NCBI RefSeq assembly: GCF_947623445.1
Contig: NC_135240.1
Coordinates: forward strand, 26,102,001 to 26,166,000
DNA: 64,000 nt
Origin: Clavelina lepadiformis
Lineage: Eukaryota; Chordata; Ascidiacea; Aplousobranchia; Clavelinidae
Reading direction: 5' to 3'
Shown: positions 1 through 64,000 of the stretch, piece by piece
How the letters are laid out: the number at the start of each line of letters is the position of its first letter
How positions within the stretch are numbered: position 1 is the first letter of the stretch
Notes under the pieces: model-generated
Told to the model about the DNA's origin: nothing
Seen by the model: the letters and a program-made list of their open reading frames with translations, nothing else
Database searches by the model: none
Translations under genes and position numbers: made by a program

Positions 1-1343
1 GAAAACACAGTTATAAAGGCATAAAGTCCCTTAACATGAAAATAAACTGAAAAAATCATTAAAACTGTTGTGTTTAAACTGGTTTAGCTGATACGACCTT
101 TTACATTTTAAAGAAATTATATCAATTCATAAAATTTGTCAATACAAAGACTTATTTGCAAGTATTTAGGCCTACTAAGAGATTGAACAAAGTTTTCAAG
201 TACTTCAACGTTTTATAAGATTAAAGCATAGGCCTGTATTTTTATAACCATAAAAATAATCACACCCGATTAATAAATAGTATACAAGTATCAAATACTA
301 GCCCGAAAGCTGGAAATCTAATGAATAACGTTATTAATTGTGCCCTCACGAATTTGAGCTTCACTTCCGCGTTTATTAGAACATTAACTTATTGTGCGAA
401 TAGACAAAAAGATAGAAGTGTTGCCGAAAATTTATTGCTTAAAAATTTTATTGCTTCGTGAACTGTACTGCCATTCACTGCAATGTTTTATTATTTTCAT
501 AAAATGTGCAACGTGCTGGCCATGTATGACACTGCGTCGGTAATGATTGCCTTCTACCCTGCAGTAAAAAAGACACAAAGCAATGAGTTACTATAAAATG
601 GAAAATATAAAAAAACAATAAGCATTTAAAGCAGGTAGGTTACAGTTCCATGTAGTAAATGACGTCGCTGATACCTAATCCACAAAATGAAAAAATCGTT
701 TTATACGAGTATATACAATGCACGGGTATTGCGTAGCCCATAAAAGTTTTCAACCTGATGGGGATTGCGATCTCCAAATGGGTGATTAGCATTGTTCTGG
801 GGGGTCGCAAGGATTTTGAGAAACGGATATAAACTATTTCATAAACTCATTTTTGGGAAATGAAAGGTAGCTGGTCAAAAAACCAGGAGGTATGCTTTGA
901 TACAACGTTTCAATTAGAAATGTTTTTACTAAGTGTGTAGAGTAGAAATTCTGAAACACACTCGAAAACGTTTGTTCATGGCCAACGACTAAGGATTTCT
1001 AAATCTTCTCTTGTATTGGCCTTATACTTTACCCTTCAATGCTTCAATGATTTTTTGCCGAATATTTTGTACAAAATACACCTCCTCATATTACACCTGA
1101 CAAAGGGCCTTGTCGGTGAGATCAACAACTTTGGATCTAAAGCTATTTAACATTATATCACACTAAACGCACTGTCTAAGTGGATTATATAAGAAGGATG
1201 CTCCTTGCCTACCTTTGATTAGTTACAACCAAAGGATCAAGGGATATGGCAGACTCACGTCTCAAAAATATGAAGAGCCATGTGTTTATGGGGTCGTCTT
1301 CAGAAGTAACCAAGCTCTTTTGCAGGACCAATATAGCTGTCGC

Positions 1344-1390
1344 GACAAGTGGGTGACAAGTGACAAGACAAGACAAGACAAGTGACAAGC
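1344..1390. repeat. Short GACAAG/ACAAG tandem repeat
   Basis: Units of ACAAG and GTGACAAG are repeated imperfectly over about 47 bases. The same octamer, in reverse orientation, makes up part of the direct repeat at 2131-2170. This is simple-sequence DNA with no known role. Confidence 0.7.
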
Positions 1391-2130
1391 TGCAATCATG
1401 AAAGAAATTGAGAAGGTAATCTAGTTAGAATTTAAATTTAGAAAATTAGTTTTTACAGATGCAGAAAGCGTTAGTAAACAAACAAAGTCTCTTCGTAAGG
1501 CTAGCCCTAAATAAGACACTTCTTATTAAGAAAAATTACAATATTTTCAGTTTGGTTTCCCTGACAATAACTCCCAAGAACGTGGCGGCAAAGCGGACTG
1601 CATGTTAGGCCTATAGTTAGCCTAATTTTAGTTTTCAACTGACAAGTGGGAATCAGTGGTTAGCAAAAAAAAAGCAACAGAGATTTACAAAAAACGGGAA
1701 TGGCGGGGGCAATTGCTTTGCACCGAAAATCTTTTTTTCATCAAACAAAACCAGGGGCAGATCTGGACCAGTCAGCTAATCAGCTATTGACCATCATCCA
1801 CCCACCCACCCCCACGGCCTTTTGCATAAAAGAATTCGAAGAAAGTCTCACATAAACGAGAAATATAAGTTTATTTTTTGGTCTACCTCCGCTTTTTATT
1901 TTACACTTCTCCTTAGCAAAGGTTTTTCAGACGACAAAGGAGTAGGCGCCACTTGGCACTTGACAATTCACGCTCCACTTAATTTTAGACGAAACGGTAG
2001 GCATATTTAAAAAAAATCTATTGAATATGGAAAATATTCAGTTCGTTAAAAATTTCGTCTTTTACCCATTAAAAAAATCTGTACGAACTCTGTCTTTTAA
2101 CCATTCCTCGAAAAAGTGATGTCAGTCACT

Positions 2131-2170
2131 CTGACTTCACTTGTCACTCAAGCTGACTTCACTTGTCACT
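2131..2170. repeat. 18-base direct repeat, period 22
   Basis: The 18-mer CTGACTTCACTTGTCACT occurs twice, at 2131-2148 and 2153-2170, with four bases between the copies. It contains the reverse complement of the AGTGACAAG motif seen at 1344-1390. No function can be assigned. Confidence 0.7.
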
Positions 2171-3398
2171 TAGTTCTGTGCCATTACATGGTTAACTTGT
2201 TAAGCTATCGCTTCTGCGGTACAGGGTCGAGGACGAGGAGGCTATATTGAATAACTGATAGGCCTAAGTCAAAAAACAAGCCGTCATTGGGCCATTGCAA
2301 ACTTTCTAGTAGGGGTTTTTGTTTCAGAAAAGCTCACAGCTCACATATGTAGTGCTGGTATCGTATGCGACGTATGGTAGGATAGCCTATTTTATGATAA
2401 TCTTTATCCTCGGACTGAGGTAAGTCTTTGCGAGTCTCAAACCCGGTGACAGTTCCTCATCACTCGAGCCCCGGTTACCGAGCTAGCCTTTGTGCAAGTT
2501 ACGATGTTCAAACATTTTTTATTTTGGTTTTTTGATTTTTATGTAGTATTGCCCGAGTTTAGAGTTGTCCACCAGGACCTGGTCCAGGTCCACCGAACAG
2601 GAAGAAGTGTTGTTACTGCCCTGCTCGAAGGCATTATGGTATGGCACAACTGGGTATTAAACACGGAACACGAGCTGCATTTGTTGCGAGGCCAGCACTG
2701 TATAACGAGCCGACCGATAGTTTAAGTGTGATAGTGGTAGAAAGTCTCTAAAATCCAGAAAGTTGTGTGTGGCACACTCACGCGACTCACACACTCTTCT
2801 ACTCCAAAACCACATTCATTTACGTGATCAGGCCGAACCTTTTCACATTCATGTCGAACCTTTCACATTCATGCCGATTTACAGATATATATACTGGTAA
2901 TTAACAGACGAGGTGTAGTTCGTTGTTAGAATTCCAAGTTCGTTGTTATATTAAAGAAAAACAAAGAATTGAGGCTTTAGTGGACACTGTCATGTCAAAA
3001 TGTGTGTCTCAGCATGTCTGCATGCATGATTTTTATTCCAAAAACTGCTACACTTCCCATCGAAATCAAACGGGTCTCTCAGTGTATGTTAGTCTGTCAG
3101 TGCTCCAGACCGCAGAGTATGTCTGTCAGTGCTTAGTGGGTTATGTTGTTGCTGCAATACTGTTGGGCAACACATTAAATATATAAGCTTCCTGTTATTT
3201 CGTGATCGATAGTCGTTATCAGTTTACAACTCACACAAGACTACTAAAAACTAAAAAAGCGAATAAAGATGCATCTAGCTTATCGGAGAATAACCTCAAA
3301 CAAGTTCGGTAACCAGGGCTTGAGTGATAAGAAATCATTGCTGATTTTAAGTTGTGGAAATGCTTTTCTTTGATCCTGTGGACCGTAGATAATGAGGG

Positions 3399-3470
3399 TT
3401 TGGTATACAAGTGCGCAACCAGATGACATCACAATTCGAGTAGCTGGGGTTTAGTATACAAAGGCATCCT
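3399..3470 (+). repeat. Dispersed repeat, copy 1 (related to 54368-54465)
   Basis: About 70 bases match the core of the palindromic element in RPL9 intron 2. Shared blocks include ATGACATCACAATT, GAGTAGCTGG and TAGTATACAAAGGCAT. This copy lacks the clear terminal inverted repeats of the other one, so it is either a fragment or a more diverged copy. Confidence 0.6.
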
Positions 3471-3913
3471 GTGCTCTGTTCTGTTACCATACCAGTCTTA
3501 AGTATAATACATACAATAAAGGCACCATTGAATGCATAGAAGTTAATATGAAGTTTGGTTAACTCTTTGGTTGTTGTAGTAAATATTTTAAACAAATAAC
3601 ATTTCCATTGGCGTGGTAACATTTAAAAAGATAACAAATGTTATTGATGTATAGCAGTTAGGTGTGGATGTGTCATTAGCATTGGTTTTTTTCACTGGAC
3701 GTAAGAACATAAGGCAGTTTTTAAAGCTAACAGTTAAAGTTCCCTTTTAAAATGCTGTTAAGCATTGCTAAACAAAAAGGAATAATAGTGTGATTGCCAT
3801 GCAGTCAATGTTATTATCTTTTAGTACTTATTCAGACTTATAAAGATAAAGCTTAATCGCTGATTATTGTATAAAGTCCAGTGGTGACAACTTACGTTTG
3901 TGGAGTAAATTTC

Positions 3914-6900
3914 ATGGAAAACGGATTACTTTCCTCGTCATCAGAAGCTTCAACAGTTTCCTCAATTGGGCCTTCAGATGATGTGGAAGTTCGTAAATTA
4001 AAAGATTTAGTGAAAAAGTTGGAGAAGCAGAACGAACATCTTCGTCATCGAACAGGAAGACTCAATTCCAGTGTAAGTATGATGTATATGTTATGTTGTT
4101 ATGTTGTCTCATACTGTGCAGTTGTTTTAATAAATGGTATAGATTTATATATTTTTGTCATATATATATTTGAAAATAACACATGTATGATATATATATT
4201 TATAATTAACATATTTACTTAAAATTGTTGTTTATTTCTTTAAGTCACAATTTTGTAAATAATTGTAAATGCATATTCAGGCAAACAAGTTACCTCGTTA
4301 TAAAGGGGAAGTGCCCCATGGCGGTGGCGATGGAAATTACAACCACGCAATATTGGATTCCGTACATGACCCACTTGATGATATTAAATCTTTAGAAGAT
4401 GATGATGAATTTATTAGAAATTCAAACTGTAATGATGAGTTTACATGGTAACATGACAGTTGCTTATTTCAAGGTTTATGTACTCCAAGTTGAAAAGTTT
4501 TGTTTTCTGTGAAAATCTGAGATACTTTTGAACAAAATGTATGGCGTGACTGCTTTTCCTATAGCATGAATACTTTTCAGGCTGAGGAAGTAACAAGTTT
4601 TTTTTGCTTTTTATTAAGGCTTTGTTGCATTAAATTATTTTCTGAGAAGACTAGTAATGATCTATTTTAACTCAGGCTTTACCAATCTCCGTTGACTAAA
4701 AAAAAGTCAAGGGCAATATCGCCGACTAGTCGTTTTTCTTCCCCACTAGAATGGGTAAATCAAGAACTTGAAAATCCCAGCTCCCCACAGCTGGCATCAG
4801 CCAAGAGAAATATTTTATATAAACTAAATGTTTCTTACGACAGTAAGTTTTACCCAGCTTCATGACATATTTAGAGTGTATTGTTGTTTACTAACAATAC
4901 TCATTGTGTCTCGTCTGCAATTGTTGTACAGGTTGTTCACCGGATATAAAACATTTAACTCAGTGTGTTGAGAAAAGGTTGGTTTTCCCCCCAGATGAAT
5001 ACAAACCTCAAGACGCCACAGATGTACAAATTGTTGCCCGCATACAGCAAGAAGGTAGAGTTTATTGTTTTATAGGTCATACATCAATGAACTAAGTGCT
5101 TTCAACGTGTCAGCAGTATCATAGTTTATATGTGCGCTATGTAATAAAGTAATGTGCTCTATTGTTATAAATTACTAGTGCTGTAATAGATTTAGCGCTA
5201 CCAAGTACTACAAAGGGTATTTATTGAATTTTTTACGGATCTACTTATTTTTATTTCTCGAAACTTGTATCCTGTTTAATCTGATTCCTATTAACAGTCC
5301 AGACAATGAACACCCAAATTGTACTTACTGTGCCTCTCTCAATTCGAACAATTTCGCTAGTTCAAGCTTATCGCTAATATAGCGAGATTGCATTGTTATC
5401 AAAATTAACAATGTACCCTACATGAATGATGCCTCCATTTATAGTTTGAAACACACCAAAGTGTAGCTGACAATGTTGTTGTGATATCTGGTTACCGATT
5501 CACCTGTTCTACTTTAAACTGGAACGTCATGTAGAGCTGGTTATGAATGCAAAGTAAGGGAATAGAAACATGAGATTGTATATGATGTAATGCTATAATA
5601 TTTCTTGCGCAATTTTTATCATCCACCAAAACAATAATGGCTCAATAATGTATGAGATGGTATGTCAGTACCAATAAGCATGAAAATATATGTGTTTTCA
5701 ATGGCATATCATTTTGTCATGATTACTACTTTTGTTTCTTTGAAGTAATGGGTTTTATCTACTAAATAATGTGAAATGTAATGAGCTAGAAATATTGGAT
5801 CAGTGATTTTAAAACTGATATAAGCCATTCATCTTATCCATAATTATGATTAAACCATCACAACTGACAAGTGTTGAGACTAAATCTAAAGTAATCTTTA
5901 TGTATGTGTTTTATTACGATAGTTTATCAATCACATAACTCTGTTTTTGGGTCTTAAATTGAGTCTGTGTTATATATTAGCATGTAAGCGATTCGATACT
6001 ATAGAATCCCTTGTTATGGTTGCAACCTATGTCTATAATTGACCGCAAAGACAACGTTACATTATGTAACCACTGTTGTCTTATTTTAGTATTATCCTTG
6101 TCACTTTTTGTCAGACAGTCTATCTATACAAATTTGGTTTGTTTGAAATAAGTGAAATGCTGAGGCTGTTTATACGAAAAGGTCAAATTTCGGCGTGGTT
6201 GACCACATTTTTACAAACACTTATTTACATTTTTACAAACAAACAGGGCAGCGACATGAAGTGTTGTGTCTATAAAGGAACTATTGATAATTAGTTTCAT
6301 TATCGTCAAAAATTTTCTATTTTTAGAGTTGCTTTCAACTGTATGTTCATTCTTCGTGATTTATGTGATATTTTGGTTTGTTTTATGCAGAACTGCGGAG
6401 AGATGTCGATACTCATCATGAGAAAGCCGGTATGGAATATCCTACTCCTGGTGAGAAACTAATGTTGATTTACCAAATTGTTTCCATTTTTTATTTTACC
6501 ATACAACAGTATTATATGTACATGTATACATATTATAATACATAGCTATGCCTAATATGTTTGTGTCATGTCTGAGTTGGATCAGTAAAACAATTTCGCC
6601 AACTTTTTTCTGTTGAACATTATTAGCAAAATCGCCAACACCACATTCACGAGCACATCGAGGCTCTTTCGATGAAACCCACGAAAGAACGTCAACATCA
6701 TCATCTGGTTTGTTGTCATAGTCTTTGTTATCAATTCACCAGTGAATGATAAACGACTCAAACCTTTCATGTTGTTTCATGGTTCTTTATAAAAGCCATT
6801 ATGATGTAACAAAATCGTTTTTAGGATCTCAGCATCTCGTTCACCATCTGCCGGTTCCGAGTCAGACGATGACGACATCGCACGGACTCTATCCTGCTCC

Positions 6901-8795
6901 TGGTATGGATGAGGATGACACACAACCTTCAAGAAGTGAGGGAGCTATTTTTCTTGGACGTTTGTAGATTAAACATGTGATTAGAAATATTATGAATATG
7001 GCATTATTACAATTCAGAGTTGTGTGAATGTGATTATTATTTAGTGACAATGTAATTGCATTCAAAACGACATACTAGCATAGATAAGCACTATTACACT
7101 AAGCACTCCTATTATAAGCATAAGATTATCATTAAAATCAAGATTATACCTGATGAATTTTTTAGGATCCTCCACCCCAACGAGGAATGATCTTCGGCAC
7201 GGACCATCTCCTAGTGCAATCGGTCCTTCTCCAAGAGCTAAAAGTCCTGCAAGAGCAAGGAGTCCTTCTCGGAAAACCACCGGTAAATTTAGCATTTAAG
7301 TAAGGCTTGGGCTTGTTGATGACTTATTAGATATTTAGGTCGAATATAATGCTGGTGTATTTATTTTTTTGTTTCGAAGTGCAGGTAATACTTGCAATGA
7401 TATTTTGCAGTAATGGTAGTAGTTTGTGTTAGAAAACAACTAAGTGCCATAATGAGTGTTCATATTTCACATGAATAAATTAATTATCACCACCGTGTTT
7501 TTAGGGCTAACTCGTAGGAGTTTGCCCAATTCGTCACGTCCTCAAGGTTCTTCAGATCGACAAAATGTTTCTGCTGTCGGCAATTCCCTTCCTAGCGACG
7601 TCACCAATCACCGAGGCAGGAATATTTCTCCGTCCCCAGCCAATGGTCAGTGATTTTCTAAGAAAATAGTCATAGTTCGGTTATTTAGTTATAGTATTTT
7701 GTTTTTGTTTCAATTGACTCGTACTCCGTTGTTCGGGATCTTTATTGAATGTTCTAGTTGTAATTGTACTAGATCAGTGGTTCTTAACGTTTTTTTGTAT
7801 TCCTTTTTTACCAATTGCATACGTTTTCAAATCCTTCCCAGCAAGTATTTGCAGCAGTGTAATAGTGAACAAATTGTGAGTTGATTAGGAATGCCAGACT
7901 TAGTTCGGTTGAGCGTCGACGAATCACAACCCGCTCAAGCCACTAAATAAATATAAACTTCTTTACTAAACAAACAGAAAATAGATTTGGCCAATTAAAC
8001 AATGCTATCAATGCTTAACTCACCGCTTTAGAATTAGGGGTAAATGACATTTACGAGTGGAACCATATAAAGGTAGAACCAATAAACTCAAAATCTTTCC
8101 CAGTTTTTTCAATTCTTTCCCTTTTCCTCTCTTGGACAAATATCCTCTTCTGAGGTTAAATTCCTCACTTTGTAAGCCAAGTTATTCTTGTTTAGAATCA
8201 CTCTAGGAGATATTTGGTTAAACTCCAAGGTTCTGTTTTCACCAGGCAATCAACCTGTTATTAAGTCATCACTAGTGGCGCCATCATCCAAGTTATCCAG
8301 ATTACAGCCCAGGAAAGGAATCCCATCTCCAAGCGCATCGCCAAGTCTACCAGCAGGTCTGTTGTTTCTGCAGCACTCTTAATTTTTTTTAGAAAGCTGG
8401 TAGTTAAGACTGAATACTAGTTATCTTATTTTTCTGTTTATGAACAGAAGAAAGCTCTTGCTGTTAATTCTTGCTACTGCAACAATTCAGCGCTGCTTTT
8501 ATGACAAGCACTGAAGCTGTGATGTTTACCGTCGCTTGATTTTGATGCAGAATTAATATTTTATACAGCTGGTCGGGGAATTCCCGTTGCACGTTCTGGG
8601 TCACCACTGATGACGCAACGTCGTTCCTTGCCCCGCCCCAGTCAGACAACGACCACCATGAAATACGTCACAAGCAAACCCAACCTCCAACAAACAAACA
8701 AAACCCGTTCGCGGTCTCCCGCCACTCGAACCCCACCCCAAGCCCCGCCCATTGAACCCCCCAATGACATTTGGGGCGAGGATGAAGCGTATTGA
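3914..8795 (+). CDS. SLAIN: SLAIN motif-containing protein (SLAIN1/2 family)
   Basis: Ten exons join in frame to about 460 codons: 3914-4072, 4281-4447, 4676-4842, 4932-5054, 6391-6450, 6825-6935, 7166-7282, 7505-7645, 8246-8356 and 8569-8795. The first ATG of the open frame was taken as the start. Family hallmarks appear in order. An N-terminal coiled coil (residues about 22-46, VRKLKDLVKKLEKQNEHLR) is followed by an acidic stretch, then WLYQSPLTKK and the block SPLEWVNQELENPSS. Next come DATDVQIVARIQQE, Ser/Pro/Arg-rich repeats with RRSLPN, and a basic tail GIPVARSG and RRSLPRPS ending in an acidic, aromatic EDEAY. Vertebrate SLAIN1/2 are about 570-580 residues and promote microtubule growth by linking EB1, CLIPs and ch-TOG at plus ends. 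I saw no canonical S/T-x-I-P motif. The donor after exon 9 (GTCTGT) is weak, but the phase fits. Confidence 0.9.
7773..7800. mobile_element. Isolated hAT-type terminal repeat in SLAIN intron 8
   Basis: The sequence CAGTGGTTCTTAACGTTTTT resembles the terminal inverted repeat of hAT elements, including the one at 43821-44909 (CAGGGGTTCTTAAAC). No matching right end was found nearby, so this is probably a decayed fragment. Confidence 0.4.
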
Positions 8796-9895
8796 CCCCG
8801 AGGTTATTACCTCACTATGTAATTACGTCACTGTGAACAGTTGCACGTTGCTAGAATTGGCAGCCGGTATGATGACGGGGCAATAAGGGGTAGTGTAAGT
8901 GCCAGTTACTTACTTCAATTGGTGTCTTGACGTTGATCTAACTTTGTCGTGGGCCGTGTTAAGCAAATATTACAAAGTACACACGCGCCTGTTTTCCCGG
9001 CAATTCTACCCACGTCAAGTTTGAGAAGAAAACAAACACACTGGACGCGATTGTTTGTAACAATGGCACGCGATGTCAAGGGCTGTGAAAATCAAGCGAT
9101 ACTGGATTAGCCTGTGCGAGTACTTACAGCCCTGTATGGCGCTTATGAACACTTGAAATGATGCTTAATATGGATTTGTTTCATTTTCCATACCGTTTGT
9201 TGAAGGTAATATGGTCTTCTCATTATATGCATGAAATTATTGATGTGTTTTCCTTTTAATTAAATAGGTTACTTTTTCACTGTTTGCACTCCCACATAAC
9301 TCACTGCTGTCCTATACCTGGGCCCGATCATACGCTTGGTGTTAGGAATGCACCGGAGTACGATGACATGGTTACTGCAGTTGGTATTTTTTCATATAAC
9401 CTCATGTTGTTACGAGCGTTTAGATCAATTTTTTATGTAGTTCCGACATCGATGATTTACATCCGTGTTACATGTCGTCGGTACCTGTTCAACAAAATTT
9501 CCTTGCGATGTGTTTCTTGTGTATTTTCAGTAAAACTTCATTGTATGTTTCCTGATTATTTTTAATGAAGTTCCTCTATAGCGTAACCTTGCGGAAATAC
9601 ATACACACGTTTTATATACCACGGAGGAGCAGAAAACATTGACCAGGATTTCTGTCGTTGTGAAATTGCATCAAACAGGAAGATTAAGTTTGACTTTGAC
9701 AACCGCTAAGAAATTTTAAGAGATCATGAGTTTTGAAAAATAACTGCTAGTTTTCTGCTGTAGCTGCAGAAGAATAGGCTTTGAAAGGCTGTCTCGGTCC
9801 CACAAACACTGCACATAAACCTTTTGTTCGATAACTATCAAGCAATTAAATTATCTTTGGAATAAAACATCAACGGAACATGCGCAGTTGTCATC
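8796..9895. other. Intergenic region between convergent SLAIN and claudin-like genes
   Basis: The two genes converge here, so both 3' untranslated regions must lie in this 1.1 kb. A possible poly(A) signal for SLAIN is ATTAAA at 9259-9264. For the claudin-like gene on the minus strand, the reverse complement of TTTAAT near 9561 is possible. No coding exon is supported. Confidence 0.5.
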
Positions 9896-11557
9896 TTAGC
9901 ACTTGGTATGCTTCACGTAACGCAAGTTTTCCTTCTCAATCGTTATGACGCAAACGAGTCTCCTGTTTGTCGTCATCCCGACCCCCAGGAGGAATCCTGC
10001 AACCAGATAGATGATGCCGGACGCCGATGCGGTGAAGAGCGAAGATCCGGCGACAAACACACTCCGGTAGTTTTCATGGTGATGTTGATATGCAGGCATG
10101 GAGTAGGAAGAATTTGTCTGCAGTGTGAACCACCAGCAACTAGCACAGCAGCATTTAAAACTTAATACAAAGTAAGGCGGCTATTGCATGCCTTCGTTTA
10201 CCTAGCTTTGTAAAACGCGGTCATAAAACAGATACGTGCCATTTACTAGACAAAACGGCGGTTTAGTATGTTAAAAAATCAATTAAAGTATCGTTTTAGT
10301 GATAATGAGATAAACTGTAAACAATGCTATCTATCACATAAAAGGGATTTCGTGTCATAACTTAAGATATAGCTTTATAAGATAAAAAGGTACACTAGCT
10401 AATTTACCCAGTCAGTACAAATGTTCCACTCATACTAGCAATTACCCCCGACAAAACTGAGAAAATATTACGACGTTTGAATCGTTTTCGGAAAGGATGA
10501 TTTCTGGTACGACCACGGATTAGGGGATCAGCAAGAATCGAAACCGAGGCCACAAGAACAGCAAGCGTGCCACAAAAGACACTGAAAATGAGCATAGCTT
10601 GCAAGCCCTTAAAATTTGAAAATGTTACTTCATAAAAGGTGTTTTATTATGTCACTTTATATGCAAGAGAAGCTACAAGTAGCTTAACAGCAATTGTGCA
10701 GATATGTTAAAAACTTACCAAGAGCAAACAAGACGATCTTTCAATCGAAATATTGCTACATTCTTTGCTCGTGTTTAAATGAATCATAGCAAGCAAGTGA
10801 TTGCTGTAGCCCAAGTCGGTCGCAAATGCTACATACGTAACCGGAACAACAGCTGTTTTAGTTGTTGTTTCTTTTGGAAATTGGCTGCCCATTTCCGCGT
10901 TTTGAGATAAAACTGGAAGACCAGCAGCATGCATAGATACAGTGCTTGTTTTATGTTCATCGAAGGACGTCGCCTTTTCAGTTTCTAGCGTAGGTTTTAC
11001 CGGGATGTAAGCACATTCAATCCATACACCACGCATTCCGACTTGTAACCACCTTTCGAAGTTTGCTCTGCCCGAGCGTATTTTGTTGTCTTTCGTTGGA
11101 TTTATCTCTGCTTGTTTTCGTTTATCGTCTGAACTGCCGGCCGCTATAAAGTAATATATTTACGAAATATCTGTCGCCAGAAACAAAAAGGTTTTATACA
11201 TTTCATTTGAATTTCAAATAACATACGACTTATTTTCATCAAAATTACTGAATGTTAACAGTCCTTACGTGTGGTGGCGTCATACTGTGAACGAAACTTT
11301 CCTTGTTGTGATGTCGTCGTCGACGTTTCAGACTGGCAGGCTAGACACTTCGATGACATCATTTTACTTTGCACTAACTGCCCGTTTTGATATTTTTTGA
11401 AGGCGTTGTAAGCCTGGTCATAATCTTCCTGCGTGTATTTGACGACGCTTCGAGACCAATCGGGTGTAACTAGAGCAAATAGAACGAAGATCCAGGCTAA
11501 AATGAGCAGGCAGAGACCCAAAATCTGATCACTGGACACTCGTTCACAACGGTTCAT
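9896..11557 (-). CDS. Claudin-superfamily tetraspan with enlarged first extracellular loop
   Basis: Four exons (11269-11557, 10719-11143, 10408-10607, 9896-10139) join in frame to about 385 residues. An in-frame GTG lies upstream, but the first ATG at 11557 is the natural start. Four hydrophobic segments sit near residues 12-30, 243-264, in exon 3 to 4 (IFSVLSGVIASMSG onward to CWWF), and a last one (ASGIIYLVAGFLLGVG). The first loop carries the claudin W-GLW-C-C signature in diverged form: W34, GVW at 135-137, C140, then C225 or C235. Ordinary claudins have 210-230 residues and a first loop of about 50. Here it is about 200, with extra Ser/Thr/Lys-rich sequence before GVW and between the cysteines. 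A tight-junction or related membrane role is inferred. It could also belong to a neighbouring PMP22/claudin subfamily. Confidence 0.78.
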
Positions 11558-12569
11558 GTCGTTATCTTCAGAGTGCACTTATCGCTTGAAGAATCTAGTT
11601 CAGTGTGCGCGTACTTATGTTAATAACAGTTACCATATTAATATCACTTCTCCAATAAATTAAGAACTGCCCCAAAACTACAGTCAAAAGTGGAAACTGG
11701 CGTACACTTTTTGTATAGTCAACTCCATACCTCATTGGTCCTGTGTCAATATTTATGATTTTGTCTCTATATAAGTCATTCCTGCACTGATGATTTAAGT
11801 AACTTTTGTAGTCGGTGAAGTAGGAAAGTTGCTACTCTGGCATTCACGCAAACCTCTCAGTAGCGTTCGTTTAGATAGCATGTGTAATTATTTGCGACTT
11901 CACGTTTTTCTCTTTAAATCTAAGGTTGAGTGAGTTGACGATGATTGGTACAATTACATCAACAACGTAATTAGGATGGCGGCTCCCGAAGGACAATTGC
12001 TTATTCGGTCATAAACGAAATAATTAATTTGTTTACAGCGCTGGTTCTTGAGAGAATCGAACAATTGTTATTATTAAACCAGAAAAACGATCTCATACTT
12101 CTAACCTGACGCTCCTATATGCCTTCCATAGACAACAGACTTTAGTAAACAAATGCAGTAGCTTGTTTAGTTTGATTATGACGATTTAATGCAACACTCA
12201 AGAAGCACCACCAGACATACAAGAGGTATCAGAGGACAATAGTTTTAGCTGAAAAGACAAACCGTGGTCTGTGCAGAGATAAAGAGTTCACATTTTTAGT
12301 TAAGGATCGACATCGTGCATCGATGGCAGACAATTACAATCAGTGCAAATTTTAAATCGATAGGACACTACGTTGAATAATACATACAAAAATAACGGGC
12401 AGTGAAACGACAATTTGCTGCAACTAAGGCAGTGGAATCGAAAGCAAAATTCACAGTAAATAATTCGTTTGACAACGTAAATTGGCGCCTCACATCTCTA
12501 GATTTCATACGAGACGCATTCTGGAACAAACGAAGCGGCAGCATGGAAAGACTGGTCGCAAATTCTCTT
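11558..12569. other. Spacer between claudin-like gene and KIF4
   Basis: Both neighbours are on the minus strand. This kilobase should hold the KIF4 3' untranslated region and the promoter of the claudin-like gene. I see no supported exon and no strong core promoter. A TATATAA at about 11768 lies on the plus strand and does not fit the gene orientation. Confidence 0.5.
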
Positions 12570-15500
12570 TCAAAGCACCGCGTTTGGCTGCGGCAGCAAT
12601 TTACGTTTTCTTGCTACTGCCTTGCTCTTTATCACTTTTGCGGCCACTTCCTCAACAGCAAGCTCAGCACTGACAGCGCTATTGGGAACTTCATTATCAA
12701 CATTTGTGTCTCTGTTTTGCAAGGGTGAAGTGAAGTAAATGGCCCGGTATTTCTTATCTGCAGAGACTGACGTCCTTTCAATTGAAGACCTTGCCTGTGG
12801 AGATGATTCTGCAATGCAATGAATAATGTTTCACCAATTGAAAGTTGCAAAGTACAATGTAAGGCTTCGTATGTTTTGAGAGTATGCTTTCAGAAAACAG
12901 TTAGAACCTCATTGTTGCTTCCAAAAGATTCATCGGTACTAGCAAGAAGATAATGTTTCATAAGAAAGCAATACGTTTGCAAAATATGGAGCTAAAGTTT
13001 CAAGTCATTTAAGGGGTGCCTCCAAAATATACAGGTTCACTTGTATGGTTCAGATATGACATCGTTGTATTCGCAAAGGTCACTAAACCCGCTTGCACCA
13101 CGTGGATCGCTTACAAAAGGGCAAATTCGATTACTTCAAGAGTTGTGGACCCTTATGTGTCTTTTCAATGTGTCAAGTAAACTTGCATAATATGGAGGCG
13201 CCCCTTTGAAATTGCTACCTGAGTCAAACAAGGCTGGCATCCGATTGTAATAAGGGGCATCTTCGGGGCTTGCAATGAACGTGGAGTTTCTCAAGCTCCC
13301 GCTCGAAACTGTCTCGAAACTAGCACTTGAGGACTCGGAAAGGAGTGAATTCTCCAGAAAAAACAAGACGTTAAAGTGCTTTTATAATCACTTTCCAGAC
13401 GTAGGAATCAAATTCTATTTGGAGTTATTTGATACTTACTTCTGTGTTTTTACAACTCTTCTTCTCACATTTGCATTGCTCGGTGCAAATGAGTCCGGCT
13501 TTTCTACAAGCGCATCTCCCTGCGCAGTGAGTTTTTGCACAGGAGCAGTACTTTCGCTGAAATATGCCAGTTTTAAGATTAGGTAAAAATTGAGCAAGCG
13601 AGGCCTTACAGTTTTACTTAGTGAATTCAAGAACTCGCATTTAGCAGCAGTAAATGAATGTCTTATCGGATAAAGTTAAAATAACTAACAATTACTGTAT
13701 TACAAAAAATCTTTGCACAATTGTCAGAGGTCACAGCAAAAAACAACAGTTGCCATCAGGCACTTACCCTACACTTGTCGGCTATGGCTTTGAGTGTTGC
13801 CCTTTGACGTTTTCGGAGGATGGGAGTTGGAACGTAGTCAGAGTCATAATAATCTGAAATTTCATCCTCATCTTCACTCTCGGAAGACATCTCAATGGGC
13901 GCAGACGCTGCACTTTTGTGTTTTTTCTGCAAAGTACAATTCAGTGACCAATGAATTAAATGGTCAGTGAATTGGAATTAAATTTAAAAATTTAAATTTT
14001 GGAGCGTTACGCATTGGAATACATTTTCAAACGTGTCATATCATTGCCAAAACTTGGATTTTAATAAGGATCAAATATATGCCGATTGCTGCCATTACAT
14101 TACTATTAAAAAAAAACTTCATTACCTGTTTCGATTTTGGATTCTTCAGTTTGGTATCAGCCTCCTCAACTATAGGTTGGAAGAGGCTGGGACGAGCTGG
14201 AAGCTTGGTGAGAGGGGGGTCTTTAAATTTCTCCTCTAGTTCCCTCCTCATGGCTTCATATTCGTCACCTTTTCTTAAAAGCTGCTCGATGACAGTTCCC
14301 TGCAAAAAAGGAGAGGAATCAGAAACAAACTAAACGAAGCAAAGTATAATTTTATGGCATGATTGGAAAACTTTCTACACAAATTTCATTGAAACGCGTT
14401 GTGATTGAATGTAAACCTCCAAGTAATGACAGTGACCTGGAGTTTGATCTGCATTGAAAGGTCTGCTTCGCGCTCCGACATACTTTTTTGTAAATTGTCC
14501 GACGCCGATTTGTTCAATTGCTGGGCGAGGAAAACGAGCTGAAAATACAAAAACCTTATCAAAAATTTCCAAAGTTAAAATTGATAAAAAAGGAAACTAC
14601 CAAAGCCATGGGTTACCTGCTCTTGGTGCTGGTCCTCAATGGTGTTTATGTCTGTATCTCGGTCACGTTTCACTGTTGCTAGCTCCGATTCAAGTTGTTT
14701 AAGTTGTGATTGAGCACATCTTAAATCGTCGTTGAGTGACTTTACTTCAGTTTTAATTTCCTCTTCTGACATACGGGTTGAGACCATCTAAACGTGACGT
14801 GGGAAAACACAAATGCACAGAAATGACGTTAATGTTTGTTAACTGGTGGCTTTAGAAGCCGAAAGGTTATCACAATGCTGTAGTTACATGCTCCAAAAGA
14901 ACCTATTAATTAATAAACGTGAAATTAGCAATCAATTTAGTCATATTGAGTTTTCTGGAGCCATCACATACAAGGCAAAAGAGATGTTTCATTATTGATC
15001 TTGCTTCTGCGATGCTCGTTATTTGGATGAACCTGGCCTGTTGTCGGGTTCTTGTGTCTCTAGCATCGGCCAGTTTACTTCGAAGATCTTTTATCTGGGC
15101 TACCTTGAGCTCACATTCGTCACCAAGCTCACGTTTTCTTCTCTGTGCTTCTTCCAAATCACTCATGGCGTAAGTTCGTCTCTAAAAATGGATAGAAGTG
15201 TTGTAGTTTTCGGTATTTTACGGGTACGAGTTCAAGAATAATCCAAATAACGTATGTTTTTACATTTACACTCAGAGGCGACACAAACGAACCCGTTTGC
15301 TTTGTGAAGCCGTTTCACGAGCGAGTTCATCCAGTTGCCCTTGCACTGAGCGTAAGTCTTCTTCGAGAGTGTCCAAATGCTTTTTTGCTTCTTTAGACCT
15401 TAACGCTATTTCGATGTCCTCTTCCAACCATACCTAATAAGTAAATATATTTATAATGCATGCATTTTGCAAGTACGACTTACTATGGGAAAAAGATGGT

Positions 15501-18500
15501 CTATTTTCTGGTTGCTAATCTAACCTTCATGCGAGTATTGGCACTGTCAAGGGTTTTTGTTTGAGACTGTTGTCGTTTGGCAGCTGCTGCTTTCTGCTTG
15601 CTGAGTGCATCTTTCAATCTTCTGTTGGACGCTGCCGCCTCTTCTGTTTTGCGACGAAGAACATTCTTCTGCTTTTGAAAATCTCTTTCCAGTTTCACGA
15701 TTTCAAACTGACGCTTGCGGTTCTAGATTCATAGGAGTAAAATTACCGTGACACATGTTGGTTACAAAATTGTGTGTAAATGACCATGAGAAACATCCCA
15801 GAGATTAAATTTTAAACATAACACACAAATCTTAGGTGTGGGGGTAAGGACCTAGAACGTCACAGCATGGTACATTATGATCATGGTGCTGTGTTTACCT
15901 TTTCCTTCAGCTGTTTCACCTCCCTTTCCTTTTCCTTTCTCCATGTTTGGAATTTGCTGCTTTCTTCTTTGATCTGCCGCATCAGCTTGACTCGGTATGA
16001 TTTCATGCTCTGGATGTCGCTGAAATACACAAATAACTTCAACTTCAGGCACAAAACGGTCCAAAACCTTACCTTGTCACACTCGGTAAAAGTCGGCTTG
16101 TAAAAGTAAAGTAAAAGTTTGTATAAAAATTTTTGGAAAGAGCTGAACTAAACACTCACCTGTTAAGTTGAGTAATTTTTTGATCACTTTGCGCTTTTAA
16201 TTTAGACATTTTTTCTTTTTCTTTCTTTTCGAGTTTGAGTTCCTTGATTTGATTTTCCAGTTCCGTCAGCCTCACTCTGCGGCGTTCACTCAATCTAAAA
16301 ATAAACAGTCTGGTTAGCTTTTAAGTTTTGAAGCAGCTACATTGCTTTTAAACAGTTATAAATATTGCACTGTTTAACTGAAAGTTACAAGATTTATTAT
16401 CTGTTACTGACTTTTTACTTTCATTAGTTTTAGTGGCTGCTTCCAGAGCAACAGCGAGGTTGTCCCTTTCGTTCTGGAGGTCTAATAACTCCTTGTCCAA
16501 TTTTGTCAGTCTCTCCTCATACTGGTTCCTCCACGCTCCAATGTTCTCCTCATTTGCGCTCATCTTCTTAGCTAGCTCTTCCTGAAAACATGAAATTAAG
16601 AGGAAGCACCACCGATAAGAAATTGCAGTAACATAAAAATCGATCTAAAAAATTTGGAAAAGTGCAAAATTATTTTCCAAGAATGAAAATAAGCAGCTCA
16701 CCTTCATTGAAAGAGCTTTGGTTAGTTCTTGCAGCTGATTGGTGAGTTTCGCTGTTTTCAGAAGGTGTTCTGTCTTGACAGCATTGTGGTCTTTACCTTC
16801 TGCAGCTAGAGTGCCTGAAAAAAAAATATATTCTACTTGTTTGAGCTGGCTTACAATCACAACATACTCTGGTCTTATCGTACCATCTGCTGATGTATTT
16901 GGGGTGTCATCGCATTCAGCTTCCAAAGTTCTTGTCAGGGTTGTCACCATGTCCTCTGTTGTATCAGTTTGTTCATTCATCTATAACGACAGGTAGAATA
17001 GTGAATCATATGAATGGACACATCATCATCAGATGAAAATGATCTACAACTTAAGCCCTTCTTTTTACTCCTTTACTAACGTAACAGCATGACAGAAATT
17101 GTTTTCAGAATTTAGGTTATTTTGAGCATGACCTGCTTTTCTAGCAACTTTGTTCTCAAATTACGAAGTTTTTGGACGCATTCCCGTTGAATTGTTTCTT
17201 CGACAGCTTCCTCGGCCAGCGAGAGGTCGTGAGGGTTCGTAGCAACATCCCGTGCCTCAGTCTGCAGATCTGAGATCCATGACTGGAGGTTATCCAAAGC
17301 CATGTCATTGTTGATGGCCTGGAAAAACAATGAATTGTGCCATAAAGTACCAGCAGAATGAGATAGGAAATTACCAATACACTAATTTGCTACAGTCGAG
17401 CCATGACTGACAGTGTGTACATTTCCACAGAGTCACCATATTGTTTACTTACTTTTTCACACAATTCAGTGTTGCTGTCCAACAGCTTTTGCATTTCTTC
17501 CATGAGTTGTTGATTTTCCCCTTCCAATCTTGTCAGTTGTTCATGTGTCTTTGGCGAATCCCTTTCCACCGAAGTTGTGCCACTGGTTTCAAGTAATTTC
17601 AGGCGCAACTGCTGCACCTGATAAATATCACGCACACTATATAAAAAATTTATGACAGAGCAATAGAAAGTGGACATGTTTATTGGAAATTCAAGATGTA
17701 TTATACAACTGCTATCAAAGTGCGGATCTAGCTGATGTGGGAGCTTGGGCACAAACCTCTTTCCGCAGAGAGACAAGCTCAGCCGTAACAGGATCTCGGT
17801 TGACCACTGCTTTATTTTTGATTTTCCGTGCGCGATCAGCGTAACGCAGCGTGTTTATTGTCTCCTCGGCGTTACTGTCTGCTGGGCTTATGCATGCAAT
17901 CATGACGGTAAGGCTGTTCCCACCCAGAGAATCTGAGATTAAGGCAAATGTAATATATCTAATTTATACGCAGAGTAGAATAATACATAATTGTAAAACA
18001 GATAAGTATACTGCACTACATTAACTGAACAAGTCAACCAAACACCAACTTCAATTGATTTAATGCGGCAAACTTTATGTACATAGTTATATCACATGTT
18101 TTTACCTTGAAGCAAGCGAGTCAGTTTTGATACTCTGTAGGGTATGTGCTGGCCATGCTGCCCTTCACCGAGAGCACTGATGACATTGCCGAGAGCGAGT
18201 AAACCGGCGTTAATTTTTATCCCTTCCTGCAAACGTTCTCCTTCTGCTCTGGTCCGTTTTGCACGTTCAGAACCGGCCAGATCGACGAGATGAAACTTGG
18301 AACACGTCAATTCATCTCTACAAATTATGGACATTGCAGTGAATATACCATGTTATAAAACATTTGCTACAAGACACAGAACTGCGATGGATTTCATCCC
18401 ATTCTCACGGGTCATTGATGGATCTGGATTCAAGGATAATGGTGAATATGGCATGGGATCGGGATGAAGTGGCATTCATTGCGGTTGATCCGGTCGACCG

Positions 18501-19650
18501 ATGCGCGTTTCCTCTCTCCATGTAATCAAGCGTGTCCACTGCACTTGCCACCAATGCCTCGGTCAATCCTACAATTATGAACAGTAAGTATACTTCACAG
18601 CATCATAAACTCCTATGGCTACATCTACAAGTATAGGATTGCTAGGTGGGCATGTTGGCAGTTTATATCTTTTATGTGCAATGTATATATATCTTTTTAC
18701 TCCAGTATAAAAATCTGTGGTACCAGCTATTCTTATTGAGCCATCAATATTTTCTCGTATCGTTAAAGTCTGCTTGCGTGAATTGCTTAAAAGATCTTTG
18801 AGCTCCTCCTTATAAATCTGCACAACATTTGAAGTGTTGTAAGTGTTTATATGCACAATACTCACATACACCACACACACATACCGTAATTTAACGAAAT
18901 TACAAACTACAAAGCTTTCTTTCCAACAAACATTATATAATATATAGTTTTTTAATTATGTTTTTTTCAAACATAACGGAAATGTTATTTTCCATTTATG
19001 TTATTTATAAGTCTCTTACTTCTACATATGACACTTTAACAAGAAATTCATGTGTCGTTCGTTTTTCAATGCCGTCAAATATGTCTTTTATAACTCTAGG
19101 GATAATCCCACTAGATAGATCAGTGACCTCACATTGCGACACACAGTGGGCCGAACCCATTGAATATGTTTTTCCACTGCCTGTCTGACCATATGCGAGT
19201 ACCGTTCCATTATAACCTGTTAAACAACGCAGCGTACCAAAAATTCATAGTAAAGTTTATACAATGTTTGACATTCAAAGTTAGCCAAAAACATTATGCT
19301 TAAAGACCTTTAAAAATTCCATCGATTAGAGGTAAGACGGCCTTCTGATAAACTTTTTCTTGCTCTGAATGTGGGTTGAAAACATAGTCGAATGTGAAGG
19401 CTCTGTTGCTATTGACAATGACCTAAAAGGACACATTTTAAATGTTTAGAAAGCAACAACTACATATATATGTCAGATTATAAAAGTATGCAGAAGTAAA
19501 AAGTAAAAGGCAAACAAAGATCCACACCTGCTGTGCCTCATTGATGAAATTAACGCATTCCTTTGCACCTTCAGATAATTCCCATTGAAGCAATGGGCGT
19601 GACCTTACAGCCACACGAACAGGAATAACTTTTTCTCCAGGATGTCCCAT
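12570..19650 (-). CDS. KIF4: Chromokinesin KIF4
   Basis: Twenty-four exons join in phase to about 1235 residues (human KIF4A has 1232): 19528-19650, 19308-19422, 19020-19216, 18724-18817, 18409-18568, 18106-18317, 17757-17932, 17453-17617, 17133-17318, 16884-16980, 16702-16814, 16412-16581, 16160-16294, 15899-16019, 15525-15722, 15293-15433, 14972-15181, 14617-14787, 14437-14538, 14126-14299, 13768-13926, 13440-13556, 13219-13351, 12570-12808. The N-terminal motor has the P-loop GQTGSGKT (89-96), switch I NATSSRSH (208-215) and switch [10 protein letters not shown] (241-248). A long coiled coil follows, with the KIF4-diagnostic [19 protein letters not shown]. The tail holds a nine-cysteine motif (YCSCAKTHC to CKCEKKSC, about 1077-1108) like the Fe-S-binding domain of KIF4A. 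The family works in chromosome condensation and in sizing the anaphase midzone with PRC1. A retained last intron would instead end the protein at 13136. Confidence 0.93.
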
Positions 19651-19844
19651 CTTTAATTGTGACACTTATCTTATATACAGCATAACTAATAACTAGACAA
19701 AATGCAAATGAAAGGTCAACTGTGCAGGTCATGAACGATTCAGATCAATGTAATGTATATCATACTTGCTTTTGCATGTGCTATTTCTAAACATGAAAAA
19801 TTTGGCTGCTTGCATTTAAAAGTAACATTCTTTTCGGTCTAGAT

Positions 19845-19958
19845 CAGGCATCACCAAACTTTTTTCACAAAGTGCAGAACAAGCATGAAAACTGACTATC
19901 GCGGGCCAGACAAACGAATCTCTCGGGCCAGATCCTGTCCGTAGTTTGGTGAACCTTG
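19845..19958. mobile_element. hAT-type MITE, 114 bp
   Basis: The terminal inverted repeats are CAGGCATCACCAAACT on the left and the complement of CAAGGTTCACCAAACT on the right, 16 bases with three mismatches. An 8-base target duplication flanks it: GTCTAGAT at 19837-19844 and GGCTAGAT at 19959-19966, seven of eight matching. Inside are two GGGCCAG blocks, common in hAT-derived MITEs. There is no coding capacity. Confidence 0.75.
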
Positions 19959-21570
19959 GGCTAGATCATTGTTAGTGCATTAAGCAAAATTATTAGTAAC
20001 CCAGCGTACAGAGATAGCAAATCCTGACCTGTTGACTAGTGTGGAATGTAATATTTCTGTGCATCAAACAGTAAAATTGTTAATATTAATAATTGATGTG
20101 CACAAACTGCACATCCATAACTGTGCAACCGGTGACTGGTTTTAGTGGAGCAAACAATAGTTGTGCTCCAGTTTTGATGAAAAAGGTAGGATCGGGTAGT
20201 CAGTCTGAGAAAGTACCCAATGTCCACAAGTTTTACCAAAAAATTGCTACTTTAGTATTCACTTTTGGTCCAATTTAATGGAGTTCTTGCAGGTAGTAGG
20301 AAAGATTCTTCTTCTAACTGCACACCAAATTTCAAGTCTTTTTAAGTTCCATCGCGTCAAACTCAATCACATCGGAAAAACCTGATTTTCAAGTCTGAAA
20401 TGAAATTTTGATGTCCTGCGCATAAACTGTGATATTTCAAAATGAGTTAGAGAGCTCTTTTCTCGCACTCTTGGGCGTTAATTCCTCCTTTATGTTTATT
20501 TAAATTTTTGTTGAGCTATCTTTTCTGTAGGTTTTTTATTTTAACTACTTTTCTCTGCTTGTGCCTGCATTTTGTGGCGGAGCCAGTGTACAAAAAGATT
20601 GACTATGGCAAAATGCATTGTTATCGATACTAAATTAACATTAAAAAAGATATTTATATACCGATTTAAACCACATATGTATATATTAAAATATAATATT
20701 TAACAAGCACATTTACCTCCCTGCTTTTATTTGCCTTTGCATTTAAGAAATAAGAAATAAACATTTGAGAAATAATTGAGACGATATTCCCATATCCAGA
20801 TGTCAGATTGATGATCTATTTTATTTAGAATAAATCTTAATTTTCGGTACAGAAGCTGACAGAAAAAGCATGCTCGTACCGTTGGTTATAAATTGTTTCC
20901 AATTGAATTTTGCCTAGGCTACACGCAATTATTTTGTTTCGCTAATTTAAAGTATCTCGCAACTTCCCGTCATACCAATCGTTTTCGTGTTTGTTATACA
21001 TCGTACAATCTTCAACCACTGCATGACAGAAACAATTTGTTAAGTTTACCTGACATTTTCTGGTGATGTTTGAAGTAAGTTTTTGCAGATTAAGGCTGAA
21101 TTTACTAATAAAAAATCGTCCAAACATTAAATACTGAAAAGATCTGATAGGCCTATCTATGTTTAAAAAACCACTAATCAGAAAACGGTGAACGAGTAGG
21201 CTACATGACTAAATGTGAAACAGACAAATTTTTTTTGTTGTACGCTGGCGGAAATCTCATTGACTGTCTCCATTCGAAGAAAATCTGAACACACTGCAAA
21301 GTAGTTACAATTACTTAAGGCTCTCCATAAACTCCTCAGTTCTGTTATCAGCAGTAGTTAGGCGAAGTGAGGAAAACGTATAGATCAACACTCATTATCT
21401 TGCACACCACAAACTCTCAGGTTTACGAAAAGCTAAGCAAACAAGGCAAAGCTGGTTTTTGCCAACAAAGCATTGAAGCTTCAGTGCTTGCCACTATGCC
21501 AAACTTTGGAACTAAGCTTAAACTAATGTATGAAATTAACAACACTACGGTTAACCTTTGAATGCGAGTC

Positions 21571-21800
21571 TAACTGGAAAGTATAGGCTAGAGTAGTTTT
21601 CGATGAGAACCTGTGTGGGAAAAGATACCATTTTTGGTGTGATGGTGTGAACTAAAGCCTTCAATCTTTGTCTATTTATTATAAATTGGAGTTAACCAAC
21701 CAGCCCAACTGGAAACTACAGCAGTTTTCGACAAAAAATCCTGATTGTGCGTGCAAAGATGGAAATTTGCGTGTGATGGCGTGCACCTAAGCTACTGGAC
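21571..21800 (+). repeat. Dispersed repeat, tandem dimer of a unit of about 135 bp
   Basis: Two diverged copies start at about 21572 and 21707, each opening with AACTGGAAA followed by a GTTTTCGA block, a TGTGATGG block and an ACTAAAGC/ACCTAAGC block. Related single copies lie at 55649-55767 and 56349-56412 in RPL9 intron 2. The family is unidentified and shows no coding potential. Confidence 0.6.
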
Positions 21801-22364
21801 AACTGTGTGGATGGCCTAGTTTATTTTTTAGTTCATATTTCTGTGGTTTTGGTTATCAAGCTATAGGTTCTCAATGTTTAAGTATGATGCCGCACCAGTA
21901 CAAAGGTCAGCAGATTGGTACGGTACAATATAGCCTAGGCCTAGTGTAAATGTAGGTACACTGCTACACTACACGCAATAAAAAGCCTGAAAAATCCGAC
22001 TCTAAAAATCTTCCGCATTCCTGCTGACCTAACTACAGAACGCTGTCCAACAACAACCAAAATAGCCCAACAATCAACTTCGTTTTCAGCTTAGGGCAAA
22101 GCAGTGAAGCACCTCAAGCCGCAACATTTTCTTCAAAAATGGTGCGTAACTGGATGACTGCGCACGCCGGTCAACCATGAAAGGATATTAACATCTCATA
22201 AAATAATAATGTATGTGTCAAGTGAAAATTGCATAAGCATTACAATACTAGAGTAGGTTGGTATTACTAGTTAAAGTATTACAAGATTAGTGTTTGGTAC
22301 GTTTTTTCATTTTGTTTAACTGTCGTTATTGCATAAACATAATTGTATTTATTTGTATTAACCT

Positions 22365-22939
22365 TGCAGGGTTTATGCAGCTGCAGAGTTTATCGGTCTT
22401 AACTTATGTTATTTTGACTTAATTTACCTAGGTTTATATTATAACAGATACAGTTTACCAGAAAAGGTTTTTATTGTAGGTGCTGTACACTTTTTCAATA
22501 TTACGCATAACCAAAAACATAGTAATACCACTGCTAATAAGATGTCTATTGAATTGCAATCACCATGATTAACGTAGTACGATCGTAAAACTCTCTGTAT
22601 CTCTCCCTTTGGCGATTTCTCGTGTAGAAGTTCGAGCTTATAAAACGTGGAGCGATGTGAGAGGAAATATTCGACAAAAAAAGCACGAACATTTCAAAAC
22701 GTGTGAACGAGAAAAACAATGCGTTGGCAATGGAGGTTACATTCAGTTAAAACTGACGCGTTTTGAAACGACCTGATAACGTACTAAAAGGAGTTTTCAC
22801 ACGAAGTTATTCAGAGTAAGTTTTCAAATATCCAACGATAATTGCAGTGTTATCAAAAAACAAAACTCCAATCAATAACTGGAAAACTCTTTTCCAAGAA
22901 TGATGTAATGGTATTAAAAATGCCACCCAGGCCGCTACA
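22365..22939 (-). repeat. Left (3') LTR of the retroelement
   Basis: This 575-base direct repeat is the downstream LTR in element sense. It ends next to the purine-rich tract at 22940-22952. It lacks a segment of about 68 bases that the other LTR has near its left end. Confidence 0.85.
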
Positions 22940-23066
22940 TTCCTCCCCCGCTACGGAAGGAAAACATTTGACAATTAAAATGGTGATGGTGAACACACTG
23001 ATGATTAAAATGGTGAACACACTGATGATAACAATGGTGAGCATGCACAAACAACAAACTGAATAT

Positions 23067-23639
23067 TTACAGATGACAGAATAAATACATGTTGGTGGAT
23101 AACTCCAAGAGCAACAGGTTTTGCAAATATTGTTTGAACTGTTCATATTGCAGAGTTTCATCGGGAATACCGCCTGCCATTTCATCAAAAAACTGCAGCA
23201 AGTGGGCCAAATGGACAGCAGATGTGGCTGCTATCATGGTAAAGATTTTTCCCACTAAATGAAATTGTGGGACCAGCTGGAACGTTTCCTCCAGTCGCTG
23301 GAACCAAAGTAGTAGATCCTCAGCCGAAGTGGTTGGTGGCGCAGGAAATGCAAGAATCGGCACTGAAATGTCTTTTCCATACAGTTGAAATTGTTTGTGT
23401 ACTGGCCGAAGCACCGTTCTTTGCCAATCCGCCAGATCAGCGCGCCGGGGCATGAAGTAATTAGAGCCTTGTTCACCCGGTCTGATAATTGGTAGTTGTG
23501 GAGGGAGAGACGACTGTGGAAACGGTGAATCGGGTCCCGTGAGATCGATAAAGGCAACCAATGGCGATGACACAGCCGGAGTATCAGAAGTAATATCGTC
23601 AATTTGAATGTCAGCCGAAGAATCAGGAAACACAGACAA
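23067..23639 (-). CDS. Gag-like ORF of the LTR element
   Basis: An open frame of about 190 codons lies between the LTRs. Its N-terminal part is acidic and Ser/Pro-rich. The C-terminal part is a helical stretch with LLLWFQRLEETFQL and EQFKQYLQNLL, which recalls the WF-R-E-F pattern of Ty3/Gypsy capsid regions. It is shorter than a full gag and has no zinc knuckle or pol, so it is treated as a fossil remnant. Confidence 0.6.
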   Translation of the reverse strand: MSVFPDSSADIQIDDITSDTPAVSSPLVAFIDLTGPDSPFPQSSLPPQLPIIRPGEQGSNYFMPRRADLADWQRTVLRPVHKQFQLYGKDISVPILAFPAPPTTSAEDLLLWFQRLEETFQLVPQFHLVGKIFTMIAATSAVHLAHLLQFFDEMAGGIPDETLQYEQFKQYLQNLLLLELSTNMYLFCHL

Positions 23640-23677
23640 TCAGAAGGTTGCGTGTTCAAATCACGTCGGGGTCACCA
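23639..23677 (-). other. Primer-binding region matching the 3' part of tRNA-Trp
   Basis: Read on the plus strand, these 39 bases match, from memory, the 3' part of animal tRNA-Trp(CCA). They cover the 3' side of the anticodon stem, variable loop, complete T arm with TTCAAAT, acceptor strand ending GGGGTCA, and the added CCA. The element sense strand is therefore complementary to the tRNA 3' end, three bases from the right LTR. Ordinary primer sites are about 18 bases. The 5' half of a tRNA is absent, so this is not a tRNA gene. Confidence 0.85.
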
Positions 23678-23680
23678 AAA

Positions 23681-24323
23681 TGCAAGGTTTATGCAGCTGC
23701 AGAGTTTATCGGTCTTAACTTATGTTATTTTGACTTAATTTACCTGCTGAATTAATTGTCTGACTCTATTGTTGCGTGCGGTTAGAATTCTCTAACCTCT
23801 TGTCAGCCGAAAGTTTTTATATTATAACAGATACAGTTTACCAGAAAAGGTTTTTATTGTAGGTGCTGTACACTTTCTCAATATTACGCATAACCAAAAA
23901 CATAGTAATACCACTGCTAATAAGATGTCTATTGAATTGCAATCACCATGACTAACGTAGTACTTTCGTACAACTCTCTGTATCTCTCCCTTTGGCGATT
24001 TCTCGCGTAGAAGTTCGAGCTTATAAAACGTGGAGCGATGTGAGGGGAAATATTCGACAAAAAAAGCACGAACATTTCAAAACGTGTGAACGAGAAAAAC
24101 AATGCGTTGGCAATGGAGGTTACATTCAGTTAAAACTGGCGCGTTTTGAAACGACCTGATAACGTTACTAAAAGGAGTTTTCACACGAAGTTATTCAGAG
24201 TAAGTTTTCAAATATCCAACGATAATTGCAGTGTTATCAAAAAACAAAACTCCAATCAATAACTGGAAAAATCTTTTCCAAGAATGATGTAATGGTATTA
24301 AAAATGCCACCCAGGCCGCTACA
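23681..24323 (-). repeat. Right (5') LTR of the retroelement
   Basis: This 643-base direct repeat is the upstream LTR in element sense. It matches the left LTR closely over its whole length, apart from an additional segment of about 68 bases after its first 70 bases. Confidence 0.85.
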
Positions 24324-27300
24324 ACCTTACGCCGTCCAGAAGTCACGGGAGAAATAGTGTACAATTAAAATAAAGTTAGCATATCCAGGCTTTTTGCAAA
24401 AATAGATTGAAATCAATTATATACCAATTTGTTTCAAATATCAACGGATTTAGAAATTAACCCTACGGCAGTTGATCTGATTTCTTTCATGATTTTATAA
24501 CAACTTTGAGTGATTGCTCTTATTAATGAACTATCTATATAATCACGTGGTGACGCTAAAGTTCAGTAAATTTTACATGTTGCATTTCTCTTGATTGATA
24601 CCGATTCTTATCTCTTGATACCGCACAATGTAAATTCTCAAGTAGTACACAATTCTTACAGCTTTTGAATTTCAAATTTTTTTTGAAAAAATATACATTT
24701 ATCTTACTAAGAAATGTCTTTGTCTAATTGCGTGGTACTTACCGTAATTGTTACAAACTTGTTAATTTAAGATATACATTATAAGTTAGTTAATTCAGCG
24801 GTTATTGTTAATCGATGATCGTGAATACTTAGTTGGTTAAGTTTTTGCTTTCATTGGTTATTCGATATTTATGCTACCACTCGTAACCCATCAGTACGTT
24901 ACTACTAAAAACAAACAAATTAAAACATTATGGCTTCGTATAGCCTGGCTCAGGATCGCAAAAACAGTGATTAAATAAATAACGATAAACATGTTGAAAA
25001 ACTCTCTGCTTATTTTACTACCAATTAATCATATCGAGTAAAGAATTACTGAGACCACCGGAGCCCAATCTCTTCTTCAAAGGTATTTGTGTTATAAATG
25101 TTAATCGTTAACTAATGATAACTTCTATCGCAACACACGACACATTCTGTTATATCATCAGCCTAAATAATGGTTTGTAGCTGCTGGGTGTCACTAGCAT
25201 TATGTTTCCCAGCAATCTATGCAAGGTGCGTGTGAAAGACCACAACAAAATAACACTCTACAACTGAAAGGTTAAAGTGCAGGCAAAAAAACAGTAATTT
25301 ACAAATCGATCGACAATTATATTATCGATTAAGTCTTCTTGCGCTAAACGCTATCGAGCTCAAGATTAATTGCCACTGTCTTTTTAATAGTTGGGAAAAG
25401 TAAGCTAGGTGTCCTTGCATGCTTTCCAGCGCAGTCGCTGCACTATTAGCGCAGTTTGTTTGCTCTGTTAAGTAGGTGAAGTCACGTTGGTATACAACTG
25501 TTAATGGTTTTATTGCTTTATGTTTATTGGTGCGCACGGATAGGCTATTATGACATGTACCGCTAAAATGCAGATTTTGCCAGAAAGAAAATGTCATATT
25601 CAAAAGCTTTTGAGAAGTTTTGAGCTAGGCTACCTACACAGCCTATCCAAACGAAAAGCTTGAAAATAGTGTGTTTAAAATGATTTATTGCCTTCGAAGG
25701 AGACGCTCAGCTTTTGTAGCTCAATATTTCTTTCAATAACCACAGACGGGGTATTTATCATTTCCAAATGACAAGTCTCACTGACGAAAAGTTTTTATTT
25801 GGAGTCACGCTATTCTTGTCGCGTATCGTTCCAGAAAGCTGCGGATCGCGTGGTTTTCACCATTTTGCAAATAGAGAGATCGAGTAGGACAGTATCGAAG
25901 GTTTCCACACTCTCTGCGCAGTGCACAAGCAATAAGATTAGATTGTTTGTGACACAGTTGCTGTACTTTGCCCTCCACCTTTAAAGTATTTTTGATATTG
26001 TTATAGATATCACATTTATTTAGAGATGGAATATACTGCAGGGTGGTTTGGTTAACATCGGCAAGGCTTTATCGGTACGCAAGCGATGAATTATTATTGT
26101 AACGGGAGCGATTTGGACTTGAATAATTCATTTCATATTGAACGTCAGATTTCAGAGTGACGTATAAGTACCGCAACGCATCGAAACAACGTAAGCTAGA
26201 TTATTCTGCGTGGCTGACGCATTGGCAACATATTTTGCAATTTTATTTGGTGCGTCAATTTTATTTGGTCTCGTGCTGGTATTTGGTTTGGTTCAGTTTT
26301 ATATTCCAAAGTAACCAAGCGTAAATAAAAAACTTCATTCTTTGTAAAAGGAGGTGCGGTACCGGTCACATTGTCACGCCTGAAGGCTTGTAATTGCAAT
26401 GAAAATATAGCGTGGCCGCTATTCAGGGCAAAGGACGCTTTTGTTGACCAAACGAACTTGCTCTTTACGTGAGCTGAGCAAACTATACAGGCATTCGAGT
26501 TTCAAGTTACGTCAAACTGTAAGTTATACCAACTCGCTTGATCAGACGTAGGTTGTTATTACATGTCGACATTCTAAAACTGGCGAGAACCTTAGCTTAA
26601 TGTGGTTGGATGAGGGAATTAAGGATTCAGACATTACTACAGGAATGCCAACGAAAGTATAGCGACCTCGTAACTTTATGGTTATTGTTTACCAAGTAGG
26701 TGTTTTGTGACTATGCAGGTTTAGATGTGGTGATACTTTGTTTGACTTCTTGGTCGTGAAAGCCTTGTTACACTCACTTGTATTTGCTAACGAATAATAT
26801 ACATTACTAGTGTCACAGGTTTTTAGTTGAGATGATAGTTTTAACTATAAATTGTCGAACTCGCTTTGTAACTTTTGCTGTCTTTGATAACAGTTAGTAG
26901 CTTATTATCACGTCCACGCGATCCCGGGCAATCTGACCAGGTCAATGAACTATCAGCGAAGTATAGACCTAAAATAATCAGCAACAGGAAGTTTATGTTT
27001 AAAACACAGGTTGAAATTTCTCTGTGAGTCACAAGTAGCGGCTATAGTTGAGCTAAATTAACCTAAAATAACTTACTGCGTTGGCGTAAACATTGTAATT
27101 ACTTTGACGTGACAGTCATTACTGGTGTTATCCCGTTTGAAACTTGACTGAAAACTTGTATTGAACACCATGACTTAACCAATAACCACCGATCATAAAT
27201 GCAGACATGACACGTCCTACTGAGAAAGACACGGCCTTGACACCAGCAACAATCAGTGTCAATACTTAGTCCCATTGTATCCGCTCCTGAACAAAGCATT

Positions 27301-30300
27301 TCGCTCTGTGAACCGAAATGTCTTTGCCAGTTCAGTTAGATAATTTGAGAAATGAAAGTGAATGTCTGCAAAAGTGAATGACCGGTTCAAGCGAAAACTT
27401 TAGTGCTATATTCATTGAAGCGTGTTGTAGACGACTTAGTGCAAGACGAAAAAATGTAAATGGTTTAGGAAGTCAAGCGATCACATAGAAATTTGCGGAA
27501 ACAAATCAGACTGCATTGTGAGTGAAAAAAATGAATCGATTGGAACAGGAGGCGGAACACAAACAAATATAAACTCCAGGATGTTTTCCAAATATTTCCT
27601 TATAAATATCCGTTTGTTTGCTATTTTCGAAACGTTTAATATTTAGGCAACATTTTATCGTTTCTTTTTAATCTTGGCTTCGACCAATATTGCGCAATCT
27701 GTGCGTTGTCAGTTTAAAGGCTGAATGTCACCACCAGGATGAAGTTGGGTTTAGGGCAAATGAGGCGTCATTATTGCTTACCAGTGTTGTACCTTACCTT
27801 GCTACTAGGTAGCATATGTCGGCGATAAGATTTTCTTATCAACGTTACGTTCCCTTGATCGCACGCCGTAGTAAATGTCGTGATGTCATCTTGATTTCTT
27901 GAAAATCATGCGTCGTACTGGCCACACTGCTTGCATCAGTTAGCTCAAAAGTATCCTTCCGTGAACGTCCAAAGTACAGACAGACGCTATGCATGGTTGG
28001 TTAAATAACTGGATCGCGCGTTGTTGTTTTGGCACACATGACACATGATGTAGGTAGTTTACAGTGAGATCTATAACAGAAGACGAGCTTACAACAACGC
28101 GCCAGAGAAATCAACTACAGGGGCGAAAAAAGTTGAGTAAGCATTGTCTGTGAGTTTTTAAATTTTTCCAGGTGACGTTTGTTTATAGATTAAGCCTGTT
28201 ATAAATACTAACGAACACCTAAGCAAGCTGTAGTAAATTTCATCTTTGACGTTTTAGAACTACCATCAGTACCATGCCAGTGTACAGGCTTAGCAGTCAT
28301 ATGACCTCAAAGCCAACTCCTTATTACCGCTTTTAAATTCGGCTAAAATTTTTAGCATGAAATCATTTAATCGATTCTTCCTCACGATGCAAAGGTTATC
28401 GCAAAGAAGGTTCAGTTTGTGAAAAGATGACAAAGGTTTTCGTCAGAAATAACCTTTTTAATCATTCATGATTCACTGATTTGAAATACATCAAAGCGGT
28501 ATCCTCGCTGGTCTCTGCCAGAAGTTTACTCGGCTCTTAGGACCATTTTTTTGTTATTTCATCAGCATCGAAAACATTGCAAGCAATCTGCTTAAACTGT
28601 GAATAATCTCGCTCCTAACCATGTGTACTACATCGTTAGCGTTTGCGTTTCACAATTATGTGGTTTGCAATTCTAGACAATCAGTTATATCCAAATGGAA
28701 CAGTCCTGGTCAGGTTCTGCAAACGAGGATGTGACGTCACAAATATGAACAATTGCGTAATCGAGTGATTAATACCTGTATCACTACAAGCAAGCCAGTG
28801 CCGCTGTCAAACCGTTAAATTTAATTGTTACAGCTGTGAATTGTTTAACATGTTTTGACTCCATTGTACTTGTGCAATTTACATTGGTTGCACTTCGTTT
28901 TAAACTTGGTTCATCATATAGGTGTTGAGTTACGAAATCTGCTGAAAATGTTGGCGAACTGACTTGCTGAGATTTAAGTCTCTTTTTGAAACTAAACATC
29001 TGAAGGATAACAGAAAGAATTAAACGTTGCAAGAAAAAGGTAAGGATACTCGTTGTAATGAAATGCAATTGATGGAAACTTTTCCTGGCGCTTTGTCCTA
29101 TTCCTGGAATATGTTTAGGCTATGTTGTTTACGGTATAAGACGAATTTCGCAACCGGTATAGCTTGCAATGTTGTTTACATTACCAGCTTTACATACAAT
29201 CTTCCTGGAATATTTAAAATGTGTTACGTGAATCGGCATTTTCTTGTTTATCTACGAGCTTAATTATTCCTTAATTGATTTTTTATAGCTTGGATAAAAT
29301 GATGGGGGAGATTTTTTGGCATAAACGTGAATAGCTGCAAGGTCATCCGCGGACAACGATAAGTAGATAACCATCATGGAAAAACAAACACCACAGATAG
29401 AACACTTGCTTTTGATCATATTCGAACATAACCTCAAAACCACTGATAGAGATAATTATTGAATAGGAACAAGGACAAGGACAACAAGGACACTTTTCAG
29501 TGATACCAACCACTGAAAACAACACAAATGTAGGATATAACGTTGCAAGTAACAAAAAAACACCTTTAAGTTTAGAAGCGGTTTAAAGAGTAGTCTGACA
29601 AGCCCAGCGGAAGTTATTGGCAAACAGGGCTTTGTATTGCGGTATTTATGGTGGGATCTGTATCTCAGCAAAGTAATCGCATGGTTGAAGCTGCGCTATC
29701 ATTGTTCAATGACAGCATTCTACATATTTTAACGCCATATAACTTTAAGCTGGACCGATAATATTTATCCTTGTTTATTGTGTGCTAGCATGATATCAGA
29801 GCGTACGTAAAAAACACATTTCTCAATTGTCTTCAAGGTTTTGAGATCAATGGTTAAAATACCTTTCAGTTTATCGGTGGTTTGAGCTCTATTCCCGCGC
29901 ATTTCTCAAACCAAACATTTTAAACAAATACCAGTTGTTTGACAAATCATAAGCCATGCACTATCGGGGGTGTTATTCGCAAAACATCGACAGTGTTTTT
30001 TGAGGTGCTTTTAGAGACAAAAACGGTCTCTCAAGGTTTTATACCTTAGCAACCACAGCAGGAAATTTGCAGTTAGTTTTTAAAAGTCGCAGTCTCTTAA
30101 AATCTCTTCGCGGTCGCCATACCTTAAAAAACTCTGAACATCGATAAGATGGTTTTCACATTACACCACCTTGCAGTTAACATCGTCCTGAGTTTCAGTC
30201 ATCTCTAACTGCGAGCTTTGAATTCTTCGCATATTACCGAATTGAAGTTCCAAAGTTTTACTTTGTTTTTTACCATCCATGTGATTTTCCGCGTGAGCTT

Positions 30301-30759
30301 TTGAAACTTGTCTGTCCGTAGCTTAAATTATGATTAATTAGCAACTTAGATAATTAAATTAGACTTCTTGAGTTGATTGTCAGTAAACCAGTTTGCTTGG
30401 TCAAGCAATTAGTGAGATTGTTTCTCTTTTCGTTGCTAATTCTGAAGCTCTGTAGAATAGAATGTTAAGTGGCACTCCACGTAATTCTTGCCGTACCAAA
30501 TCCTAGATTTTGGTACGAAACTTTCGTGTGATTTCTATGTATTGTAGCAAGCGTTGATCAATATAATTCATAATGATTTCAAAAACACGAAAAACAAGTT
30601 TTTATGCAAAAATTGTCAATTATTTTTCGTTGCTTTATGTGCAAGAACTTTCTTTTTTCTCTAAACACTAATCTAAGGCGATCTTAGTCAACAATCGCTT
30701 TTTTCGCTTCTCGTTCTCTCGTTTTTATCTCTTCTCATCAAGATCGTGTCTTCACCAGG
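24324..30759. other. Long intergenic region between the LTR element and INF2-a
   Basis: This 6.4 kb stretch is the longest gene-free part of the window. No domain, splice-linked exon series or RNA gene could be recognised. One minus-strand frame (about 28790-29000) has an acceptor-like CTTCAG just before an ATG and about 70 codons, but there is no family match. The right end should contain the INF2-a promoter and 5' leader. A pyrimidine-rich tract occurs at about 30690-30745. Confidence 0.5.
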
Positions 30760-33700
30760 ATGTTGAAGAAAAGATGGAGCAAGGTGGCGATGGTAGCGAA
30801 GAAGAAGGAGAAGGACGAGATGGAGGAGACGCTCTCAAACCTGGAAAACGCGGAACCGGAACTCTGTATCAAGCTCCTCCACTTCCCGTCCGTGCAAAAC
30901 TTCTCTGGGTTGAAGAAGAAGATTGAGAGCTGTAGCGAGGAGTGGATGCTGGTAAGAGATGATGAGGAAGTTGTTTTCTTAAAGAAGGTGTTGTGGGTGT
31001 TATGTTGCTAGGTGCTAGGGTGCTAGGTGTTAGTGACTTTGGAAGAAAGAAAACACCGCGTTTCAGCTGTAATTTGTCAGATTAATATAATAATTCAACT
31101 CATGTAAGTTTACATTCGTATCGCATAGCAAGAACGCCTTAGCGTCAACTGCTGTCTTCAGATTCGACTTAAGCCATGCGCGTCATCTGTGTTTTCACTT
31201 ACATGTCATATAATGTGTTTTCGTTTCAATTGACGCGCAAAGAACATTGCACGACAATAATTTACATACAAGTGCATCCTTAACAGGGCTTTTTAGAGCA
31301 AGACGGCCTCGCCATTTTGCTCACGACCCTGGAGAGGCTTTCTGATTCTTCGAGGTCGTCGAAGGCGGCCATTATTACGTCAATGGAGATGATACATTGT
31401 GTTGGGTGAGTTGAATGCTGTCAGCGTACATCGAGTTTCAAAATTGCAAAAATACTGAAAAATACCGTAGACGCGGAATATTAGAGTCCGACATGTTTTA
31501 TTTTACTGTAAATAAAAGCGTGAAGGTGGATTGTATGATTACATTTTGACACGTGTACATTAAAAAAAAACGCTTTTTGTATAAAACTAACCACAAGCAA
31601 TGCCTCGGTTCACAACGTGGCGTATCCTCTTAATACGTCACCGCAAGCTAAACCTGCCGTATAAAGCTGATAATGGTTTCAAGCCGTTGAGTCAAAATAA
31701 GCGCCTTGGTTTGAGGCATTTTTCTGGTGGTCGTCGTACGGTACAAGCATTCGCGCATCTAGAGATTGTGATTGTTCTTGTTTACTTGTACGTCTTTTAT
31801 CAGACAACCGCAGCAGCGTTGAGAATTGTCGTTTGAGACACAGGTACTTATGTGCTCAAATCATATTTGCATTTTATTTCAGCTGCGTCAAAGCCGTCAT
31901 GAACTCACGTACCGGGCTGGATTACGTCATCTCACGTGACGAATACACTCGGATGTTGTCAACAAGTGAGTTGTCAAAATTATTTTTTGTATTTGTCTTT
32001 GAAGAAAATTGAAGAAATTTGATTGCAAGCGATTAATATATATGAGTCCCTTTGCCATGGAAAGTGTCTCAGTGGTATTTGAACCATCTTTATTGGTGTT
32101 TCAATATTACACGAATGTTTGCAACGATTGCAGCCTCCCAAATAAATCTTAAATTTTATCAAGTACGTTCCACCGCTTCTTCAGTTTTTCTTTTTATTAA
32201 CATTTGTCATTACAGCGCTTGGCAGCAGTAACGTGATGGTGAAGAAACAAGTCTTCGAGCTATTGGCAGCAATGTCCATCTACACTCTGGATGGGAAAGC
32301 AAGAGCGATTGATGCCATGGAGCATTATAAGGTTCAATATGAGAGAATAATATTAATTCGTGACGTAACGACGGGCATTGTTAAAACGTCTTTGTTGACA
32401 GTTGTTTAATTAGATTCGTGCAAACAGTGACATTCCTTGATGAAATTTTGTCAATAATCCAACAAATCAAACATGGTATAAGTATTTGTAAATGTTAATT
32501 CGATCCATGTGTGTAGTTAATTTGGATTTGCCCCTTTCTGAATTAGCCTATGTTTTGTTCTTATTCACCATGAATATTCCTTCAACCTACATCAACTTCC
32601 AGTTATACCTTCACACTACAAACAACTTAAGTTAAATCCTGTAATGGTGAGATCAATCATAATCAGATATTAGTTTCCACTATCCCGGAAGATCAAGTTA
32701 AAATATACTTGAGGAAAATTACACAGTGAAGCGTTTGATAACTGACCATGATGAGTAACGCAAACAAATGTTTTCATGCTGTACCGAGGTTACCGGAATT
32801 CATTGTTTTCATTTTTGCAGCAAGCGAAGTCACAACGGTACCGTTTCAGTGTTGTGGTTAATGAGCTCCGTGCGGCGGAAAATATTCCGTATCAAACCGC
32901 AATCCTCTCGTTTATAAACGCCGCAATCCTCTCCGTTGATTCGATTCACGAACGGATTCAATTAAGAAACGAATTTATCGGTAATATTATTGTATCGATG
33001 AGTGGGTTAATAGATTGTGGATAATGTTAATATGTTCGAAAGGTGTTCTGTATTACATTGCAATTGAAAAAATGATAAGTTTTGTTGCCTGCGTTTCATT
33101 TTGTTGGTTCCAATTGTTTTAGGAATATTTGATGTTATACTTTTTTGATATGTTTACAAAACTAATTATCGTTAAAAGACAATTTATTAAAAGTGTAGCA
33201 ATGTAAATGTGTAATAGAAGATATGTTTCAACATTTCAGGGTTGCAGTTGTTGGATGTGCTTTCTGAGCTTGGGTGAGTTTGCTAATGCGTTGCACGAGC
33301 TCCCACTAGCGAGCGAATTTTATGCTTGTTGATGCCTTAAAGCTTAAACGATTCCGTTGTGTAGTTAAAATCTTACAGCCTTTATGGCTACTTACTGATG
33401 TGTACGATAACTGTTTTATTGCGATGTGGCTGGAACGCCACGTTACTAATTTAGCAAAATTAACGTATGTGTTTTAACGCAGAGCTGTGATTTTCTAACT
33501 TTCATCAAACAGCTATGTTGGTTTTTTAACTCAAATAACTTCTCAAGATTTTGATACTTTTGTAACAGGGTGCGCGTCAATAACGCAGATAATACTGATT
33601 AGTAAGTTGGTAAGACTGTTCTGCTTTTGCCAAACATGCAGCCATTTTTCATGCTTGCAAAAATGACAGTCATCATTGGCTTTGTGTTGATTTTGAGTGT

Positions 33701-36700
33701 ATTGTGATGGGCAGATTTTTGTTGTTAATTCATTGCTGTGGTTGTCAGATTGGTGTATGATTTTTGTTTTTTGAGTGTTTTTTGAACATGAGATGCTGTT
33801 GCTGATTGCTTGCGTTTAACTATTGGGTTGTGATTTTCTATGTTTTTGTGGTCACCACAAAAATATTGTCTGATAACAGCAAATGCTTAACTTTCCTTTT
33901 TAAATTTCAAATGAGCATATTGCTGAAAAAAGCGCCTGAATTCAACCAAAAATATGTTTGACTCTTGTCGGCTTTCACTTTGCAAAATTTTTTTTTACAT
34001 CTATGCATGTTTTGTGTTTGTTGAAAGTGTAAAAGTAGTTACCGGTATATTACAATGTCATCTACAACAGCAATAAAATCTAGCCGCATAGAAGCAGTAT
34101 GGCACCTAGAATAGCGCTGTAGTCGCGCGTGATAGAAGTACATCGGGAAAATATAAAAGCACCATTTCGTCACTAAAATACTTGTCTTTACAGTTCAACC
34201 TGTGACGAAAAAGTTGACTTAGGAAAAGGGTAATTTAGCGTCTTTACTGTAATGACTGCAGCATCTATGCAAACTTTATTGCTTTTAGTCGGCAATCAAC
34301 AGCAGCAGCGTTTTTTGTCCAATTTGCTTTCCTTGTATGTACCTAGAATTGCAATAGTTATCATATTGCTATGTAATTATTGTTATCCGTCATTTGAGGC
34401 TGATTGACGTTGGATTGTAAAATCAAAACAACCTTCTTTTAAGTGTACAAATCTGATGATGAATCAAATGACTTAGTTGTTGCTTGTAATGTTTTCATGG
34501 GGCTAATAGCTGTAAATTTTATTCCTTGATTTCCTCATTCTTCATCCGACTTTACTTTTAAGCTTATTTTAAAGTTGCAATCAAAACTCAAAAATTTTTG
34601 TCTGTATTGTTTTGTTAAGTTTTTGTCAATTTTTGCAAAAATTTTTCTTACCATTATTAACAAAACTCAAATAATATCACTCAACCGTTACAAAATTACA
34701 TACATGACATCTAGAAACGCATATAACGGTATATATATCATTCATTTTCACAACACTCATCTTAAATGTTAGCTGTTAGGCCACTTACAACCAGAACCAA
34801 ACTGGTGGTTACTTTTCATTTCATGGCAGTTCTTCGATTTGTTGCAATTAGCTTTCAACTAAAACTGCGTCATTGTGGCATGCTGGGCTTAATGATTAAA
34901 GTGGCTTTAGTGCATGCGCAGTTGATGTTGTTTGACGTGCTGGAAGAAGATGTTAACGTGACTCTGTAATTCTTTGTAGTCACGTTGAATCCGAGGATCT
35001 CCTCATACAGATCGAAGTTTTTGACGAGAAGAAGCTTGAAGATGAGGAAGAGATTTTACTCTACACCGGAGTCGAAGGAATCAACATCAACGATCACAAG
35101 GATCTTTTCCTTGCCATTTTTAACAAGGTTTTGCATTGTAATTGGTTCCTATGTCCTATATTCTAACACTCGTTTAATAACCTACACTAATCAGATGTTC
35201 AACCGTGATTCTGCAGGTATGCAACAGTCCGCAAGCTAACCACTTCCTTACAATCCTGCAATGTCTGCTGCAATTAAATCCTGAGGATCGAGTTTCGGAT
35301 GTAGCGTGGGAGGTTCTGGACACCTTGGTGCAGCGTGCCGTTGTCATAGAAACAGAAGAGGAAGGGAGAAAGATGTTGAAGGCCAAAGACAATAAAGAAT
35401 CAACGAAACGCAAAACGAAAGACACTTGCGTTCAGACTGAGGATCTAACTTCAGATGCAGAGTCCATCTCTCCTAGAACTGTTCCTTCAATGCCCTCTTC
35501 AGCACCTCCAGTTGGAGGAGCCCCTCCTCCTCCTCCACCACCCCCGCCTCCTCCGCCACCTCCTCCATTTAATGGAATCAATTCTGCTTCAACAGTAGGA
35601 AGTGCACCACCACCACCACCACCACCACCTCCTCCACCGCCTCCTCCTCCTGTGATGGGAGGCGCTCCTCCTCCACCACCACCACCTCCTCCCTTAGGGG
35701 GAATCCCACCGCCACCTCCGCCTCCCCCACTCCTTGGAGGAATCCCACCACCTCCTGGTGCTCCTCCGCCACCACCTGGTGTTCCTCCACCTCCAGGAGG
35801 TCTTGGTGGTGCGCCTAGACTTTTAACGAGGAGATCGGCTTCAGTTCCGAAGCCCACGGCGAAGCTGCGCAAATTTAATTGGCAGAAAATTCCGGCGGGA
35901 ACCTTAACGAAAAGGTCAGTAAGTTCTCATGGGATTCTATTGTCAAGTGTGTAACAGACGTGTATTTATTGTACATTAGACTGGGCGTATACCGTAGCGT
36001 TACCATTCTGGGCTCTATGGTTTGGCAAATAGCTCGCTCTGCATTAATTATTGTAACGATTAAAACATTAATTTAAATTTACAGGAGTAACAGTGTCTGG
36101 GATTCCTTGGAAAACGCGTGTCCTGAAGTTGAACCAGACTATAAAATTATTCAAGAGTTATTTTCGCAAAAAGTAATTGAGAAGAAAGAAAAAGAAAAAA
36201 AGAAAGCTGTTTCAACTGAAGTAAACACAACTTACTACCTTAGGAGTTTGTGGAAATAGGAGCTAGAAGTTTTATACATAGATAAAATTTTTGTATTGGG
36301 CTTGAATTGTGTGGTATATTTTGCATTTTTTCAGGTGACCCTTATCGATTCAAGACGGAGTATGAACATACATATCTTCCTGCGTCAGTTTAAGAAACCC
36401 AATGAAGAAATCATCCAGGCGTTGGAAGCAGGAAACCGCGAAATCCTGAGTAAGTAAAACTTCCTTTGTCAGTATTTCTAAGTGACGTCAATGCATTTGA
36501 ATTACGATGTGATTTGTTGAGATCCTGGAGTGACAATCTGTTGTAAAATATTGACGTTTTTTCTTCTTTCAGCTGAGGAAAAACTAAAGAGTATGCTCAA
36601 GTTTCTCCCAGAGCAATCCGAGATCGAGATGATCCGAAGTTTCCAGGGGGATCCCGCGACTCTCGCCAACGTCGAGAAATACTTCCTCCTTCTTTCCAAT

Positions 36701-39700
36701 CTCTCCCATTTTCAGCTCCGCATCGAAGCAGCGGTTGCACGCGAGTCGTTTGAAGAAGACATGGAAGACATTGCTCCAACGGTGAAGAAAGTAAAGAAAG
36801 CTTGCAGCGGTAGGCAATATCGAACCTCTAAGATAGTAGTCGGGATAGCTCTTATTTCTCTGCATATTCTGAGTTTGACAACCTTCAAATATTTTTATTT
36901 TGTGTTTAGAGATTAGAAATTGCAAGAAACTGGAAGATTTTCTTGTTCTAATCTTAAAGACAGGAAACTACATGAATTTCGGAGCACATTCTGGTGATGC
37001 TCACGCATTTAAGATTACGTCTTTATTAAGGGTAAAACTGCCGGGTTAGACATGTTTTTAGGCCTATAAATGTTTTGAAAATAAAACAATCACTTTAGGC
37101 AGCAGCAAACGTTTAATTTTACTCTGTACTCGCTATACCGCTAATTTACCTAGTGCTTATATTTTTGTTTTGATTGACAATATTTTGCATGTCTATAGTT
37201 AGCTGAAACAAAAGCCAATAAGCCAAGGATGACGCTGTTACATTATGTCGTCATGGAAGCATCAGAAAATCACAAACAACTTCTTGATCTTCCCCAAGAA
37301 ATGGAGACTGTTGTGAAATGCAAGATGGTGTCGGTCGATCAGCTGTATTCGGAAGTCAGTCGTCTTTCAGGCGCTGTAGACAAGCTGCAGAAACAAGTAA
37401 GAGTAGATAATGTTTTGTCAATGTCACTAACCCTTTGTATGCTTACTGATGTTACTTCTGTTACGTAATGGGACATACCACTTTTGGGACGTTTATCTTT
37501 AAAAGTAACCCTTGTTCCGTCTTGTAGGTTGTTTGAACCTTTGGGAGTTTAGACAAAACAGAAAGCATTACTAAAATCCTTTATCAGGTTGGCAAGGCGT
37601 CGTCAGATGTTCAGGAACAATACGCTCCATTCCTTAAAGATGCTGCGAGTCGCGTCGAAGCAGTCAAGGAGGAGCTTGTGGAAGTGGAAGAGCTGAAGAA
37701 AAATCTCGCCAACTATCTGGTGGAGGAAGAAGGGAAGTTTAAATTGGAGGAATGTTTTTCCACCTTCGCCAAGTTCTGCGAACAAGTGAAAACATTTGAA
37801 TAAATTAATCTCCGAATTCTTTTGTTCAAAACAATCTTGATATTTTTTTTTATCTTGTTCCGTTATCCTCAGATTATCGCCGCGATTAAAGACAATAAAG
37901 ACAGAGCGATCCTAGAGGAAAAACAACGCAAAAGAGCGGCAATGGAGGCCGAGAGGAAAAAGCAGGCTGCTGCCGGAGGAGGAACGGGAAAGAAAAAATT
38001 CATACCTCCACCTCAAGGAGTGAGTAATTGAATCCTCCAGCCATTGAATCTTCCATTCTTGCTCTGATTACTAATATGTGTACAGTATGTTTATGTTGAT
38101 GTAATGGCTTTGTGTCCAAGATGCGATGCTTACGTAGGTTTCAATTGAAAATAACCCCAAATAAATACAGGAATGCATCATCGACAACCTGCTCAGTGAC
38201 ATCAAGAAAGGATTCAAGTTGCGGCGGACGAGCGTTCCCAGTTCGCACCCCAGAACCCTATCCAAGTCGGGCAGTGTGAAACGAGCAAAACCGTAAGCGA
38301 GTATCCCTATCATCCTTGTTATTTTTCTAAACTCACAACGATCTTTTGGCGATCCTGTTTGTCGTGGAGCTGCTGTTCGTGAAGTTGTACATGTTACGCT
38401 CTGCTCTTGTTATCGATGTACAGTATGTGTGGAAACATTAATTAAGCCTGCCATTGACAAGGCAGTAGGTATATGATTAATTATTTTTCTGATGCCAGTG
38501 GAAGCGGCAACGTCACTTGTTTTTGGTTTGTTAGGAAATCCCAGGAGGTTGTTGACGGCGGTGCAGATGATAAAAAGGCAGTGCTTGATGAAATAACAGA
38601 ATCTAAAGATGAGGAAAAAGCAGCAAAAAATGATGATGCCGCAAACGCTGACTCCGACAGTAAATCATCCCAACTTGCTGTAGGAAGTTCTACGAGTCAG
38701 GAAGAGAATTCTGCAGAAGTTACTTCAAACAGCCAAAAAGAAGACACTACACTATCAGTTTGTAACGGAGTGGTCGAAGAACACAATAAGTCAGACGAAT
38801 TAGAAATAAATGAGCAGCATAACAACAATGCATCTGACAATGCGTCTGAGTTTGTAGAAAACGACAACTCAAAAAATGTACTAGGCAATGTAGAAATAGC
38901 GAAGGAAGTTAATCTTGTGCAAGATGATAAAGATGATGCACTGGTGAACTGTCACGTAGAAGACTCCACGCATCTGACAGAAGTCACTTTAACTGAACCT
39001 ACCAAAGATGTTGTAGTTGCAAAAGATGATCCAAAGGAAGAAGAGCCGCCGACGGTAGACTCCACGGAAGATCCACTGAAGGAAGATCAGAGCAAAGGTG
39101 AGGAAGATGTGACAAACGAAGGTCAGGTTGAAGAAAGTGATTTTACTTCTGATCATCTTTCTGCTCTTGATGACTCCTCTGTTGATAACCCGCCCACAGC
39201 TCCTCTTCCCAATAATAAAGGAGCGGATTCTTCCAAACCAGATGAAAGTGAAGAAAAACGTGACTCTGTCAGAGATGGTAAAACTCTTTCACCTAAAAAT
39301 GTGGAAGTGGAGTTAGAAAAAGGCTCTGATCACGACGCTGGGGTAGATGTTGCTCCTGAATTGCCAGATCTCGCAACGATCCAGGAAGTTGACAATGAAG
39401 AGGATGCAGAGAAGAAATCAGACCAACCAAGAAGTACACCTGCCAGTCCCGTCTTGGAAAAGATCATGAACGTTTTTAAAGGAACTTCCCAGTCGTACAA
39501 TTTGAAGAACGGAAAGGCTTCTTCAAGTGTGGATGCTCCCATTTCTTCCGAGCAGATGAACGGACACGCCTCTGAAACTGACGAGGTTTTCGAAACAAAA
39601 GACAATCAAGAACTTAAGGAAACTGGTAAGTGAGAGCATGTGACTGTGCCTAAAGTTTCTTGATTCCAGTTTCGCGTGTCGTGCTATACTTTTTGTTTGA

Positions 39701-42700
39701 AGTTTCTTCTCAGATTTTCTAAGACTTGTAGAATTCGGAAACGTTTTGCTATTTGTAGATTTAGACACAGATAACAAAGTCTTACGAATGTTTTGTGTGC
39801 TTAGTGTGTTACATTCTAAGCATACGTGTGTAGTAATTGTGCTAAACAATGGAAAAATCTCCTTTTTAACATACGAAAGATCCCCACAAGTATGAAAGAT
39901 GATTCCTCAACGTATTAACTTTGCTTGGAATACTAACTTCAGTGTTTAGCTCTTGTTCTTCAGATTTAACTGTCCTAAGCTTGAATTATTCATCCGACTG
40001 TAGCTCTGACGATGAATTTGAAGATGCCCTTGAATATATTTAACGTTGAGTGTGTGTGTTCCGGGAGTTAGTTTTGTATAGTGAATGGAAATAACCTCGT
40101 AGAATTGAGCACGTCATAGTCGCAATGTTTCTGAATGTCAATCACGGAACTAACCTTTTCTCACGCTTGAAGTTTCTCCACTTTTAAATCTTTGGTTCAC
40201 TTTCCCTGGCTTTGATGTTTGAAGTGGTTTGGTTTTTTTTTGGTCGAAGCTCATTTACACCATTTTTTGTTGCTCTGATGTGCAGTGTTTTGTTTAACGG
40301 TCGACACCTGCTGTGAATGTTTCCACAAACGCTCAGAATGTACTCAAACCAGATTGTCCACTACATGAAATTATTTATTGGTACTGTTTTGTGTGATAAA
40401 TCCTGGTTAAACTGTTTGTCTAATCCACATTTTCCTTAAGCTGACAGCAAAACTGAGTCCCATCCGGAACAGGATGATTCAGAGTCCGAGGGGTCACCAG
40501 CTGAAGTGTTAACTAGTTTACGAAAACGAAAAAGAAAACCTTCCCTGTGCTCCATGCAGTAATAGTCTTCAACCACGGTTCGAATCGTAATCAAATCTCA
40601 TTGCTTGTCCATTATCGATGACGATAATGCCCTCTACCCTAAGCATGGCCGTTAACACCTATTATGGTGTCTGAGTAGTGAATTACACGTACACGCGCTT
40701 TTTGGTTTTGCATGTTTATATGAATCCATTACTTATACCGGTCATTGTTATGCAAGTTTTTTGGTTACCTTTGTCTGATTGTGGCGGCGCCACAGACAAT
40801 GCATGACTTCACTGTAAGGAACGTCAATGATAACCTTGACATCTGTTATGGAAACTTAACCCCATAGATATCTTTGATATATAAGATATCTATGGCTTAA
40901 CCCCACTTGTCCGACGTTGGCCTGTCTTTACCACTTTCTCACCTGATCACACAAAACGCGGATGACCTTTTGTAAGATAATTTACACATCAAATCGATAA
41001 AAAATGAAGTTTTTTCCGCAGAAACCTGGACAAAGCTGAAGAAGTTCTTTCGAGTTTTCTAACTCCGATAGTATGAAAAGAGTTATTTTTAAGGTTTGCA
41101 AAAGAGTGTTATCCCACGCAATGTTTGTAATTTTTTCTTTCATCACCTTTTTGTTTCTTTTCAAATAAAACTTTTCTCCATCTGTATGGTCTTTTTGTAG
41201 TAAATTACTATTGCTGTATTTGAGTAGATTTTTTTTACTCTCTGCAATTTTTTTTCTGTACTCTACCTTAACTTTTCTTATGCTGTCCCCGCAATCGTTT
41301 TAAATGAATGGATTGCCCCATTCCGCAATTGCGGAGAAATTCTCTTTGCCAAATTTTGCAGCAAAATTATAAAAGTATCGCCATGTTAAATATCAAAAAT
41401 TCAGAGAAGACATGATAATTCCAGGATAAATCAATTCAAATCTTGTTAAAATCAAATTTCGACGAAAATTACTTAAACTTCATCGATTAATTACTATGAT
41501 TTATCAATGATTGCTTAGCTGTTATGTAACCGTGTCGAACGGTAGTTCAACGTCTAGTTCGAGAACATTGATCTCCATAGTTGCATGGTAATATCATCTT
41601 GTTATGGATACCATTTGCTCACTTTAGCCAAATAGCTCTGTAGGCCTGTCGGCTAGTTATTCATTTTTCAACGCTTAAAGCTTTGTTCCGTAGCAACCGC
41701 TTACTCACTGCATTACTTATATGCTCACTAAACCAGCTTGTTTTTGTCGTTGCCAATGCTAGTTATTAATGTTAGATTAGCTATGCATGTCAAGCCAATG
41801 AGTAATATAAGAAATATGTTTGTTATGTGTCACTTTCATTTTGGTTTCGTAAAAAATATGATATTTAAAATTTATTTGATATTTTTAGAAAGTATAAGCA
41901 CAAAGTTGATTAAATGAGTACGTTTTGAGCTAACTTCGGTTTTGTGATTTGTAGTGAAAACGAATGACCTCATAACACCAGAAGGAAGTCAGACTGGTGG
42001 CAATTTCACCAACGATGCAAAAGACACATCACAAAAGACCAAGAAAAACGCCCAACGCACAAAAAAATCCCAGAAACCGAGTGCATCAGGAAATAAGAGT
42101 GCTTCTATTTCTAAAAGAACGCCACCCGACGTAGTCATGACAATCCCAAGACAACGAACAAAACCATTGGTTAAACATCAGCTTCCGACCAAAGTGAAAC
42201 CGATCTCTGAAAAGAAATCAAACCCAGCACTGTCCCGTCCTTCGTTCACGAAGCCTGCAGCTGCAACTACTAAGAAAACTTCAAGACTCACTAACGCCGA
42301 TTCTAGCTTTTCTACCAAACAGAAAAACTCGAACCGTCCTCCCACTTCGGATATCGGGAAAACTTCTTCGACCGGCCGATCATACGCCGTCAAAAAGCGG
42401 CAGAAACTCGGCGAGGTTTCGAGCAAACCTTTCAGTGACTTGAATAAATCCAACTCAACAGGAAGAGTGAAGCCAATCAAAGAACCTCTACTTGATTCGA
42501 CAAAAGGGTCCAAATACCAACGCAATATCGACGACTCCACAGAGACACCTAACAGCAATCGAAAATCCTTGCGCAAGTCACTGTCGTCGGTAGTGAGAAG
42601 CAAAAGCGGAACTAAGAAACCCGCTTCGGGAGGCGCTGGTGTAGCTAAAGCTAGCGGTACAAGTTCTTATAAAAATTGTGTTAAAGAAGAGACTTCTCTC

Positions 42701-42760
42701 GCTCCTAAGAGCAAAAGTTCACGGTCGAGCTCTTTTAGAAAACTTTTTAATAGGAACTGA
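30760..42760 (+). CDS. INF2: Inverted formin INF2, copy a (with alternative tails)
   Basis: Seventeen common exons join in phase: 30760-30951, 31287-31405, 31883-31965, 32216-32331, 32821-32980, 33240-33273, 34980-35127, 35217-35914, 36085-36220, 36335-36449, 36573-36809, 36910-37031, 37199-37396, 37588-37785, 37873-38019, 38171-38292, 38535-39625. One of three last exons follows, giving about 1331, 1345 or 1573 residues. Domains are an N-terminal armadillo-type DID ([44 protein letters not shown]), polyproline FH1 (about 385-485), FH2 (about 500-900, [16 protein letters not shown]), WH2/DAD ([19 protein letters not shown], from about 902), and a 364-residue acidic Ser/Glu/Asp exon. INF2 nucleates and severs actin and in vertebrates acts at the ER and mitochondrial fission sites. 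The order and motifs match vertebrate INF2 closely. Intron 6 is 1.7 kb. A tandem paralogue lies downstream. Confidence 0.95.
35485..35810 (+). other. FH1 polyproline coding tract of INF2-a
   Basis: Runs of CCT/CCA/CCG codons, mostly in blocks of 6 to 14 prolines separated by Gly-rich linkers (VGGA, MGGA, LGGIP), form the profilin-binding FH1 region. The antisense strand shows a long glycine-rich open frame as a by-product. Tracts of this kind are prone to length variation and assembly error. Confidence 0.9.
39964..40043 (+). CDS. INF2: INF2-a alternative last exon 1: short acidic tail
   Basis: After acceptor TTCTTCAG, the phase-1 donor of exon 17 joins to give [19 protein letters not shown], then EDALEYI and a stop: 26 codons, mostly Ser, Asp and Glu, with no lipid-modification motif. 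No AATAAA was seen before the next exon, so a transcript that uses it may run on to the downstream poly(A) site. Confidence 0.7.
40441..40562 (+). CDS. INF2: INF2-a alternative last exon 2: CAAX tail
   Basis: Acceptor CCTTAAG lies in the same phase as the other two terminal exons. The 40-residue tail is acidic, then strongly basic, and ends [12 protein letters not shown] followed by a stop. The last four residues CSMQ form a CAAX box (a final Q favours farnesylation), preceded by a polybasic patch. Vertebrate INF2-CAAX ends in a comparable C-V-I-Q box and is anchored to the ER. A canonical AATAAA lies downstream at 41164-41169. Confidence 0.88.
40854..40904. repeat. Perfect 13-bp hairpin with flanking direct repeats
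   Basis: The arms CCATAGATATCTT (40862-40874) and its complement (40883-40895) are separated by 8 bases. CTTAACCCC occurs on both sides of the hairpin. It falls in the predicted 3' untranslated region of the CAAX transcript. It may be an RNA structure or a tiny foldback insertion. Confidence 0.6.
41164..41169 (+). promoter_or_regulatory. Poly(A) signal of the INF2-a CAAX transcript
   Basis: This canonical AATAAA lies about 600 bases after the CAAX stop codon, before the third terminal exon. It is consistent with separate 3' end formation for the CAAX form. Confidence 0.6.
41955..42760 (+). CDS. INF2: INF2-a alternative last exon 3: long basic Ser/Lys-rich tail
   Basis: Acceptor GATTTGTAG joins in phase 1 to an open frame of 268 codons starting [12 protein letters not shown]. 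The tail is rich in Lys, Ser, Arg, Thr and Pro, has no recognisable domain, and ends in [11 protein letters not shown] and a stop. It looks disordered and strongly basic, unlike the acidic exon 17. Microtubule or membrane binding is only a guess. A possible ATTAAA poly(A) signal is at 43410-43415. It could also be a separate gene, but the shared splice phase and lack of a good start favour an INF2 isoform. Confidence 0.65.
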
Positions 42761-43820
42761 TGTCACCGGGAATCACCTAATTTGATACCAGGAAGTAGTT
42801 CTTAATAATATGAGTAGGTCGGGCAATTGGCTCGGTGTTTACCCGGCCAATTTTATTAAGTTGTATGCATGAAGCGAGGTCGTGTCGTTTAGCGAGTGGG
42901 ATTGTTTTTATTGTTGTTGCTGCTGCAAATCGAAAATGCAGTGCGGCTTGGTTCAAATCATATTTTTTTTAACTTTTCAATAGACGTGCTTTAAATTTTG
43001 CATCGACTAAAATGTAATCTTAGTGTCACGTTCCTTTTTCTGTTTGTGCGCGTTTATTTCTTCCCTCGTTTGCTGTGTGCTTTTAAAGTTCCAAGGTTTT
43101 CATCCTTTTACCTGTGCTTTTGTGTTTAAGCTCACCTGATATAAATTAATTGAAATACAAAATGCGATCATTTGCAGCAACAGTAGCAGGACTTTTGACT
43201 CTCACACGTTTTGCAAAGGAAGCGAAATCTAAATGGAATTTTACCTCTGAACAACGCTGACAGTTACCATTCATATCCTATATATATAATTTCAAAATAT
43301 GTTCATTTAATTTCAATAGACGGGAAGTTTGAACGAAGCAATGGATAGCTTTGTTCCTCTCGTGTATGTGTTTCAAAGTTAACGGTTAAGAGCGCCCAAT
43401 ACAATTATGATTAAAGCAAGTTATGCAGCTAAAGCTGAAATATGTCTTTAATATAAGCTTATGTTCTTTTTACACCCAATATCATCACAAACCATTGTAA
43501 AGATAGCGATGTTTAAACTTGTGAATGTTACTATTATTTCTTTCTGAGTACACCCCAGATCGTATCAACATGAACCCGTACGACTTGTAATGGTTTACTC
43601 CCCTCTTCTCTTGAACGTTTATGTCCAAACTGTAGTTTTATCAGAATTCCCCCTTTTCGACGTTGTTCAGGGAAATCACAGTTGCAAAAGTTTAAGATGC
43701 ATAAAATACACATGCATGGCACCAACCACGACATCACCTGTGAGGGAAATAACTCTGCAATATGACGCAGTTTTTGATGTTCCATGTGAAGTTACATTAC
43801 TTTTGCGCAATGCTGTAGAA
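42761..43820. other. Spacer after INF2-a
   Basis: This is probably the 3' untranslated region of the long-tail INF2-a form, then intergenic DNA up to a hAT transposon. No coding exon or RNA gene is supported. Confidence 0.5.
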
Positions 43821-43874
43821 CAGGGGTTCTTAAACTTTTTGGCACACGCCCCCCTTAACGGTACCTAAAAATTT

Positions 43875-44069
43875 CGCGCCCCCCCTCATTGCAAAATAAA
43901 AAAGCATTAAACAAAAAAGCAATTTATTTTCAATTAACTTTAACTGATGTGAAGGATGTAGTTGTTTTTTGGAAACCAAACGTTTAATTCGAGGCTTTGT
44001 AGAAGATAATGCCCATCTTAGGTCGGCTTCACAGTCAAGTTTGTTCCTAGGTTTTGTCTTTATATTCAT
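43875..44069 (-). pseudogene. C-terminal fragment of a hAT transposase
   Basis: The frame reads KPRNKLDCEADLRWALSSTK, then PRIKRLVSKKQLHPSHQ. It matches the last residues of ZBED5/Charlie-type transposases (LD-EADLR-ALS--KPRI--L---KQ--PSH). It overlaps the BED frame at the junction in a different frame (+1), so the two pieces no longer make one protein. Confidence 0.8.
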
Positions 44070-44223
44070 GAAGATGACGCTGCAAACGACTTGGTCTCAA
44101 AACGTCGTTGCTTAGCTTTTCTAAGCACATCACGCATTGTGGTACGACTTTTCCGTTCACTGTGGTATCTATAAAGCCATACTTCAGATAATTTTGGTCA
44201 TACTTTCTCTTTTTTCCACTCAT
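44047..44223 (-). pseudogene. N-terminal BED zinc-finger fragment of a hAT transposase
   Basis: There are 58 codons from ATG: MSGKKRKYDQNYLKYGF, then a PQCVMCLEKLSND block and RPSRLQRHLHEY. This is the pattern of the BED finger at the start of ZBED5-type hAT transposases (C-x2-C, later H-x-H). The frame ends at a TAG just past the finger, at the deletion junction. Confidence 0.8.
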
Positions 44224-44909
44224 TTTGTGTCAATACAATTAGTTTAATTACTAAAATACCTGGTTATTAAATCAATACTAAAATTAAATTTTACTTCATT
44301 TTACGGTTTTAATATTGGCTGACGTTGGTTTTACCCTATTTAAACCGGGTGCGCGACATTACTATTTTTATTATGTGTGGCCGACACTGCACACAAATTT
44401 TCAATCGTTAATGACTCGAAAATTATACGTCGTAAACTGATCGGATATTTACAGGTTAGTAGCAAAAACATCTGGCTTTCTGTATACATCATAATTGTAA
44501 AACTAAAGAAAATGCATTTAGTGTAAATTAAGTATTTCTACAAGTGATACATTTGTAAAAGTTTTTCTTGTTACGCCGCCCCCCCCCCGTTGTGAGAAAA
44601 AACAGGTCACTGCAAAAAGAGAACACAAGAGAACAGTTAGTCGAGCTAGGAGTGCATGAATGAGTAAACGAAAACAATACGCTTCAATGCGGAGAAACAC
44701 CAAATATTATGACGTAACAATTGACGTATTTCAGAATCCAAATTTCAAAAATACAATTGCCATGGTGACACACTTTAAAATTTTAGTAAAAATGAACCTA
44801 TAGTGAAAGTCAAGAAAGCATGTTTAGACATAGCTCATATAATAGACAGTTTGTCATCTCTCGCGCCCCCCTTACGAATGTTACACGCCCCCCAGTTTAA
44901 GAACCACTG

Positions 44910-46463
44910 CTGTAGAAGCTAATAAAGGAAACAATTTGGGAAGAGATTGAATTCACAACAATCCGTGCGACGACATACGTTTGAGGAAACGAGAAACTTT
45001 CACGCTCAAAACAGTTTAAATTCCCCTTCTGGTATCAAGCGCTTGGGACAGTTTCGATCATAAGATTTTTGACTAAGGTCGAGACTTCACTTGATAACAG
45101 GGAATATGTGAAAGTAGAACTACGCTGCAAGATTCTTGTTGCGCATTTTTAAAATTTCAACTAAGACCTTGTGAGAAAATTTCCATAATAATAACTCGCT
45201 ACTAGCACTTCCTGAAATGCGTTGCTTGTGGTATAAATATTGGTAATAAAGTATTTGTAATGACAAAGCGCAAATTCGTTTCAAAATATGCTGCATTATA
45301 CTTTAAAATCTTTGGAAATGCAGCTGCAGGCCAACTAAGCTGATGTCAAAGTAACTATACAATCGAGAGACCGAAAAATATTCATTACCGCTGAACGACA
45401 ACGTAGGCGCCATTATCTTGGCTATTACAGATCTAACTTTTCTAAACTAAGGCGTTGTTACTTTTGTTTGCTCATACCAGAAGAAAGTATGCCATAAACA
45501 AAAGGAATGCTATTGAACAAAGATCTTGTAGACGACTTAAAGACGAGATAATAGAGATATTTTTCACCGCTTTCTGATGAATTTGTTTTGTCAGCAATAG
45601 GAAAAGCTTACAATGATCCGTTACGTCGCTTTCTAAACTAAAGTTGATCCTGCGTACTCACAAAATAGCCTATTGAAGGTAGCCCTTATTTCCTCTTTAA
45701 AAAGCTTCCTGATATACAACATTATAGCTATTATAAGACGTTAACGACGGTTTTGTAACGCAGTACTGCGTCCGCTACGCTCTAGCAGTGACTATCACAG
45801 AACTGAAAGAATTTGCGACCGGTTCTTTAGTCATGCTTCACTTATTGCGATTCGGCGGCAGTCAATGAATGTTTTGTTTCCGCACAACCTATTCTGGTCC
45901 TGAGGGCAAACGCTGTGCAAACCGAGTTTGTGGTCGTAAATAATTTCTGAATAAGAACAAGTCGGAGTATCGCAGTTTAACTTGAATTTAGGATCAATTT
46001 GAATTTAACGTTTGATATAGGTCAGGTATATGAATCCTTTACCATCTTTGTATAATTTTCCTGGAAAAAATCGCACTTTGTTGCGAACGAAGGCAAGTTT
46101 CTCAGTTGTTAGATTGTCTTAGGGTTTTCCGAGGGTCGTTAGAAATGACAAGATTAGACTAAAGTAAAAGAATCAATTTAAAAATTTTATTCAGGAAACT
46201 TTATCATAGACCGATAAACAAGGAGCAGGTTTTGATAAGATTAACGACGCATAACAATGTCTGACGCAAACTCAGAGCTATGAGTTGGATTACATGATTG
46301 TTTCCTTTTCTACGTAGAATCTTCTTAACCTCTGTCGTTTGCTGTACATTCTATTTCAGTAGCAAAGCCAAAAGAATAGAGTCTTACTACTCTAACTTAG
46401 TACACGGTGAAATACGATACTTTACTATTGTTTGTATAATCGTGACGTCGTTAGTCACTGGCC
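44910..46463. other. Spacer upstream of INF2-b
   Basis: These 1.55 kb lie between the hAT element and the start codon of INF2-b. No coding exon is supported. The INF2-b promoter and leader are expected near the right end. Confidence 0.5.
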
Positions 46464-49400
46464 ATGATGACCAAAGATCGGTGGCGCAGCGCCATCGTGC
46501 GGGTCATCGAAAACCTGCGAGAAGAAAGAAATGGTCACACTGACGCCTGGTCCAATCTCGAAAACGCAGAACCTGAACTCTGCATAAAGCTGCTCTACTT
46601 TCCGAGTGTAAAAAACTTTTCTGGATTGAAAAATAAAATAAAATGTGGTTCCCCAGAATGGATTGAGGTAAAAATCGAAATTTTTTGACTTTAATGAATA
46701 AAAGAAATCTATGATAAGACCTTTTTCTAGCGCAATTTTACAGTACAACAGTTTAAATTTTCCGTTAAGTTTTCGGAGTTGTGCGTTAAAATCATTATAA
46801 AAATTATGTTTAGGAATTTTTGGAAAAAGATGGACTCAGACTTTTGTTTGCATCTCTGGAGAGGTTATCAGAAGAAAAAGAAACAAAAAACGCGCTGGTG
46901 GCTTCTCTCGAATTAATGCACTGCGTTGGGTAACGAGTTATAGGAATTGTATTTGAAACAATAAAATGATTTACTAAAATAGCATTATTTATTATCATTT
47001 TCACGCTAATTTGATTTGAAAAATCATTCGTACAGCTTATCATACAGTAGGCCTGTAAGTACAGGATTGTACGGTTTCGAGGTGGTCAAAGCCAAACTAA
47101 AACAATTTATAGCTTCTAAAATTGAAAAAATATGCCTGGTAAAACCGCCAACAATTTTATTTAATCTTTTGCATAAGCATGCGTGAGCGCCTTGAAAAAT
47201 GAAACAGCTAGAACAGCAAACGTTAAGGTCAATCAATCGGGAACTACGGTATGGTTATTAACGCAGAAAATGCTTTCACTTTGTGCAAAATGAAAGCATT
47301 GGTTGGTTTGTCCGCTGCTTCATATATGTCTAAACGCGTAACTAATGTTGATTGTTGAGGCGACCGTAAAAAGTCAACAATAGTCAACGCCAAATAATTT
47401 GAATTCTATCTTTGGGATTGAATTCAGCTTCGCGTGAAAAGTTGATTTGACGCAACGTCAGCGCTAAGATAGCACCAGGCAAAACGTGGAAAATAATGAA
47501 ATGCGTGTTTCTGTTGATTCAAACCGGTTTATGTACCTATAATGTTAAAATTTAAACCAATGAATTTATGACATTTCAGGTGTATTCGAGCAATTATGAA
47601 TTGCCGTCGTGGTTTGAATTACGTCATATCACAGCAGAACTGCACCAGGATGCTTTCTGCAAGTAAGTATTCACGGTTGTAACTGCTGACATGATCTAAA
47701 TATAGCTTTGTAATTAAACTTTTAACAAATGTACAGAAACGTTATACAATTACAAATTATTCAAAATTAATCAAACGTAAACCACGTCAAAGTTCAAGAC
47801 AACAACTGATACCTAACACCAATATGTTTGCAATTTTCAGTTCTTGTTTTGGACGACGTCAACCTCATCGTCAAAAAAGAGGTTTTCGAGCTACTAGCAG
47901 CAATGAGCATCCACTCAGCAGAAGGCAGAGAAAGAGCGATTGACGCGATGGAATACTACAAGGTTTAAATTCATGATGTTTTGCAAAATCTTGCTCAAAT
48001 TAGTCTTCGGTTTCTGATCATCGTAATTCTTTTATGCAAAGAGCCGCTTTAAGTGTTAATTATTAAATTGTCAGTTTTTATTATACTACAGAGAGAAAAG
48101 TCTCAACGGTACCGATTTAGTGTTGTAATAAGTGAACTTGAAAACTCTGTGAACCTCCCCTACAAAGCAGCTGTGCTGACCTTTATCAACGCACTCGTGC
48201 TAGCCACTGAACCACTGATGGAAAGGATTCGAATAAGAAACGAATTTATAGGTAAAAATCAAAGCTTAACTATAAACTGGTTTAAAATATTTTCAAGTTA
48301 TGGCTTGTTTTTATTTGTTTACAGGGCTTGGTTTATTGGAAGTCCTTGCAAAATTAAGGTTAGTAGGTGTAGTAACTTTCACAAAAATGAATGTATTCTA
48401 AATCTCAAAATAATTTGGAGCAGAAAATGTTTTCATAGACGTGTCAAGTCTAGAGACCTAAAGACGCAAATCGACGTCTTCAAAATGGAGCGGTTGGAAG
48501 ACGAAGAAGAACTTATAAAAGCTTCCGGGATTAACGGAGTGAATCTTAAAGACCACGAGGAGGTTTTCTCGGCTCTTTTCAATAAGGTTGGAATAACTGG
48601 AAAATGTGTAATAAACTCCCCAATTTTGAAGCAGGGCCACAGATTCTCACACGTGATTGCAAAATGCTTTACTTAGTGGTTATTTCCTTGTTATATAGGT
48701 GAGCAATACGCCTCAAGCTAATGAACTTCTCACCATTCTACAATGTCTGCTTCATCTTGATCCCCAAGATCCGGTATCCGACATAGCATGGGAAATGCTT
48801 AACGCCTTCACACAGAACTTGCTCAAACAAATTCAAGAAGATGGCGGAATCAACTTGAAGCATCACACATCGGATGCAAAGTTCTGGTCCAAATTGGATG
48901 ACGTGAAAGATTGTTCCGTGCAGACTGATATTGATGATGATGATGATGATTTTGTCATGCGTGAGGTGGAAAAAGATTCTTCTAAAGCTGTGACTTCATC
49001 TACTGGATTTATAACAACTCCTGTTTCTTCTCTTCCTGTGCGAAAAGAACCTCCTCCTCCACCCCCACCTCCACCTCCACCACCCCCTCCTCCTCCGCCC
49101 CCTCCACCTCCGGTTGGAGGAATCCCACCTCCTCCACCTCCGCCGCCACCAATCGGAGGAGTCCCTCCACCTCCTCCTGTACCAGGAGCACCTCCCCGAG
49201 GTGGCACCAATCCTTCAACAACTGTTCGCAGGCGTTCAGCTGAAGTTCCGAAACCTTCAGCAAAAATGCGTAAATTGAACTGGAAGAAACTGGACAAATC
49301 AAAACTTAAGAAAAGGTAAAGTCCTTGTTAAAGACTCTATTATGAATCATTTATTATAGATGCGAGGAAGGTGATCAACTTCATGCGCAAGATGCTACTG

Positions 49401-51872
49401 TAGCAGGAGCTAAAACAAAAGTAGTCTTGCACAAGTTAAACATTTTACAATCAAATGTTACTAATTAGACCGAATAAGTAAAATCCTATTACGTCTTCTT
49501 GTTTTGACAGGCTCGATGTTTGGGACTCAATAGAGGAAGAACACAGCGACATCAAGCCTGACTACTTGCTCATGCAAGATCTCTTTGCAAAGCAAGAGAA
49601 ACAAAAAAAGAAGAACAAAGAAAAGAAACCAAAACAACCAAAAGAAGTAATCCCGAGTTAAATGAAGAGCTACCAAAATGAAAAGAAAACAAAACAATAA
49701 ACAATGTTGAATTTTTCCCAGATTTCTTTGCTTGACTCCCGCCGAAGCATGAACATCAGCATTTTCCTGCGTCAGCTTAGAAAGCCGAACGAGGAAATTA
49801 TAAACGCTTTGAAAGAAGGAGATCGCATTATGCTGAGTATGATGATAAAATATTGCTGTTTGTCTGTTGTATTATTTAATGACATTAGTTAATTTGATTT
49901 TATATGATGTATCGCTAAAACGTTTTATCGTAGACATGATTTGACAGCTGTTTTTATTGGCTTTTTGTATATCTCATGGGCCTATACCGTAAGCTACGTT
50001 GTATTTCTAGTCATTGTTTAAAACTGACAATAACTATAAATTATGTAACAAAAACAAACAACTTTCAGCGGAGACTAGATTGAGAAACCTGCAAAAATAT
50101 CTTCCTACAAAAAACGAAATTCAGCTCATTCGGGATTTCTCTGGCGATCGCGCTGCTCTCGGAAACGCCGAGCGATTTTTCCTCCTCCTCAGCAACGTAC
50201 AATATTACCAGCTCCGTATTGAGGCAATGCTGTCACGTGAGTCATTTGAAGAAGACATGAGCAGTCTGGTACCGGCAATCTCTTGCATAAAGAAAGCTTG
50301 CAAAGGTGAGCGGGTCAATTTTTATGGAAAACTTGATTTTCTGTTCATTACAATTTCAAATCTTACAGTTTATTGCAGTGCAGTTGCAGTTTTATTGGTA
50401 AAGGTATCTGTCGCTTTAGTTGGGATTTTATTGTTGAACTATAGGAAAATCATCTATGCTTGGTAGATATTTTAATTTTTTCTTTAATGAAGCAAGTTGC
50501 TTGTGTTGATGTATTTTCTACTTTTTCCAGAACTACTTACAAGCACCAAATTACAAGAATTTTTCTCTTTAATGCTAAAGGCAGGAAATTATTTAAATTA
50601 TGGTAGCTATGCAGGAAATGCTTATGGCTTTCGAATTTCTACACTTACGAAGGTACAAAATAAAAATACGTTGCATACATAACTCTTTCGTCTAAACTCT
50701 AAACCTTTCGAATTATGTAATCTATCCATGACTGTGTGATTTGTGAGGGTAATCGCGAAGCAACGTAGGGTATTTTCCACTATAACTTTGATTGATCTTT
50801 GTGTTAAAGCTGGGAGATACTAAAGCAAATAAGCCACGGATGACTCTCATGCATTTCGTTGTGTTGGAAGCAGAGACAAAGTACCCAGCCTTGCTCGGTC
50901 TTTCGAAAGAGTTGGAGTCTGTGGTGAAATGTAAGTCTATTTCGGCACAACAAGTGAAAGAAGACGCAGATCGCGTCACAGACACCATTTCGAAACTAAA
51001 GAAGCAGGTGGGCCGTTGTTTCAAACTTAAGGCACGCTAGGCTAAGTTAGTTTTGCTATTAGGCTAAAGCTAATTTAGTTAGGCCACTTTAGTTATTCAA
51101 GGAAACCGGTAAAACGATTTTTGATTTCCTGAGCAGCATTCTTCATGACAGATCCAAAGTTTTACTACATAAGCTTTTTACTGTGGTGTGAACAAAGCTT
51201 CGTATTATGTGAAAACTGCATCTTAATTGTGATGTGCTTTCTAGGTAAAGAAAGCTTCTGATGACGTTAAAAAACAATTCAAGCCCTTTTTGAAAGACGC
51301 TGAGCTTCGTATCAGTCCCTTTAAGAATGATCTTAAAGAAATAGAGAAACTTCGAGTCAAACTGGCCGAATTTTTGGTCGAGGATGTTAATAAATTTCAA
51401 CTGGACGCCACCTTTTTTCTATTTACAAAATTCATTGAACAGGTGCATTGTTATAAAAAATTTGAACTTTGTAATAACAAACTGTTGGCTGCAGTACTAA
51501 GGACGCTAATATTTATCTCAGTTGGATGAAGCGCGCGAAGAGAACAAGGAAAGAGCGAAACTCGAAGAGAAAAGAAAGAAGAGAGAAATGATGAGAGGGA
51601 TAACAGAAGTTGATGGAATAAGAACAACTCCCGCACAACCAGTTCAGCCTAAAGTAAAGACTCAAACATTTGGATTACTTTAAAATTGGGTTAAAAAATA
51701 AATTAGCTTAGACTTAAAAATTTAGATTAGCTTATAATTTATTATAACTTTGAAAGCATAAAGCTGTAGGCATTTTAATTTGTTGATTTCTTTATAGGAA
51801 AATCTTATTGAAAATCTTTTGGGCGAGATCCGTAGTGGCTTCAGACTTCGAAGATTGAAGAAGCCGAAATGA
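46464..51872 (+). CDS. INF2: Inverted formin INF2, copy b (short, no tail extension)
   Basis: Sixteen exons join in phase to about 893 residues: 46464-46667, 46814-46929, 47580-47662, 47841-47962, 48092-48251, 48325-48358, 48454-48586, 48699-49315, 49511-49646, 49722-49836, 50069-50305, 50531-50652, 50810-51007, 51245-51442, 51522-51653, 51798-51872. The domain order is DID ([31 protein letters not shown]), FH1 with one long proline run and two shorter ones, FH2 (GNYLNYGSYAGNAYGF) and WH2/DAD (ENLIENLLGEIRSGFRLRR). It stops five residues later. It has no acidic exon and no CAAX box. All 15 introns match copy a in position and phase, and ten exons have identical lengths, so this is a tandem duplicate. 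The FH2 core is intact, so actin activity is likely. Membrane anchoring through a lipid tail is not. Confidence 0.95.
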
Positions 51873-53861
51873 ATGAAAGATCGGATCTTAACACGTCAAG
51901 GACGTTGCAATTCAAGCAAAATTAACTTGCTTGGTGTTTTCATTAGCCTACACCGCCGGTGTTCATCAAATGAACCAAATGTTCTCATGTATTTGCTCGT
52001 TTTATTATTTTACCTTCTCCAGCTTGAACATGCCATTTCATGCTACATTTTTTTATTATGACTCATTAGTGCCTGATTATATAAATACTAAATCTGTGCA
52101 CTGTACTTACTTCTGAAATATTTAATTGTCATGTTGTTTTCATTCGTTTCTAAAATTCACCTCTTTTAAATCTTTTCATTTCCCTGAAAAAAAAAGTAGA
52201 TTTATAAACATCTTATAAGATTGTGATAATAAAAGGACATTATAATATACAAAACGAATAGAATATAGAATTCTTATTTTCAGACGTCTGCTTTACGAAA
52301 CATGACCTCAATGATAGTTAACATTGCGTACCGATAACTTTCTGTGTTCCGTTTTAATTCGTTACATAAATATCGCGCATGCCTATTTTGCGTGAATTAT
52401 GCACAGCTGTTCAATGCATTCATTCTACTAAGATCAACGCTGTAACATGGACGTTTTTATGCTGTTGCTGTGCCAAAGTTTTGTCTAAATGTAATTGTTC
52501 AAAGAAACTTCAATATAATCAGTACATACAGTTGTCATTCCTATGTGACCATTGTTGAATTCAATTTTAATAAGTTCGATGTAAAGATAGACAACTTTAT
52601 TGTCATCTTCACAAGGTGACAAGGACTTTGGTCCTATAATATAGCAGTGGAAAACAAGACATTATAATATTGATCACTGCCAATTGAAGCTAGTCATCAG
52701 ACAATTAGCCGTCAAGGTTAGCAATTAAATCTGTGGGTGAAAAAGCAGACAACGACCTCATGAGACTCATATGTTATCACTCGCAATAAACATTTCAACA
52801 AGTATACTTATTGTAGTGAAGTGGTCAATCTCTCAAGTTCAGGTGCCATATACCCACTTTCCATTACAAGATATAGAGTGCTTTCTTATGAGAGTTACAC
52901 TAACTTACTGTAGATCACAGGATAAAAGAAGTCGGAAAACTAGAAACAAAAAATGTCCACCCAGAAAATATTCTTTATAAATATAATCTACTGTACTGTA
53001 CTGTAGAAAAGTGAACAAATCGAATTGGTCTTAGTTAGCAGTTCAGTATAGGTGGATAAAAGTTCTAATGCAGAATAGGTCAACTCTAGAGTAATCCAAA
53101 TAGTTAATAAACGAAAGTAGAAATTTTGCGTCGCTCACTTCGCTAGCATCCACAGTTCACTGGGTTCTTATCTGCAGACTATCAAAATAGAATCGGTCGC
53201 AGCAGACTGGGATTTACTAAAGCGAAATTACACAAAACGAATTCACCAAAACAGATATACCAAAGTTTTTCCGTTTCGTAAATTCTTTTAAAAAAGTTAA
53301 GCATGTTTCAAGAATGTAAATTTCTTGTTTTTATTGCTTGGGATTTTCATGAAGAATAATTTCATGAATAGGTAACATATGAAGCAATCGTTCCAATTTT
53401 TAAAATTTGTGGTTTGAAATTAACCGGGTTCGCAGAATCTTGATGTTAATCATTCAGCTTGTTCTCTCTTTGTTTGAGTTCACTGTATCAAGTTCGTTTA
53501 TTTCTTATTGTTTGCGCTTTTCTGTTTTGTCGTTTAGAAATCAGAATTTGTCAGTTGAGCGTTAATACTTTACGCGCAGAGATCCCATTTTTTCATATTA
53601 TCTGTTACAATAATTACATTATCAGCTTATTGTTCTTTTATTCAGAAACAAAAGTATTGAAATAAGTTGATAACTTTGATAGATTAGAAAAATGATGGTT
53701 TTAGAATCCTTTCAAATTCAAAGTAAATTCCCGATCGTAAACTATTAAGGCTTATATGATTTTATAATTTATTTGTAAATGTTCTTCAGCAAACCAAACA
53801 ATAAATGTTTATAAGATGTCTATGTTCCAAGTTACCACATCGCGAGAAAAATCCTAGCCGT
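51873..53861. other. Spacer between INF2-b and RPL9
   Basis: A canonical AATAAA at 52228-52233, about 360 bases after the stop, fits as the INF2-b poly(A) signal. Around 52580-52620 the complement reads GACAATAAAGTTGTC, like the 3' end of L2/CR1-type LINEs, and may be a short truncated copy. No coding exon is supported. Confidence 0.5.
52580..52625 (-). mobile_element. Possible 3' end remnant of an L2/CR1-type LINE
   Basis: The minus strand shows GATGACAATAAAGTTGTC. Many L2/CR1-type LINEs end in a GACAATAAAG-like sequence with a short repeat tail. No reverse-transcriptase coding sequence is present, so the call rests on this short motif alone. Confidence 0.25.
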
Positions 53862-53886
53862 CCTTTTCTGTTGTGGTGTGGGGCAG
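53862..53886 (+). promoter_or_regulatory. RPL9: RPL9 5' TOP tract and non-coding first exon
   Basis: The run TCCTTTTCTG, starting at about C53862, has the form of the 5' terminal oligopyrimidine tract of ribosomal-protein mRNAs. It is followed after about 20 bases by a GTATGT donor at 53887. Splicing to the acceptor at 54144 would leave one base before the start codon. TOP tracts couple translation to growth signals. The exact start is inferred. Confidence 0.6.
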
Positions 53887-54145
53887 GTATGTGAATGGAT
53901 AATTATCTGATTAAATCCTACTTTGAGAGTTGTTTTCGGCCGTTTTTCTTGCATGTTTGGCCTTAGTTTTGTTGAAACTTTACCTACCTGTTTATTAGTA
54001 TATCGATTCATTGGCTATAAAATTGCCTATGATGAAATTGTTGCCTATAAATTACAATAAGGTTGAAGGCCAACCTGGCCAAACTCAAGCTGATTTCTAG
54101 TTTTAAAATCATAGTTACCTTTATGCTTTAAGTTAATGCAACAGC

Positions 54146-57100
54146 ATGAAGACTATCCACTCCGATCAGGTGGTAACTTTGCCGGATGATGTAAATGTTT
54201 GGGTCAAGGGTCGCATCGTCACTGTTCGTGGACCCAGGGGTGCTCTTAAGAAGAATTTCGGTCATTTAAAGGTTCGTACCATTGTTTGTAAGACAAGTAT
54301 GTAATAAACCCAATGACGTGACGCAAACATTAAATGAGAACTTGTTGGGTTCTTCGAGAAAAGTTGAGTCTAGTATGGAAGTGCACAAGCAAATGACATC
54401 ACAATTTGAGTAGCTGGTGTATAGTATACAAAGGCATTCTGTAGTTGTGCACTTGAATACTAGACCCAAAGTTCATTTTAAAATATTGCTCTGATCTCCA
54501 GACATTCCTATGTATGAAAAGTTTGTATGATATGCTGAAGATATTCGGTGTGGTGAAGGAGCCAACATTATTACTCCACTGGCATAAATAGCTTATCAAT
54601 TTCCCCCATTGTGGTGTGGCATCATAAAATCGTGTCACAAAAACACGCATAAAAATCAGAGTAAGAGCTGGCAAAGAATTATGACAGCATTCGAAATAGT
54701 TCAAATTGCATCAAAGTAATTTTATTTAGAATATTCGCTGACTAAAAAATATATATGTTAGTAGAAAATGCAGGCCTACGTACACCAAAATCTGCCAGCA
54801 TGAAAATTGTGTTTCTTATTTTGCAGTATATATTTGGCAAATGACATATATCATATAATTACATATATTATATATCTATTTATTACACAATATTCCAACC
54901 TGGCATACAAAGATTCAAATTTATTAAAATTCCCTTTCATTTTAGTATTTTGACAGTGTGAGAGGCACTAATTAAAAAAGCACTAACACAAAGGGCTTAG
55001 CTTAGCCTTAGAATTGGCTTCATTTAGTAAAGAATTAGTTGTGGCAGAAATTAATTAGAGTCGGCATGGCATGAAGCATAGACTACATTTTTTGGTGTAA
55101 ATCTCCATATATGCTAAAATGCAAGTTTTTCATACAGGCAGGCAAGCAAGCAGACAGAGTGAAATGGTTAGGCTGCTAAGTTTGTGGTGCGTGTGGTAGA
55201 CCTTTTGCGAGTACTGTTGACTTCTGTGCTTCCATTGCAATGGTATAATACTGTTGCTTAGATTTCCTTGTAGGGTGTATCGACACTTTCAGCCGTTTTG
55301 AACATGTTTATGAAATGCACTTGGTTTAATTAAAAACAAAAAGTCTTTCACTAATTTGCTGCTAAGTCTAGGTTTAACTTATTTAGTTTCATACGTTTTA
55401 TCTTGGAATTTATTTCCACTACCTGCCGTTATATTTCAACATCCAGTTGTTTTTTTGTGATTGTGTTGGCTTGTTTGTGGACTTTTAAAATGCACAAGGT
55501 ACCTCCATTGGTTTTAGTGTTATATTTTTGCTAGCAGATAGACTGTTATTTAATGTTAATGTATAATCCACATACTGATTGTCATGCTAAAGCCTGCCAT
55601 ATCCTGAGAAATTTTGAATACTGTTGGTGGCTGTGCTAGACTTAAAAATACAGCAGTTTTTGACGAGTAATTGTGTGTGCAAAGATGAAAATTTTGGCTT
55701 GATGGCATACACTGAAGCGTCAATTCTTCATTTATTTATCCTAAATTGGCATTCAAGCAACCAGCTCTTCATTATTAATCGGGGTGAAAATATAAAAATA
55801 CAGCGCACATATAGATGAACCTCATGCATGTAGGTAGGGATGTGCCGCGAGGAAGATTATTCGGGTTCGTGCGAACCCGAATATCATGAAGGTCGACACG
55901 AACGAATCCCGAATCTATTCGTATTTGAACCAAACAATAAAATTTCCTCCAAAAGTTGTCAAGTCTTGCTTCTAAAATGACGTAATCGATAAACAAATCG
56001 CTTTCTTTTGAAAAATAGTGTTTAAAAAACGAACGAAAAAGCAAAATCGTTAGGAAAACGACCTTCATTGTAAGTACTGCTGACTCTAGTTTAGCATTGT
56101 CGGGAAACTGGATCACATTTTTTTTACGAAAGTCAGTAAATTGATAAGTAATATTGTATTCGGGTTCGCCCGAATCTTCCATAAAGGCGATATTCGGCGA
56201 ATCTATTCGGTTTTGGGTTCGTATCGGCCCATCCTTACATGCAGGTGCCACACTTGGCACTATGGGTTGTTACCATTATTTTTCCATGCGCGTTGTTTGC
56301 TATTTGGCTTTTTCATATTTTTGCATTTGTGGATGCTATTACAATACTAATTGCTTTTGACAAGAAATCATGTCACAGAAATTTTGGCTTTATAGCTGGC
56401 ACTAAAGCCACAGTTCTTTGTTGTAAAGTTCTGTCAACTTTGCATTCCATCTGCATTTAGATATGTAACAATTCTGGTGTCGTTTCAAATAATCCAGGGA
56501 GCAAGTTAGGTTATTATAAGTTATGAAGTAATGTTTGAAATTTGTTCTTGTGTTTATTCCTTTTAATGTGTAAGTGATTATTGACTGTCACACTGGTACA
56601 AAACCAGGGTGGTTTGTAATACAGGCTTTGTGCCAGACAGGAAAATTTACACTGACCAGTATTTTTTCACTTAAAATTATTGTATGCGCTGATCCAAGTG
56701 GATTGCAGTCTGACAAATGTGCTTACAAAAAGATATCTTGCAAATAAGTTGCATGATTGTCATTCTATCTCCCTAATGTACTACTGTGTTTAAACTTGAA
56801 GTGATAGCTAGTTAATTATTATTGCTATATAAGACAAAATTGTCAGAGTTGCCGATTTTTTTGTGTAGGCTGTGTATGGTTAATCTGCATCAATAGTATG
56901 TTCAGAATTTTTCTTTAATTTTAAAGCAAAGTTTATTACACGTCATAAATCCATAAACTAGAGTAACATAAATCTCATTCTGATCAATATTAGTGATTTT
57001 GTGAGTGCTAACATGTGCTACCAAATTTGCCGCTAGTGTCAAACGATGCAATTGTCATAATTCACTTAAGCTTCATAAATTGATTATTTAACCACATTGA

Positions 57101-58219
57101 TTACATGTGATGGAGCAGAAGTTTTAGCTAAGGCTATTCACTGATCAGCTTCTAAATTTTAGATCGAACTCTCCAAAGTTGGACCTAACTCGTTGAAGGT
57201 TGAAAAGTGGTTTGGATCTCGCAAAGATTTGGCCTGTGTAAGAACTGTTTGCAGTCATATCACCAACATGGCCACTGGAGTAACAAAGGTAAGCTTGTTA
57301 GTGTCTTATTGCGCTGGCTAATTAGGAAATCAAATCACTGTTGAATTTGTGGAAATTATTGTCATTAACTACTAATATGTTTGCCACCACCTGCGCCAGC
57401 ACAATTTTTCGTTCCCAACTTTAAAGACGAAAAATAAAATAAATAGCATAGCTGCATTGTAACCTAGGTTGAACGTAACAAGTTGCCGAGTAGTGGACTC
57501 GTGGCTTTCCTGGGAGACTTGTAACTTAAACTCCATGCAGAGGGCAGCACCAGTGGCTGTACATTAGACCCCAAATATAACATGGTTTTTGTTGAAGGGC
57601 AGGGGTCACGGGTGTTGAGATTTTCGATATTGGGAGGGCGACGAATCATGAAAGGTTGGGAACCAATGGACTCAAAGCTAAAGTAACCAAGTATGCTCTC
57701 ATACAGGGCTACCGCTACAAGATGAGATCTGTATACGCCCACTTCCCCATCAACTGCAACATCACAGACGAGGGGAGGAAAATTGAAATTCGTAACTTTT
57801 TGGGTGAAAAATTTGTGCGCAAGGTCGACATGAGAGGTGGAGTCACTGTCACTGCTTCTCCCAAACAGAAGGACGAGCTCATCATTGATGGCAACGACAT
57901 CGAACTTGTGTCTCTTTCAGGTAAATAGGTTTCGCTGTCGTAGAATGATAAGTATCTTAGTTGGTCAATGATGATATTTCTCAGCTCACTCTGATTTAAA
58001 AATGAGTAAGATATCTCTAACACTGAGACCATTACTAAAAATTTGAACTACCAAGTAAAGTTACTCAACGTTTTAACCCCCGCTCACATGAAGTTTGTTT
58101 TTACAGCCGCCCTCATTCAACAGTCTACAACTGTGAAAAACAAGGACATCCGTAAGTTCTTGGATGGTATCTATGTGTCACAGAAAACTACCATCGTGCA
58201 AGATACTGAAGGAAGTTAA
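54146..58219 (+). CDS. RPL9: 60S ribosomal protein L9 (uL6)
   Basis: Four coding exons, 54146-54271, 57163-57288, 57707-57920 and 58107-58219, join to 192 residues, exactly the human length. The protein opens [20 protein letters not shown] and continues with [14 protein letters not shown]. Further matches are [37 protein letters not shown] and [16 protein letters not shown]. It ends with [15 protein letters not shown]. The uL6 family sits near the sarcin-ricin loop and P-stalk base of the large subunit. A poly(A) signal AATAAA lies at 58228-58233, nine bases after the stop, a compact 3' end typical of highly expressed genes. The intron after the first coding exon is unusually long (2.9 kb) and filled with repeats. 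Confidence 0.98.
54368..54465. mobile_element. Palindromic MITE, 98 bp, in RPL9 intron 2
   Basis: The ends GTCTAGTATGGAAGTGCAC and the complement of GTCTAGTATTCAAGTGCAC form terminal inverted repeats of about 21 bases with two mismatches. The core matches the repeat at 3399-3470. No clear target duplication was seen, so the superfamily is open. Confidence 0.6.
55649..55767 (+). repeat. Dispersed repeat, single copy in RPL9 intron 2
   Basis: It matches the unit of the tandem pair at 21571-21800. Shared blocks are ACAGCAGTTTT-GAC, TGTGCAAAGATG-AAAT, TGATGGC and TTTATT-T--TAAATTGG. Confidence 0.6.
55835..56237. mobile_element. hAT-type MITE, 403 bp, in RPL9 intron 2
   Basis: The terminal repeats are TAGGGATGTGCCG on the left and the complement of TAAGGATGGGCCG on the right. 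The 8-base target duplication is CATGTAGG (55827-55834) and CATGCAGG (56238-56245), seven of eight matching. TA(A/G)GGATGGGC is a familiar hAT end. Subterminal ATTCGGGTTCG blocks occur at both ends, one forming a hairpin. There is no coding capacity. Confidence 0.8.
56349..56412 (+). repeat. Dispersed repeat, partial copy
   Basis: This is a shorter and more diverged relative of the unit at 55649-55767, with the blocks TTTTGAC, AGAAATTTTGGCTT and GGCACTAAAGCC. It lies about 110 bases right of the 403-bp MITE. Confidence 0.4.
57411..57669. mobile_element. Possible hAT-derived fragment in RPL9 intron 3
   Basis: The left part reads GTTCCCAACTTTAAAGACG and the right part ends AAAGGTTGGGAACCAATG, the complement of a hAT-like CATTGGTTCCCAACCTTT. 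The inner ends pair loosely. No clean target duplication was found, so the limits are approximate. Confidence 0.35.
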
Positions 58220-58227
58220 ATCGCTAT

Positions 58228-58233
58228 AATAAA
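58228..58233 (+). promoter_or_regulatory. RPL9: RPL9 poly(A) signal
   Basis: This AATAAA starts nine bases after the stop codon of RPL9. No other signal lies nearby. Confidence 0.75.
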
Positions 58234-59313
58234 CGAATCTCATCATATCTTGGTTGTATGACTTTCTTTTACGCAGGAATTTTTTTAAACGTTAGAAAAG
58301 CAAGATCAGCTTTTGATGTATTAAAAGCTGGAATTATCAGATTAACTCAGTAAGTATCAACGGTAACCAAATTCGAGGGTAAGGAATTTCTTCCTTGGTG
58401 GATGCTACCTTTCTATCGTTTTACTTTTAGAGAATGCAGGAATGCCGACCACAGTGGCCGCTTGTCTTCTGCCAACCTTCGAAAATAGATTCACCTGTTT
58501 AAGAAGCTGAAATTTTGCGATATCCATTATTTTGTTTGACTCTAGGTAGTGTTAAAAAAGTGTGTTAGACCAATCAGAAGCCAGCCTGGCGGTGTTGTTC
58601 ATCACTGCGACGATTACCCCAGCAAATGGCGCGTTAAAAACTTGCAGGTTACATGTTTAGGTAGGTTTAGCTTAAATTGTATGTGAAATTTGACTTTTTT
58701 GGCCCAAACTTGCGGTCTAAAGTATAACAATCTACTGCAAGAGTTAAGAGATGTATGATTTTATCAGAATTTCATGAAATAATAGCCTAAAGCAGAGATG
58801 TCCAACCTTTTATTATAGTAGGCCGCAAAACCTATTAAATTTCAAGAAAAATGGGTACATAAAGTACATACTTTTGGAGTGAAAATGACTAGCGGGCCGC
58901 ACAAAAATCTCAGGCAGGCCGTAGGTTGGACATCCCTGGCCTAAAGCATATTCAAATAAAATACGAAATTTCAGGGAGGCGGGGAGCCTCACACGGGATT
59001 TTTTGTAATGTCACTTTATAATAAAGTAAACAAATGAATCAGGCCATTTTACAAGCATATGCGGCGCTTTAAGAGCGTGCTTTGGCTAAAGAAATTCCGG
59101 CAGCGGCGTTTGTCTTAACAACACAGCACGTTGTTGCACCTCAAGCTTACTTTCAAAGCTAATAGCAACATGTTGAGCTATTGATTTTCACTCGAAAGTT
59201 TTTGAGGGACTTCACTGGGTTTAGAAAGTACTTGATCGATCTGACGACTGTGCGTCACCTCCACATGACTGTCATTAACGTGAAAGTGACTTCGTTCTGT
59301 ATAGGTGGCTGTT
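58234..59313. other. Spacer between RPL9 and the SEA/CUB gene
   Basis: No coding exon is supported. It contains a 146-bp hAT-type MITE. A TGTATAG acceptor-like site at about 59298-59304, ten bases before the ATG at 59314, suggests a 5' untranslated exon of the next gene lies somewhere here. Confidence 0.5.
58793..58938. mobile_element. hAT-type MITE, 146 bp
   Basis: The terminal repeats are CAGAGATGTCCAACCT on the left and the complement of CAGGGATGTCCAACCT on the right, with one mismatch. They are flanked by a perfect 8-base duplication GCCTAAAG (58785-58792 and 58939-58946). Subterminal GGCCGC/GCGGGCCGC blocks resemble the 19845-19958 element. There is no coding capacity. Confidence 0.88.
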
Positions 59314-62300
59314 ATGCAAAATTACGGTGTTTTCGGAGACAGTGACGTTGAAGACGCCGGACGGTATCCCCTTAAGTTTTTGCCGATGTCAAATACCGGT
59401 GGAAGAAATTCAGAAGCGTCGACGCGAAAATCTAGGTTTACGAGGGAGAACATTTGCGGCCAAATTTCTAGTAGCAAAGAGCCGTCTTTTACCCAGTGCA
59501 GTATTCAAAGCACATCTGCAAAATTTAGGGCAAGTCCCAAACATGATACCTTTTCAGGAGGAGAAAACCTAGTCTCAGTCCGACCCAAGACGCCACCTTC
59601 TGATCCAGCATTGCTGCTTAAAACAAAGAGGTCTTTGGTAAGGGCTAAAGCCTGGGTGCTTCATTCCGATTCTCAAATTGCGTTGAAGGAAAAGTCAAAG
59701 ATAAACACAGGCATGGCAACACAAACCGGTATCATGAACTTCCGTCGAGAAAGCGCAGAAAAAGATGTGAATTATAGACAAACGTTTACTAAAGTTTATA
59801 AACAATGTAAAGATTCCGACAGGATTTCATTTCAACATTTGAACAAAATAGCGACGACTAAACGAAAGGTTCATGAAGAACTTCGCAAAACTGTCAAACA
59901 GACAAAGACTACCAGCTCGCAACAGTCAATTTCTGATCCACCCGACGTAGCTGCTAAAAATAGTTTTGATGCTGAGCAAAGAGGAAATAAAAACATAGTA
60001 GCAACTGAAAGGACCACCAGTGTATCATGCCCCAGTCGAAAAGACAGTTCAGAAATCGAACTACCTCAGGTTGCCGCGATATGCAAACGCAAAATTATTT
60101 GTGAAGTCCTGAAAAGAGTCGACACTGACGAAAACTGTTCAAAGTCATTGACAGAAGACCACGTGGAACTTCCAGAAGGCAAAGACAGAAGGGAACCGAG
60201 CAATCACTTCTCATTGACGACTGCAACGCACTCAAAATTTTCGAACGAAAATAGGCCTACACTTGAATGCAAGGAGAAATTTGTCGGCAAACGTGAGATG
60301 AAAAGTTTCCCGTATTTTGAAGTGTCTGATCTTTCTGATGACTTGTCCGGGACATCTGAAGAGGTTTGTGAACACTACCATTGTTATAATTAATAGTTTA
60401 CCAGTTATCAGTAATGTTGACCGATTGAACTTTTTATAAGTTGTCTTGAGGTGATTGACGGATAACCCTTAGTCTCCTATACGAAATATGTTTATAAAAG
60501 TGAAAATGATTGCTGTACTGTAAGTTCTTGAATCGTTTGTATTAAAACTTAGCATTTTGTATACATTCGGTCAAGGTACGGTTGAAGTAGGTGAACTTAC
60601 TGGTGGAACGTTTATGCAGCTGTGTGAAATGGACAGCAAAATAGCTAAATATCATTTAAATGCAACCTTTTTAGACTGAATTCAATGAAGGCAAAGATTC
60701 TATACCCAAAGATTCAACCCTTTTCAGCAGTGAAACTTCCCCTGCTGAACTTGTGTGTGACAAGTTAAAACTACGTGCAGACGTTGATGTAAGTGATGAT
60801 AAGATTACCATAAAGGGAAAAAGGAAGTCTGAAGGCAGTGGCCCGCAACACGATGAGAATGAATTGGGAGACGTCACGTCATATATCAACAAAGCATATG
60901 CAGTGTCATCTCTTACTGATCCAACGATGAAAAGCCAACAGCGAGGTGAAGAAATCTCACAAATTCCTTCCTCAAGTTTTGAAGACTTGGATGAAGATTG
61001 GTTGCACTTCACCTACACGAGACAACGTCAGTCACAGAATTGTGAAACAGGTAAAGACTCCACGTCACCGACTAAAGATGGGGTGAGTTTGAAAACAAGA
61101 ACTCGTGAGCAAAGGTCGGAGCCAACTGGCACCTCCTGTAAAAGATGTGCGTGCAACGTATTTTCCACTTTGTTTACAATCTTGCTTTTGCTTGCCGTTT
61201 TGCTTCTGATTTACTTCCAAGTCTTGGGAGATCCATATAATCTTGCAAAACTTCTCGGCTTTGCATCAGACGAAAAGAACACGACATTCGTCACTGAAAC
61301 AGGTTATAGTTATTGACATATTTTACCGTGAGCTATTCAAGAATTTCTGCTAGTATTTTATACTGTTTTTGGGTAACTTCAAGGCAAATCTTCCATTTCA
61401 ACAGGCACGAACTTGAAGCCAACTTATGACCAAGGTAAATTATGTCAGTGTTTAATTTGTTTATAATAGTAAGAGTTGTGCCCTTAACTATAGCTAAGTC
61501 TTGGATAATATTTTAACATATACGTAATGTTATACACAACGCAAACAGCAATCAGTTTTACAAGTACCATTCGTTTCACTGACATCGACTACTTGCAAGA
61601 ATACTCCATTCCTGAAGCACCTTCTCATAAAATTTTAGCGAGACGGCTTGAAAGTCAGGTCTGTATCTTTTTGCCTTAGGCTAGTCGGTTTATTACAACA
61701 TCAGAAAGTTGAGGTTAAATTACATACAAAGCGTGGATGACGATTCTGACGATTAGTTTCTTTATGAGCTTATACCGATATTTCTTGTTGAGACGTGCAT
61801 TTTTCTGCAGATTACATCAATTTTTAGTCGTAGCAAATTGAATTCCACTTTTCGTTCCGCCACCTTGTTAAATTTTGCCAATGGAAGCCTAATTGCTAAT
61901 CTTAGACTGTCTTTTCAAGTTCGTATGGGTTCAACTCTGCATTTACCAGCAAAAGAAGAAGTTGCAACAGCGCTGTTGCGGGGAACCTGCGTAACTGGTA
62001 AATAACTTTCGACTTTATTTCTATCTTTGTAAATTCAACAGTTCCAAGAGTATAGAGGTTACGATATGTGTTTGCTCCATAAATTTGCGGTATGATTTTT
62101 ATTTTACATTTCAAATTCAATTTATGCAGATCGTGACGAACATGGCGGTGGCGAAAAAAGCAACGAAGCCCAGCCTCGTTGCTCGGTTCATATGATTGGT
62201 GCCCACAGGGTAGACCAAAACAACCTCCGATACGTAAACGACGACGGTTGCGGTAAAACTACAACTTTGGCGTCCCCTTATGGGGTTGTAGCGTCTGCAA

Positions 62301-64000
62301 ACTGGGGCGTGGGTTACTATTTGCCCCACCAGCGCTGCGAATGGTATCTGTTGGGAAAAGAAGGGACCATAGCAAGGTTGAAGGTCGTCGCGTTTAACAC
62401 TGAAAAAGATTTCGACACCGTTTCGATTTTTGAAGGTATTATTGACTAATATTATTGTAAAGACTATTTGTGAAAATTGTAGATCTAGGGCCTAGGCCAA
62501 TTGGTCATTTTAAGGCTAGATCTAGCTTTAAACTACACTTGAATATCAACTCAGTCTTGCACATAGTCTGCTGTGATATAAACTTCAATATTCCGCCAAC
62601 AGGCGTCGAAACAGATCGTTCACTAACATCACGTTTAAGCGGACAATACCCACGAGATCAATTTCTCCTGATTCCATCAAGTTCCGTCAGCATAACTTTC
62701 GTCAGTGACGGAGTCGTGCAAAAACCGGGTTTTGTCTTTGCCTACGATTTCATGAACAATAATTTTCCCCCATGTGAGTTGCTTATTAAAATATTCTTGA
62801 AAACCACCAACTGAGTTTCATGGTTGTCAACCTCCCTTGCAGCAACTGGTTGCGATAATGAAAATGTGGTTTTTTCTTCGCCATCTGGAGCTTTTACATC
62901 ATCGGGTTATCCTCGGCTTTATCCGAACAACCTTCGCTGTCAGTGGAAGATTATGGTTGACCCAGATAAGGTTGTAAAAATCCATTTTGTTGACTTCAAA
63001 ACACGAGATTCGAGAGACTTCCTGCGCATTTTCGTAGACAAGGATAACACGACGACTTTATTCGGTGAGTTTGTTGTATCTTTTAATCTCTCACTTCGGA
63101 GGTCATCATGCTTCTAATGAAATGGTGTTTAGTTTGGTGTTGGAATGCTAAAATACTTATTTTTTCGATTCCCGTCTTAATATCGGTCACTTTTCTGGCA
63201 GACTCTTTCTATGGGGAACAAAGTGGACGTGACGTAATAACCGACTCTAACCGCGTGACTATCCTTTTCGTGAGCGACTCTCAGCTTCGTGATCGTGGAT
63301 TTCACGTCACGTACTCATCCGAAGAACCAATTCGTGAGCATAACAACTTCGCAACATCACTTTTATTACAAAATGTCTTCATTTTGATCTTATTTTATTC
63401 TTATTATATTTTATTTTTATTATTTATTCTTATTTTTTTGATCTTATTTCCAACCTAGGTTGCTGGGAACAGCACGAATGCGGAAGTGGGAAGTGCATTC
63501 CGAGTCAGTATGTTTGTGACGGAACAATCGATTGTGCGGAAGGCTCAGACGAGATGGAATGCGGTGAGAATAAATTTGCCAGTATCGAACCATCTTTCTT
63601 CAGTAGATGTATAAAAATTAAGCGATTGACGCATTCAAAAAGATGGTATTTGGGCTTATATGACATAAGAGCCTGTTGTCGACTTGACTATATATGGTAA
63701 AGTTGTCCTAACTCGCAATGATTAAGCATAGCCCTCTTCTCTTAATCGTGGATCTTCTTTTCAGATTCAAATTGCTCTGGACCTGCAAAACGAAATGTGA
63801 GCTCGGATTCTGAAGTCGTCCTGACGTCTATGAATTATCCCAACAACTACGAGCCTTCAAGTAATTGCGGATGGATGATCAGTGCGTATCCAACAAACCT
63901 CGTTCTTCAACTTAACGTCACCGATTTTTCTACGGAAACCCTTTATGACGTGTTGTTGGTGTACAATGGTATTGGCAGGAACAAAACCTTATTAGGTATA
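59314..64000 (+). CDS. Type II membrane protein with SEA, CUB and LDLa domains (matriptase-like), 5' part
   Basis: Eleven exons join in phase: 59314-60363, 60675-61302, 61405-61434, 61549-61658, 61811-61997, 62130-62435, 62603-62773, 62843-63064, 63202-63333, 63459-63563 and 63765-63995. The last ends at a GTATA donor, and the gene runs off the window. A hydrophilic, Ser/Lys/Glu-rich N-terminus of about 510 residues precedes one membrane span (NVFSTLFTILLLLAVLLLIY, about 511-531). A SEA domain follows (about 570-668) with GSLIA, like the GSVIA autocleavage site of matriptase. Then come CUB1 (about 669-827), CUB2 (828-945), an LDLa module with six cysteines and DCAEGSDE (946-980), and the start of CUB3. 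SEA-CUB-CUB-LDLa is the matriptase order, but a CUB after the first LDLa is unlike it. The protease domain, if any, lies beyond the window. Matriptase has only about 55 cytoplasmic residues, so the long N-terminus is unusual. Confidence 0.85.

Follow-up and report, generated by a model that had tools for sequence, protein, structure and literature searches.

Two complete genes for INF2-type formins, here termed copy a and copy b, were identified head to tail on the + strand of the window (the whole stretch of 64,000 nucleotides of Clavelina lepadiformis DNA that was analysed). The preliminary description had placed them about 4 kb apart, and the spacing from the last stop of copy a (42760) to the ATG of copy b (46464) is 3.7 kb. 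Copy a spans 30760-42760 when its candidate tails are included; its GT-AG splice model joins 17 shared exons to a last exon for which there are three candidates (t1, t2 and t3), and it gives an open protein. All 16 exons of the GT-AG model of copy b are likewise open. The features are as follows:

30760..39625, + strand: copy a, 17 shared coding exons (GT-AG splice models, Pfam, PDB match to INF2), encoding an N-terminal Trp helix, DID/DD, FH1, FH2, WH2/DAD and an acidic exon
38171..38292, + strand: exon 16 of copy a, with the WH2/DAD motif (splice model, alignment)
38535..39625, + strand: acidic exon of copy a, 1091 nt, 364 codons, pI 4.15, 25.5% D/E
39964..40043, + strand: t1, candidate last exon of copy a, 26 amino acids, with the FFAT-like EFEDALE; of the three tails this one is least certain
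40441..40562, + strand: t2, candidate last exon of copy a, 40 amino acids, ending in a CaaX box; AATAAA at 41164
41955..42760, + strand: t3, candidate last exon of copy a, 268 amino acids, 22% K/R, pI 10.8
43816..44914, no strand: inserted element between the copies, with 21-nt terminal inverted repeats (86% complementary)
46464..51872, + strand: copy b, 16 coding exons, 898 amino acids, encoding DID/DD, FH1, FH2 and WH2/DAD, then a stop
51798..51872, + strand: last exon of copy b, with the WH2/DAD motif NLIENLLGEIRSGFRLRR, then LKKPK and a stop

The inserted element is presumably hAT-like. Scanned for Rfam families and for tRNA genes, the window gave no matches to either, and the scan for neighbouring genes took in 20 of 85 ORFs. 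An exon of ribosomal protein L9, taken as a species marker, has nearly equal top scores across many chains and so does not place the species. In-frame stops lie immediately upstream of the copy b ATG and the phase-1 donor at 39625 is mismatched to exon 2 of copy b, which begins in phase 0; a single transcript joining the two copies is thus predicted to be unlikely.

Pfam domains Drf_GBD, Drf_FH3 (E 9e-34 and 1.2e-33 for the two copies) and FH2 (E 2.8e-87 and 8.7e-89) are present in both proteins, the E values being so low that chance is ruled out for both formin calls. The Drf_GBD match starts only at profile position 38 (copy a) and 69 (copy b) of 188, and in a PDB sequence search the match to human INF2 starts at residue 11 in copy a and at residue 29 in copy b. 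A separate Rho-binding G segment is therefore absent and the N-terminal extension short in both, as is characteristic of the INF2 type. Among solved proteins, each copy matches human INF2 best (chain 9azp_G; 688.6 bits for a, 511.9 bits for b), with mDia1 chains reaching at most 187.2 and 195.2 bits, respectively. Identity to human INF2 across the DID is 50.8% for copy a and 44.7% for copy b over 311 ungapped columns, and residues N110, A149, R214, R218 and E220 are identical in all three proteins. At 35 DID positions selected as disease or contact sites, the human residue is kept at 27 in copy a and 28 in copy b. Both copies encode a proline-rich FH1, have Ile and Lys aligned with I643 and K792 of the human FH2, and carry a WH2/DAD motif after the FH2 in the alignment. 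The calmodulin site of human INF2 has been described as W11, L14 and L18 (PMC11589041); its Trp is kept (W6 in a, W7 in b), with V/A in a and A/V in b at the +3/+7 positions. From sequence, both copies look intact.

The gene structures are closely matched between the DID and the WH2/DAD. It had been proposed that all 15 introns agree in position and phase: this holds for phase (15/15; 0,2,1,0,1,2,0,2,0,1,1,0,0,0,0), while the alignment column is identical for 14 of them only, intron 3 being displaced by two columns next to an indel of two codons. A recount of exons of equal length gave the same number as before, ten of sixteen (83, 160, 34, 148, 136, 115, 237, 122, 198 and 198). Common introns are what a tandem duplication leaves whenever the gene already has introns; they show that the duplication came later than the introns and tell nothing further.

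Beyond the WH2/DAD the copies part. The acidic exon of 364 residues that had been described for copy a was found there, with no Pfam family in it, and it is followed by the three candidate alternative last exons, all in phase. The t2 tail carries a polybasic stretch and the CaaX box CSMQ (human INF2 ends CVIQ), and of the 47 phase-1 candidates that were scored, no other has Cys in the fourth-last position. Its acceptor (AAG) scores 3.78, under all 31 acceptors of the models (lowest 4.02). The interval 39626-46463 contains 362 AGs, of which 12 equal or exceed the acceptor of t1 in score, 28 that of t3 and 47 that of t2, so acceptor strength fails to single the tails out. The PDB match to human INF2 stops at residue 935 of copy a, and for this reason no tail similarity beyond the basic residues and the CaaX box was detected. 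The t3 exon stays open for 268 codons; the longest open run in 300 Markov controls matched to it in composition was 224. A Pfam scan of t3 gave one family at E 0.83, below the cut-off of that family. The C-terminus of human FHDC1 is basic like t3 (pI 11.6, from a provisional sequence), and homology of t3 to this tail was rejected, the best BLAST E of 0.69 against the provisional sequence being not significant. The t1 heptad EFEDALE, a motif chosen after the sequence had been seen, fits five of six FFAT key positions and has an acidic, Ser-rich flank (charge -3). No other of the 85,778 heptads read from the window in six frames matches in this way; when the 26 residues of t1 were shuffled 20,000 times, 160 of the shuffled sequences gave a match too. 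Length does not make t1 distinctive, as 13 of the 47 candidates have at least 26 residues and three others that long have stronger acceptors. Neither AATAAA nor ATTAAA was found between t1 and t2, and a PDB search with t1 returned no matches at E up to 10.

Copy b ends right after its WH2/DAD, as had been stated, with the stop five residues beyond the motif. The GTs within its last exon (51832 and 51835) both lie inside the motif, and an AATAAA stands 3' of the gene at 52228. Downstream, 29 of 239 AGs score at least as high as the t2 acceptor and none gives a CaaX end in phase 0 from exon 15, by which a hidden CaaX end behind copy b was ruled out; one of the 29 leads to the end CERH. From 51640 to 56000 there are nine frames with a C-x-x-X end. 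One of these ends, CTVL (52992), has a CaaX-like form; the open stretch that it closes is 20 residues long and has no basic run, and no scored acceptor reaches this end. A relic of the copy a exon 16 extension after the copy b stop was also ruled out, since scores as high came up in 285 of 2000 shuffles.

An FH2 tree grouping the copies together had been put forward as a check on their relationship. In a tree of seven sequences, with a provisional sequence as the human FHDC1 row, no invertebrate INF sequence included and the PDB relatives Bni1, Cdc12 and Formin 1 omitted, copies a and b are sisters (97/98) inside an INF clade (100/99) instead of falling in different formin families, and both group with INF2 rather than with DIAPH, DAAM or FMNL. 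Omission of the provisional FHDC1 row leaves these values at 97/95 and 99/98. Judged from sequence divergence the duplication is old, because FH2 identity between the copies is only 51.3% and four-fold sites are saturated (64 of 199 alike). Uncollapsed haplotypes can, as is generally known, yield head-to-tail genes of like layout; an assembly artefact of this kind is already refuted here, as half of the FH2 residues and two thirds of the four-fold sites differ. It is also very improbable that the duplication is older than vertebrates, with copy b an FHDC1/INF1 that still has its DID and copy a the INF2. YAGNAxGF is common to copy b and the provisional human FHDC1 sequence, the copy a form is more INF2-like, and copy a outscores copy b against human INF2, but the tree joins the copies to each other, and each is 31.6% identical in FH2 to the FHDC1 row (provisional, and a long branch). 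Membership of FHDC1, which would mean a sister of FHDC1 without a DID, was not found for either copy and was ruled out for copy b by the same tree, again with the provisional row. A pattern search for relatives gave 47 matches in genome contigs and 70 in viral contigs, none confirmed, as expected for an animal gene.

The locus probably goes back to a tandem duplication of an inverted formin of INF2 type, old and specific to one lineage, after which the targeting tails stayed only with copy a, an asymmetric partition. The earlier suggestion of a soluble copy and a membrane-capable copy stands in so far as a CaaX tail is predicted for copy a and none was found for copy b. Since copy a retains the long open t3, and possibly t1, non-CaaX forms of it are predicted and the split is not a clean one. 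This same point tells against a strictly complementary division, in which copy b would serve all soluble functions and copy a the membrane function alone; that division appears unlikely, even with copy b tailless and the sole CaaX exon found belonging to copy a. There is a similarly small chance that copy b has no role of its own and is decaying slowly or only adds dosage. Its tail is absent and its DID has changed faster (40 unique sites against 21 in copy a, p 0.015), which could reflect relaxed constraint, but every one of its 16 exons has an open frame and GT-AG sites although synonymous sites had time to saturate, and key residues of the FH2 and the DID are conserved.

Under the asymmetric partition, both copies would encode autoinhibited actin nucleators and severers that are opened by a Ca2+ or G-actin signal, like human INF2. 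Copy a would join its long acidic linker to one of several alternative last exons, and the farnesylation-type CaaX tail of t2 would be expected to target the protein to the ER, as happens with vertebrate INF2-CAAX. Copy b has neither linker nor tails and is predicted to act only in the cytosol, because its stop falls five residues after the WH2/DAD. Tail-dependent targeting, and the non-CaaX forms too, would thus have remained with copy a, leaving copy b as a minimal, untargeted version. A more elaborate scheme, which we regard as rather doubtful, makes copy a a three-way targeting switch set by its last exon: to the ER through VAP binding by the FFAT-like t1, to the ER through the farnesylated CaaX of t2, and to another structure, possibly microtubules, through the basic t3. 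Copy b would have shed all targeting and be cytosolic, and duplication together with alternative last exons would divide the targeting that vertebrates spread over INF2 and FHDC1.

Kidney and nerve disease have been described as results of INF2 mutations, and the CaaX form on the ER as a driver of actin at ER-mitochondria contacts (PMC11589041, PMC9481738). A tailless INF2 adjoining a tailed one would allow soluble and membrane roles to be removed gene by gene, and the pair would offer a natural test of how duplicates divide jobs otherwise handled by alternative splicing of one gene. If the assignments are true, an INF2 CaaX last exon would exist outside vertebrates and ER targeting might be achieved via two different tails of one gene.

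Human INF2 is a single gene with INF2-CAAX and INF2-nonCAAX isoforms (PMC11589041). In common with it, the copies have a DID without the Rho-binding G segment, FH1, FH2 and WH2/DAD, copy a adding a C-terminal extension with candidate alternative ends, one of them a CaaX box with Q last. Where the human gene has two tails (18 and 9 residues), here there are two tandem genes, copy a having three candidate last exons and copy b lacking any. Human FHDC1/INF1 has an INF-subtype FH2, as do both copies, and a microtubule-binding C-terminus (PMC3480493); it is not among the 11 human formins with DID and DAD in the list given in PMC11589041. Unlike FHDC1, both copies have a DID, and t3 lacks significant similarity to the provisional FHDC1 tail. 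Drosophila Form3 and C. elegans EXC-6 are invertebrate INF-type formins, and the available text of PMC12045603 makes no mention of a tandem INF pair for either. Form3 has DID, FH1 and FH2, with the DAD reported absent (PMC12045603), unlike the two copies described here, which both carry a WH2/DAD motif. The putative motif of the candidate exon t1 resembles FFAT-like VAP-binding motifs such as that of protrudin (EFKDA-E), which binds VAP despite an equally extreme change at position 3 (PMC3261905).

The locus is a real, well-formed and old tandem pair of INF2-type formin genes, one copy of which has a candidate CaaX design like that of human INF2. A translated comparison gave matching stretches that are collinear between the two regions, running from the ATG as far as the WH2/DAD motif (which follows the formin domain, FH2), and gene models were made by choosing GT-AG splice sites around each matching stretch. 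Both models translate without stops:

Splice models of the two INF2 copies
30760-39625, + strand: copy a (upstream gene), common coding part, 17 shared exons
46464-51872, + strand: copy b (downstream gene), 16 exons, 898 residues

The ATG of copy a and the stop of copy b fall exactly on the limits placed by the preliminary description (30760 to 51872). It had held all 15 introns to be alike; this stands for phase (15 of 15) and for alignment column in 14 of 15, but not for the position of intron 3, which is displaced by two columns where there is an indel of two codons. Its count of ten exons identical in length out of sixteen was reproduced, as were the 364-residue acidic exon of copy a (1091 nt, 364 codons, pI 4.15) and the end of copy b, where LKKPK and a stop stand directly behind the WH2/DAD motif. 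A pyrimidine-rich stretch occupies 30720-30762, and an AG lies one nucleotide upstream of the ATG of copy a; this is possibly a 5' untranslated intron or a trans-splice acceptor for this gene.

Pfam domains Drf_GBD, Drf_FH3 and FH2 were matched in both copies alike. Among PDB sequences both copies matched a human INF2 chain best, copy a at 688.6 bits (best mDia1 chain 187.2) and copy b at 511.9 bits (best mDia1 chain 195.2). As the preliminary description had anticipated, the copies paired in a small FH2 tree (support 97/98) within an INF clade (100/99), with DIAPH1, DAAM1 and FMNL3 outside; the FHDC1 row was a provisional sequence, and the tree gave no firm branching order among INF2, FHDC1 and the pair. 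Removal of that row gave 97/95 for the pair and 99/98 for the clade. FH2 identity is 51.3% between the copies, 36.6% between copy a and INF2 and 34.2% between copy b and INF2. On this sampling, the duplication would date to this animal's lineage, once that had separated from the human one. Only 64 of the 199 four-fold sites common to both copies are alike; such saturation of synonymous sites marks the duplication as old. Every species examined by Pruyne 2016 (PMC5047451) was reported to have one or more INF formins.

Residues N110, A149, R214, R218 and E220 of the human INF2 autoinhibition domain (DID) are identical in both copies, while Y153 is His in copy b. By alignment, both carry Ile and Lys at the FH2 positions I643 and K792 (human INF2 numbering), which we take to be catalytic. 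The Trp of the N-terminal helix is kept in both, the calmodulin-contact places reported for human INF2 in part, and the proline-rich FH1 has five tracts of at least five prolines in copy a versus three in copy b. When human INF2 served as the outgroup, relative-rate counts were 21 (copy a) versus 40 (copy b) in the DID (p 0.015) and 41 versus 52 from FH2 to DAD (p 0.25).

Behind the acidic exon of copy a, a donor at 39625 leaves phase 1, and three candidate last exons follow:

Candidate last exons of copy a
39964-40043, + strand: t1, 26 residues (full protein 1331)
40441-40562, + strand: t2, 40 residues (full protein 1345)
41955-42760, + strand: t3, 268 residues (full protein 1573)

At its C-terminus t2 has a CaaX-type end (a membrane-anchoring signal) behind a basic run, compared with CVIQ in human INF2. 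The human CaaX box is described in a review as farnesylated and targeting the ER (PMC11589041). Of the 362 AGs between 39626 and 46463, 47 scored at least as high as the acceptor of t2, and among these phase-1 candidates t2 alone has Cys fourth from the end. The stretch of t3 stays open for longer than every one of 300 composition-matched Markov controls, the longest of which reached 224. Neither length (at least 26 residues in 13 of the 47) nor acceptor sets t1 apart, stronger ones occurring at 39714, 43645 and 43671 among the other candidates of at least 26 residues. Against 31 model sites the acceptors scored 7.25 for t1 (13 lower), 5.34 for t3 (3 lower) and 3.78 for t2 (none lower); the poor acceptor of t2 would fit regulated use, yet the CaaX model is also at its weakest there. 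AATAAA or ATTAAA is absent between t1 and t2; AATAAA lies at 41164, 3' of t2, and several of either form lie 3' of t3 from 43410. Open phase-1 stretches with good acceptors at 39714-39900 and 43645-43870 (+; 60 and 74 residues) are possibly extra last exons, or chance.

The last 20 residues of t1 offer a FFAT-like (VAP-binding, ER-binding) motif, in which five of six positions carry a favoured residue and the flank has a charge of -3. No other heptad of the 85,778 in all six reading frames of the window qualifies, and the same level was reached by 160 of 20,000 shuffled versions of the 26-residue tail. Because the motif was picked after the sequence had been read, and the exon is itself a candidate, the FFAT-like tail counts as a lead. 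An acidic WASP-type end is another possible reading of these residues. Mikitova and Levine (PMC3261905) report that VAP can be bound by motifs having up to two poor elements, and that protrudin EFKDA-E binds although its third residue is extreme. Neither a tandem INF2 pair nor a FFAT-like INF tail appeared in titles or abstract openings among the matches listed, most subscription papers being outside that scope.

For copy b, an AATAAA lies at 52228. No tail relic was detected 3' of its stop, where 285 of 2000 shuffles did equally well, and no in-phase CaaX end was found among the 29 of 239 AGs behind exon 15 that reach the t2 score.

The window also contains:

Other features
17718-19244, - strand: gene for a kinesin motor, three ORFs matching Pfam Kinesin
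22365-22950 and 23681-24334: direct repeats, pieces within these limits 96-98% alike, spacing about 1.3-1.4 kb
23070-23639, - strand: gag-like ORF (by eye) flanked by these repeats, no Pfam match
43816-44914: element between the INF2 copies, 21-nt terminal inverted repeats, presumably hAT-like
57596-57925, + strand: ribosomal protein L9 (uL6) exon, matching many eukaryotic ribosome chains
59305-61313, + strand: long ORFs without Pfam matches, the second with a C-terminal hydrophobic stretch (by eye)
about 62096-64000, + strand: ORFs near the window end with a CUB match (just under the Pfam cut-off) and an LDL-receptor class A domain

The interval 22365-24334 resembles a young LTR retroelement with an internal deletion, and the ORFs at 59305-61313 perhaps form one membrane-anchored protein.

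As a duplication the pair is ordinary, and the interest of the locus lies in its putative tail repertoire. Since human INF2 has a tail, the most parsimonious view gives one to the ancestor of both copies, and copy b would have lost it or been copied without it. Copy b is predicted to be cytosolic in its action, and copy a to work at membranes or other sites according to the tail chosen. The proposed division into a soluble and a membrane-capable gene holds for a tailless copy b and a copy a with a CaaX candidate, but is not clean: the non-CaaX stretches of copy a are still open, so the split would be asymmetric. In vertebrates a single INF2 gene is described as yielding CaaX and non-CaaX ends (PMC11589041). 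Copy a would keep this design and add further candidate tails, and copy b ends straight after the WH2/DAD motif.
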